From: Oscillospiraceae bacterium
GTDB taxonomy: Bacteria; Bacillota; Clostridia; Oscillospirales; Oscillospiraceae
Assembly (NCBI GenBank): GCA_017552325.1
Contig: JAFZQE010000020.1
Span: 1-41,441, forward strand
Length of the DNA: 41,441 nucleotides
Direction of reading: 5' to 3'
Shown here in pieces: positions 1 through 41,441 of the stretch (position 1 is its first letter; the number at the start of each line of letters is the position of its first letter). Position numbers and translations under genes: made by a program. The notes below the pieces were generated by a model. The model made no database searches and was not told the DNA's origin. It worked only from the letters and a program-made list of their open reading frames with translations.

Positions 1-474
1 AACCGCCAGTATCTCTGGCGCTTCTGGACACGTCTGCCCCGCAGCGGCCACATCTGCATTTTTGACCGCACCTGGTACGGCCGCGTCATGGTCGAGCGGC
101 TGGAGGGCTTCTGCGCGGAGGACGACTGGAAGCGCGCCTACAACGAGATCAACGAGTTCGAGCGCCAGCTCACCGACTGGGGCGCCGTGGTGCTGAAGTT
201 CTGGATCCACATCGACCAGGACACGCAGCTCGCCCGCTTCAACGACCGGCAGAACACCCCGGAGAAGCAGTGGAAGCTGACCGAGGAGGACTGGCGCAAC
301 CGCGAGAAGTGGCCGCAGTACGAGGAGGCCATCGACGAGATGCTGGAGAAGACCAGCACCGAGAACGCCCCCTGGTTCATCATCGAGTCCAACGACAAGA
401 AATACGCCCGCATCAAGACCCTGAAAATCGTGATCGACGCGCTGGAGAAGGCCTGCGAGGCCCAGCTGTCGTAA
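1..474 (+). CDS. ppk2: Polyphosphate kinase 2 family protein, 5' truncated by window edge
   Basis: The visible 157 codons are the C-terminal half of a PPK2-type P-loop kinase, which moves phosphate between polyphosphate and nucleotides (ADP/GDP or AMP, depending on class). Seen: the frame is open from base 1 and contains the Walker-B-like stretch IFDRTWYGRVMVERL, followed by the lid/substrate region FWIHIDQDTQLARFNDRQ and the family-typical end FIIESNDKKYARIKTLKIV. The Walker A loop lies outside the window, so the class cannot be told. It stops 22 bases before ppk1, pointing to a co-transcribed polyphosphate operon. The first in-window ATG (base 88) is not the true start because homology begins upstream of it. 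Confidence 0.88.
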   Translation, partial: NRQYLWRFWTRLPRSGHICIFDRTWYGRVMVERLEGFCAEDDWKRAYNEINEFERQLTDWGAVVLKFWIHIDQDTQLARFNDRQNTPEKQWKLTEEDWRNREKWPQYEEAIDEMLEKTSTENAPWFIIESNDKKYARIKTLKIVIDALEKACEAQLS

Positions 475-496
475 GCAGTAAGGACGGATCCGCTTT

Positions 497-2659
497 ATGG
501 CTTCCAAAGATTCCAAAGACACTCCCAAAGAGAAAAAGACCGAGAGTCCCGCGCCGGAGAGCGTGTTCGTCAACCGCGAGCTGAGCTGGCTTGCCTTCAA
601 CGAGCGCGTCCTGCTCGAGGCGGCCGACGCCTCGGTGCCGCTGCTCGAGCGGCTGAAGTTCCTGATGATCTACCAGTCCAACCTGGAGGAGTTCTACCGC
701 GTCCGCATCGGCATCCTGACGCACCGCGCCCTGCTGCAGCCCGAAAAACCGGATCCCCTCTCCGGCCTGCTGCCGGACGCGCAGATCAGCGAGGTGCTGC
801 GCGTCACGCGCGAGCAGCAGGCGCTGATGGAGAGCATCTGGAAGTCCATCCGCGAGGAGCTGAAGGCCAACCGGGTCGACGTGCTGGACTTCAAGAAGAT
901 CAGCAAGGTGGACGAGCTGATGAGCAAGAAGCTCTTCGGCGACATCCGCGACCTGCTGTTCCCGAAGATCATCGGGACGGATCAGGCCCTGCCCTTCCTG
1001 TGGAGCGGAGAGTCGAACATCATCGCCTTCCTCGGCCGCGGCACGGAGCAGAAGCTGTGCATCATCCCGATCCACCGCATCCCGGCTTACCTGAGCTTCG
1101 AGATCGACGGCTGCCAGAAGATCGTGCTGACCGCCCATCTGGTGCGGCATTTCCTGCCGCTGCTGCTGAAAAAGGAGACGGTCATCCAGTCGGCCATCGT
1201 GGAGGTCACGCGCAACGCCGACGTCTTCCTCGAGGACGTGGAGGACCACGCCGACGAGGATCTGCGGCACAAGGTCTCGACGATGCTGACCAAGCGCCGG
1301 AGAGAGATGCCGGTGCGCGTGCGCATCTACGGCAAGCTCAGCGACGTCGCCCGCGCGCTGCTCATCAAGAAGCTGCGCATACCGGACAGCCGCGTCTTCT
1401 CGCAGAACATCCCCTTCGATCTCTCCTTCCGCTCCTGCATCGGCGGACCCGCGGGCCTGCGCTACGAGGAGCGCCGCCCCGCCCGCGACCTGGGGCTGAA
1501 AAAGGGCGAGTACTTCGCCTACATCGACCGGCACGACCTGCTGATGAGCTTCCCCTTCCAGAGCATGCTGAGCTTCGTCGACCTCATCTATGAGGCGGCG
1601 GACGACCCGGAGGTCCTGTCGATCAAGATCACGCTCTACCGCATGTCCGGCAGCAGCAAGATCGCCGCCGCCCTGGCCTACGCCGCCGACCGCGGCAAGG
1701 ACGTGCTCTGCCTGCTGGAGCTGCGCGCCCGCTTCGACGAGCAGAACAACATCGACTACTCCGAGATGCTCGAGGACGCGGGCTGCCGCGTGATCTACGG
1801 CCTGCCGGAGCACAAGGTGCACAGCAAGCTCTGCGTCATCACCCGGCGGCGCGGCGGGGATCTCAGCCGCGTCACCCAGGTCGGCACCGGCAACTACAAC
1901 GAGGTCACCGGCGAGCAGTACACCGACCTCTCGCTGATCACCGCCCGCGAGGATGTCGGGCGCGAGGCGGAGGCCGTCTTCGCCGCACTGTCGGAGGGCG
2001 AGCTGCCCCCCGAGATGCAGAGCCTCTGGATCGCGCCGCTGAGCTTCAAGACCCGCGTCTATGAATATCTCGACCGCGAGATCGCCAAGGGCGAGAACGG
2101 GCGCGTGGCCATCAAGGTCAACGCCCTCAACAACCTCGAGATGATGAACAAGCTGATCGAGTGCTCGCAGGCCGGCGTGAAGGTGGAGCTCTTCATCCGC
2201 GGCATCTGCTCGCTGCGGCCCGGCGTGCCCGGCCTGACGGAGAACATCACGGTCTCCAGCGTGGTCGGCCGCTGGCTGGAGCATTCCCGCGTCTACAGCT
2301 TCGGCGAGGGCGAGGAGCAGCGGCTCTTCCTCGGCTCGGGCGACCTGCTCAACCGCAATCTCGAGCGGCGCGTGGAGGCCTTCATCGAGGTCGTCACGCC
2401 CGACACGCGCGCGCAGATCAACCGCGTGCTCGAGGCCCTGCGCGCCGACCGGGAGAAATCCCGCCGCATGCTGCCCGACGGCAGCTATGTCCGTGACAAG
2501 GGCGGAGAGGGGACCTCCTCGCAGGAGGCGCTCTACCGCTACTTCAGCGCCCGCAAGGTGTCGGTGAACGATCCGCCGGAGGGCTCCGGCGGGAAGGCGC
2601 CGGCGGAGGAAGCGCCCCGGAGCGCCTTCCTCCAGTGGCTGCGCGGCCTGATCCATTGA
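497..2659 (+). CDS. ppk1: Polyphosphate kinase PPK1
   Basis: 720 residues, about the usual PPK1 length. PPK1 reversibly polymerises the gamma phosphate of ATP into polyphosphate. Seen: the N-terminal signature NRELSWLAFNERVL and SNLEEFYRVRIG, the phospholipase-D-like core LPEHKVHSKLCVI with the expected phospho-histidine at about H442, and the second conserved histidine (about H596) in WLEHSRVYSF, followed by LGSGDLLNRNLERRVE. The ATG is preceded by AAGGACGG about 10 bases upstream. It lies 22 bases after the PPK2 gene and 17 before a ROK kinase, so the three probably form one operon. The C-terminal 30 residues are Pro/Glu/Ala-rich and look like a non-conserved tail. Confidence 0.96.
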   Translation: MASKDSKDTPKEKKTESPAPESVFVNRELSWLAFNERVLLEAADASVPLLERLKFLMIYQSNLEEFYRVRIGILTHRALLQPEKPDPLSGLLPDAQISEVLRVTREQQALMESIWKSIREELKANRVDVLDFKKISKVDELMSKKLFGDIRDLLFPKIIGTDQALPFLWSGESNIIAFLGRGTEQKLCIIPIHRIPAYLSFEIDGCQKIVLTAHLVRHFLPLLLKKETVIQSAIVEVTRNADVFLEDVEDHADEDLRHKVSTMLTKRRREMPVRVRIYGKLSDVARALLIKKLRIPDSRVFSQNIPFDLSFRSCIGGPAGLRYEERRPARDLGLKKGEYFAYIDRHDLLMSFPFQSMLSFVDLIYEAADDPEVLSIKITLYRMSGSSKIAAALAYAADRGKDVLCLLELRARFDEQNNIDYSEMLEDAGCRVIYGLPEHKVHSKLCVITRRRGGDLSRVTQVGTGNYNEVTGEQYTDLSLITAREDVGREAEAVFAALSEGELPPEMQSLWIAPLSFKTRVYEYLDREIAKGENGRVAIKVNALNNLEMMNKLIECSQAGVKVELFIRGICSLRPGVPGLTENITVSSVVGRWLEHSRVYSFGEGEEQRLFLGSGDLLNRNLERRVEAFIEVVTPDTRAQINRVLEALRADREKSRRMLPDGSYVRDKGGEGTSSQEALYRYFSARKVSVNDPPEGSGGKAPAEEAPRSAFLQWLRGLIH

Positions 2660-2676
2660 TATAAGGAGGTTGAACC

Positions 2677-3636
2677 ATGTCCGAAAGCTACAACATCTGT
2701 CTTGACGTGGGCGGCACCAAGGTGCTCGGCGCGATCTTCAACGAGAAGGACGAGATCATCTACCGCCTGAAAAAGCGCTCCAAGAGCGGCGGCGAAGGCG
2801 CGGCCGACGTGGAGAAGGTCATCGTCGACGTGGTGGAGGAGATGATCTCCGCCTCCGGCATCGACCGCAGCAAGCTCAACGCCGTGGCCTCCTGCGCCCC
2901 CGGCGTGATCGACCAGGAGCGCGGCGTCGTGCTCTTCACGCCGAACCTTCCCTGGCGCGACTACGACATCGCCGGCGCGATGCGCAAGAAATTCGGCGTG
3001 CCCTTCTACGTCGGTAACGACGTGAACCTCGGCGTGCTGGGCGAATACCACTTCGGCGCGGGGCGCGGCTACAAGAACATCGTCGGCTTCTTCGTCGGCA
3101 CCGGGCTCGGCGGCGGGCTGATCCTCAACGGCTCGCTCTACACCGGCCACCAGTTCAAGGCCGCCGAATACGGCCACATGATCCTCGATCCGGAGGGCCC
3201 GCTGTGCAACTGCGGCCAGCGCGGCTGCCTGGAGACCTTCTCCAGCAAGATGGGCATGACGGCCTACATCCGCCAGCAGGTGTCCCGCGGGCGCGAGACG
3301 ATGATGGCCGAGGCCGTGCAGGACGGCGTGTTCCGCTCCAAGAAGCTGAAAAAGGCCCTCGAGGCCGGGGACAGGGTCGCGATGGAGGCCGTCGACCGCG
3401 CCTGCCACTATCTGGCCGTCGCGACCGGCAGCATGATCAACACCTTCTCGCCGGATCTGATCCTTTACGGCGGCGGCGTGATCGAGGCCGTCGGCGATCT
3501 CTTCCTCAGCAAGGTGCTCGCCGAGGTCGACCGCTACTGCATGCCGCAGATCCGCTCCACCGTCGACATCAAGACCGCCGCCCTGGGCGACGACTCGATC
3601 CTCTACGGCGATCTGGCCATGATCAAGGGACTGTAA
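2677..3636 (+). CDS. ROK-family sugar kinase (glucokinase-like)
   Basis: 319 residues. ROK kinases phosphorylate glucose or related sugars in the cytoplasm. Seen: the N-terminal phosphate loop DVGGTKVLGAIF, catalytic Asp in GNDVN (about D115), FVGTGLGGGL, and the zinc-binding ROK signature CNCGQRGCLETF. No N-terminal helix-turn-helix is present, so it is an enzyme rather than a ROK repressor. AAGGAGG lies 7 bases before the ATG. Its place directly behind ppk2 and ppk1 raises the possibility that it uses polyphosphate as donor, since polyphosphate glucokinases are ROK proteins. That is inference: plain ATP-dependent glucokinase is the default. A strong bidirectional terminator follows. Confidence 0.92.
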   Translation: MSESYNICLDVGGTKVLGAIFNEKDEIIYRLKKRSKSGGEGAADVEKVIVDVVEEMISASGIDRSKLNAVASCAPGVIDQERGVVLFTPNLPWRDYDIAGAMRKKFGVPFYVGNDVNLGVLGEYHFGAGRGYKNIVGFFVGTGLGGGLILNGSLYTGHQFKAAEYGHMILDPEGPLCNCGQRGCLETFSSKMGMTAYIRQQVSRGRETMMAEAVQDGVFRSKKLKKALEAGDRVAMEAVDRACHYLAVATGSMINTFSPDLILYGGGVIEAVGDLFLSKVLAEVDRYCMPQIRSTVDIKTAALGDDSILYGDLAMIKGL

Positions 3637-3650
3637 GCCTGACAAAACAG

Positions 3651-3690
3651 AAAAAGCATCGCTTCCGCAAATGCGGAAGCGATGCTTTTT
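3651..3690. terminator. Bidirectional intrinsic terminator
   Basis: A perfect 19-bp inverted repeat (3651-3669 with 3672-3690) with an A-run on the left and a T-run on the right. It sits between the convergent ROK kinase and GNAT genes and can end transcription from both sides. Confidence 0.9.
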
Positions 3691-3704
3691 GCTGTTGTCC
3701 GGGC

Positions 3705-4442
3705 TCAGTCTTCGATCTTTTCCGCGACGAGCTCGGCCCAGGCCGGCAGAAAACCGGCGGCGAGGGCCAGGCGCTGCGAGGCCAGATGCGAGGCCGAGGT
3801 CCCGTAAAAGGGCAGGATCCCCTGCCGCAGGATCTCATTTTTCAGCAGCGAGACCAGCTTCGTCCCGATCCCGAGGCCGCGGGCCTCCGGCTCGACGTTG
3901 ATCCCGATCTGCCACATCAGCGGGCTGTCGGCGCTCGCGCCCGCCATGCCGAGGATCTTCCCGCCGCGCAGGGCAGCCGCGCCGAGGACGTCCGGGGCCT
4001 CCTCGCAGAAGCCGTAGGCCTCGCCGAAGCGCTCGTCGCCGCGGAAGCGCTCGATCTCCGCGCCGTGAAAAAGCGCGATATCAAAGCCCGCGGTATCGGC
4101 CGGCGTCTCATGTTCTGCGATGAAAAAGGGGTGCGCCATGCCGATCCGGCAGCCGAAGTCCTTCAGCAGCGCGTCCAGGCGGCGCATGTTCCCCGCCTCG
4201 AGGAACCACGCCGCGCCCTCGTCCGCGTAGAGCGCCCGGCAGCGCCCGACGATCTCCGGCTTTCCGGTGAACAGCAGCCTGCCGCCGACCATGGCGACCT
4301 TGAGGAAGCAGTCCTTCCCCTCCCGCCAGCGGCGCCGCCCCTCGAGCGGGCGGTACTCGGTAAAGTGATTCCGGCCCTCCCGCAGGTCTTCGGGCTCGCA
4401 GCAGTAATCCAGCGCGAGCTGCCGGCATAAAATCCCGTTCAT
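3705..4442 (-). CDS. GNAT family N-acetyltransferase (A)
   Basis: 245 residues. The C-terminal half carries the GNAT acetyl-CoA loop: VEPEARGLGIGTKLVSLL (motif A, R/Q-x-x-G-x-G) and then a terminal strand ending GFLPAWAELVAEK. The N-terminal 100 residues are not a recognisable domain but contain DEGAAWFLEAGNMRRLD, so this resembles the longer two-lobed GNATs. Substrate unknown. The ATG at 4442 is preceded by GGAGAGG. It is the last of three - strand GNAT genes with gaps of only 15 bases, a likely operon. The gene ends close to a bidirectional terminator. Confidence 0.82.
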   Translation of the reverse strand: MNGILCRQLALDYCCEPEDLREGRNHFTEYRPLEGRRRWREGKDCFLKVAMVGGRLLFTGKPEIVGRCRALYADEGAAWFLEAGNMRRLDALLKDFGCRIGMAHPFFIAEHETPADTAGFDIALFHGAEIERFRGDERFGEAYGFCEEAPDVLGAAALRGGKILGMAGASADSPLMWQIGINVEPEARGLGIGTKLVSLLKNEILRQGILPFYGTSASHLASQRLALAAGFLPAWAELVAEKIED

Positions 4443-4457
4443 GTTCCGATCCTCTCC

Positions 4458-5006
4458 TCAGCGCTCAAGCAGCAGCGTGACCGCGTCGAAGCGCTCGCCC
4501 CTGACAAGGCGCAAATCCTTTTTGCGGCATACCTCGACAAAGCCGAGCTTTTCCGCCGTGCGGAGCATCCTGCCGTTGCCCGACCAGGTCTGCGTGTACA
4601 CGCGGCGAAAGCCGCGGGCGTTCAGGTAGCCGATGAACTGCCGCAGCGCCTCCGTCCCGACGCCGTGTCCGCGCGCTTCGGGTTCCGCGATGTCGATGCC
4701 GACCGCGGGGATCTGCTCGGGATTGTCCATGTAGTCCAGGTCGAAATACCTGCTCACCCAGCCGACGTGCCGGCCGTTCCACTCGATCTCGAACTTCCGG
4801 CGGACGGCGTCATCCGGCAGCGCGCGCACGGCCTCGTAATACTCCGTCCAGCTCCGGCGCTCCTCTTCCTCCGTCGTTTCGATCTCTTCCCATGGCGCGT
4901 CCCAGTCCTTCCAGTCCATGTCCCGGCTGAACCAGCGCACATAGTCCTCGATATCGCTCCCGGTTATATCCCGCAGGATCACCGTGTTCCGCCTTTCGCT
5001 TTCCAT
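4458..5006 (-). CDS. GNAT family N-acetyltransferase (B), RimJ/RimL type
   Basis: 182 residues. Seen: the N-terminal VILRDITGSDIEDYVRW typical of RimJ/RimL-like acetyltransferases, and the acetyl-CoA motif AEPEARGHGVGTEALRQFI followed by NGRMLRTAEKLGFVEVCR. The family acetylates protein N-termini, antibiotics or small amines, and the target here is unknown. GGAGGG sits 4-5 bases before the ATG at 5006. Middle gene of the three-GNAT block, separated by 15 bases from each neighbour. Confidence 0.88.
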   Translation of the reverse strand: MESERRNTVILRDITGSDIEDYVRWFSRDMDWKDWDAPWEEIETTEEEERRSWTEYYEAVRALPDDAVRRKFEIEWNGRHVGWVSRYFDLDYMDNPEQIPAVGIDIAEPEARGHGVGTEALRQFIGYLNARGFRRVYTQTWSGNGRMLRTAEKLGFVEVCRKKDLRLVRGERFDAVTLLLER

Positions 5007-5021
5007 CGGACCCTCCTTCGC

Positions 5022-5657
5022 TCAGACCAGCTGCCCCGGCAGGCGCAGCTTCTCCTTCGGCGGGAAGAGGGCGTCGAAGGCCTCGAAGGCCTCCGGCTCC
5101 CGCTCGCAGACGAAATAGCCCTCCGGCGGCGCGTAAACGCCGGTCACGCCGTCCAGATAGCCCGGGATCAGCTCCCGGCACAGGAAAAAGGAGGCGTCCG
5201 CGCCCTCCGGCAGGTCATGATAGCGGACGCCGAAGTCGGAGGCGTAAGAAAAACCGCTTTTGCCGTAGAAGCCGATGTTCCCCTCGAAACAGAGCGCGCC
5301 GCAGCCGAGCGCCGCAGCCCGCGCCAGCGACTCGTCCAGCAGGAGCTTGCCGTAGCCCTGCCGCTTGAGCGCGGGCGTGATGCAGATCGGCCCCATCGTC
5401 ATGATGGGGACGTCCCGGCCGTCGTCGGCGCGGATGACGGCCCGCATGAACATGTTCTGCCCGATCAGCGCCCCGTCCTTTTCCATGACGAGGTCCAGCT
5501 CCGGCACGAAGGCCGGGTCGTCCCGGAGCCGGTGGATCACGAAGTGCTCCAGGCAGCCGGGGCGGTAGACATTCCAGAACGACTCCCGCACCAGATATTC
5601 GACCGCGCGGTGATCGCTCTCGCGCTCCCGGCGGATGACGATGTTCTCTCCGTTCAT
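5022..5657 (-). CDS. GNAT family N-acetyltransferase (C), YhbS-like
   Basis: 211 residues from ATG at 5657. Seen: VIRRERESDHRAVEYLV at the N-terminus and the motif MGPICITPALKRQGYGKLLLDESL, then GFYGKSGF, an arrangement typical of the YhbS/COG3153 group. Substrate unknown. Start choice is open: GGGGGA lies 4 bases before this ATG, but a TTG four codons upstream (5669) has AAAGGA about 6 bases before it. First gene of the GNAT block. It begins 56 bases after the ImmA-like gene on the same strand, so it may be read through from the lysogeny-module promoter. Confidence 0.85.
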   Translation of the reverse strand: MNGENIVIRRERESDHRAVEYLVRESFWNVYRPGCLEHFVIHRLRDDPAFVPELDLVMEKDGALIGQNMFMRAVIRADDGRDVPIMTMGPICITPALKRQGYGKLLLDESLARAAALGCGALCFEGNIGFYGKSGFSYASDFGVRYHDLPEGADASFFLCRELIPGYLDGVTGVYAPPEGYFVCEREPEAFEAFDALFPPKEKLRLPGQLV

Positions 5658-5713
5658 GATTTCCCCCAATACCGTTCCTTTGTTCGGCCGCCCCTGACGG
5701 GCAGCCGTATCTT

Positions 5714-6283
5714 TTATTGTATATCCGTGTTGACCGGCGCGAAGCCGTAGGTCGGGCAGGCGCGGATCGCGTCGCCCCAGCGGGCATAGTCGGCCCGGAT
5801 ATGCCGCGCGCAGGCGAGGCTGACGCCGCAGCGCCGCGCGAGGGCGCGCTCGCTCAGCCCTTCCCCGTGCGCGAAAAACCAGCGCGGCGGGCAGAGCAGC
5901 AGCCCCGCCGCAAAGCGCGCCTCCGTCTCGCAGCGGGCATAGACCTCCTCCCGGTAGGCCTGGGAAAAGGCCGAAAAGCCCGGTTCGTCCAGATGCCCCA
6001 GCAGCCGGTGCGCGATCTCCTCGCAGAGCGTGAAACGCACGCGATTGCGCGGCTTCAGGTCGTTGTAGCAGATGAAATACCGCCCGCCGGCGCGCTGCAG
6101 CACCCCGTCCGGATTGCCCCAGAGCGCGACGACCTCAGCCTCGCTCAGGCCGCTGCCCCGCACGATCTCCGTCAGCGGGCGCAGCCCGATCCCGAGCGTG
6201 CGGCAGAGCGCCTCCACGTTCAGCGGCAGGGGATAGCTGTGGGCGCACTGGAAGTGCAGCAGCCGCTCGATCACGTCACGCAT
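5714..6283 (-). CDS. ImmA/IrrE-like protein with altered HExxH motif
   Basis: 189 residues. ImmA/IrrE proteins are zinc peptidases that cleave or inactivate a partner XRE repressor to start phage or ICE induction. Seen: the family core NRVRFTLCEEIAHRLLGHLD, then EEVYARCETEARFAAGLLL, which matches the downstream E-A-x-x-F-A helix of ImmA. The usual first zinc ligand of HExxH is Glu here (EEIAH), although the second His and a further LLGH remain, so activity is uncertain. The start at 6283 is chosen because ATGCGTGA overlaps the stop of the repressor gene and GAGG precedes it; a start at 6322 would overlap by 47 bases. The neighbouring repressor is the expected partner. Confidence 0.75.
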   Translation of the reverse strand: MRDVIERLLHFQCAHSYPLPLNVEALCRTLGIGLRPLTEIVRGSGLSEAEVVALWGNPDGVLQRAGGRYFICYNDLKPRNRVRFTLCEEIAHRLLGHLDEPGFSAFSQAYREEVYARCETEARFAAGLLLCPPRWFFAHGEGLSERALARRCGVSLACARHIRADYARWGDAIRACPTYGFAPVNTDIQ

Positions 6284-6620
6284 CGTCGTCCTCGAAGGCC
6301 TCCGGGAACATGAAGCGCGCATAGCGCAGCAGGCTCTCGCGCTGCTCCGGCGTCATTTTCCGCCCCGCGCGCGCGATCATCCGGAGATCCGGGTCCTCGC
6401 TCTCGCTCTCGGGCCGGTCGCGCCCCAGCAGGTAGTCCAGATCCACCTCGTAGTGCGCGGCGATCGCGGTCAGCAGCTCATACTTCGGCTCGCGCTCGCC
6501 GCTCTCGTACATGCTCACCGCGCTGCGCGACAGCCCCAGCAGCTTCGCCAGCTCCGGCTGCGTCTCCCCGCGCTCGCGGCGCAGCCGCCGCAGCCGCAGG
6601 CCAAAACTCTCCTCTCCCAT
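6276..6620 (-). CDS. XRE-family repressor (CI-like)
   Basis: 114 residues. An HTH occupies about residues 6-62 (FGLRLRRLRRERGETQPELA, then LGLSRSAVSMYESGEREPKY and YEVDLDYLLGRD). The C-terminal part (DPDLRMIARAGRKMTPEQR) is the tail common in Clostridia prophage repressors that pair with ImmA. AAAGGAGG lies 8 bases before the ATG at 6620. An upstream ATG (6644) would place that ribosome site inside the gene, so it was rejected. Its own promoter contains a perfect TCACGATTCGTGA palindrome between -35 and -10, so negative autoregulation is likely. It overlaps the ImmA-like gene by 8 bases (translational coupling). Confidence 0.9.
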   Translation of the reverse strand: MGEESFGLRLRRLRRERGETQPELAKLLGLSRSAVSMYESGEREPKYELLTAIAAHYEVDLDYLLGRDRPESESEDPDLRMIARAGRKMTPEQRESLLRYARFMFPEAFEDDDA

Positions 6621-6644
6621 GACTTTCGCCTCCTTTGCAAGCAT

Positions 6645-6673
6645 AGAATATCACGATTCGTGAAGAAATGCAA
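6645..6673 (-). promoter_or_regulatory. Promoter of the CI-like repressor
   Basis: On the - strand, TTGCAT (6668-6673) and TATTCT (6645-6650) are separated by exactly 17 bases. The spacer begins with a perfect 13-base palindrome, the putative operator O1. The first codon of the repressor is 25 bases downstream of the -10 box. Confidence 0.75.
6651..6663. promoter_or_regulatory. Operator O1 (TCACGATTCGTGA)
   Basis: Perfect palindrome TCACGA-T-TCGTGA inside the spacer of the repressor promoter. Related copies lie at 6693-6705 (10 of 13 bases) and 7042-7054 (12 of 13). Repetition only within this module suggests the binding site of one or both XRE proteins. Confidence 0.7.
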
Positions 6674-6691
6674 GGGGTAATCGAAATATTG

Positions 6692-6720
6692 TTGACATTT
6701 CGTGACGCCCGCTGTATACT
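6692..6720 (+). promoter_or_regulatory. Promoter of the Cro-like operon
   Basis: Near-consensus TTGACA (6692-6697), 17-base spacer, TATACT (6715-6720), facing right. It drives the leader peptide, the Cro-like gene and the small genes to 7897. The imperfect operator O2 overlaps its -35 box, so the repressor should shut it off. Confidence 0.85.
6693..6705. promoter_or_regulatory. Operator O2 (TGACATTTCGTGA)
   Basis: Matches O1 at 10 of 13 positions with the right half-site TTCGTGA intact. It overlaps the -35 element of the rightward promoter. O1 and O2 centres are 42 bases apart, about four helical turns, which would suit cooperative binding on one DNA face (inference). Confidence 0.5.
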
Positions 6721-6751
6721 GTTCCCAGAAAGCCACAGAACGTGGCGCGGC

Positions 6752-6850
6752 GAGGAAGCGATATGAATAAAAAATGTGCCGTGCTCACCGCTCTGCGTTC
6801 GGACGGCTTCTGTATGTCAGGCACGAAGGAGGAAGCGATATGAATAAAAA
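6752..6850 (+). repeat. 22-base direct repeat carrying ribosome site and start codon
   Basis: The 22 bases at 6752-6773 recur exactly at 6829-6850. Each copy contains a GAGGAAGCGAT ribosome site, an ATG and the first codons (Met-Asn-Lys-Lys). The 77-base offset is not a multiple of three, so the upstream copy starts a short ORF ending precisely on the start codon of the downstream gene. Confidence 0.9.
6763..6843 (+). CDS. 26-residue leader peptide upstream of Cro-like gene
   Basis: ATG at 6763, with GAGGA 6 bases before it, opens a 26-codon frame starting MNKKCAVLTALRSDGF. It ends in TGA (6841-6843), which overlaps the ATG of the Cro-like gene (6840-6842) as ATGA. The first four codons duplicate those of the next gene. 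Role inferred: a coupled upstream ORF that sets translation of the Cro-like protein, or a by-product of a small tandem duplication. Too short for homology recognition. Confidence 0.55.
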   Translation: MNKKCAVLTALRSDGFCMSGTKEEAI

Positions 6851-7067
6851 GCAGGTCGGCGGGCGGCTGCTGCAGCTGCGCGGGGCGCGCTCGCAGGAGG
6901 AGGTGGCCGCCGCGCTGGGCATCCGGCAGTCCACGCTGGCGATGTACGAGCGCGGCTCTCGCATGCCGAAGGACGAGATCAAGCTGGCGCTGGCGCGCTA
7001 TTACGGATGCAGCGTGGAGGCTCTTTTTTTCAGCGAAAACGACACGATTCGTGACGTATCAGGATGA
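6840..7067 (+). CDS. XRE-family regulator (Cro-like)
   Basis: 75 residues, nearly all one HTH: LLQLRGARSQEEVAAALGIR and then QSTLAMYERGSRMPKDEIKL, ending in the typical YYGCSVEALFF. The ATG at 6840 is chosen for its AAGGAGG ribosome site and the N-terminal MNKKQVGGRL. An in-frame upstream ATG would use no ribosome site. Divergently transcribed from the CI-like repressor across two operators, the classical CI/Cro layout. The end of the gene contains operator-like O3. Its stop overlaps the next ATG (ATGA). Confidence 0.88.
   Translation: MNKKQVGGRLLQLRGARSQEEVAAALGIRQSTLAMYERGSRMPKDEIKLALARYYGCSVEALFFSENDTIRDVSG
7042..7054. promoter_or_regulatory. Operator-like site O3 (ACACGATTCGTGA)
   Basis: Differs from O1 at one base and keeps an 11-base perfect palindrome CACGATTCGTG. 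It lies in the last codons of the Cro-like gene, just ahead of the next gene. It could be a roadblock or secondary operator. No clear promoter hexamers overlap it. Confidence 0.45.
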
Positions 7068-7258
7068 ACGCCTGGGAAATGCGCGCGCTGCGCCGGACGC
7101 TGCGCTGTGCGATGTGCGGCGAGCCGATCGAAGCCGGCGGGCGCTGGTACGATATGCCGGACGGCATGAGTCTCTGCGCGGAGAGCGACTGCCTGGAGGA
7201 ATGGGCGGCCGCGTATCTGCGCCTCAGGCCGGCCTTTGACGAGGAGGAGGAACCATGA
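7064..7258 (+). CDS. Small zinc-finger-like protein of the phage module
   Basis: 64 residues, family not recognised. Seen: a CAMCGEPIEAGGRWY knuckle (C-x2-C) followed by SLCAESDCLEEW (a second Cys pair), suggesting one structural zinc, and an acidic tail. ATG at 7064 overlaps the previous stop (ATGA), and its own stop overlaps the next gene's ATG in the same way, so translation is chained. This position, behind a Cro-like gene, is where phages keep small DNA-binding or anti-host proteins. No specific function is claimed. Confidence 0.7.
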   Translation: MNAWEMRALRRTLRCAMCGEPIEAGGRWYDMPDGMSLCAESDCLEEWAAAYLRLRPAFDEEEEP

Positions 7259-7527
7259 ACCGAACGAGAAAACGCAGAAGCATGGGCCGCAGCGCATGGC
7301 CGGAGCGGCTGGACCGGCTGGCCGCGCGCGGGCGGCTGACACGGGCGCTGGAGCGGCTCCCGGACGAGCGGCAGCGGGCGCTGATCCTGCTGCGGCACGG
7401 GCTGGGCCTGAGCTGGCCCGCGATCCGGAGCGAGGCGGAAAAGAAGGGGCTTTGCTACTGCGAGCGGCAGCTTTTCCGCATTTACGCGCAGGCCCTGCGG
7501 GCGCTGGAGGCGGTCGATGAAAGCTGA
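7255..7527 (+). CDS. Sigma-70 region-4-like / ArpU-RinA-like phage regulator
   Basis: 90 residues, basic N-terminus. Residues about 35-85 read LERLPDERQRALILLRHGLG, then LSWPAIRSEAEKKGLCYCER and QLFRIYAQALRALEAV. This matches the region-4 helix-turn-helix pattern of phage late-gene activators (RinA/ArpU/DUF1492 group), where '(S)ERQ-[VL]-[YF]-RI' is characteristic. It may activate genes that are now absent from this remnant. Starts with an ATGA overlap and shares 11 bases with the next gene. Confidence 0.65.
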   Translation: MNRTRKRRSMGRSAWPERLDRLAARGRLTRALERLPDERQRALILLRHGLGLSWPAIRSEAEKKGLCYCERQLFRIYAQALRALEAVDES

Positions 7528-7897
7528 CTACGTCCCCGCCCTGCAGCCGCGCGGCGTATCCGTGCTGCGCTGCGGGCACACCGACTGCTGCTATTACATG
7601 CCGCGCACCGATTCCTGCGACTATCTGCTGATCGAGTACGAGCCGCGGGGCTGCCCGCCGGACCCGGGCTGCGCGCGCTACGCGCCGGTCGGCGGCCTGC
7701 GCGCCGGGACGGAGGCGGAGCTGGCCGTGCGCGTCCAGGCCTATACGGACATGGGCCGGAGCCCCCGTCAGATCGCCCGCCTCCTCCGGCTCAGCGAGAG
7801 CGCCGTGCGGCAGCTCCGCGCCCGGGCAGCGCAGACTCAGCTTAAAAATCCTGAAAAATCCGGGGATCCCCGCCCGATCGGCGGGGATACGCCTTGA
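7517..7897 (+). CDS. Cys-rich protein with C-terminal helix-turn-helix
   Basis: 126 residues. The N-terminal half is Cys-rich (RCGHTDCCYYMPRTDSCDYL, later GCPPDPGCARY). The C-terminal part MGRSPRQIARLLRLSESAVR is a good HTH of the kind found in terminase small subunits and resolvases. No family name is recognised. The ATG lies inside the previous gene (11-base overlap), so it is probably translationally coupled and the last gene of the phage-type transcript. A separate promoter for the lipoprotein begins inside its last codons. Confidence 0.65.
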   Translation: MKADYVPALQPRGVSVLRCGHTDCCYYMPRTDSCDYLLIEYEPRGCPPDPGCARYAPVGGLRAGTEAELAVRVQAYTDMGRSPRQIARLLRLSESAVRQLRARAAQTQLKNPEKSGDPRPIGGDTP

Positions 7898-7923
7898 CCT
7901 CGCCCCCCTTGCTGTTGTAAACT
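7894..7923 (+). promoter_or_regulatory. Promoter of lipoprotein 1
   Basis: TTGACC (7894-7899), 18-base spacer, TAAACT (7918-7923). The sequence from the -10 box onward (TAAACTGGAAAGCA) is nearly the same as that of the promoter at 10785, which suggests shared ancestry or regulation. Confidence 0.65.
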
Positions 7924-7947
7924 GGAAAGCAGAAAACAGCAAGGGGG
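7904..7947 (+). promoter_or_regulatory. 13-bp inverted repeat covering the lipoprotein 1 ribosome site
   Basis: 7904-7916 is the exact reverse complement of 7935-7947. The right arm holds AAGGGGG, the ribosome site of the lipoprotein gene. The left arm lies within the promoter spacer, so only transcripts entering from upstream would contain both arms and hide the ribosome site. Could also be a DNA operator. Confidence 0.6.
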
Positions 7948-7954
7948 CATTTTT

Positions 7955-9232
7955 ATGAGAAAATTCATCGCCGCGCTGCTGCTGATCGTCCTGCTGCTGA
8001 GCCTCTGCGCCTGCAGCCGGGCGGATTCCGGCGGCGAAAAGGAAACGCCTGCGCCCGCCGCGGATACGCCGGCGCCGACCGAGGAGCCGGAGCCCTTTAC
8101 CGAGCCGCCCGAGCCGCTGCCCGCCGTGCGCGTCGAGATGACGCGGGCTGATTCCGACAACGCGGAAAAGGCGCTCTTCACCGGACGGGACGAAAACGGC
8201 GGCGCGGTCTGGGAGCGTGAATTCAGCACCGAATACCGCACCGAGCTGACGCTGATCCAGGAGATCGGCCTCTGGCAGGATCGCTATTACTTCAACAACA
8301 AGGGCACGGTCGTCTGCCTGAGCCTGACGGACGGCGCAACGCGCTGGGAGAACGCCGAGTTCGGCGGCGCGAGCATCTCCGGTCTGATCGACGAGCGGAA
8401 CGGGAACGTCTACCTCTGCGGCTGGTACGGGCCGGACTTCTTCGCCTGCGACGCCGAGGGGAAAACGCTGAGCAAATACGAGAGCGCGGCCGCGGACTTC
8501 TACTGGCCCTCCGACATGAGCCGGTACGGCGAAAACGAGCTGGAGATCTGGTATTACGGCGGCGGCGGGGAGATCCCCCTGCCCTATTTCGTCGATCTGA
8601 GGGACTTTTCGATCTCCTGGTCCTTCGGCTACGTGGAGCTGGACGCGGGCAAGCAGTACTGGGCCAACATCTTCATCAGCGACTTCGTGGAGCAGTCCAT
8701 GTACAATTTCCCGAAAGACAACGGTTCGGATTTCGAGCTGGCGAGCTTCGCGCACATGTTCTGCAAGATCAACCGGCGCGACGCGCTGCGCTACGACGGC
8801 AACTATGACAGCTTTTCGCTCGATACGGTCAACGAGCTGTGCCTGCGCTTTTTCGGCCGCGAGATCCACCCGTCCGACGGCGTGCTGTACGAAAACCAGT
8901 GGGGCATGCAGTGGACTTACGAAAACGGGATCTTCCGCTTCCCCTCGGGCGACGGCGAGAGCTACAACCGCTTTGCCGTGGTGACGAACTATCTGAGCCT
9001 GCCCGGGACGACTGCCATGCTGTATTACGACGTCTACGAGCTGAAGCTTGAGGAGTACTGGGACAAGGGCATGGACGCCTCGCTCTACCGCATGACGCCC
9101 AGAGAGGCCCAGAACATGGCCGCCGAAGGCCGCATCGAGTTTGTCGGCGCGGGCGAGGCGGAGGTGCTGCCCATCGAGCAGGACGGCCACGACGGATATT
9201 ATCTCTACTGGATGCATACCGATCTGTACTGA
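7955..9232 (+). CDS. Lipoprotein 1, beta-propeller-like N-terminal part
   Basis: 425 residues. Seen: a lipoprotein signal (KFIAALLLIVLLLSLCACS, lipidation Cys about 20), a Pro/Glu/Thr spacer, then PQQ-like beta-propeller text (GLWQDRYYFNNKGTVVCLSL, then DGATRWENAEFGGASISGLI and FFACDAEGKTLSKY). The C-terminal 150 residues contain YYDVYELKLEEYWDKGMDAS, shared with the next gene. Expected on the outer face of the cell membrane; ligand unknown. It is about 35-40% similar by eye to lipoprotein 2, so the pair is a tandem duplication. Translation may be gated by the inverted repeat upstream. Confidence 0.82.
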   Translation: MRKFIAALLLIVLLLSLCACSRADSGGEKETPAPAADTPAPTEEPEPFTEPPEPLPAVRVEMTRADSDNAEKALFTGRDENGGAVWEREFSTEYRTELTLIQEIGLWQDRYYFNNKGTVVCLSLTDGATRWENAEFGGASISGLIDERNGNVYLCGWYGPDFFACDAEGKTLSKYESAAADFYWPSDMSRYGENELEIWYYGGGGEIPLPYFVDLRDFSISWSFGYVELDAGKQYWANIFISDFVEQSMYNFPKDNGSDFELASFAHMFCKINRRDALRYDGNYDSFSLDTVNELCLRFFGREIHPSDGVLYENQWGMQWTYENGIFRFPSGDGESYNRFAVVTNYLSLPGTTAMLYYDVYELKLEEYWDKGMDASLYRMTPREAQNMAAEGRIEFVGAGEAEVLPIEQDGHDGYYLYWMHTDLY

Positions 9233-9285
9233 GCGCGGCCGTTCCGCCGCGGAAGCTTGCCGGAACAGGCGAAAGGAGAACCACG

Positions 9286-10749
9286 ATGAACAAGCGGATG
9301 AACAAGCTGAGACCGATCGCGCTGCTGCTGTGCCTCTGCCTGCTGCTGACGGCCTGCGGCATGCCGGGGCTGCCCGGCGCGAAGGACGAGGAGGAGACGC
9401 CCGTCCGGACCGAGCACAAGGCGGAAACGGTCCTGCCGGCCGTCGGCGTGCGGATGGAACGGGAGGACACGGACGGCAGCGAGTATGTGCTGATCCGCGG
9501 CCTGGACGCCGAGAGCAAGACCGTCTGGCTCCGCTCCGCCGGCCCGATCGACAAAAAACCGGTGACCCGGATTGAAGAGATCGGCCTGTGGAAGGATCGC
9601 TATTACTTCAACTACGGCGGCAGCGTCACCTGCCTTTCCCTGGCGACGGGCGAGCAGCTCTGGAGCAACCAGGACTTCCGGGGCGGCTCGATCTGCAGCC
9701 TGATCGGCGACGACGGCAGCATCTATCTCTGCGGCCGGGAGGGCCCCGACTTCTTTGCCTGCGACGCGGAGGGCAGCACGCTGAGCCGCATCGCCCTGTT
9801 CTGCGCCGGTTTCAGCTCTCCCCAGGGGATCAGCCGGCACGGAGACCGGGAGCTGGAGATCCTGCTCACCAACGGCAACAGCTATATCCCCTTCTACGTC
9901 AATCTTGACGACTATTCCGTGAGCTCTCCCGTGCTGACGGCCGAGACCGCGCCTCCGACGCCGTCTCCCGCGCCGGCCGAGAGCACGCCCGCGCCCACGC
10001 CGGAGCCGACCGCCGCGCCGACGCCTGCCCCAACACCGGCACCGACGCCCGCCCCGACGCCTGCTCCCACGCCCGCGCCGACGGCAAAGCCGAGCTATGA
10101 TCTGGGCGACTATCCCTTCCCGAAGCCCGGCGCCGAGCCGATCCGCATCACGCCGACTTCCATCGAGCGCTACTACGCCACGCTCTTCCTGCTCCGCTTC
10201 ACCGAGGCCGACTTCAGGAGCTTCGTGTCCGAAACGGCCAGCGACTATGATCTGGCCCGCTGGGTCTGCATTTTCGCGACGCTGCGCTTCCCCGACCATA
10301 TCGGCTGGTCCGGCAACGACCGGACGCTGACGGTCAGCGACGCCAACCTCCTCATCCCCGATTACACGACCCGGCGCCTGGATTCGAACAGCGGCGTGAT
10401 CCACACGGACGCAAACGGCAACCAGTGGCGGATCAAAGACGGCGTGATCTACTTCCCGCCGCTGGAGTATACGTATTACAACCACTTCCCGCTGGTCACG
10501 GAGATGTGGATGATGCCTGACGGCACGATCAAGCTGGTCTTCGACGTCTATGAGCTCAACGCGGAGGAGTACATCCACAACGGGCTGGACGACGACTATC
10601 TCTGGATCTCCGGCTCGGAGGCCAAGTCGCTGGCGGAGAGCGGCCTGATCCGCCGCATCGGCAACGGCACGGCCGTTACCGGCCCCTACTACGAGACAGA
10701 TTACGTCTTCTACCGGATGCTCGACTACGAAGCGAGCTTCTGGGAATAA
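9286..10749 (+). CDS. Lipoprotein 2, paralogue with Pro-Thr linker
   Basis: 487 residues. Lipoprotein signal ends LLLTACG. N-terminal half parallels lipoprotein 1 (EEIGLWKDRYYFNYGGSVTC, then GPDFFACDAEGSTLSRI), and the C-terminal part likewise (LVFDVYELNAEEYIHNGLDD). Between them, about residues 222-275 form a Pro-Thr-Ala linker built from repeated APTP units that lipoprotein 1 lacks; such linkers usually span the cell wall. AAAGGAG precedes the ATG by 8 bases. Gap to lipoprotein 1 is 53 bases, so co-transcription is likely. Function unknown. Confidence 0.82.
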   Translation: MNKRMNKLRPIALLLCLCLLLTACGMPGLPGAKDEEETPVRTEHKAETVLPAVGVRMEREDTDGSEYVLIRGLDAESKTVWLRSAGPIDKKPVTRIEEIGLWKDRYYFNYGGSVTCLSLATGEQLWSNQDFRGGSICSLIGDDGSIYLCGREGPDFFACDAEGSTLSRIALFCAGFSSPQGISRHGDRELEILLTNGNSYIPFYVNLDDYSVSSPVLTAETAPPTPSPAPAESTPAPTPEPTAAPTPAPTPAPTPAPTPAPTPAPTAKPSYDLGDYPFPKPGAEPIRITPTSIERYYATLFLLRFTEADFRSFVSETASDYDLARWVCIFATLRFPDHIGWSGNDRTLTVSDANLLIPDYTTRRLDSNSGVIHTDANGNQWRIKDGVIYFPPLEYTYYNHFPLVTEMWMMPDGTIKLVFDVYELNAEEYIHNGLDDDYLWISGSEAKSLAESGLIRRIGNGTAVTGPYYETDYVFYRMLDYEASFWE

Positions 10750-10784
10750 GCCGGCAAACGGAGCGTTCCGCCAGTCGGAACATG

Positions 10785-10813
10785 TTGACAAGCGGCGCGT
10801 CTTCCAGTAAACT
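10785..10813 (+). promoter_or_regulatory. Promoter of GPH transporter 1
   Basis: TTGACA (10785-10790), 17-base spacer, TAAACT (10808-10813), a strong sigma-A match. The -10 box lies inside a perfect palindrome (10801-10818). The transporter ATG is 52 bases beyond the -10 box. Confidence 0.82.
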
Positions 10814-10818
10814 GGAAG
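10801..10818. promoter_or_regulatory. Putative operator over the -10 box (CTTCCAGT-AA-ACTGGAAG)
   Basis: Perfect 8-bp half-sites around a 2-base centre, covering the -10 element. The size and symmetry fit a LacI- or GntR-type sugar regulator (inference). No such regulator gene is in this window. Confidence 0.5.
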
Positions 10819-10864
10819 CACGCCGCTTTGTTACGGAAAATAACGGAAAGGATCGGTTCATCGG

Positions 10865-12247
10865 ATGAAAAAGATCACCAACAAGCTTCTCTGGATCTTC
10901 GCGGTCGGTCAGTTCGGCTGGAGCCTGCTGTCCGGCGTCGTGTCGAACTGGATGGTGTACTACTACACCGGCACCCCCGACGCGCAGAACCCCAACACCG
11001 GCATTTTCGCCTCCGGCATCACGCAGAACCCCATTCTCTTCAAGCTGACGCTCTTCGGCCTCGTGCTGGCCGTCGGCCGCATCTTCGACGCGGTCACCGA
11101 CCCGCTGATCGCCGGCTGGTCCGACCGCAGCAGCTTCAGGGGCGGCCGCCGCATCCCCTTCATGCGCGCCGTGGCCATCCCCTTCGCGCTGATCACGATC
11201 GCCCTCTTCACCGTGCCGCAGACCGCGAACATCGCCGTCAACGACGTGCTGCTGTTTGTGATGCTGATGTGCTTCTACCTGTTCATGACCATCTTCTGCA
11301 CGCCCTACAACGCGCTGATCGCGGAGCTGGGCGACACGCAGGAGCACCGCATCAACGTCTCCACCTACATCTCCTTCACCTTCATCGCCGGCCAGAGCAT
11401 CTCCTTCATGCTGCCGAACCTCGCGGGCATGCTCGAGGGCTCCGTCGGACAGGCCAATTCGATCCGCTTTGCCGTGGCGATCATGGCCTCGGTCGCCTGC
11501 GTTGCGATGCTGATCCCCTCCTTCTACATCAAGGAGCGCGATTACATCGACTCCCGCCCGAGCGAGACCCCTGCCTTCAGCTCCCTGCTCAAGACCTTCA
11601 GCAACGGGCAGTTCCGCCGCTTCGTGTACAGCGACGTGATCTACTTCTTCGCGCTGACCCTGTTCCAGACCGGCCTCGCCTTCTATGAGACCAAGCTGAT
11701 GGGCATCGAGGACACCTGGACCTTCCCGCTGACCGCGACGATGACCGCCATCAGCGTGGCGCTCTATCCCTTCGTCAACAAGCTCGCCCCGAAGATCGGC
11801 AAGAAAAAGCTGATCGTCACCGGCTTCTTCGCCTACGCGCTGGTCTTCCTGATCACCTCGATCTGCGGCCAGGGCCTCTACTGGGGCTTCATCGTGGCCG
11901 TCTGCGCCGCCGTGCCGATGGCCATCCTCGGCATTCTGCCGCAGGCCTGCGTGGCCGACGTGGCAGAGCTGAGCCGCCTGGAGACCGGCGAGGACCGCAG
12001 CGGCATGTTCTTCGCCGCGCGCACCTTCGCCTTCAAGATGGGCCAGGCCATCGCGCTGGTCGTCTTCACCTCGATGACCGTTGCCCAGGAGATCAACGGC
12101 GAATCGGTCGTCCAGCCCGGCCAGTACCGCGCCACGGCCGTCGTCGCGACCGTCACCTGCCTGACCGGCGCGCTGCTGTTCCTGCTGTACAATGAGAAAA
12201 TGATCCTCGGCCGCATCCGCGAGCTGCGCGGAACCGATAACATTTGA
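10865..12247 (+). CDS. GPH-family sugar:cation symporter 1 (MFS_2)
   Basis: 460 residues with about 12 hydrophobic segments. Glycoside-pentoside-hexuronide symporters take up glycosides with Na+ or H+. Seen: the GPH loop 2-3 signature GRIFDAVTDPLIAGWSDRSS with RRIPFMR, and RFVYSDVIYFFALTLFQTGL at the start of the second half, followed by LAPKIGKKKLIVTGFFAYAL. Substrate cannot be read. The ribosome site is weak (AAAGG, about 14 bases upstream). It has its own promoter with an operator-like palindrome and a terminator behind it, so it is probably single and sugar-inducible. Confidence 0.88.
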   Translation: MKKITNKLLWIFAVGQFGWSLLSGVVSNWMVYYYTGTPDAQNPNTGIFASGITQNPILFKLTLFGLVLAVGRIFDAVTDPLIAGWSDRSSFRGGRRIPFMRAVAIPFALITIALFTVPQTANIAVNDVLLFVMLMCFYLFMTIFCTPYNALIAELGDTQEHRINVSTYISFTFIAGQSISFMLPNLAGMLEGSVGQANSIRFAVAIMASVACVAMLIPSFYIKERDYIDSRPSETPAFSSLLKTFSNGQFRRFVYSDVIYFFALTLFQTGLAFYETKLMGIEDTWTFPLTATMTAISVALYPFVNKLAPKIGKKKLIVTGFFAYALVFLITSICGQGLYWGFIVAVCAAVPMAILGILPQACVADVAELSRLETGEDRSGMFFAARTFAFKMGQAIALVVFTSMTVAQEINGESVVQPGQYRATAVVATVTCLTGALLFLLYNEKMILGRIRELRGTDNI

Positions 12248-12275
12248 GTGCTTAGTGCGTAGTGCTTAGTGCTCA
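12248..12275 (+). repeat. Four tandem copies of a 7-base unit (GTGCTTA)
   Basis: GTGCTTA, GTGCGTA, GTGCTTA, GTGCTCA run directly after the stop codon of transporter 1. Short and slightly degenerate. No function is apparent; it may vary in copy number by slippage. Confidence 0.8.
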
Positions 12276-12279
12276 GCAT

Positions 12280-12311
12280 AAGAAAAAGACGGCTTCAGCC
12301 GTCTTTTTCTT
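12280..12311 (+). terminator. Intrinsic terminator after transporter 1
   Basis: Perfect 14-bp stem (12280-12293 with 12298-12311), loop TTCA, with A-rich left and T-rich right arms. Confidence 0.88.
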
Positions 12312-12503
12312 CGCCTCGCAGAGTTTTTCGCGTCGCAACGCGAAAAAGCAGTCAATAATCCGTGTTTTCCGGGGGCGTGTACCTCGGAAAACACACCTTG
12401 CGCCCCGCAAGTGTGCGAGCGTCCCCCGCAAGCGAGTGCATGCAGCGAGGCGAAACCCCCTCAACGAAAAGCCCAGCGAAGCGGGTTTTCGTTGAAAATA
12501 GAA
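12312..12503. other. Gene-free spacer made of consecutive hairpins
   Basis: No convincing gene. Inverted repeats follow one another: TTTTTCGCG 12324-12332 with 12339-12347 (perfect 9 bp), 12362-12371 with 12385-12394 (perfect 10 bp), CTTGCG 12398-12403 with CGCAAG 12406-12411, and 12461-12470 with 12486-12495 (perfect 10 bp, its loop able to add a CCC/GGG clamp). The motif CCCCGCAAG occurs twice. It could be a structured RNA, a decayed MITE-like element or a set of REP-type palindromes. Confidence 0.6.
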
Positions 12504-12532
12504 TTGCCTTTTTGCCGCGGCTGATATATGAT
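12504..12532 (+). promoter_or_regulatory. Probable promoter of GPH transporter 2
   Basis: TTGCCT (12504-12509), 17-base spacer, TATGAT (12527-12532), 45 bases before the ATG. Moderate match. It begins just after the last hairpin of the spacer. Confidence 0.45.
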
Positions 12533-12577
12533 AATAGATACAGCATCCTCCATTACACACAGAAAAGAGAGTGAATC

Positions 12578-14092
12578 ATGGAAGACAAACGCATCACCCG
12601 GCGCAATCTGATCATGTTCCCCCTCGGCACCGTGGGCCGCGACATGGTCTACAACCTCTTCGCCTACAACCTTGCGACCTTCGTGTTCTACACCCGGCAG
12701 CTGACGACGCTGCAGATGTCCGTGATCACCGCGATCATGGTCGCCGCCCGCGTGTTCGACGCCCTCAACGACCCGGTCATGGGCAACATCATCGAGCGCA
12801 CCCGCACCCGCTGGGGCAAGTTCAAGCCCTGGCAGGTCATCGGCATGCTCACCACCTCCGTCGTCATCTATCTGACCTTCAACGTCGGTCTGCAGGGATG
12901 GAGCTTCGTCGTCTTCTTCGGCGTCATGTATTTCCTCTTCTCCATCACCTACACGATGAACGACATCTCCTACTGGGGCATGATCCCCTCCCTGAGCTCC
13001 GAGGCGGACACCCGCAACAAGTTCACCGCCCGCACCACGCTTTTCGCCGGCATCGGCGGCATGGCGGCCTCCGCCCTGATCCCGACCTTCACCACCGGCG
13101 ACCACGCCATCGGCGGCAGCGCCGTGACGGCCTACGGCGTCGTCGCGCTGGTGATCGCGATCTTCGCCCCGCTCTGCATGTGCTTCACCTTCTTCGGCGT
13201 CAAGGAGCAGCGCGACTACAACAAGGAGCCCGCGCCCCCCGTCAGCTTCAAGAAGATCTGGACCACGATCACCCGCAACGACCAGCTGCTCTGGATCTCG
13301 CTGATCTTCCTCATCCAGCAGATCGGCAACGGCATCGTGATCTCCGACATCGGCAAGAACTACATCTACTTCGACTTCGGCTACAGCGGCGGCCTGTTCG
13401 GCACCTTCCAGATCCTCGGCATGTTTGTCACCGGCTTCCTGATGATCTTCTATCCCGCGATCTCCCGCAAGATGGGACGCAAGAAGCTGATGGACCTGCT
13501 GATGATCATTTCCGCCTCCGGCTATGTGATCATGCTGCTGTCCGGCCTGTTCGTCCCGAAGGGCGCTGCGGCCGTGGCCGGCTTCGACGTCAAGTTCCTG
13601 CTCGTCACTCTCGGCTACATGCTCGCCAACTTCGGCCAGTACGGCTTCTACCTGATCATGATGATCTCGATCATGAACACGGTCGAGTACAACGAGCTCA
13701 AGCACGGCGTCCGCGACGAGGGCATCGTGTCCTCCCTGCGTCCCTTCCTGACCAAGCTCGCCTCCGCGCTGACCATCGCCGTCGCCAACGGCACGATCAT
13801 CGCCTTCGGCCTGATGGACTTCACCAACAAGATCGCCGAGCAGGAGCAGCTGGCCGAACGGCTGATCATCAGCTCCGAGGAGAAATCCGCCGCGATCGAG
13901 CAGCTCCTCACCAGCGTGCAGCCCGGGCAGATCAACAGCATGATGATCGTCATGACCGTCGCGCCCTGCCTGCTGATGTTCATCTCCTACCTCCTGTACA
14001 AGAAGCACTACACGCTCGACGAGCCGGAGTACGACGAGATCTGCCGTCAGATCGAGGCGCGCAAGGCCGCGGAGCCTGCCCCCGAAGCGTAA
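12578..14092 (+). CDS. GPH-family sugar:cation symporter 2 (MFS_2)
   Basis: 504 residues with about 12 membrane segments. Seen: ARVFDALNDPVMGNIIERTR followed by WGKFKPW, the GPH signature, and SISYWGMIPSL-type text (NDISYWGMIPSLSSEADTRN) as in melibiose/xyloside carriers. The substrate is unknown. It belongs to the same family as transporter 1 but is clearly divergent, so this is not a recent duplication. The C-terminal cytoplasmic tail is Ala/Glu rich. Ribosome site AAAGAGAGTG is about 8 bases upstream. A terminator follows immediately, so it is probably monocistronic. Confidence 0.9.
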   Translation: MEDKRITRRNLIMFPLGTVGRDMVYNLFAYNLATFVFYTRQLTTLQMSVITAIMVAARVFDALNDPVMGNIIERTRTRWGKFKPWQVIGMLTTSVVIYLTFNVGLQGWSFVVFFGVMYFLFSITYTMNDISYWGMIPSLSSEADTRNKFTARTTLFAGIGGMAASALIPTFTTGDHAIGGSAVTAYGVVALVIAIFAPLCMCFTFFGVKEQRDYNKEPAPPVSFKKIWTTITRNDQLLWISLIFLIQQIGNGIVISDIGKNYIYFDFGYSGGLFGTFQILGMFVTGFLMIFYPAISRKMGRKKLMDLLMIISASGYVIMLLSGLFVPKGAAAVAGFDVKFLLVTLGYMLANFGQYGFYLIMMISIMNTVEYNELKHGVRDEGIVSSLRPFLTKLASALTIAVANGTIIAFGLMDFTNKIAEQEQLAERLIISSEEKSAAIEQLLTSVQPGQINSMMIVMTVAPCLLMFISYLLYKKHYTLDEPEYDEICRQIEARKAAEPAPEA

Positions 14093-14111
14093 AACCCCAT
14101 AAATACCACGC

Positions 14112-14144
14112 CGGAGCCGCAGCGAGCTGCGGCTCCGCTTTTTT
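14112..14144 (+). terminator. Intrinsic terminator after transporter 2
   Basis: Perfect 11-bp GC-rich stem (14112-14122 with 14127-14137), loop CGAG, then a run of six T. Confidence 0.92.
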
Positions 14145-14168
14145 GTGCGGAACGCGCCTGTCCCTGTC

Positions 14169-14197
14169 TTGACCTCGCGGGCAGCCTGCGGTAAAAT
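14169..14197 (+). promoter_or_regulatory. Promoter of the leucine-rich-repeat lipoprotein
   Basis: TTGACC (14169-14174), 17-base spacer, TAAAAT (14192-14197), 35 bases before the ATG. It shares TTGACCTCGC with the lipoprotein 1 promoter. Confidence 0.75.
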
Positions 14198-14232
14198 GGA
14201 GAAAAATCGACGGATTTCGGGAGAGCGGAACC

Positions 14233-16332
14233 ATGAAGAAAAAACTGAGCGTGCTCATGCTGATCCTCTGCCTCGCGCTGCTGCTGGCGGCCTGCGACAA
14301 CCCCTTTTACAAGGGGGACCCGGAGCAGGCGCAGGCGACGCCCGTGCCCGATCTCGGCTCCGGCAGCTGCGGCGTAGACGTGAGCTGGCGGCTCGACGGC
14401 AAGGGCGTGCTGTATATCAGCGGCCTTGGCCCGATGCGCGACTACTGGGGCAGCGAGGTCCGCAAGGACGGCTGGCCCGGCTGGCACGACTACGCCGACC
14501 GGCTGACGGCGGTGCATATCGAGGAGGGCGTCACCTCCATCGGCGGACACGCCTTCGAGGACTGCGGCGCGCTGACGGAGATCTTCATCCCGGAGAGCGT
14601 CACGATCGTCCGCAACCACGCCTTCAAGGACTGCGTCAGCCTGGCCGAGATCCGGCTCCCGGCCAATCTGACCGAGATCGGCGCCTCCGCCTTTGAAAAC
14701 TGCACGGCGCTCACGCGCATCGAGATCCCCGCGCGCGTGGAGGTCATGGGCAACGAGGTCTTCACCGGCTGCGGCAGCCTGACCGAGATCGCCGTCCCCG
14801 CCGCCAGCGAGGCCTTTTCCTCGCGGGAGGGCGTGCTGTTCAACAAGGCGGAGACGCGGCTGCTGGCCTTCCCGCACGGCAAGACCGGCGTCTACGCGGT
14901 CCCCGAGGGCGTCGTCTCGGCCGCCGAGGGCTGCTTCGCCGGCTGCGACCTGACGGAGCTGTCGGTCTGCGGCAGTCTCAAGGTCGTCTCGGACGGGATG
15001 CTCGCCGGCTGCACGCAGCTGACGGCGCTCCGCCTCGAGAGCGGCGTGACGACGATCGGCGAGCGCGCGCTGGAGGGCTGCGCGAGCCTGAGGAGCGTCG
15101 AGGTGCCGGCGAGCGTGTCGACGATCAGCGAAACGGCCTTCCTCGGCTGCGACGCGCTGGAGCGGATCACGGTCGAAGAGGGGAATCTGAAGTTCTATTC
15201 CGAGGCCGGCGTCCTCTACAGCCTCGACGGGAAGACCCTGGTGCACGCGCCGGCCGCCTGGGAGGGCGAATTCGTCATTCCCCGCGGCGTGGAGACCGTG
15301 GCCTCCTACGCCTTTCAGAACTGCACCGGTCTGAGCGCGCTGAGCTGCCCGGTCGGCCTGGAGACGATCTCCGACTTCGCCTTCGAGGGCTGCGGCGGCC
15401 TGCGCACGCTGGATCTGGGCTACACGGTCGGCGCGATCGGCGTGAGCGCCTTTGAAAACTGCGTCTCGCTGGAGAGCCTGTCCCTGCCAAACAGCGTCCG
15501 CGAGCTGGGCGACAACGCCTTCAAAAACTGCAGCGCGATCAAGACCCTGCGCTGCTCCGCCGCGCCGGATATCATCGGCAGCGCCGCCTTCATGGGCTGC
15601 AGCTCGCTGCGCGAGCTGGTCATGGCCTGGGGCCCCGGCGCCTTCGGCAGCCGCGCCTTCATGGGCTGCTCCGCGCTCGAGAGCGTCACGATCCCCGGCA
15701 GCGTGGAGATTGTGGGCGAGAGCGCCTTCGAGGGCTGCACCTCGCTCGCGACCCTGTCCATCTCCTCGGGCGTGACGGAGATCGGCGGCAGCGCCTTCAA
15801 GGGCTGCACCGCGCTCCGGCAGATCCTCGTCCCGGGCAGCGTGAACACGATCGGCTTCGCCGCCTTCCAGGACTGCACCGGCCTCGAGAGCGTGACGATC
15901 TTCGACGGCGTGCGGGACTTCGGCGGCAACAGCTTCCGCGGCTGCACGGCGCTGCGCAGCGTCCAGATCCCCGGCAGCGTGGATACGCTCGGCTCCGGCC
16001 TCTTCGAGGGCTGCACGGCCCTGGTCGAGGTCAAGCTCGGCAGCGGGCTGCGCACCGTCGGCGACGGCTGCTTTGAAAACTGCACGGCCCTCGAGAGCCT
16101 CAGCCTGCCGGACGGCGTCACGCAGATCGACTTCAACGCCTTTTCCGGCTGCACGGGGCTGAAAAGCCTCAGCCTGCCGGACAGCGTCCGCCGCATCGGC
16201 AGCGGCGCCTTCGCCGGCTGCAGGGCGCTGGAGGAGCTGATCTTCCGCGGCAGCGAGGAGCAGTGGGCGCTGATCGAGATCGCCGACGACAACGCGCCGC
16301 TGGAGAAGGCCGCGCTCGTCTTCGACGACTGA
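14233..16332 (+). CDS. BspA-type leucine-rich-repeat lipoprotein
   Basis: 699 residues. Lipoprotein signal ending LLLAACD, then, from about residue 90, some 20-plus repeats of 22-24 residues of the LRR_5 (BspA / Treponema) type, for example VTSIGGHAFEDCGALTEIFI and VTEIGGSAFKGCTALRQILV. Each has the conserved [IV]-G-x-x-A-F-x-x-C core. The end GSEEQWALIEI is the usual terminus of such proteins in gut Clostridia. They sit on the cell surface and bind host or microbial partners; the ligand here is unknown. GGGAGAG precedes the ATG. Single gene with its own promoter and terminator. Confidence 0.93.
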   Translation: MKKKLSVLMLILCLALLLAACDNPFYKGDPEQAQATPVPDLGSGSCGVDVSWRLDGKGVLYISGLGPMRDYWGSEVRKDGWPGWHDYADRLTAVHIEEGVTSIGGHAFEDCGALTEIFIPESVTIVRNHAFKDCVSLAEIRLPANLTEIGASAFENCTALTRIEIPARVEVMGNEVFTGCGSLTEIAVPAASEAFSSREGVLFNKAETRLLAFPHGKTGVYAVPEGVVSAAEGCFAGCDLTELSVCGSLKVVSDGMLAGCTQLTALRLESGVTTIGERALEGCASLRSVEVPASVSTISETAFLGCDALERITVEEGNLKFYSEAGVLYSLDGKTLVHAPAAWEGEFVIPRGVETVASYAFQNCTGLSALSCPVGLETISDFAFEGCGGLRTLDLGYTVGAIGVSAFENCVSLESLSLPNSVRELGDNAFKNCSAIKTLRCSAAPDIIGSAAFMGCSSLRELVMAWGPGAFGSRAFMGCSALESVTIPGSVEIVGESAFEGCTSLATLSISSGVTEIGGSAFKGCTALRQILVPGSVNTIGFAAFQDCTGLESVTIFDGVRDFGGNSFRGCTALRSVQIPGSVDTLGSGLFEGCTALVEVKLGSGLRTVGDGCFENCTALESLSLPDGVTQIDFNAFSGCTGLKSLSLPDSVRRIGSGAFAGCRALEELIFRGSEEQWALIEIADDNAPLEKAALVFDD

Positions 16333-16341
16333 GGGATCAAC

Positions 16342-16378
16342 AAAAAACAGCGAAGCCCCAAGGGCTTCGCTGTTTTTT
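16342..16378. terminator. Bidirectional terminator between convergent genes
   Basis: Perfect 17-bp stem (16342-16358 with 16362-16378), loop CAA, with six A on the left and T on the right. The right arm ends on the stop codon of the - strand gene. Confidence 0.92.
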
Positions 16379-16812
16379 TACAGATACTCTCTCAGGTCCG
16401 CGCCGAGGCTGTCCTCCAGCGCGATCAGGCGTTTCGCCGCGTCCTTCGAGGCCTCGTCCGCCGCCTTGTACCGGTTCAGATAGCGGCTGAGGCTCTTGAC
16501 GCCCATGTCGCAGCCGTCGGTCATCAGGTCGGCGATCGTGCGGTCGCTGTGCTTCAGGCCGAGCCAGGTCTCGGTCTTGAGCCAGCTCATGCTCTGGGCG
16601 ATCGGGTTGGGCTGCTTGCCCTCGTCGCCGAAGCGCGCGAGGCGGCTCTGCAGCTCGCGGCCCAGCGTTTCGTGCGCCTCGCGGCTGTTGTAGAGCTTCT
16701 GCTTCAGCTCCCCGCTCTGCACCTCGCCCAGCACCTGGTCGATGGAGGCCACGCCCATTTTGACGCCCGCGTCGCATTCGCGCAGCAGACGGACGGTATC
16801 GGCTTCGATCAT
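16378..16812 (-). CDS. Ferritin-like four-helix protein, conserved in Clostridia (function unknown)
   Basis: 144 residues, all helical. Seen: LLRECDAGVKMGVASIDQVL, then YNSREAHETLGRELQSRLAR with GDEGKQPNPIAQSMSWLKTE, an arrangement I associate with DUF2383/ferritin-like proteins of Clostridia. Glu and His occur on neighbouring helices but no full di-iron ligand set can be confirmed by eye. Function unknown, possibly stress related. The ribosome site AAAGGATG lies in the 3' arm of a 17-bp hairpin directly before the ATG, so translation or read-through may be regulated. Confidence 0.7.
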   Translation of the reverse strand: MIEADTVRLLRECDAGVKMGVASIDQVLGEVQSGELKQKLYNSREAHETLGRELQSRLARFGDEGKQPNPIAQSMSWLKTETWLGLKHSDRTIADLMTDGCDMGVKSLSRYLNRYKAADEASKDAAKRLIALEDSLGADLREYL

Positions 16813-16813
16813 A

Positions 16814-16867
16814 AAAAATCATCCTTTCCGCGTGATATCCACAGGATACCCGGAAAGGATGATTTTT
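16814..16867 (-). promoter_or_regulatory. Hairpin hiding the ribosome site of the ferritin-like gene
   Basis: Perfect 17-bp inverted repeat (16814-16830 with 16851-16867) and a 20-base loop that can pair further (TATCC/GGATA). On the - strand the second arm contains GGAAAGGATG and ends in six T, one base from the ATG. It can act as terminator for upstream transcripts or as ribosome-site lock. No -10/-35 pair was found between it and the gene. Confidence 0.75.
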
Positions 16868-16880
16868 ATACGGCAGCGCT

Positions 16881-16921
16881 GCTTATTCCTTCACCGTGCC
16901 GTCGGGATTGAAGAGCGGCAG
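16881..16921 (-). repeat. 41-base copy A of the phosphoribosyltransferase 3' end
   Basis: Identical over 41 bases to 19587-19627, where it encodes the last 12 codons (LPLFNPDGTVKE) and stop of the phosphoribosyltransferase. Here it follows the stop codon of the RsgI-like gene and is not part of any gene. Confidence 0.95.
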
Positions 16922-16929
16922 AGCAGGGA

Positions 16930-18093
16930 TCAGTCGTCATCGTCATCCCGGTCGTCGTCACCGTCGTCCCGGTCGTCGTCATCGTCATCCCGATCGTCGT
17001 CATCGTCGTCCCGGTCGTCGTCATCGTCGTCCCGGTCGTCGTCATCGTCGTCCCGGTCGTCGTCGTCATCCCGGTCATCGTCGTCATCCCGGTCATCGTC
17101 GTCATCCCGGTCATCGTCGTCATCCCGGTCATCGTCGTCATCCCGGTCATCGTCGTCATCCCGGTCATCGTCGTCATCCCGGTCATCGTCGTCGTCCCGG
17201 TCGTCGTCACCGTCGTCCCGGTCGTCGTCATCGTCGTCCCGGTCGTCGTCATCGTCGTCCCGGTCATCGTCGTCATCCCGGTCGTCCGGTTCTTCCGCCA
17301 GGCCAGGCCCGACGCCGAAGCACTCCACATAGTCTTCGGGGTCGATGCCGGCAGAGCGGAGCAGCTGAAACAGGTCATGGATCGACATCTCCGACAGCCG
17401 GTCCATGCCAAGCTCGGGATGGCCCGCCCCGATCTTCTCCAAAAGCCAGATCCTGCCGACGCTGACGCCGTATTGCTTAGCCGTTTCCTGCAGCGCTTTT
17501 CCGCTCTCAAGGCTTTGGGCGTACACGGTGCCTGTTCCCGCCGTGCCTTCCAGGTATTCTTCCATATCCGCGCTCAGGCTCAGCCGAAGAGCCTCGGTCT
17601 TTTCGGCACGGCGGCTTTCCACAGTCAGAAGCACCTCGCCGGCCGTTTCGCTGAGATAGCCCTGCCGCAGCATGGAACCCAAAATCGCGTTCACCGCCAC
17701 CTTGACGTCGACGCCGCGGAGATCCATGCCGTCCAGAACGGTTTCTCCGTCCGCGTTGTCGGCGATGGCCTGCAGGACCCGATCCTCCCGATCCAGCTGC
17801 AGCTCCAGGCTGGGGTTGACGTCGAGATATACCGTGGACTCCACGCGCCGGCTCAGGCCGAGCCGCGGGATAAACGCCAGGGCGAGACAGGCGGCCGCCG
17901 CCAGGGCAAGCAGGGGCACGATCCGCCCCTTTCTTTTTTCGGCGGGCTTCTGCTTCTCCGTTTTCTCCGGGAGCCGCTCATGTTCCGCCGCCGAAGCTTC
18001 CGCCCGAGCCCAGAGCTCATCCGTCAGATCCGGGACAAGCTCCCTCGCCGCGCCGTCCAGCGCGGCTTCGATCTGTTCATTGTTCCACTTCAT
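16930..18093 (-). CDS. RsgI-like membrane anti-sigma factor with Asp/Arg repeat tail
   Basis: 387 residues. Residues 1-56 are cytoplasmic and should hold the sigma factor; 58-75 form one membrane helix; 86-140 are the extracellular RsgI-type domain (ESTVYLDVNPSLELQLDRED, then NADGETVLDGMDLRGVDVKV). RsgI proteins release their sigma factor on an outside signal. Residues 270-387 are 18 units of Arg followed by 5 or 6 Asp (98 Asp, 18 Arg, 2 Gly), predicted outside the cell and strongly cation-binding. The gene overlaps the ECF sigma gene by 17 bases, so the pair is coupled. Known RsgI proteins usually partner SigI; an ECF partner is less usual. Confidence 0.85.
   Translation of the reverse strand: MKWNNEQIEAALDGAARELVPDLTDELWARAEASAAEHERLPEKTEKQKPAEKRKGRIVPLLALAAAACLALAFIPRLGLSRRVESTVYLDVNPSLELQLDREDRVLQAIADNADGETVLDGMDLRGVDVKVAVNAILGSMLRQGYLSETAGEVLLTVESRRAEKTEALRLSLSADMEEYLEGTAGTGTVYAQSLESGKALQETAKQYGVSVGRIWLLEKIGAGHPELGMDRLSEMSIHDLFQLLRSAGIDPEDYVECFGVGPGLAEEPDDRDDDDDRDDDDDDRDDDDDDRDDGDDDRDDDDDRDDDDDRDDDDDRDDDDDRDDDDDRDDDDDRDDDDDRDDDDDRDDDDDDRDDDDDDRDDDDDDRDDDDDDRDDGDDDRDDDDD
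16933..17286 (-). repeat. In-frame tandem repeat encoding (Arg-Asp5/6)n
   Basis: 354 bases built from 18- and 21-base units (18 units in all). Eight identical-length 18-base units form the core, flanked on both sides by 21-base units, and one unit on each flank carries a Gly codon. This symmetric order suggests growth by unequal exchange. Copy number is likely to vary between strains. Confidence 0.92.
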
Positions 18094-18661
18094 GTTTTCC
18101 CTCCAGCTGCCTGCGCAGCTTGGACATGCTCCTGTTGTACTTCGAGAGGACGGTGCCGACCGGGATCCCCAGCAGCGCTCCGATCTCCCGGTGCTTCAGC
18201 CCGGACTGGGCGTGCAGCATCACGATCTGCCGCTCCTGCTCGCTCAGCGCTTTCATGGCCGTCTCCAGAACGAGTCTGTTTTCCAGATCCCGGACGGCGG
18301 CAAAGCCGTCCGAAAGCTCGCCGTCGCCTTCCTCCAGCGGGACGTGATGCGTCTGCTGCCGGAAATGCGTCATGCATACGTTCCTGGCGATCGTCAGGAT
18401 CCAGGCCATGGGTTTCCCCGCCGCCGTGTACTGAGCGGCGGCGGTGCGGATCCTGACAAAGGTCTCCTGCATGGCGTCCTCCGCATCCTCCCTGCTGCGC
18501 AGCAGGGAGAGCGCGAAGCCGAGAACGGCAGGCGCCGCCTGCTCATACAGCAGGCGGAAGGCCTCCCGGTCTCCCCCGGCCACGGCGCCGATCAGCGCTT
18601 CGTCGACCCGGCCCGGCGACGGTTTTACCCGATCGTATCTTGTTGTTGCGGTCTGTTTCAT
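18077..18661 (-). CDS. ECF-type RNA polymerase sigma factor
   Basis: 194 residues. Region 2 (about 33-102) contains LLRSREDAEDAMQETFVRIR and MAWILTIARNVCMTHFR; region 4 (about 137-187) contains LKHREIGALLGIPVGTVLSK, the -35-binding HTH. Region 3 is absent, as in ECF factors. It directs RNA polymerase to a small regulon when released by the RsgI-like anti-sigma protein encoded next (17-base overlap). GAGGA precedes the ATG by 7 bases. It starts 78 bases after the secreted repeat protein, which may be in the same transcript. Confidence 0.93.
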   Translation of the reverse strand: MKQTATTRYDRVKPSPGRVDEALIGAVAGGDREAFRLLYEQAAPAVLGFALSLLRSREDAEDAMQETFVRIRTAAAQYTAAGKPMAWILTIARNVCMTHFRQQTHHVPLEEGDGELSDGFAAVRDLENRLVLETAMKALSEQERQIVMLHAQSGLKHREIGALLGIPVGTVLSKYNRSMSKLRRQLEGKHEVEQ

Positions 18662-18739
18662 GCGTTTTCCTCGGAGTTCCGATGATCGTTTCTGCTGCGG
18701 CGTTGCCGGCCGGGAGCCTTTCTCCTCTGTCCGGACGCC

Positions 18740-19366
18740 TTATCTTACGCGGAAGGAGGCGGTCACCGACGTGTAGCTCTGCTGTCCCTTCAGGCGGATC
18801 CCGGTGATCGTCACCGTGTAGCTGCCGCGCTTCAGGCCCTTTACGGCGATCTCCAGTTCATCCCCGTCCAGATCCGTGACCCTGCCGGACCAGGTCTTCC
18901 CGGTCTCGTCCGTAATGACGACTTTGGGGTTTTTGACCTGGATCCTGCCGTAGAATTCCAGCTCCAGCTCTCCTTCCCTGCGGTCGTACTCAGCCTCTTT
19001 GACGAACAGCTCGTCGGCGGGCGTCCGGAAGCTGCCCTTCACCGTTCCGTAGGTCCCGGTCCGGCCTTTCCTGACGCCGTCGATCACAAACGAGTATCTT
19101 GTGCCGGGCTTCAGGCCCTCGACGCGGAAGCTCATCTCGTCGTCGTCCAGCTCCGTGATTCTGACAGTCATGGTCTTTCCGGCCGGGTTTTTCACGGTCA
19201 CGGACACATTTTTGTACTGCACCCTGGTTGTAAACTCCACTTCGACGCAGCCGCCGCCCTCATAGCTTACCTTCTGCTTCGCGGGCGCCTCCGCCATCGC
19301 GGGAATCGCCATGCTCATCATAACGGCAAGTACGAGGATCACTGAAAGAATACGCTTTTTCATCAT
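18740..19366 (-). CDS. Secreted protein with two tandem beta-sandwich repeats
   Basis: 208 residues. Signal peptide KRILSVILVLAVMMSMAIPAMA, then two similar ~85-residue modules: the first runs VEVEFTTRVQYKNVSVTVKN to GTYGTVKGSFRTP, the second ELELEFYGRIQVKNPKVVIT to QQSYTSVTASFRV. Alternating strands and G-L-K-P/R-G-T/S-Y turns look like fibronectin-III or Ig folds. No catalytic motif is seen. Two adjacent ATG codons (19366, 19363) follow GGAGGG and either may be used. Upstream of the ECF sigma gene on the same strand; it may be a cell-surface target or signal component of that system (inference). Confidence 0.78.
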   Translation of the reverse strand: MMKKRILSVILVLAVMMSMAIPAMAEAPAKQKVSYEGGGCVEVEFTTRVQYKNVSVTVKNPAGKTMTVRITELDDDEMSFRVEGLKPGTRYSFVIDGVRKGRTGTYGTVKGSFRTPADELFVKEAEYDRREGELELEFYGRIQVKNPKVVITDETGKTWSGRVTDLDGDELEIAVKGLKRGSYTVTITGIRLKGQQSYTSVTASFRVR

Positions 19367-19505
19367 AAATCCCTCCATATTTGTCGTGTGCTGCCGAAGC
19401 GGTCTGCTTCGGCGCTTCTGACTGTATAACGCGGGAGGGACCCGTTTTATTGCATCGGAAATAAATTTTTTTATTTTTTTCGGGGGAGGCTGCATCGGAT
19501 AAAGT

Positions 19506-19545
19506 CCGGGAGGCATTACGCGGCGATCCGCGCAATGCCTCCCGG
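19506..19545 (-). terminator. Long hairpin after the phosphoribosyltransferase gene
   Basis: 18-bp stem with one mismatch (19506-19523 with 19528-19545), loop CGAT. No good T-run follows on the - strand, so termination may be partial. Confidence 0.6.
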
Positions 19546-19586
19546 GCAAAATCAGGATTTCCGACAGGGTTTCGGTTTTGGGAGCG

Positions 19587-19627
19587 GCTTATTCCTTCAC
19601 CGTGCCGTCGGGATTGAAGAGCGGCAG
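19587..19627 (-). repeat. 41-base copy B (native 3' end of the phosphoribosyltransferase)
   Basis: Exact partner of 16881-16921. The two copies are direct repeats 2,706 bases apart and flank the secreted-protein, sigma and anti-sigma genes. Confidence 0.95.
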
Positions 19628-20143
19628 GGGCGCGAGGTAAATGATGTCGTCGCGGTCCTGCGCGGCGCCCTCGGCCAAGACGGCCATCCTGCCGGCGATG
19701 ATGCCGCCGGCGCGGGTGACGAGCTCCTCCATCGCGTGCAGGCTCTCGCCGGTGGAGATCACGTCGTCGACGATCAGCATGCGCTTGCCGCGGATCATCT
19801 CGGCGTCGGCCGTGTCGATGACGAGCTTCTGGATGCTCATCGTCGTGATGGACTTGACGGAGACCTCGAACACGCCGGACATGTAGGCCTTCGGGCCCTT
19901 GCGGGCGAGGAAGTACTTCTCGGCGCCGCTCTGGCGGGCCATTTCGTACAGCAGGGGGATGGACTTGGCCTCGGGGGCGATGATGTAGTCATACTCGGGG
20001 GCGCGCTTGAGGAGCTCGGCCGCCGCGTGCACGGTCACTTCCACGTCGCCGAACATGACAAAGGCGCCGATGTAGAGATCGTCGGTGACTTTGCACAGCG
20101 GCAGGTCGCGCTTCAGGCCGGCAATGTCGATTTCATAGGTCAT
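19589..20143 (-). CDS. Phosphoribosyltransferase (adenine/orotate PRT-like)
   Basis: 184 residues. Type I PRTases join PRPP to a base to make a nucleotide. Seen: the PRPP loop RMLIVDDVISTGESLHAMEE, the PPi-loop region YDYIIAPEAKSIPLLYEMAR, and ARKGPKAYMSG, which is near the xanthine/adenine PRT hood. The substrate is not certain: adenine PRT, or a regulator of the PurR/XRE-linked group. AGGAGG lies 9 bases before the ATG. It has its own promoter at 20185-20212. Its last 41 coding bases are duplicated downstream at 16881. Confidence 0.87.
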   Translation of the reverse strand: MTYEIDIAGLKRDLPLCKVTDDLYIGAFVMFGDVEVTVHAAAELLKRAPEYDYIIAPEAKSIPLLYEMARQSGAEKYFLARKGPKAYMSGVFEVSVKSITTMSIQKLVIDTADAEMIRGKRMLIVDDVISTGESLHAMEELVTRAGGIIAGRMAVLAEGAAQDRDDIIYLAPLPLFNPDGTVKE

Positions 20144-20184
20144 GGATGGGTCCTCCTATAAAAAGTCTGAGTTCAAACATTGAT

Positions 20185-20212
20185 ATTTTAACGCATCGGG
20201 CGAAAAAATCAA
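20185..20212 (-). promoter_or_regulatory. Probable promoter of the phosphoribosyltransferase gene
   Basis: On the - strand, TTGATT (20207-20212), 16-base spacer, TAAAAT (20185-20190), 41 bases before the ATG. Confidence 0.55.
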
Positions 20213-20283
20213 GAGTTTTTTCATCATCGCGCTTTCATTCCCCAAAATGCGCCTCCCGGCCCGAAAACCGCGGCGGCCGCCGG

Positions 20284-20332
20284 AAAAAAACGCCCCGTCC
20301 GTCAGCGTTGACAGGGACTGACAGACGGGGCG
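20284..20332 (-). terminator. Intrinsic terminator of the redox operon
   Basis: 15-bp stem with one mismatch (20291-20305 with 20318-20332), followed on the - strand by seven T (20284-20290). It lies 6 bases after the hypA stop. Confidence 0.9.
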
Positions 20333-20337
20333 CGGTT

Positions 20338-20724
20338 TCATGGATCGGGCTGCCCGGACGCGCCGCGCGCTAAGGCGCCTTCGTCCGGCACGACGATCTC
20401 CCGGACGCTGAATTCCCGCCCGCTCAGGACGGTCTTCTCAAAGCTGCCGCAGTTGGGGCAGTAGCCCTTGTGCTCGATGACGTTGAAGATCTCGTCGCAG
20501 TCGTCGCACTCGGCGAGGCCCGGCACCATGCGGATCGTCAGCTTCGCGTCCTGCAGGAGGCTGCCCTTTGCCGCCACGGGATAGAGCTCCTCGAGATACT
20601 CCGGGATCACCAGCGACAGCTCGCCGCAGTCGACGACGACCTCACGGATGTCGCTCACGCCGTTTTCGGCGGCGAAGGCCTCCACCGTCCGGACGAGCTG
20701 GCGCAGGATGCCGATCTCATGCAT
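20338..20724 (-). CDS. hypA: HypA-like nickel metallochaperone
   Basis: 128 residues. HypA delivers Ni2+ to [NiFe]-hydrogenase or urease. Seen: the N-terminal MHEIGILRQLV, with His2, the nickel ligand, and the zinc site C-x2-C ... C-x2-C (CDDC and CPNC). The ATG at 20724 is chosen because HypA must begin Met-His; a GTG three codons upstream was rejected. ATGCATGA overlaps the stop of the upstream flavoprotein gene, so it is coupled into the redox operon. No hydrogenase or urease gene is visible here. The last 20 residues are a non-conserved tail. Confidence 0.88.
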   Translation of the reverse strand: MHEIGILRQLVRTVEAFAAENGVSDIREVVVDCGELSLVIPEYLEELYPVAAKGSLLQDAKLTIRMVPGLAECDDCDEIFNVIEHKGYCPNCGSFEKTVLSGREFSVREIVVPDEGALARGASGQPDP

Positions 20725-23398
20725 CGGCTCCACCGTTCTTCCCGATGCGCTTTTTCAGGGCCCGGACGCCGATCTTCGGCACGTTTTTCGCGATGCGGCC
20801 CAGGGTATGGAAGTACTCCCGGTTGTCCGCGTCGTGGATCTTCTCCAAATGGATGGCGTCGAACTTGCACTTGGTGGTGCAGACGCCGCAGCCGACGCAC
20901 ATGAACTCGTCGACCACCGCCGTGCCGCAGCCGAGGCAGCGGGCGCACTCGGTCTTCATCTGCTCCTCGGTGAAGCCGGCGCGCAGGTCGTTGAAGCTGG
21001 TCTTCGCCGCCTCGCCGTCCACCGCGGCGGGCTTCTGGCGCGGCGCGCTGTCATAGCCCGCGGCGCTGATCCGGACCTCCGCCCTGTCGAAGGCGCGGTA
21101 GTCCCGGTGGTCACGGCCGAGCGTCAGCGTCTGCCCCTCGTGGACGAAGCGGTGGATCGACACGGCGGCCTCCTTGCCGGCCGCGATCGCGTCGATGACG
21201 AACTGCGGCCCGGTGACGGCGTCGCCGCCGGCGAACACGTCCGGCACCGCGGTCTGGCAGGTCGCGGGATCGGCCTCGACCGTGCCGTTTTTGCCTGTCG
21301 GGACGCCGATGCCGCCCAGATCGACCCGCTGGCCGGTCGCGGCCAGCACGGCCGTGACGGGGACGGTCTCGAATTCGCCCGTGCCCTTCACGCTGCGGCG
21401 GCCCTTCGCGTCCGGCTCGCCGAGCGCGGTCTTCTCCAGCCTCAGCGAGGACACGCCGCCCTCGCCCGCGAGCTCGACCGGCGCGCAGAGGAAGCGGAAC
21501 TTTACGCCCTCCTGCTTCGCCTCTTCCAGCTCGTCGCGGTCGGCGGGCATTTCCTCCTCGCTGCGGCGGTAGTACACGGTGACCTCCGCGCCGAGGCGGA
21601 CGGCTGCGCGCGCCACGTCCATCGCGACGTTGCCGCCGCCGATGACCGCGACCATGCCGCCGAGCTCCGGCCGCTCGCCCAGGTTGACCCGGCGCAGGAA
21701 ATCGACGCCGGAGCTCACGCCCGGCAGCTCCTCGCCGGGGATGCCGAGCTTCGCGCCCTTCGACGCGCCGACGGCGAGATAGAAGGCCTTGTAGCCCTCC
21801 TGCCGCAGCTCGTCCAGCGAGACATCCTTCCCGACCTCGACGCCGGTGCGGAAGCTCACGCCCAGCTCGCGAAGAACGTCGATCTCGGCGTTGATGACGC
21901 TCTTCTCCAGGCGGAAGGAGGGGATGCCCAGCGTCAGCATGCCGCCGAGCCGCTCCTCTTTTTCAAAGACGGTGACGGGGTAGCCCTTGAGCGCGAGATA
22001 GTACGCGCAGCTGAGGCCCGCGGGGCCGGCGCCGATCACGGCGATCTTCTCGGGATAGGGCCTGCCGATCTGGTTGACCATCTTCGGGATGTAGCGAGTC
22101 TCGGCCGTGAGCTCGCGCTCGGCGATGAATTTCTTGATCTCGTCGATGGCGACGGGGGCGTCCATCGCCCCGCGCGTGCAGGCCAGCTCGCACTTCTTGT
22201 TGCAGATCCTGCCGCAGACGGCCGGGAACGGGAGCTCCTTCTTGATCAGCTCCAGCGCCTCGGCGTAGCGGCCTTCGGAGGCCAGCCTGATGTAGCCCTG
22301 CACCGGGACGTGCGCCGGGCAGGCCGCCTTGCAGGGCGCGGTGCCCTCCGGCATGACGTCGGTGCGGTCGATGCGGTAGTCGGGGTCGTAGCGCTTGCCG
22401 CTCCAGAGCGTGTTGCGCGGGGTGTCGGCGGGGCGGGGCTCGGCGCTCGGGCGCTCGCAGAGCTTCATGCCGAGCCTGACGGCGTTGAGCTGGCAGTTCT
22501 CCACGCACTGGCCGCAGGCCACGCACTTGTCCTTGTCCACCCTGGCGATGTAGTTGGTGCGGATCGCATCCGGCGCTCGGAAATAGGCCGCGATGCGCAG
22601 CGCAAAGCACGAGCAGCCGCAGCAGTTGCAGATGGCCGTCGTGTCGTCGTAGCCGGGGGTGACGTTCAGCTCGTGGACAAGGCCGTTGTCCTCGGCGCGC
22701 TGCAGGATCTCATAGGCCTCCTCCTTGGAGATGAGGCGGTGGGCGCCGGTCTCGGAGTAGTTGACGGCGTTGTCGTTGAGGTACATGCACATGTCCTCTT
22801 CGAGATGGCCGCAGCCCTCGCCCATCAGACGGCGGGCACGGCGGCAGGAGCAGGGTCCCACCGAGACGGCCCAGGCCTCGTCGATAAGCCTGACGACCTC
22901 GTCGTAGCTCGCCTTGCGGGAGTTGTTCTCGATCGCGCTCTGCACGGGGATGACGCGCATCAGGTTCATGCCGACGTCCATGAAGGGCGCGAGCATGGCG
23001 ACGCGCTCGCGGGTATAGCGCTCGAAGCACTCGCCGAGCACGGGGTATCTGTCGCACTGCTCGCGGTTGGACAGCACACCCTCCATGATGCCGGGCACCC
23101 AGATCGGGTAATACCAGCAGAGCTGCCCGTCCACCTTGCGGCTGCGGACGACGCCGGCGGTCCTGAGCTTTTCCAGCTGCCTGAGCGTGAAATCCAGGTC
23201 CTTCTTCGCGCGCCGGGCGATCTCCTCCGCCGTGCGGTTGGCCTCGAGCCGCATGTGCATCATGATCTGGCACATGTCGTCGTCGACGATGGGCTCGAGG
23301 ATCATGTACTCGGGATCCTTGTAGGTAATGCCGGTGTAGGTCAGGCTTTCCAGGCTGATCTTGGTCGCCAGCTTCAGAATGTTCGGTCTGTGGGGCAT
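20717..23398 (-). CDS. Multi-FeS NADPH flavoprotein oxidoreductase (GltD-like) with N-terminal winged helix
   Basis: 893 residues. Approximate order: 1-115 winged-helix-like region; 183-264 Cys-rich domain (VGPCSCRRARRL, ICNCCGCSCFAL); 292-302 CVACGQCVENC 4Fe-4S; 355-430 Fer4_20 domain as in glutamate synthase small subunit (APCKAACPAHVPVQGYI, CGRICNKKCELAC); from 452 FAD site AVIGAGPAGLSCAYYL; NADPH site VIGGGNVAMDVARAA; FAD-contact AGGDAVTGP; and C-terminal 4Fe-4S (CARCLGCG, CVGCGVCTTKC). It should pass electrons from NADPH through FAD to FeS carriers. Closest relatives I can name are GltD/NfnB/BzdV-type proteins. ATG at 23398 follows AGAGG; a GTG two codons earlier is less likely. 60 bases after the ferredoxin reductase gene. 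Confidence 0.86.
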   Translation of the reverse strand: MPHRPNILKLATKISLESLTYTGITYKDPEYMILEPIVDDDMCQIMMHMRLEANRTAEEIARRAKKDLDFTLRQLEKLRTAGVVRSRKVDGQLCWYYPIWVPGIMEGVLSNREQCDRYPVLGECFERYTRERVAMLAPFMDVGMNLMRVIPVQSAIENNSRKASYDEVVRLIDEAWAVSVGPCSCRRARRLMGEGCGHLEEDMCMYLNDNAVNYSETGAHRLISKEEAYEILQRAEDNGLVHELNVTPGYDDTTAICNCCGCSCFALRIAAYFRAPDAIRTNYIARVDKDKCVACGQCVENCQLNAVRLGMKLCERPSAEPRPADTPRNTLWSGKRYDPDYRIDRTDVMPEGTAPCKAACPAHVPVQGYIRLASEGRYAEALELIKKELPFPAVCGRICNKKCELACTRGAMDAPVAIDEIKKFIAERELTAETRYIPKMVNQIGRPYPEKIAVIGAGPAGLSCAYYLALKGYPVTVFEKEERLGGMLTLGIPSFRLEKSVINAEIDVLRELGVSFRTGVEVGKDVSLDELRQEGYKAFYLAVGASKGAKLGIPGEELPGVSSGVDFLRRVNLGERPELGGMVAVIGGGNVAMDVARAAVRLGAEVTVYYRRSEEEMPADRDELEEAKQEGVKFRFLCAPVELAGEGGVSSLRLEKTALGEPDAKGRRSVKGTGEFETVPVTAVLAATGQRVDLGGIGVPTGKNGTVEADPATCQTAVPDVFAGGDAVTGPQFVIDAIAAGKEAAVSIHRFVHEGQTLTLGRDHRDYRAFDRAEVRISAAGYDSAPRQKPAAVDGEAAKTSFNDLRAGFTEEQMKTECARCLGCGTAVVDEFMCVGCGVCTTKCKFDAIHLEKIHDADNREYFHTLGRIAKNVPKIGVRALKKRIGKNGGADA

Positions 23399-23458
23399 AT
23401 TCACCTCTCCCTTCTTGACAGCAGCCGGGAGCGCGGGGTGCTCCCGGCCTGAGGATGC

Positions 23459-24670
23459 TCAATAAAACTCGCCCGGGATCTCCAGCACGAGATCGGAGGT
23501 CGGGAAGCTGCAGCAGGGGTGGATGTAGCCGTAGTGCACGTCGGCCCAGCGGCGCATCTCGTTCTCCGGCGGGATGAAGACCGTGCCTTCGATCAGGCGC
23601 GAGCGGCACCAGCCGCACTCGCCGGCGCGGCAGCGGGACGGGGCCTTGATCCCGGCGCGCTCCAGGGCGACCAGTACCGGCTCGTCGGCGGAGGCGGGGA
23701 TGGTCCAGGTCTGCGGGCCCTGCTTCACGGTGATCTCAAAGCTCGCGCCCTCCTCCAGGTCCTTCGGATAGCCCTCGCAGGCCCAGGGGGTCTTGGTCAC
23801 GTCGATCAGCTTGCGGCGGAACAGGCGCTCGGGCAGGCCGAGCTCGGCGATCTCGGGCTTCAGGAAGCGGTACATGGCCTCCGGCCCGCAGAGGAACACG
23901 GAATAAGCCTCTCCCTCAGGGGCGTATTTCCGGATCAGCTCCGCGGTGATGAAGCCCTGCTCAAAGCCCTCCTTCTCTTCGTCGGAAAGCACGTGGACCA
24001 CCTTGAACTTCGGGCAGACCCGGGCGATCTCGTCCAGCTCGCCGCGGAAGAGGATGTCCTCCTCGGTGCGCGAGCCGTAGAGCAGGGTCAGCGTGAAGTC
24101 CTCGATGCCGTCGCAGATCGCGCGGGCCATCGAGAGGAAGGGCGTGATGCCGGAGCCGCCGGCAAGGCCGATGACCTGCTTTGCGTCGCGCAGATCCTCA
24201 TAGTAGAAGAAGCCCTGGGGCCCGGAGGCGATGACCGTGTCGCCCTGCTTTTTCTCGCTGAGCAGCCGGTCGGCCACGAAGCCGCCGGGATTGGCGCGCA
24301 CCGTGATGGCGTAAGTCCCGCTCAGCGCCTCCTTGGGGGAGGAGCAGAGCGAATAGGAGCGGGTGACGAGGCTCCCGTCGATGGGCAGCTTCAGCGAGAT
24401 GTACTGCCCCGCGCGGAAATAGGGCAGGGGCTTGCCGTCCGCGCGCTTGAGGACAAAGGTCTTGGCGTTGTTTCTGGCGATGATGCTGTCGATCGTCAGC
24501 TCCAGGAAGTCCGGATGCAGGGCCCTGGCCTTCTCGTTGACCGGGAAGACGCCGCTGATCTCGTCGGCGGGCGCGGCCTGGATCGCCTTTTCGCGGGTCT
24601 TGGCCATGTTCTTGAATTTGAGCATGTCAAATTTGCCGATCAGGCCGACCTTTACGTTCAGTTCGGACAT
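23459..24670 (-). CDS. Ferredoxin reductase with C-terminal 2Fe-2S domain
   Basis: 403 residues. Seen: FAD-binding RSYSLCSSP and GGFVADRLL, NAD(P) site GLAGGSGITPFLSMARAICD, and terminal LCGPEAMYRFL, giving a ferredoxin-NADP reductase fold. It is followed by a plant-type 2Fe-2S domain with Cys in RCRAGECGWCRSR and HPCCSF. The first 50 residues are an extra N-terminal region. It moves electrons between NAD(P)H and its own 2Fe-2S centre, then to a partner, most simply the CrtI-like flavoprotein encoded just upstream. Start at 24670: TAATG overlap with the upstream stop and AAGGAGGG ahead. Confidence 0.92.
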   Translation of the reverse strand: MSELNVKVGLIGKFDMLKFKNMAKTREKAIQAAPADEISGVFPVNEKARALHPDFLELTIDSIIARNNAKTFVLKRADGKPLPYFRAGQYISLKLPIDGSLVTRSYSLCSSPKEALSGTYAITVRANPGGFVADRLLSEKKQGDTVIASGPQGFFYYEDLRDAKQVIGLAGGSGITPFLSMARAICDGIEDFTLTLLYGSRTEEDILFRGELDEIARVCPKFKVVHVLSDEEKEGFEQGFITAELIRKYAPEGEAYSVFLCGPEAMYRFLKPEIAELGLPERLFRRKLIDVTKTPWACEGYPKDLEEGASFEITVKQGPQTWTIPASADEPVLVALERAGIKAPSRCRAGECGWCRSRLIEGTVFIPPENEMRRWADVHYGYIHPCCSFPTSDLVLEIPGEFY

Positions 24671-26217
24671 TATGCTTTCCCTCCTTCCCACTCTTTCAGA
24701 TCCTTGAGGGCGTTGGCGGCCATCAGCTGGCCGCAGATGATCGTGGCGGAATAGCCGTCGCCGCGCGGGCCGGCCGCGCCGATCGGGCGCAGGCCTTTGA
24801 TCGGGTAGTCCGCGCCGAGCATCATCATGCGCGCCATCATGCCGTCCCAGTCGCGGGTCTCATAGCCGTAGACCGAGCCCTCGGGCACGCCGAGGAAACG
24901 GGCGAAGGTCAGCGGCGAGGCGACCTCCATCTCCTCGATGTGGCCGCTGAGGTCGATGCCGGTCTTCTCTTTGAGGATGCGCAGCATCTTCTTCGCGCCC
25001 TCGTTCTTGAACTTGAAATAGTCCTTCTGCTCGAGCGCCGCCCACTCGTCCGGCGCGCCGAAGGTCGTGAAGGAGCAGACGCAGGTCCCGGGGGCGGAGA
25101 AGCCGGGATTGGCGATGTTGTAGCACAGGAAGATCGTGTAGTCGTTGGTCTTCATGCCGCCCTGGATGTTCCGGTATTCCTCGGCGGAATCGGCCGTGCC
25201 GGACAGGAAGATGCTGTAGTCCTCGATCCCCAGCTCCTCGGGCGTGGCGTCCAGGCAGAAGTAGGCGGTGTACATGCGCCCGCCCATGATCCGGCCGCGG
25301 GCCTTGGAGAGCTTCTTCTCACGCTCGGGGATCAGCTCCTTCGGCATCATTTTGCCGTAGATGATGTCCGGGTTGATGTTCGCCAGGCAGTAGTCGCAGT
25401 CGATCACGCCCAGGTTCGTGCGCAGGCCGCAGAGCCTGTCCCCCTCGAAGAGGAACTCCTCGGCCCGGCAGTTGAACCAGATCTCGCCGCCGAGCTCCCG
25501 GAAGCGCTCCACCATCGCGGTGGACAGCTGGTGGGAGGTGTGCGCCGGGATGTAGGCGCTGCGGGAGACGTACTTGTGCACCATGGCCGCGTAGTGGATG
25601 AAAGCCAGATGCTCCATGTCCACGCCCAGATAGCTCCAGTAGGTGGACAGGATGTCCTGGCACTTCTGCGGCAGCTTCAGCGCCTTGAACACCTTCTTGG
25701 TGCTGTAGGCGCCGGTGCGCAGCATATTCGGGTACTTCGCCTGCAGCACCTTGGAGTCCGCGTGGCCCTTCGAGGCCGTGATGTAGGCGATGCCGTCCAG
25801 CACCTCCTGGAAGAGGTCGAAGAGCTGCTGCGTCTTCTCGCGCGAGCCGGGGACGTACTCCTCCATCTTGTCGATGAAGGCCTCGATGCCCGAGGGCATG
25901 GTCACGTCCATCGGCGAGCCGTCCGAGTATTTCGAGACGATGCGGAAGCAGTCCTTGCACTCGTACCAGTCCAGCTTCACGCCGTAGGCGTCCAGGATGT
26001 TGCGGACGTCGCCGGGGTTGTCCGCCGGGCCGAAGTCGCACAGCTCGTGCAGCGAGGGCTCGATCTCAAAGCGGCCGCGCACAAAGCTGGTCGCCGCGCC
26101 GCCCGGGACGTTGTGCTGCTCGATCAGCAGCGTCTTCTTCCCGGCCAGCCGGCACTGCAGGGCCGCGGACAGTCCGGCGTTGCCGGCGCCCACGACCACA
26201 ATGTCATATTTGGGCAT
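24670..26217 (-). CDS. CrtI/CRTISO-like FAD-dependent oxidoreductase
   Basis: 515 residues. Seen: the N-terminal dinucleotide-binding stretch VVVGAGNAGLSAALQC followed by PGGAATSF, which is the phytoene desaturase / carotenoid isomerase / retinol saturase signature, and a C-terminal FAD contact GLRPIGAAGPRGDGYSA. Family members reduce, desaturate or isomerise C=C bonds of lipophilic substrates; the substrate here is unknown, and no carotenoid genes are near. AAAGGAGG precedes the ATG. First gene of a - strand operon with a clear promoter, coupled by TAATG to the ferredoxin reductase. Confidence 0.88.
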   Translation of the reverse strand: MPKYDIVVVGAGNAGLSAALQCRLAGKKTLLIEQHNVPGGAATSFVRGRFEIEPSLHELCDFGPADNPGDVRNILDAYGVKLDWYECKDCFRIVSKYSDGSPMDVTMPSGIEAFIDKMEEYVPGSREKTQQLFDLFQEVLDGIAYITASKGHADSKVLQAKYPNMLRTGAYSTKKVFKALKLPQKCQDILSTYWSYLGVDMEHLAFIHYAAMVHKYVSRSAYIPAHTSHQLSTAMVERFRELGGEIWFNCRAEEFLFEGDRLCGLRTNLGVIDCDYCLANINPDIIYGKMMPKELIPEREKKLSKARGRIMGGRMYTAYFCLDATPEELGIEDYSIFLSGTADSAEEYRNIQGGMKTNDYTIFLCYNIANPGFSAPGTCVCSFTTFGAPDEWAALEQKDYFKFKNEGAKKMLRILKEKTGIDLSGHIEEMEVASPLTFARFLGVPEGSVYGYETRDWDGMMARMMMLGADYPIKGLRPIGAAGPRGDGYSATIICGQLMAANALKDLKEWEGGKA

Positions 26218-26278
26218 TTGTCATTCCTCCTTTTGTTTGATCCGTTCCGTTGGCTGCCTGTTCTGTCAGAATAATAAT

Positions 26279-26307
26279 ATTTTAACATACTTCCCGGAGC
26301 GCTTCAA
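26279..26307 (-). promoter_or_regulatory. Promoter of the redox operon
   Basis: On the - strand, TTGAAG (26302-26307), 17-base spacer, TAAAAT (26279-26284), 61 bases before the ATG. The rest of 26218-26530 holds this promoter and a hairpin; I see no gene in it. Confidence 0.65.
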
Positions 26308-26459
26308 TCGCTCCGTAAAAGGCAGGATGACGAAATTCGGGCCGGTCTCTTGGACAGAATCACGAAGCCGCCCCCGCCGGGCCGGGAGAATTGCCAGCAT
26401 CTGGTTTTCCCGCTCATGCCGCCCCGGCCGCCCACGGGAGCGGGTCTCTCCCTGAATGG

Positions 26460-26490
26460 CAGAACAGGGACTCGTCGAGTCCCTGTTCTG
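26460..26490 (-). terminator. Hairpin after the SLOG-membrane effector gene
   Basis: Perfect 14-bp stem (26460-26473 with 26477-26490), 3-base loop, 41 bases beyond the stop codon. It lacks a T-run on the - strand, so it may be a weak terminator or an mRNA-end stabiliser. Confidence 0.6.
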
Positions 26491-26530
26491 TGAGTCGTAT
26501 GTTTGTGCTTTGCCGGAGCGGCCCTTCGCC

Positions 26531-28135
26531 TCAGATGCTGACGTCCGGCGTGTTGTCCCGCTGATAGGAGCACCAGTTGCCGTTCTCGATCAGCTCCTCC
26601 CGGGCCAGCATGGCCAGCAGCTTTTCCGTCTGTCCGCGTTTTTCGAGCTCCGCGGACATTTTGGCGTAAAACCGCTCCATCTTCCGATGGTCGGAGAGCG
26701 TCCGGGGCAGCGAAAGGCGGCCGTAATAATTCGCGACAAACAGCGTCACGGCGGAGATCGTCCCCAGCAGGATCTTCAGCACCGTGCGCCAGAGCTCCAC
26801 GTCCGCGACCGCCACGAAGGGGCGGAAGATAAGGCCGCCGCAGATCAGCTCGTATCCCACGCCAAGCAGATAGAGCCCGACGCACAGGACCAGCGCAAAG
26901 CCAACGGTTCGATCGCTCGCGGCGAGCTTCTGCCCGGCCCCTTTGGAGGCCTTTCGATGATACTCCCTCTGCTCTTCCACCCAGCAGGCGCGGATGTCGT
27001 GCGCCTCCGCCGGCGGCTCCCCGACCGTCAGCGCGCTGAGGGCGTCCATCACCCAGGCGGTCTCCTCCTGCTGGGTCCAGGAGAGCAGGTCGGTCGCCTG
27101 GATGCGGCTGCCCGCATAGCGCAGATAGGTCTGCACCCGCAGGCATTCCGCAAGCACGCGGTATTCGATGTAGCGGCGGTGGCAGTCGGAGTGCACGGCA
27201 TAACGCCGGCAGCCCCAGGCGGCGATCAGCATCACGCCGCAGACGAGGATCATCCAGATCGCCTGCGCCTCGTCATACATCAGAAACGCAAAGGTCAGCA
27301 GGGCGCCGGCCGCGGCGAGCAGAGCCAGCACGCGCCGGTATCGCCGGGCGAACTGCCGGCTCAGCTTGCCCGCCGCGCGGCTGACCGTTTCCATTTTCTC
27401 CAGCGCGGGCTCTGTTTCGCAGCCGAAGGGCAGTCTGGAGCCCGCGTCCGTGGATATGTCTGCCGCGTTCCGGTTGAAGTCGTCCGTCTTGCGAAGGATG
27501 TCGAGGACCGCCTGCCAATTTCCCAGAATGTGAACCGTGCCGGCCGCTTCTTCCGCGCATTCCCCGCGCGGCGTGAAAACGTGGATCACGGCTTCGTTGC
27601 TGTCGGAGCGCGGGGCAAGGCCCGCGGCGGAATCATAATTGCCGCCGAGAGCAAACTCCACAGCCTCCGCAGTCCCGCAGGCCGTCTCCGTGCCCGGGCC
27701 GCCGTCCCAGAGGGCCAGCAGCACGTGGCTGTGGGCAGCCACATAGATGGCAGCCTGCCGGAACTGATAGGCTCTCGTCTGCCCGTCCTCGGGTAGCGGC
27801 TCCGTGGAGGGCGCGGCAAATACCTGTCCGGCGCGAGCGCAGTGGTGCCGGAAACGCTGTATCGTTTCCTCGCCGAAATCCTGCTCATAGTCGTCCCGCT
27901 CTCTCGGGAGCGCCGCGATCAGCGGGATGCCAAGCTCCTCCGCCGCGTCGGCGCAGAGCAGGTCTCCGCCCTCGGCCAGAGAGCTGAGCATGACGAGAGG
28001 CGTGAAGGGACAGAGCTCGCGCAGTTTCTTCAGTTCATTTTTTACCGCAGTCCGGAGCGCGGCCTCATCCTCTGCGCGTATCGCGCGATGCCCCGCCACT
28101 CCTATCATCAGGGGGATCGTCCGGTTCTTTGTCAT
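26531..28135 (-). CDS. SLOG-domain protein with four membrane helices (SLATT-like effector)
   Basis: 534 residues. The N-terminal ~165 residues form a Rossmann-like SLOG domain: IPLMIGVAGHRAI, then LSSLAEGGDLLCADAAEELG, DDYEQDFGEE and LLALWDGGPGTETACGTAEA. SLOG domains bind nucleotide-type second messengers. Then come membrane segments at about 268-286, 293-308, 411-432 and 452-469; the helix after the first pair reads RRYIEYRVLAECLRVQTYL, the mark of SLATT membrane effectors. Prediction: the ligand binds SLOG and the membrane part opens or disrupts the membrane. ATG at 28135 follows GGAGAG at 7 bases. A GTG at 28192 overlapping the upstream stop (GTGA) is an alternative. Second gene behind HD-RyR. 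Confidence 0.78.
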   Translation of the reverse strand: MTKNRTIPLMIGVAGHRAIRAEDEAALRTAVKNELKKLRELCPFTPLVMLSSLAEGGDLLCADAAEELGIPLIAALPRERDDYEQDFGEETIQRFRHHCARAGQVFAAPSTEPLPEDGQTRAYQFRQAAIYVAAHSHVLLALWDGGPGTETACGTAEAVEFALGGNYDSAAGLAPRSDSNEAVIHVFTPRGECAEEAAGTVHILGNWQAVLDILRKTDDFNRNAADISTDAGSRLPFGCETEPALEKMETVSRAAGKLSRQFARRYRRVLALLAAAGALLTFAFLMYDEAQAIWMILVCGVMLIAAWGCRRYAVHSDCHRRYIEYRVLAECLRVQTYLRYAGSRIQATDLLSWTQQEETAWVMDALSALTVGEPPAEAHDIRACWVEEQREYHRKASKGAGQKLAASDRTVGFALVLCVGLYLLGVGYELICGGLIFRPFVAVADVELWRTVLKILLGTISAVTLFVANYYGRLSLPRTLSDHRKMERFYAKMSAELEKRGQTEKLLAMLAREELIENGNWCSYQRDNTPDVSI

Positions 28136-28188
28136 CGTAGCTCTCCATCGTCCGCAGGCATTTTCCCGCGTTTCTGTGCCGTGCCGCT

Positions 28189-30219
28189 TCACAGCCGGTA
28201 GATCCGGGAGCCTTCAAACTTCTTCAGCAGCTCGAGCAGCTTGTTGAAGGGTTTCCAGTCCAGATCCCGATAGACCCGGGGCAGCCGCTGGAAATGCGCG
28301 CGGATCTCGTCGTGCGTCAGCTTGCCGTCCATGCACAGCTTGTGGCAGCGCAGCTGCTCGCGCAGCGCGGCGCGCGTCGCCTTTTCCCGCTCCTCCGGAA
28401 GGTCCAGAGGCAGCGTCTCATAGTCCGTCCCGTAGCGCCAGCCCATGGCCTGGTGCTCGCGCACCCAGCGCTCGTGCTCCATGGGGGCGAAGATCGCCGC
28501 GTCCTTCGCGCTGAAGCGCGTGACCATCTCAAAGTCGACGGGCTTGTCCGTATAGAAACAGCCGATCGCGTTCAGATAGGAGGCGAAATGACTCGTGCGG
28601 CCAAGCGTGGAGAGCCGGTATTCGAGGGAGCTGGCGTTGAATTTCTCCTCCATCTCCTCCTCGGAGGGCTCTCCGGGCATGTTCCTGGCGTGCAGGGCGA
28701 CCGCGAAGTCGAAGAAATGCAGGAAATTGCTCCCGGAGAGATAGGTGTGCTTGATCTTGCGGTTCACCCGGCGGAGCTCCAGCCTGACGGTCAGGGGGAT
28801 GGCGGCGGTATCCACGATCCGCTCGATGTCGGCGGTGAAATCCGGCCTGTCGCCCGCCATATCGCTGTATGCCTTCAGGCGCGGCTTCTTTTTCGCCGGG
28901 TCGGCCATCCACTCTTCCCGCTGCCGCTCATAGGCCTCGATCTTCTCATGCTCGGCGATGTCGTAGCAGTACACGGCGGAGACCGCCTGATTTGAAAAGT
29001 CGAAGCTCGCCGCCACGGGGTGCAGCTCCTTGCGGGACTTGCGCCCGTAGGAGGTGCGGTCCCAGCACTGCAGCTCGTCGCAGAGCATCAGCAGCCAGGC
29101 CAGCGGGTGCAGCTCCATGCGCAGCGGCGCCTTGCGCTTCTCCGGCTTTTTGTCCTTGTAAAACGAGACGGCGAATTTGTACAGGCTGTTGTGCAGCATG
29201 ATGGCGGAGAGCGCATCGACGTGCTTCGCCGTCAGGTTTTCCGGCTTCAGGATCCGGATCATCTCCTGACAGAGCCGCGCCGCGCTGAAGAAAGCGTGGT
29301 CCATGTAGTAGCCGAAATCCTCCGGATTCGTCGGCTTCCGGTTGATCACGTCCAGCATATACTCCTCGGTAAAGCCGTAGCTCTCGCCGAGTTTCTGCGT
29401 GATGTCGAAGGCGAGCAGCTCGCTTGCGGTGGAAAAGCGGCGCCCGTAAAGCTCCTCCAGCCGCTCGCCCGCCCCGGCGTCCAGTCCCGTCAGGCACTCC
29501 ACCGAGCGGTAGGCCAGGAAAAGGCTGTTCTTCCCGCGTTCCTGATTGTCCACCTCAAAGTAGCTGAGCACCTGCTCGAACGGCAGCTCAAAGGGATAGC
29601 CGATGTCATGGAAGAGAGAAGTCAGCCCCCAGTATTCCAGAAACACGTTGGCCGCGTCGTTCTCTTTTTTGTCTTCCAGGTGATAGAAGCTCCGAAAACT
29701 GCGCCGGTACGCCTCGTTGGTCTCGTAGATCGCAAGGCCGAGCGCAAACACGTAGACCGAATGGGAATAGTGATCCCTGTGCTTCATCAGCAGGGAGCTC
29801 CCGTTGGCCTCGTATTCGCTCAAAAGCTCCACCATCCGCTTGGACTTGCCGTACTGCCCGAAGAAAAGCTCCAGAAAGCAGTAGTAGACCGCATAGGCGT
29901 CCTCGGCGACGCCGGAATCGATGAAGGCCTCCAGCGCCTTTTCCAGGCACAGGCGTTCCAGATCCATCTGCATGTTGTAGGGGATATCCCCGGTCTTCAG
30001 GCTCTGTCCGAGAAAGCGGCCGGTCCCGTTCTCCTCCGCCTCCTTCGCCGCGTCGAAGCGGAGCTCTTCACAGCGGTTGTGCAGGAAGCGGAGCGCGGCG
30101 GATTTGAGGTCGTCGCGCTGCCTCCGGTTGGTGTAGAGGGGAGGCTGCATCGGCCCGACGTCGGCGCCGAAACGGGCTTCGTTTCTCTTTCGCATGCTTT
30201 CGATCGCGGTATAAGCCAT
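28189..30219 (-). CDS. HD-domain phosphohydrolase fused to a C-terminal RyR domain
   Basis: 676 residues. An HD-type metal phosphohydrolase core is visible: H153 in RDHYSHSVYVFALG, H204-D205 in LTSLFHDIGYPFE, H343 in MLHNSLYKFA and D381 in MLCDELQCWDR, the H...HD...H...D ligand order. Residues about 575-650 match the RyR domain (FAPMEHERWVREHQAMGWRY), found in ryanodine receptors and in bacterial nucleotide-signalling systems. Suggested role: bind and hydrolyse a nucleotide signal, as off-switch or processing enzyme. ATG at 30219 follows AAGGAGG by about 10 bases; the open frame runs far upstream but that part is antisense to the TIR gene. First gene of its operon, divergent from TIR. Confidence 0.8.
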   Translation of the reverse strand: MAYTAIESMRKRNEARFGADVGPMQPPLYTNRRQRDDLKSAALRFLHNRCEELRFDAAKEAEENGTGRFLGQSLKTGDIPYNMQMDLERLCLEKALEAFIDSGVAEDAYAVYYCFLELFFGQYGKSKRMVELLSEYEANGSSLLMKHRDHYSHSVYVFALGLAIYETNEAYRRSFRSFYHLEDKKENDAANVFLEYWGLTSLFHDIGYPFELPFEQVLSYFEVDNQERGKNSLFLAYRSVECLTGLDAGAGERLEELYGRRFSTASELLAFDITQKLGESYGFTEEYMLDVINRKPTNPEDFGYYMDHAFFSAARLCQEMIRILKPENLTAKHVDALSAIMLHNSLYKFAVSFYKDKKPEKRKAPLRMELHPLAWLLMLCDELQCWDRTSYGRKSRKELHPVAASFDFSNQAVSAVYCYDIAEHEKIEAYERQREEWMADPAKKKPRLKAYSDMAGDRPDFTADIERIVDTAAIPLTVRLELRRVNRKIKHTYLSGSNFLHFFDFAVALHARNMPGEPSEEEMEEKFNASSLEYRLSTLGRTSHFASYLNAIGCFYTDKPVDFEMVTRFSAKDAAIFAPMEHERWVREHQAMGWRYGTDYETLPLDLPEEREKATRAALREQLRCHKLCMDGKLTHDEIRAHFQRLPRVYRDLDWKPFNKLLELLKKFEGSRIYRL

Positions 30220-30258
30220 GACAGGATGCCTCCTTATCGTTATGAACGTCCTGTTTTT

Positions 30259-30287
30259 AGTATACACGCCGGAGCCCGTTTGTGCAA
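30259..30287 (-). promoter_or_regulatory. Promoter of the HD-RyR / SLOG-membrane operon
   Basis: On the - strand, TTGCAC (30282-30287), 17-base spacer, TATACT (30259-30264), 39 bases before the ATG. Confidence 0.78.
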
Positions 30288-30381
30288 GAACAGCCTCCGC
30301 TCTGAGGACAAAAAAGCGAAAAAGCGGCGCGCCGCGCGCGGACTTCGGAACTGTAAACAGCAAAAGTTCTTCGGTTTTCTG

Positions 30382-30410
30382 TTGCGTCTTTCCCGCTCGC
30401 ATGGTACACT
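30382..30410 (+). promoter_or_regulatory. Promoter of the TIR gene
   Basis: TTGCGT (30382-30387), 17-base spacer, TACACT (30405-30410), 52 bases before the ATG. Faces away from the HD-RyR promoter; the two -35 boxes are about 95 bases apart. Confidence 0.65.
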
Positions 30411-30462
30411 GAACGCGAGAGGAGTCTGCCCGCGTCGTTAGCCGTCGATCGGAGGGATCTAC

Positions 30463-33135
30463 ATGGATCAGCATTATACCGCTTTTATCAGTTACCGTCA
30501 TCTGAGCCCCGACCAGGAGGTCGCCAAGTGGCTGCACACCGCCATCGAGACCTACCGGATCCCGGACGCCATCCGGAAGCAGACGGGGCGGAAGGCCATG
30601 GGCAAGTGCTTCCGCGACGCGGAAGAGCTGCCGCTGTCGCCCTCGCTGGGCGACGACATCGAGCGCGCGCTGCTCAACAGCGACTGGCTGATCGCCGTCT
30701 GCACGCCGCGCTATCTGCAAAGCCGCTGGTGCATGCAGGAGCTGGAATTCTTCGCCGCCCACAAGGGCCGCGACCGCATCCTGCTCGTGCTGGCCGAAGG
30801 CCGTCCCGCGGAGAGCATCCCGGAGATGCTCCGCTGGCGGATCGATGAAAACGGGGAGCGCGTGCCCTACGAGCCGCTGATGGCGGAGGCGCGCGGCGAG
30901 ACGATGCGCCAGCGCGTCCGGAAGCTGAAGGTGGAGAAGTTCCGCATTCTGGCGCCGATCCTCGGCGTGGGCTTCGACGATCTGCGCCGCCGGGCGCGGC
31001 AGCGCCGCATCCGCGTGATCGCGGGCGTGACCGCGGCGGTGATCGCCGCCGGCGCCGGGCTGGGCGTCTATGTGGCGGCAAACCGCGCCAAAAACGAGCG
31101 CCTGCGCCGGGAGGCGGAGGAACAGCAGCTCCTGGCGGAAGAGCAGGAGCGCGTGGCCCGGCAGGAGCGCCTGCGCGCCGCGGAAAACAGCATCGGCGAA
31201 TACCTGGAGCGCGCCGCCGCGGAGCTCGGCGGGCAGGAGCACATCAGCGCCGCCAACACGCTGCTGGACGCGCTGAGCCTCAGCGCGCAAAACCGCGACC
31301 TCCGGCGCGACGAGATCATCGCCGCGCTGCGAAAGACCATGTATATCGAGCCCTTTGCACCAATTGCCGGCTTCTCCAACCAGAACACCCGCCTGCTGGA
31401 CATCGTCCCCTCGCCGGACGGAAGGCTGGCCGTTGGCATTGAAAACAACAATTCCGCCGCGCTCATCGACCTGGAGGAGAACGCGCTGCGCTTCAAGGTC
31501 TCCGTGGACAACGGACAGATCAGCTCCCTGCGCTTTTCCCCGGACGGAACGCGCTTCACCGCCCTGTGCGACATGGGGCGTCTCGTCACGGTCTGGAACA
31601 CCTCGGACGGCTCGGTGGCCTTCAGCTACACCAGTGAGGCGAACGAACGCTACCAGATCGCCAACGCCTTCTTCTGGAAGGACGCGGACACGCTGCTCGT
31701 GCAGGACATGGAGCACTTTTACCTCGTGTCCTCCGACGGCTCGAAGCAGCTCCTCTACACGATGGGGGATCATCAGGACTGGTATGACCCCGAGGTCAAC
31801 CTCATCACGCTGATCTTCGAGCGTCCGCTGGACGAGATGTTCACGCTCCACAGCGAGGACTACACCGGCACGCTGATCCTCTGCACGCCGGACCGCTCCC
31901 GGATGCTGGTGGGCGGCCTGGTCGGCGAGGTCGGCATGATCCTGCTCGACAGCGACGGCGCGCTGGTCGCCCCGCTTCAGCTCATGCCGGGGACCATCTG
32001 GGAAAAATACGCGCTCAGCGACGACGGGTCGAAGGTGGCCTGCGTCTCGTCCTTCGGCTATGTCGCGGGCTGGGACGGCAGCACCGGCGATCTGACCTAC
32101 CTCTACGTCCCGGAGGTCGGCGACGGCAACGGCGGCTTCCACACGATCAGCACGCCGGTCTTTTCGCCGGACGGGGCCTATCTGAGCTATGTGATGGACG
32201 ACACGCTCTTCATCACCGACGCGCAGACGGGCGACCGGCTGGTGATGGGCAGCATGGCCGAGACGAACTATACGCCGGATCTGGCCTACAGCGCCGACGG
32301 CGGCTATCTCTTCGTCACCGACCAGTCCCTGTATATCATCGACGCCGCGGGGCGCCTGTTCCAGATGCTGGAGTCGGACGCCGCGGCGCCCTATAACAAC
32401 GTGGTGCAGCTGGGCGAGCGCATGCTCATCACGAAGGGCGACGGCACGGCCTACGTCTGCTGCACGCCTTCCGCCGCCTCGATCCGCAGCATCGGCAGCG
32501 ACGAGGTCCCCGCGCTCTGCGAGCATCTTGATCCGCACAGCCCGCCGGCGGACGATCCCTTTACGGATCTTCACTCCGAGCATGAGCTGACGGAGGCTTT
32601 CAGCATGAACACCTGGCTGTCTGCCGAGGAGCTCGCGCCGAAGCTCTGGTTTTCGACGGACGGGCGCCGGGCGGCCCTCAGCTACGCCGACGGCGTCATC
32701 GAGCTCTACGAGGCCGGGGACGGCGGCCGGGTGAGCGCGATGCTGAGCCAGTTCCTCCAGCCGATCAGCGCCCTGGCGATGTCGGAGGACCGGCTCGTGG
32801 TCTCCGACAGCAACGGCCGGCTGATGTTCTACGATCTGAATCGCGGCTCGGTCATCAACATCCGCAGCACCGACTCGCCCTGCACGGATTTCGCCTTCAG
32901 CGCGGACCAGGACAAGCTGATGGCCCTGCGCGCGGACGGCGTGATCGACGTCTACGATCTGGCGGCCGACGAGCTGCTCTTCTCCATCCGCTCTCCGGAG
33001 CCCGTCACGGGCTTCGGCTTTGCCGAAGACGGAAGCTGTGCGGTCGCGCTGACCGAATCCGGCGCGCTGCGCGCGGAGCTGTGGACGGACGAAACGGCGC
33101 TGCTGGCCTATGCCAGAGCGATCACCGGGCGCTGA
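30463..33135 (+). CDS. TIR-domain protein with membrane helix and beta-propeller
   Basis: 890 residues. Residues 1-125 are a TIR domain: YTAFISYRHLSPDQEVAKWL, CFRDAEELPLSPSLGDDI, then SDWLIAVCTPRYLQSRWCMQE with the conserved WCxxE glutamate (E93) that is catalytic in NAD-cleaving TIRs. One membrane helix lies at about 184-205, a charged coiled coil at 206-240 (NERLRREAEEQQLLAEEQER), and from about 295 WD40/TolB-like propeller repeats such as LRFSPDGTRFTALCDMGRLV. The TIR is cytoplasmic and the propeller should face outside, so an outside ligand could control the NADase. GGAGGG lies 7 bases before the ATG. Divergent from the HD-RyR/SLOG operon. Confidence 0.88.
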   Translation: MDQHYTAFISYRHLSPDQEVAKWLHTAIETYRIPDAIRKQTGRKAMGKCFRDAEELPLSPSLGDDIERALLNSDWLIAVCTPRYLQSRWCMQELEFFAAHKGRDRILLVLAEGRPAESIPEMLRWRIDENGERVPYEPLMAEARGETMRQRVRKLKVEKFRILAPILGVGFDDLRRRARQRRIRVIAGVTAAVIAAGAGLGVYVAANRAKNERLRREAEEQQLLAEEQERVARQERLRAAENSIGEYLERAAAELGGQEHISAANTLLDALSLSAQNRDLRRDEIIAALRKTMYIEPFAPIAGFSNQNTRLLDIVPSPDGRLAVGIENNNSAALIDLEENALRFKVSVDNGQISSLRFSPDGTRFTALCDMGRLVTVWNTSDGSVAFSYTSEANERYQIANAFFWKDADTLLVQDMEHFYLVSSDGSKQLLYTMGDHQDWYDPEVNLITLIFERPLDEMFTLHSEDYTGTLILCTPDRSRMLVGGLVGEVGMILLDSDGALVAPLQLMPGTIWEKYALSDDGSKVACVSSFGYVAGWDGSTGDLTYLYVPEVGDGNGGFHTISTPVFSPDGAYLSYVMDDTLFITDAQTGDRLVMGSMAETNYTPDLAYSADGGYLFVTDQSLYIIDAAGRLFQMLESDAAAPYNNVVQLGERMLITKGDGTAYVCCTPSAASIRSIGSDEVPALCEHLDPHSPPADDPFTDLHSEHELTEAFSMNTWLSAEELAPKLWFSTDGRRAALSYADGVIELYEAGDGGRVSAMLSQFLQPISALAMSEDRLVVSDSNGRLMFYDLNRGSVINIRSTDSPCTDFAFSADQDKLMALRADGVIDVYDLAADELLFSIRSPEPVTGFGFAEDGSCAVALTESGALRAELWTDETALLAYARAITGR

Positions 33136-33151
33136 AGCCCCGGAAAACAGC

Positions 33152-33190
33152 AAAAAGAGGGTCTCACCTGATGGGTGAGACCCTCTTTTT
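33152..33190. terminator. Bidirectional terminator at the right edge of the TIR island
   Basis: Perfect 17-bp stem (33152-33168 with 33174-33190), A-run left and T-run right. It ends TIR transcription from the left and can end the AOR operon from the right. Confidence 0.92.
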
Positions 33191-33366
33191 CTTTCCGTGC
33201 GCCGCACGGGAAGCTGTTTGCTGCCTGTCCTGATCAGGCGGATGAGTTCTTCCGCGTCTTCAAAGTCGTCGTAATCGCGGCTGATCCCGTCACGGTGACA
33301 GACGATCCCGGCTTTCTCGTTTCGTTCCGGGCAGTCCGGCAGCTCCGCCTCTCCGTATCTTTTCAC
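33191..33366 (-). pseudogene. Small ORF of the AOR operon without a stop before the terminator
   Basis: GTG at 33366, preceded by GGGAG, opens a frame with protein-like content (KRYGEAELPDCPERNEKAG, then CHRDGISRDYDDFEDAEELI). It runs straight through the terminator at 33190-33152 and on, antisense, into the TIR gene with no stop. It begins 29 bases after the ThiS-like gene. Best reading: a small gene of the AOR operon whose 3' end was lost when the TIR island arrived. The end given is the terminator edge, not a stop codon. Family not recognised. Confidence 0.4.
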
Positions 33367-33395
33367 GAAAACTCCCGCCTGTGGCGGACGCTGAC

Positions 33396-33593
33396 TCAGC
33401 CGCCGCCCAGCAGATGGATGACCTCCAGGTCGTCCGTCTCATCCAGGACGGTGCTTCCGTATTCTTCCGGCCAGATCACCGTTCCGTTGCGCTTTACGAC
33501 CAGCTTGGGCCAGGTAAAGGTATTCTCCTCGATCACGTCCCGGACGGTGAGGCCTTCCCGCCAGCTCTTGTACTCTCTGTAGTTCAGGATCAT
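33396..33593 (-). CDS. ThiS/MoaD-family small sulfur-carrier protein
   Basis: 65 residues with a beta-grasp pattern and C-terminal Gly-Gly-Gly (EVIHLLGGG), the tail that is adenylated and thiocarboxylated in ThiS and MoaD. Seen: MILNYREYKSWREGLTVRDV, LVVKRNGTVI and TVLDETDDLEVIHLLGGG. Directly follows the AOR gene (one-base gap; AAGGAAGG upstream), so it most likely supplies sulfur for the pterin dithiolene of the AOR cofactor. The divergent ThiF/MoeB-like gene at 36472 is its likely activating enzyme. Confidence 0.85.
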   Translation of the reverse strand: MILNYREYKSWREGLTVRDVIEENTFTWPKLVVKRNGTVIWPEEYGSTVLDETDDLEVIHLLGGG

Positions 33594-33594
33594 C

Positions 33595-35820
33595 TCAGAC
33601 GCCTTCCTTCGCGAGCAGCGGTTCGATCACTTCCAGCAGCTCCGGAAGATCCATGCCCAGTTCCCTGAGGTGCTCGACGGTGGGAACGCCGTTCAGGGTC
33701 CAGCCTCTCTTCGGATAGACGGCGTCGATCAGCGTCTGGTAGCGGGCCTCCCGGAATTTCCGGGTGGCCGCCATTCTCTCCTGCAGAGACATGCTTTTGA
33801 CCTGCTCCGGCGTATATCCGGCAAGCTCCACCAGCTGGGTGTCGTAGCGCTCTTCCCGCCAGAGATATTCATCCTCGAAAACGGGACCGGCGCTGCGGTA
33901 AGGAATGGCGTCGTCGGCGCGCAGGCCCTTCCCCATGCGGATGTTGAAGATGCGCTGGAAATTGTAGACCCTTTCCGACTGGCGGATCATCTCTTTGGTG
34001 TCGATCCGTTTGCCGGTCACGCCGTAATAGAGGTTCAGGTAATTCTCCACGTGCTCCGGCACCATCTTCGGGTCGTCCGTCAGGGCGTTGTCCGCGGGAA
34101 CGATATCGTTCCAGGGCAGCTTGCACAGGCCCATCAGTCCGAACCAGGTGCGGAACATGGGATAGAAGTACAGCGCTTCCGCCTTGTCCTCAAAGGTGGG
34201 GATCTGGTTGTTGACCTGGTCCATGAAGATCAGCCAGGCCTCGTCGTGCTGCGGGCCCTTGTTCGTCAGGCCGTAGCCGCCCTGCTGCGCCAGGGATTCC
34301 TTGGCGGAGTACTCCGAGTATTCCAGGCCCTTCTGTTCCATGCCGAAATCGTTCATTTCCGCCAGGTCGCCCCAGCCCATTTCGGCGAAGTATGCCTTCT
34401 GCTTGTGAATGCCCAGGGCGGCGATCTTCCCGAAGCCCTCGTTTCGGGCCATCCGGTGCATCAATTCCAGATCGTCGGCGGCATTGCCCCAGCTCAGGTC
34501 GAGCCCGCCGGTGCGCTCTCTGTTCAGGATCCCCCGCTCGTAGCATTCCATCAGGAAGGCGGTCATGGTCCCGTAGGAGATCGTATCCAGCCCGTAGGTA
34601 TCGCAGTAGAAATTGATCTCCAGGACCTCCTGGGGATTGTAGATCCCGCAGGCCGGGCCGAGACCGGCGGCGCTTTCGTACTCCGGCCCGTCCACGCAGA
34701 CCCGCTGTCCCTTGTAAGGACCCGTTTTCAGCAGGAAGTGGTCGGAAGCCTTCGCGCAGGCCATGGAACAGCCGTACCAGCAGCCGTCCGCCGCGCCCTG
34801 CGTCAGCCAGTCCTTCTTGAAAACGGCGGCCGTCATCTCGTCGATGCCGGGCGCGTCGCCGAATTTGAAGTTGTTGGTGGGGACGATGTCGTAATCCGCC
34901 AGCGTACGCAGGGAATACGCCGTGCCTACGCCGCGCATGTCGTTCTGGTGGATATCGTTGTTCGCGATCTCGCGGTGGAACTTCACGCCCGTTTTGTTGA
35001 TCAGGCCGATATCCGCCACATGGTTCAGGTTCGCCTTGACGCCGTCGATCCTGCAGACCAGGGCCTTGATCCGCTTGTCGCGGAACACGCGGCCGATGCC
35101 GCCGCGCCCCGCCTGCTTCAGACGGGTCACGCCGCGCCGGGGATCGTAGAAGGAAAAGTTCAGCATGCCCATGTTGCAGTAGTCCGCCGCGGAACCGGCC
35201 GCCACCACGGCGACGTTCATCTTGTCCTTTTCATCCTTCGCGTAGAGGCTGGTCAGCTCCTCGCAGAGCACGTGCGCGTCAAAATGCTCCAGCGGGGCTT
35301 CTTCAAAGGTGATCGTGCCCGTCGTGGCGTCGATCACGACGATGACGTCCGTCTCGGATTTTCCTTTCAGCTCCAGCGCGTCAAAGCCGGCGAATTTCAG
35401 GTAGGGCCCGAAAAAGCCGCCGACGTTGGAATCGACCGGGATATCCGTCAGGGGGGAGATCGTGCAGATCAGGGTCTTTCCCGTGCCGCCGTACTGGGTG
35501 ATGCCGGCGATCGGCCCGGCCGACATGACGATCTCGTTTTCCGGGGAATCCCAGCGCGTGGAAGGATTCACCGCGTCCCAGAGATAGCGGAGGCAGTAGC
35601 CCTTTCCACCGATGAACTTCTCTTTTACCTCGGCAGGAATATCCGAAACGACGGCTTCCTTCGCGCCGAGGTCCACGGTCAGGATCTTGTCCGTATAACC
35701 GCGCTCAAGCGGCGTTTTTTCATAAGAGAAGGATCTCAGAAGCACATGCTTTTCACGCATCTGCTTCAGTTCGTCCTCGGAGATCGCATGATATCTGGGC
35801 ACATCACAAATATGGATCAT
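33595..35820 (-). CDS. Tungsten-type aldehyde:ferredoxin oxidoreductase family protein
   Basis: 741 residues. AOR enzymes oxidise aldehydes (or reduce acids) with a tungstobispterin and one 4Fe-4S cluster, using ferredoxin. Seen: LTVDLGAKEAVVSDIPAE, then KFIGGKGYCLRYLWD (AOR N-domain), GPIAGITQYGGTGKTLI and VGGFFGPYLKFAGFDALEL. Cluster cysteines lie in CWYGCSMACAK (C-x3-C-x3-C) with a late Cys in LMGLCKLPWNDI. Its N-terminus has about 35 extra residues. ATG at 35820 follows GGAGGAGG. A four-cluster ferredoxin gene lies 14 bases upstream and a ThiS-like gene one base downstream, making a full redox unit. The aldehyde substrate is unknown. Confidence 0.93.
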   Translation of the reverse strand: MIHICDVPRYHAISEDELKQMREKHVLLRSFSYEKTPLERGYTDKILTVDLGAKEAVVSDIPAEVKEKFIGGKGYCLRYLWDAVNPSTRWDSPENEIVMSAGPIAGITQYGGTGKTLICTISPLTDIPVDSNVGGFFGPYLKFAGFDALELKGKSETDVIVVIDATTGTITFEEAPLEHFDAHVLCEELTSLYAKDEKDKMNVAVVAAGSAADYCNMGMLNFSFYDPRRGVTRLKQAGRGGIGRVFRDKRIKALVCRIDGVKANLNHVADIGLINKTGVKFHREIANNDIHQNDMRGVGTAYSLRTLADYDIVPTNNFKFGDAPGIDEMTAAVFKKDWLTQGAADGCWYGCSMACAKASDHFLLKTGPYKGQRVCVDGPEYESAAGLGPACGIYNPQEVLEINFYCDTYGLDTISYGTMTAFLMECYERGILNRERTGGLDLSWGNAADDLELMHRMARNEGFGKIAALGIHKQKAYFAEMGWGDLAEMNDFGMEQKGLEYSEYSAKESLAQQGGYGLTNKGPQHDEAWLIFMDQVNNQIPTFEDKAEALYFYPMFRTWFGLMGLCKLPWNDIVPADNALTDDPKMVPEHVENYLNLYYGVTGKRIDTKEMIRQSERVYNFQRIFNIRMGKGLRADDAIPYRSAGPVFEDEYLWREERYDTQLVELAGYTPEQVKSMSLQERMAATRKFREARYQTLIDAVYPKRGWTLNGVPTVEHLRELGMDLPELLEVIEPLLAKEGV

Positions 35821-35834
35821 TGTTTCCTCCTCCG

Positions 35835-36230
35835 TCAGTCTTCCGCGATCCGGATGGCGCCGGTGGGACATACCTTCGCACAGATCCCGCAGGCCGTGCA
35901 TTTGGAAGGCTCCAGCCGCTCGTCGCTCTGCACCATCACCTGTTCCGGACAGAAGCCGACGCACATCAGACAGCCGACGCAATCTTTCTTCCGGATCATG
36001 TACACGCCCCCGGGATTTGCCTGAATAACGCAGGAGTTGCAGACCTCCGCGCATTTTCCGCACTGATCGCAGACGTGGATTATCGGTCTGTTTTTCCCGT
36101 CGATTTCCCTGTCCTCGATCCGGATGCAGGCAAAGGCCGGGTCGCTCGTCTTGTAATAGGCTTCGGCACAGGCAGCTTCACACTGATGACAGCCGATGCA
36201 CAGCGATTCATCCTTTATCAGACGTTTCAT
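35835..36230 (-). CDS. Polyferredoxin with four 4Fe-4S motifs (AOR partner)
   Basis: 131 residues with four Cys motifs: CIGCHQCEAAC, CDQCGKCAEVC, CVGCLMCVGFCP and CTACGICAKVCP. The pattern is that of DMSO-reductase-type electron subunits (HycB/CooF-like) that accompany AOR in anaerobes and take its electrons. ATG at 36230 follows AAGGAGG by 7 bases; a GTG two codons upstream is less likely. First gene of the AOR operon, with a clear - strand promoter at 36324-36352. Confidence 0.92.
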   Translation of the reverse strand: MKRLIKDESLCIGCHQCEAACAEAYYKTSDPAFACIRIEDREIDGKNRPIIHVCDQCGKCAEVCNSCVIQANPGGVYMIRKKDCVGCLMCVGFCPEQVMVQSDERLEPSKCTACGICAKVCPTGAIRIAED

Positions 36231-36323
36231 GGGCACGCCTCCTTATTCGGAACTGTAATCACGCAATATCGACCGGCGGCGCTTCGCGTCCCACGCGGGG
36301 AATGCCGCCGATCATCCTTTGCT

Positions 36324-36352
36324 ACTATAGCAGACAAAGAAAAAGCAGTCAA
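36324..36352 (-). promoter_or_regulatory. Promoter of the AOR operon
   Basis: On the - strand, TTGACT (36347-36352), 17-base spacer, TATAGT (36324-36329), 93 bases before the ATG, leaving a fairly long 5' leader. Confidence 0.78.
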
Positions 36353-36400
36353 TATTTTCAGGCATCCGAATCCGCTCGCCCTTTCGTCCCCGAGCCTTTC

Positions 36401-36429
36401 TTGAAATCCGGCATAAAGATTGTTATAAT
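36401..36429 (+). promoter_or_regulatory. Promoter of the ThiF/MoeB-like gene
   Basis: TTGAAA (36401-36406), 17-base spacer, TATAAT (36424-36429), 42 bases before the ATG. Divergent from the AOR promoter. Confidence 0.85.
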
Positions 36430-36471
36430 GGATCATCCTGGTTTCTGCCCTTTGATACGGGAGGTGTTTCC

Positions 36472-37254
36472 ATGAGTCTCTCTGCGCAGCAGCAGCTTCG
36501 ATATGCCCGGCAGACGCTTCTTCCGGAAGTGGGAAGCGCCGGACAGGAAAAACTGGCCGCCGGCCGGATCCTGGTGATCGGGGCGGGCGGTCTCGGTTCC
36601 GCCGCGCTTATGTATTTGGCCGCAGCCGGCGTCGGTACCCTCGGGATCGCGGATCATGACAGGATCGAGCTGTCCAACCTGGCGCGTCAGATCATCCACC
36701 GGAGTTCGGATCTGGGGATGATGAAAACCGAATCCGCCGAGAAGACGGTCCGGGAGCTCAATCCGGATGTAAGGGTGCAGACCTTCGGCATGCGGATCAC
36801 TGCGGAAAACATCTCCGGCGTCATCCGCGATTTCGACATGATCCTGGACTGTACGGACCGCTTCGAAAGCAAGCTTATGATCAACGACGCCTGCGTTCTC
36901 TCCGGCAAGCCCTTTGTCCACGGCGGCGTACTGAGATCCTCCGGCCAGATCATGACCTGGCTGCCGGGTCCCGGTCCCTGCCTGCGCTGCATGATCGGGG
37001 AAACGAGGCCTTCCGAAGAGGAGGAGACCTGCGCCGTTTCCGGCATTCTTGGCCCCGCCGCGGGCGTGATCGGCAGCCTCCAGGCGCTGGAGGCCGTCAA
37101 ATTCCTCCTCGGCAAAGGGGACCTGCTCACGGGACGGATGCTGCATTTCGACGGGATGCGCATGAGTTTTACGGAGACGGTCGTTCCCGAAAGATCCCCT
37201 TACTGTCCGGTCTGCGGCAGAGCGCCGGCGGACAGCGTCGGGAGAGTTTTCTGA
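36472..37254 (+). CDS. E1-like adenylyltransferase (ThiF/MoeB/HesA family)
   Basis: 260 residues. These enzymes adenylate the C-terminal Gly of ThiS or MoaD. Seen: N-terminal RYARQTLLPEVGSAGQEKLA, ATP site VIGAGGLGSAALMYLAAAGV, DHDRIELSNLARQIIH, DCTDRFESKLMINDACV, the reactive-Cys region EETCAVSGILGPAAGVIGS, and a C-terminal zinc pair CPVC with an earlier LRCM. GGGAGG precedes the ATG. It is transcribed away from the AOR operon, whose ThiS/MoaD-like protein is the expected partner. A dedicated thiamine role is less likely because no other thi gene is seen here. Confidence 0.93.
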   Translation: MSLSAQQQLRYARQTLLPEVGSAGQEKLAAGRILVIGAGGLGSAALMYLAAAGVGTLGIADHDRIELSNLARQIIHRSSDLGMMKTESAEKTVRELNPDVRVQTFGMRITAENISGVIRDFDMILDCTDRFESKLMINDACVLSGKPFVHGGVLRSSGQIMTWLPGPGPCLRCMIGETRPSEEEETCAVSGILGPAAGVIGSLQALEAVKFLLGKGDLLTGRMLHFDGMRMSFTETVVPERSPYCPVCGRAPADSVGRVF

Positions 37255-37321
37255 GTTACGGCCCGTGTACGCCGATCTTCCGGCTTGTCGCTCCGCGCCG
37301 CCTTGCCGCATCTGCCGCTGC

Positions 37322-37360
37322 AAAAAACACAGTCCGCCCAAGGGACGGACTGTGTTTTTT
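37322..37360. terminator. Bidirectional terminator
   Basis: Perfect 15-bp stem (37322-37336 with 37346-37360) with A-run left and T-run right, between the convergent ThiF-like and YcaQ-like genes. Confidence 0.92.
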
Positions 37361-37407
37361 TATGCCTAAGTACGCCTAAAAGGGACGCGGTGCATAACAC
37401 CGACTGT

Positions 37408-38607
37408 TTACTCGCAAAACTCTACCGTTGTACAATCATTAAAACTCGCAAAGCGGCGGAGCGTCCGGTCAAGTGAGAGCTGCAGCTTTTTGGTCTGCCG
37501 GACGCCGGGTTCAAGCCAGATGTTTTTGACGCGGAGTGTTCTGCTTTTCTGATCAGACGCCGCCTCGATCCGTCCGATGAAGTCGCCGCCCCAGAGGACA
37601 GGCAGGGTATAATAGCCGTATTGCCTTTGGCCGGCAGGCGTATAGATCTCCCATGAGTAGCGGAAATCCCAGAGAGCGGCAACCAGCGTCTTGTCCCAAA
37701 GCAGCGGGTCAAGCGGCGCCAGGAACTCCATACGCGCTTTTTGATCTGTCGTTCCCGCAAGAACCGCCTGCATCAGCGGCTCGTCCTCTGTGAGATAATA
37801 AAACACCGGCCTGATCCCTTCGATCTGTGCGGGCTGTATCGCGCCGCGCTCTTCCAGCGCGGAAAAAGCAGACTTGCGCTGCTCCGCGTTTAATTCGATG
37901 CCCAAAAGGGCAGGCGAACTCCTGTCCCAGAGCAGGCCGACCGCTCCGATCCGCCGCAGAACGCGCCAGCACAGCAGCTCCTTGTCATCGGCGCAGGGAC
38001 AATCTGCTGTCAGCAGCGATTTCTTCAAATGGCGCTCAGCCAGATCATAAAACTTCCGGGAACCGTTTTTGTGATGGATTACGAGAGTCCCGTCGGTATA
38101 CAACTGTTCCAGGACTGACCGGGCAGCCTTGGACTTCTTATGCCAATTCCCGCTCCAATGCATCGACGAGTGCCAGAAAATCTCGCCGCTGATGGGGAGC
38201 GTATCGCCGGAAACAGGGCCGTTTGCCCGAATATAAGCCAGCGCTTCCTGTTCCAGCTCCGCAAGCCCGGGAAAACCGGCGCCAAGCTCACGGCTGCGTT
38301 CCCGATAGGGAGAAAAATACGGCCAATCTTCTGCGGGCCAGATAGAGAGTTCCTTGTCTGCGTAGTCCACCAGCAGCCGGTCCTTGTACAAAAGCTCCGC
38401 CAACATGGACTTTCGAAATCCTTTTACCCTCGATTGCAGGGTAAGTTCCGCGTTCTTTCCGCACACGTCCACAGGGTCGTACTGAATACAGCCGGCTTGC
38501 CGTACATAGGCATAAGCGCCGTCTTTGCCGGAAAAACGATAGCTGCCAAGCAATCCCTGCTTGGCCAGAATGAACATTCGTGCCTGCTCTTTTGTCAGCA
38601 CTGTCAT
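37408..38607 (-). CDS. YcaQ/AlkX-type DNA glycosylase (winged-helix DUF1006)
   Basis: 399 residues. YcaQ-family proteins unhook interstrand crosslinks and remove bulky alkylated bases. Seen: the N-terminal winged helix with catalytic QxD motif CIQYDPVDV (Q42, D44), and the C-terminal block LAPLDPLLWDKTLVAALWDF, then RQYGYYTLPVLWGGDFIGRI, as in YcaQ. ATG at 38607 follows GGAGGG at 7 bases; a TTG five codons upstream is less likely. Base composition is clearly lower in GC than the 5' half of the window. It stands alone with its own promoter, next to the mobile element. Confidence 0.9.
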   Translation of the reverse strand: MTVLTKEQARMFILAKQGLLGSYRFSGKDGAYAYVRQAGCIQYDPVDVCGKNAELTLQSRVKGFRKSMLAELLYKDRLLVDYADKELSIWPAEDWPYFSPYRERSRELGAGFPGLAELEQEALAYIRANGPVSGDTLPISGEIFWHSSMHWSGNWHKKSKAARSVLEQLYTDGTLVIHHKNGSRKFYDLAERHLKKSLLTADCPCADDKELLCWRVLRRIGAVGLLWDRSSPALLGIELNAEQRKSAFSALEERGAIQPAQIEGIRPVFYYLTEDEPLMQAVLAGTTDQKARMEFLAPLDPLLWDKTLVAALWDFRYSWEIYTPAGQRQYGYYTLPVLWGGDFIGRIEAASDQKSRTLRVKNIWLEPGVRQTKKLQLSLDRTLRRFASFNDCTTVEFCE

Positions 38608-38643
38608 CCGTTTTCCCTCCAAAGATCAAAATCAGCTATGTTG

Positions 38644-38672
38644 AATATAGCATATTGTATCAAAAACGGCAA
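38644..38672 (-). promoter_or_regulatory. Promoter of the YcaQ-like gene
   Basis: On the - strand, TTGCCG (38667-38672), 17-base spacer, TATATT (38644-38649), 36 bases before the ATG. The -35 box touches the hairpin at 38671. Confidence 0.55.
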
Positions 38673-38712
38673 GGAAGCTCTTTTATCCGGCAGACAAAAG
38701 AGCTTCCTTTTA
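38671..38712 (+). terminator. Terminator-like hairpin near the left edge of the mobile element
   Basis: Perfect 14-bp stem (38671-38684 with 38696-38709) and an 11-base loop, followed by TTTT on the + strand. No + strand gene precedes it, so it may be a relic or insulate the YcaQ promoter. Confidence 0.65.
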
Positions 38713-38826
38713 TGGTCAAGCGGTGAATAACGCACTTGAGCAAGCACATTTCAAAAACGTTGCAAAAACTATGACTTCAGGCAGTAAGCGCACGGGTTTC
38801 TCCTAAAAAAGTGAAGGAGAAACGAT

Positions 38827-39120
38827 ATGAAAAGCTTTATTGAGGAGCTCTATTACGGCAATATCGACCCGCAGAACAGCGGCTTTGAGGATGACGAGAG
38901 CGTCCAGCGTGAGCTGCGGACGATCAGCGAAAACGAGGACTGGCTGACCGCGCATCTCTCTGGCGAGGAGAAGAAACGCTTCCTGGACTTTGCCGACGCC
39001 TGGTCGGCCTACAACGGCGACGCCACCCTGGACGGCTTTGTCACCGGGTTCCGGTTGGGGGCGTGTTTTGTGATGGATACATTCCTTCGCGACGACCTCC
39101 TGGAAACAGATTTGAAATAG
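38827..39120 (+). CDS. DUF6809-like small protein of Clostridia mobile elements
   Basis: 97 residues, acidic, helical. The start KSFIEELYYGNIDPQNSGFE and the later GFRLGACFVMDTFLRDDL are the pattern I know from DUF6809 proteins, which occur in conjugative and mobilisable elements of gut Firmicutes. Function unknown. AAGGAGAAACGAT precedes the ATG. It is the first gene of the mobile region, and a broken cysteine desulfurase follows directly. Confidence 0.75.
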   Translation: MKSFIEELYYGNIDPQNSGFEDDESVQRELRTISENEDWLTAHLSGEEKKRFLDFADAWSAYNGDATLDGFVTGFRLGACFVMDTFLRDDLLETDLK

Positions 39121-39131
39121 AACAAAAGCCA

Positions 39132-39620
39132 TGGCTTCTGGATGAGTACGGAAATGCGTCTCAGCCCTACTCTTTTTCTCGCAGGCCAAAAGAAGCGCTA
39201 AAGCAAGCAAGAGAAACTATTGCGATGAGTATCAATGCGTTGCCAGAGGAGATTTATTTTACCTCGGGTGGAACGGAGAGTGACAATTGGGCAATTAAAG
39301 GTTCCGCGTTCTCTGATGCTCAGAAAAGAGCGATGATCACCTCGGCTATAGAACACCATGCTGTTCTTCGTTCCTGCGAGGCAATCGAGCGGCTTGGCTA
39401 TCCCGTGTCGTATTTAATGCCAGATGCAAACGGTGTAATTACGTCAAAAGCGTTGAAAGAAATCATTACTGACCAAACCCGCTTAGTCTCCATCATGTTT
39501 TCCAACAATGAAATTGGTACAATTGAGCCTATTAAGGAGCTGACGCAAATTGCCCATAGCTATGGGGCTGTATTTCATACAGATGCTGTTCAAGCAGTTG
39601 GACATGTAGAGATTGATGTC
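39132..39620 (+). pseudogene. Cysteine desulfurase (NifS/IscS) fragment, truncated at both ends
   Basis: About 163 codons from the middle of a NifS-like PLP enzyme: LLDEYGNASQPYSFSRRPKE, INALPEEIYFTSGGTESDNW, SIMFSNNEIGTIEPIKELTQ and FHTDAVQAVGHVEIDV. The N-terminal FDNAATT region, the PLP-binding lysine loop (SAHK) and the active-site Cys loop are all missing, so it cannot work. It has no ribosome site of its own. Its composition (about half GC) is clearly lower than that of the flanking DUF6809 and MobC genes, so it came from another source and was trapped in the element. Confidence 0.88.
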
Positions 39621-39632
39621 TTAACAAGCAAC

Positions 39633-39674
39633 GAATCCGCTGCAGCAGATTCCACATTCAGGGGATGACCCCTG
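39633..39674. repeat. Two palindromes upstream of the MobC-like gene (possible oriT)
   Basis: 39633-39652 reads GAATC-C-GCTGCAGC-A-GATTC, a 20-base palindrome with one mismatched pair. 39659-39674 is CAGGGG-ATGA-CCCCTG. They lie between the NifS fragment and mobC, where mobilisable elements often keep oriT. No nick site is recognised, so the oriT role is inference. Confidence 0.4.
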
Positions 39675-39700
39675 ATACCCCAAGAGAAAGGAGAAACAAC

Positions 39701-40039
39701 ATGAGAAAGCGAAAGAACCGGGTCGTGGTTTATTTCAACGACCGCGAGCTGGAGAAGCTCAACCGAATGGTGGAACGGACGGTCCTCAGCAGAGAGCAGT
39801 TTGTCCGCGATATGCTGGCGGGCTTTTCGATCCGGGAGGCGCCGCCTGCGCCGCTGATCGAAACGATCCGCCTGCTGCGAAGCGCGGCAGGCGTTATGAG
39901 CAGCATGATCAACAGAACCATATTCCGGGAAGAGTCTGACCGGGAGCTGTTACTGCAGACCGTAGACGAGATCCGTTCCTGCACAACAGCTATTACAGAA
40001 CAATGTATGCCAAAGTTTAAGGAGGAAAAAAGAAAATGA
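39701..40039 (+). CDS. MobC-like relaxosome / ribbon-helix-helix protein
   Basis: 112 residues. Seen: the N-terminal KRKNRVVVYFNDRELEKLNR, a ribbon-helix-helix strand and helix as in MobC/CopG proteins, then LSREQFVRDMLAGFSI and an Arg-rich helical C-terminus. MobC proteins open oriT for the relaxase. AAAGGAG precedes the ATG at 39701; an in-frame ATG at 39665 sits in a hairpin and lacks a ribosome site. Stop overlaps the ParB-like ATG (ATGA). No relaxase is inside the window; it is expected to the right. Confidence 0.75.
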   Translation: MRKRKNRVVVYFNDRELEKLNRMVERTVLSREQFVRDMLAGFSIREAPPAPLIETIRLLRSAAGVMSSMINRTIFREESDRELLLQTVDEIRSCTTAITEQCMPKFKEEKRK

Positions 40040-40953
40040 AATTTGATACCATCAACCTGGGTCTGACCGGCTACGACGACCTGTTTATGAGCAGCGAGGA
40101 GCGGGCGGATAGGAAAAAGCCGAAGGTGGAGGAGATCTGCATCTCGGAGCTGCGCCCCTTCAAGGATCATCCCTTCCGGGTCAAGGAGGACGAGGAAATG
40201 GAGCAGCTGAAAAAGAGCATCCACGAGTCCGGCGTGCTGGTGCCGGCGCTGGCGCGGCCCACGGAGGACGGCTACGAGCTGATCTCCGGCCACCGGCGCA
40301 TGGCGGCCTGCGCCGCGCTGGGGCTGGAGACCATGCCCGTCATCGTCCGCAAGCTGACTGACGAGGAGGCCGTGATCGCCATGGTGGACAGCAACCTGCA
40401 GCGGGAGCACCTGCTGCCCAGCGAAAAGGCATTTGCCTACAAGATGAAGCTTGATGCACTCAAACACCAGGGCAAAGCTTCTGAGCAACTTGCGCAGAAG
40501 TTGTCGGTGGAAATAGTTGGCGAAGCGTCTGGCGAAAGCAAGGACCAAGTCCGCCGCTATATCCGCCTCACCAACCTGATCCCCGAAATCCTCAAAATGG
40601 TGGACGAGGGGCGGATCGCCCTGACGCCGGCGGTGGAGCTCTCCTACCTCCAGCGGTTCGAGCAGATCGCCCTCTACCGCATCATGGATCGGGACGACGT
40701 GACGCCGTCGGTGTACCAGGCCAAGCAGCTCCGCCAGCTAAGCCAGGAGGAAAAGCTCAACGACAAGAGCATCGCGGCGCTGATCTCCGAGCCCAAGGCC
40801 AACCAGAAGGAATTCGTGCGCGTGCCCTGCGAGCAGCTGCGGCGCTACTTCCCGCAGAACGCGACGCCCAAGCAGATGCAGGAGACGCTGCTGCGGGCCA
40901 TGGAGTTCTACCGCCAGCACAGCCGGACAAGCATGGAACGGGAGGTGAGATAA
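40036..40953 (+). CDS. ParB/RepB/Spo0J-family protein of the mobile element
   Basis: 305 residues. Seen: the ParB N-domain with ISELRPFKDHPFRVKEDEEM, LISGHRRMAACAALGLETMP (the GHRR CTP/DNA motif region) and MVDSNLQREHLLPSEKAFAY, then an HTH-like part SGESKDQVRRYIRLTNLIPE. Element-borne ParB proteins of this type act as regulators or in maintenance, without a ParA next to them. Coupled to mobC by ATGA. The segment at about 40441-40545 is lower in GC than its flanks, which may be a small recombination patch. Confidence 0.9.
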   Translation: MKFDTINLGLTGYDDLFMSSEERADRKKPKVEEICISELRPFKDHPFRVKEDEEMEQLKKSIHESGVLVPALARPTEDGYELISGHRRMAACAALGLETMPVIVRKLTDEEAVIAMVDSNLQREHLLPSEKAFAYKMKLDALKHQGKASEQLAQKLSVEIVGEASGESKDQVRRYIRLTNLIPEILKMVDEGRIALTPAVELSYLQRFEQIALYRIMDRDDVTPSVYQAKQLRQLSQEEKLNDKSIAALISEPKANQKEFVRVPCEQLRRYFPQNATPKQMQETLLRAMEFYRQHSRTSMEREVR

Positions 40954-40955
40954 TC

Positions 40956-41222
40956 ATGAAAAAAGAACCCAAAAGAGACGACAACCGCTTCGTCATCGGA
41001 CTGGGCGGCGGGCACCGGATCTACGACATCATCAACACCCGCTATGTGGTGGAGGGGCGCTTTGCCGAGGCAACGCTGACCGACGACGACCGCACCCTGG
41101 CCGACGCTGTGGAGGAGATCGTCAAGAGCGAATTCACAGATTTGACGCCGGAGGACAAGGCCCCTAAAATGAAATCGAAACCCGTGCGCTCGACTGCCGG
41201 AAGTGACGCCCCAAATCGCTGA
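40956..41222 (+). CDS. Small conserved mobile-element protein (function unknown)
   Basis: 88 residues, not a named family to me, but the core RIYDIINTRYVVEGRFAEAT followed by DDDRTLADAVEEIVKSEFTD is familiar from the segment between ParB-like and serine recombinase genes in Clostridia elements. GGGAGGTGAGATAATC precedes the ATG, 2 bases after the ParB-like stop. The C-terminal tail overlaps a small hairpin at the stop codon. No motif indicates a function. Confidence 0.72.
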   Translation: MKKEPKRDDNRFVIGLGGGHRIYDIINTRYVVEGRFAEATLTDDDRTLADAVEEIVKSEFTDLTPEDKAPKMKSKPVRSTAGSDAPNR

Positions 41223-41227
41223 TTTGG
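41211..41227. repeat. Small palindrome before the recombinase gene
   Basis: CCAAATC-GCT-GATTTGG, perfect 7-bp arms, spanning the stop codon of the upstream gene and 37 bases before the recombinase ATG. Could be a regulatory site, a weak terminator or part of a recombination site. Confidence 0.5.
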
Positions 41228-41263
41228 CTGGCGGAACTTATACAGAGGAGAAAGGAGCGATGA

Positions 41264-41441
<178 letters not shown>

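What the first reader, a model, noticed from the sequence alone, without database searches (positions are those of the whole stretch)
26531..33190. Candidate new immune/signalling system: TIR-propeller + HD-RyR + SLOG-membrane effector
Three genes across one divergent promoter region carry TIR (with the WCxxE glutamate), SLOG, RyR and HD domains plus SLATT-like membrane helices. From established work, TIR enzymes make NAD-derived signals that SLOG domains sense (Thoeris), and RyR, SLATT and HD domains recur in predicted nucleotide-centred conflict systems. No cyclic-nucleotide synthetase is present, so TIR is the natural signal maker. Proposed circuit: the outside propeller senses a trigger, TIR makes the signal, SLOG-membrane kills or arrests the cell, and HD-RyR binds or destroys the signal.
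Basis: partly seen in the sequence, partly recalled or inferred. Interest (0 to 1): 0.92.

Follow-up and report, generated by a model that had tools for sequence, protein, structure and literature searches.

The report
TIR immune module with RyR enzyme
A bacterium carries a small gene set in which one protein probably makes a warning molecule from the cofactor NAD and two other proteins, one in the membrane and one an enzyme, probably respond to it; the set recurs, reshuffled, in related bacteria, which points to a little-known kind of bacterial alarm or immune system.

Summary
The three genes are real and under purifying selection. A (30463-33135 +) is a TIR-transmembrane-WD40 protein with the catalytic glutamate; B (28189-30219 -) an HD phosphohydrolase with a C-terminal RyR domain; C (26531-28135 -) a SLOG-like domain with two 2-TM (SLATT-like) units. 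B's six HD ligand positions are identical in 97 of 97 aligned relatives, its RyR motif in 95-96 (rest gaps). The association is not chance: a TIR lies in B's flank in 36 of 47 genomes (1.3 expected); C is on B's strand in 29 of 29 linked loci; C occurs in 32 of 47 B-positive genomes and 0 of 341 B-negative ones sampled in the order. Distant genomes hold the pairs separately: TIR-WD40+C without detected B, and TIR+B without detected C. So TIR is the hub, and B and C look like alternative signal-gated partners, here combined. B's TIR partner switches type repeatedly (WD40, LRR, TPR). The layout is Thoeris-like with no known Thoeris effector. I favour B and C as effectors gated by an ADP-ribose-type signal; B as off-switch is the main rival. 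Activity, signal, phage defence and structure are untested, and one highly relevant preprint could not be read.

The parts
30463..33135 (+). Gene A: TIR - one TM helix - coiled linker - WD40-type propeller(s), 890 aa
   Evidence: 87%-class relative in G188 and dN/dS 0.108/0.634
30484..30804 (+). TIR_2 domain of A (aa 8-114); catalytic-type Glu 93 (WCxxE) at 30739-30741
   Evidence: Pfam TIR_2 47.5 bits, cut-off 28; Glu aligned in 7 of 7 TIR-WD40, 30 of 30 TIR-LRR, 22 of 22 TIR-TPR
31015..31071 (+). Predicted transmembrane segment of A (aa 185-203)
   Evidence: Hydropathy scan
28189..30219 (-). Gene B: HD phosphohydrolase with C-terminal RyR domain, 676 aa
29020..29832 (-). HD region of B (about aa 130-400): H153, H204-D205, H308, H343, D381
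   Evidence: Invariant in 97 of 97 aligned sequences; sub-cut-off Pfam HD hits at this place in relatives
28192..28542 (-). RyR domain of B (about aa 560-676): H582, W585, W594, D654
   Evidence: 12.4 bits in the window protein; 55.9/59.9 bits in relatives L134/L135; residues in 95-96 of 97, rest gaps
26531..28135 (-). Gene C: SLOG-like domain plus two 2-TM (SLATT-like) units, 534 aa
   Evidence: same strand as B in 29 of 29 linked loci
27491..28123 (-). SLOG-like N-terminal part of C
   Evidence: YAcAr (SLOG) in 14 of 22 members at E<=0.1, best 7.1e-6; under the cut-off where bits were shown
26696..27403 (-). Two membrane units of C (TM at aa 269-287, 291-309, 413-431, 451-469)
   Evidence: Hydropathy; DUF4231 in 20 of 22 members at E<=0.1, on the first pair where located
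30220..30462 (.). Divergent intergenic region; sigma-70-like site for B with second hexamer TATACT ending at 30259
   Evidence: 5 promoter-like sites in 25900-33700, 0.8 expected; none reads into A from this region at that threshold
33152..33190 (.). 17-pair hairpin with T-run, candidate terminator past A; listed on the - strand, the stem being near-palindromic with A/T runs on both sides

Best explanation
A Thoeris-like TIR signalling module with two signal-gated partners. Gene A senses a trigger through its propeller, and its TIR domain turns NAD+ into an ADP-ribose-type second messenger (inferred from the conserved Glu). Gene C binds the messenger with its SLOG-like domain and disturbs the membrane through its 2-TM units (inferred). 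Gene B binds it with its RyR domain, which switches on the HD metal centre as a second, enzymatic effector, of phosphodiesterase or nuclease type (inferred). The outcome would be growth arrest or death of a stressed or infected cell. Shown: the architectures, the invariant motifs, and the recurrent non-random association of TIR with B and with C, including pairs without the third gene. Not shown: any activity, the signal, or a phage phenotype.
For: TIR in the flank of B in 36 of 47 genomes against 1.3 expected; C on B's strand in 29 of 29 loci and downstream in 28; C in 32 of 47 B-positive genomes and 0 of 341 B-negative ones of the order sample. TIR-WD40 next to C with no B found in G566 and G663, and B next to TIR with no C found in G754 and G819, so each can be the TIR's partner. 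Glu kept in 59 of 59 TIRs of the three main types and lost in 25 of 25 small partner proteins. RyR domains of phages bind or cleave 2'/3'cADPR, with H75, W78 and D117 in the pocket (PMC13232231); B keeps H-x-x-W and the Asp. TIR-type partner of B changes repeatedly on the B tree, as for an exchangeable sensor. HD enzymes gated by nucleotide signals exist in defence (Clover, PMC12265719).
Against: No activity or structure was obtained. G104 (99% complete) has B but no TIR by two profiles and no C. 10 of 58 well-flanked B loci have neither TIR nor C nearby, and several sit among housekeeping genes. The window is flanked by redox metabolism. C's domain labels are under curated cut-offs. B lacks the HE dyad of dNTPase-type HD effectors, so its substrate is open.
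Confidence: 0.46

Rival explanations
1. B is the off-switch. A makes the signal, C is the effector, and HD-RyR captures and destroys the messenger (by its HD centre, or by a RyR glycosidase as in phage RyDEP) to prevent leaky killing.
For: RyDEP shows that a RyR domain can cleave 2'/3'cADPR with a His-Asp dyad (PMC13232231); B keeps a His and an Asp at the RyR motif positions. B and C are often adjacent, within 300 bases in 16 of 29 loci.
Against: TIR+B occurs with no C found (G754, G819), and 15 of 47 B-positive genomes have no C found, so the TIR would lack a known effector there; TIR-WD40+C occurs without B found (G566, G663). In the preprint 7 of 8 tested RyR homologues did not cleave the signals.
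Confidence: 0.28
2. The module is a general stress or envelope-sensing circuit (propeller, LRR, TPR and kinase-linked) and not phage defence.
For: Metabolic flanks; kinase-LRR or kinase-TPR genes in 9 and 8 of 91 loci; B loci in housekeeping contexts; no defence island in the window.
Against: Patchy distribution (B in 4 of 345 order and 5 of 391 class genomes), repeated partner exchange, and some loci by a relaxase, recombinases or a CRISPR-type repeat array.
Confidence: 0.17
3. A and the B-C pair are independent genes that lie side by side by accident in this window.
For: The exact TIR-WD40 trio is linked in only 3 of 91 loci, and parts can be unlinked (G011, G188).
Against: TIR-WD40 adjoins C in distant genomes (G566, G663), and adjoins B without linked C in others (L015, L062, L075, L098); G188 keeps all three though unlinked.
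Confidence: 0.06

Closest known systems
Thoeris (types I, II, IV: TIR ThsB plus SIR2-SLOG, TM-macro or caspase-like effector)
   Same: A TIR NADase-type protein and partners with an ADPR-type ligand domain in one locus (PMC12847820 passage)
   Different: Partners are SLOG + two 2-TM units and HD-RyR; no SIR2, macro or caspase found in A, B or C; A matches ThsB models only weakly (21.2 bits) and NCBIfam ThcB4 at 18.2 of 220 bits
Phage RyDEP / RyR-domain (R12) proteins
   Same: RyR domain with HxxW and a conserved Asp; ligands 2'/3'cADPR (PMC13232231)
   Different: Here host-encoded, fused to an HD domain, and next to TIR genes; RyDEP is a stand-alone phage anti-Thoeris protein
Clover (CloA dGTPase, CloB nucleotidyltransferase)
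   Same: HD-domain enzyme under nucleotide-signal control in defence (PMC12265719)
   Different: B has no HE dyad at the spacing given for CloA, has a RyR domain, and its recurrent partner is a TIR, not a nucleotidyltransferase
Predicted TIR/SLOG/SLATT/RyR nucleotide-centred conflict systems (Burroughs and Aravind 2015, recalled, not held; Iyer/Burroughs-type survey PMC9503650, passages)
   Same: The same domain vocabulary; TIR-SLATT neighbourhoods in phages are noted in PMC9503650
   Different: I could not check whether the HD-RyR fusion or the TIR-WD40/SLOG-2TM pair is in the 2015 paper
TIR-based systems of Yirmiya et al. 2025 (preprint 10.64898/2025.12.03.692087; citation seen only)
   Same: Systematic search for TIR signalling systems; cited for a type VI Thoeris that uses 2'cADPR
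   Different: Not held; may already contain one or both pairs

Membership tests
Thoeris | TIR protein with catalytic Glu | tested here: met
   TIR_2 47.5 bits; Glu 93 aligned with 59 of 59 TIRs of the WD40, LRR and TPR types
Thoeris | Known effector (SIR2-SLOG, TM-macro or caspase-like) in the locus | tested here: not met
   No such family in A, B or C by Pfam, PADLOC or NCBIfam
Thoeris | NAD-derived signal activates the partner; phage protection | not testable with these tools
   Needs LC-MS, binding and plaque assays
RyR domain (PF02026) | Pfam match over the cut-off | tested here: inconclusive
   Window protein 12.4 of 27.4 bits: not met; distant B relatives 55.9 and 59.9 bits: met
RyR domain (PF02026) | Ligand-pocket residues (HxxW, Asp) | tested here: met
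   H582 and W585 in 96 of 97, D654 in 95 of 97, rest gaps; equated with RyDEP H75, W78, D117 by motif, not by structure; RyDEP H100 not placed
HD superfamily | H...HD...D motif | tested here: met
   H153, H204-D205, D381 and also H308, H343 invariant in 97 of 97
HD superfamily | Pfam HD over its cut-off | tested here: not met
   9 of 48 members at E<=0.1, best 0.013; bits shown were under 22
dNTPase-type HD effector (Clover CloA, dGTPase) | HE catalytic dyad after HD | tested here: not met
   No His at aa 206-216 of B; P213 and Q216 at CloA's spacing (sequence; residues of CloA)
SLOG / SLATT | Family models over curated cut-offs | tested here: inconclusive
   YAcAr in 14 of 22, DUF4231 in 20 of 22 at E<=0.1; NCBIfam SLATT_3 at most 23.5 of 45 bits among those scanned

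The most novel reading that the evidence does not exclude
HD-RyR is a new host-side class of NAD-signal effector: a ryanodine-receptor-type ligand domain gating a six-ligand HD enzyme, used as the partner of exchangeable TIR sensors (WD40, LRR, TPR), alone or together with a SLOG-membrane effector, so that one TIR signal fires two effectors at once.
Probability: 0.4. Interest if true: 0.87.

Novelty: new variant of a known kind. Interest (0 to 1): 0.74.

Why it matters
If true, RyR domains would be host receptors of TIR-made signals in bacteria and not only phage counter-defence, which would make the old question of how cADPR came to act on RyR-type domains testable in bacteria. It would add two effector architectures (HD-RyR and SLOG with two 2-TM units) to TIR signalling, and a case of one TIR wired to two effectors. 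The natural pairs (TIR+C, TIR+B) make the logic testable gene by gene.

Tried and rejected
Chance neighbourhood: rejected. Fixed three-gene operon: rejected, partners change and can be unlinked. B as an ordinary dNTPase: HE dyad missing. Plasmid or well-described phage origin: no plasmid match and one unannotated 8.3 kb record deposited as phage, which resembles the chromosomal locus of G290; one IMG/VR contig with a MobA/MobL relaxase. RyR family in the own genome: no hit, and no control rang, so uninformative. PDB profile search with B: human RyR3 only at E 0.6. Structures of B and C were never obtained, so no fold search was made. Rfam on 26000-34000: nothing at the gathering score. Papers: searches; in the last, 16 papers held at least four of RyR, TIR, prokaryotic, defense systems, SLATT, HD domain, and only PMC13232231 held RyR more than once (listing only). 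What I saw: PMC13232231 parts 1-3 and 5 of 6 and passages; PMC12265719 outline, abstract and passages; PMC9503650, PMC12847820, PMC13142454, PMC7016017 passages only. Yirmiya et al. 2025 is known to me only from citations (not held); Burroughs and Aravind 2015 is recalled (not held). I do not claim that the pairs are unpublished.
Full report
What is there. The three genes are intact: A 30463-33135 (+), B 28189-30219 (-), C 26531-28135 (-). B and C are a tight co-directional pair; A is divergent across 243 bases, and a 17-pair hairpin lies past its end at 33152-33190. All three show purifying selection against the homologues in genome G188 (dN/dS: A 0.108/0.634, B 0.114/0.514, C 0.258/1.15). 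The window is contig 25 of a 2.09 Mb genome in 83 contigs, given as 75% complete, in which A holds the only TIR_2 match.

Domains. A: TIR_2 at 47.5 bits (cut-off 28), Glu 93 in WCxxE, one TM segment at 185-203, and WD40-type propeller matches. B: the window protein alone gives only 12.4 bits for RyR (cut-off 27.4). The family settles it: RyR in 20 of 48 members at E<=0.1, 55.9 and 59.9 bits in the distant members L134 and L135, and the residues E581, H582, W585, W594 in 96 of 97 and D654 in 95 of 97 aligned sequences, the rest being gaps (G593 and G597 in 92; a few rows are near-identical). Before it lies H153, H204-D205, H308, H343, D381, invariant in 97 of 97. The two extra His recall two-metal HD enzymes (recalled, not tested); the HE dyad of dNTPases is absent. 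C: SLOG-like N-terminus and two TM pairs; YAcAr in 14 of 22 and DUF4231 in 20 of 22 members at E<=0.1. The bit scores that I saw for C's family are under the curated cut-offs, so C's labels are the weakest.

Is the association real? A profile scan for B in named genomes found 365 relatives; the tool kept the best 80. With the window, eight family loci, the phage-labelled contig L022 and the IMG/VR contig L103, I examined 91 loci. L020 (contig-end fragment) and L021 (an AAA-RyR protein) were dropped before the count; L013 and L056 are one contig held twice, so 90 are distinct. A TIR frame lies in 62 of 91, C in 29, and all three kinds in 23. Of 58 loci with at least 5 kb on both sides, 46 have TIR, 23 have C and 10 have neither. 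For 47 whole genomes (8 from the family search and 39 of the 80 named ones, chosen by me), TIR lies in the held flank in 36 against 1.3 expected from each genome's TIR_2 count, and within 3 kb in 29 against 0.5. My TIR profile is broader than TIR_2, so the expectation is somewhat too low. TIR_2 occurs in 46 of these 47 genomes and in 28 of 120 genomes of the family. Within that sample I assign 6 of 7 B-positive and 22 of 113 B-negative genomes as TIR_2-positive (Fisher 6e-4), assuming that G104, which is not shown in the cut list, was in it.

C follows B. C is on B's strand in 29 of 29 loci, downstream in 28, and within 300 bases in 16 (15 of them downstream). Genome-wide, C is in 32 of 47 B-positive genomes, three of them partial. 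By the listed coordinates it lies within 15 kb of B in 22, 40 kb away on the same contig in one, and on other contigs in nine. In an order sample, C was in 1 of 345 genomes and B in 4, the C-positive one being the window's own. The Fisher test of 32 of 47 against 0 of 341 gives about 1e-35; the genomes are related and the 47 were picked through B, so this is an indication, not a probability.

The pairs come apart. In a class sample of 391 genomes C was found in 3 (the window's, G566, G663) and B in 5 (the window's, G621, G686, G754, G819). In G566 and G663, TIR-WD40 is directly followed by C. In G754 and G819 a shorter HD-RyR is directly followed by a TIR gene. In G621 and G686 no TIR adjoins B, but one lies elsewhere. 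G011 keeps TIR-WD40 and C within 2 kb but B on another contig, and G188 holds all three on different contigs. So the TIR is the hub, and B and C look like alternative or joint partners.

Sensor exchange. On a quick tree of 90 B proteins the TIR type beside B needs 12 changes for LRR, 12 for TPR and 7 for WD40; LRR and TPR are more clustered than shuffled labels (0 of 500 as low), WD40 is not (101 of 500). Some long branches are unsure. The window's nearest relatives carry no TIR, a TPR type and an LRR type. In LRR-type loci a TIR with Glu (30 of 30) is paired with a small TIR-like protein without it (0 of 25). Ser/Thr kinase genes with LRR or TPR repeats occur in 9 and 8 of 91 loci; four of them were checked by Pfam.

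How it probably works. In Thoeris a TIR enzyme and an effector with a ligand domain share an operon (PMC12847820 passage). By analogy A makes an ADPR-type signal and C and B receive it. The RyR link gained weight from a May 2026 preprint: phage RyR proteins bind or cleave 2'/3'cADPR, with H75, W78, H100 and D117 in the pocket (PMC13232231). B keeps HxxW and the Asp; I could not place H100. B could use this pocket to switch on its HD centre (my preference, since TIR+B exists with no C found), or to remove the signal (main rival; but 7 of 8 tested phage homologues did not cleave it). Clover shows that an HD enzyme can be a nucleotide-gated effector (PMC12265719), but B lacks its dyad.

Against the reading. 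G104, 99% complete, has B but no TIR by two profiles and no C. Solitary B genes sit among housekeeping genes. The window's flanks are redox metabolism. Only scattered hints point to mobile or defence context: a relaxase (L103), recombinases (L110, L018), and a repeat array of CRISPR type with at least 98 copies beside the G290 locus, whose TIR frame is broken. PADLOC and NCBIfam give no hit for B; C and its relatives get only weak SLATT and ShosA matches; A and other TIRs get weak ThsB, SAVED-TIR and ThcB4 matches. Structure prediction could not be completed.

Novelty. Thoeris-like in logic, not a member of a Thoeris type that I could test: a new variant of a known kind. The TIR survey of December 2025 could not be read and may contain these pairs.

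Noticed in passing
L012, L013 and other LRR-type loci (e.g. L013 7613-8449): A small TIR-like protein of about 275 aa, without the catalytic Glu in 25 of 25, is encoded just before a catalytic TIR-LRR protein: an enzyme/pseudo-enzyme TIR pair.
   Followed up: partly
L121 19-6605 (G290), beside HD-RyR at 8396-10720: A regular array of at least 98 copies of a GTCGCCCTCTTCACGAGGGCGTGGATTGAAAT-type repeat spaced 66-68 bases (CRISPR type); cas genes were not looked for.
   Followed up: partly
L065 21827-22047: Four copies of a 24-base word at CRISPR-like spacing at the end of the locus, about 10 kb from HD-RyR.
   Followed up: no
L018 11216-12649: A 477-aa protein with RyR (29.9 bits, over the cut-off) and two predicted TM segments, divergent from HD-RyR: a possible second RyR-gated, membrane partner.
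   Followed up: partly
L021 7580-9580 (G131): An AAA-ATPase-like protein with C-terminal RyR (61.5 bits): another host RyR fusion.
   Followed up: no
L025 7985-9703, L043 15147-18758 and relatives: Ser/Thr kinase genes with LRR or TPR repeats next to HD-RyR/TIR loci in 17 of 91 loci (9 and 8).
   Followed up: partly
L015, L018, L118, L119 (G065, G185): C relatives in G065 and G185 are shortened, about 315 aa, matching only the membrane half of C: the SLOG part is missing or replaced.
   Followed up: no
window 16933-17286: An 18-base tandem repeat, about 18 copies, 86% matches.
   Followed up: no
window 20717-26217 and 33595-36063: Redox genes around the module: Fe-S/pyridine-nucleotide oxidoreductase, ferredoxin reductase-like protein, FAD oxidoreductase, aldehyde ferredoxin oxidoreductase; AlkZ-like glycosylase at 37408-38622.
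   Followed up: partly
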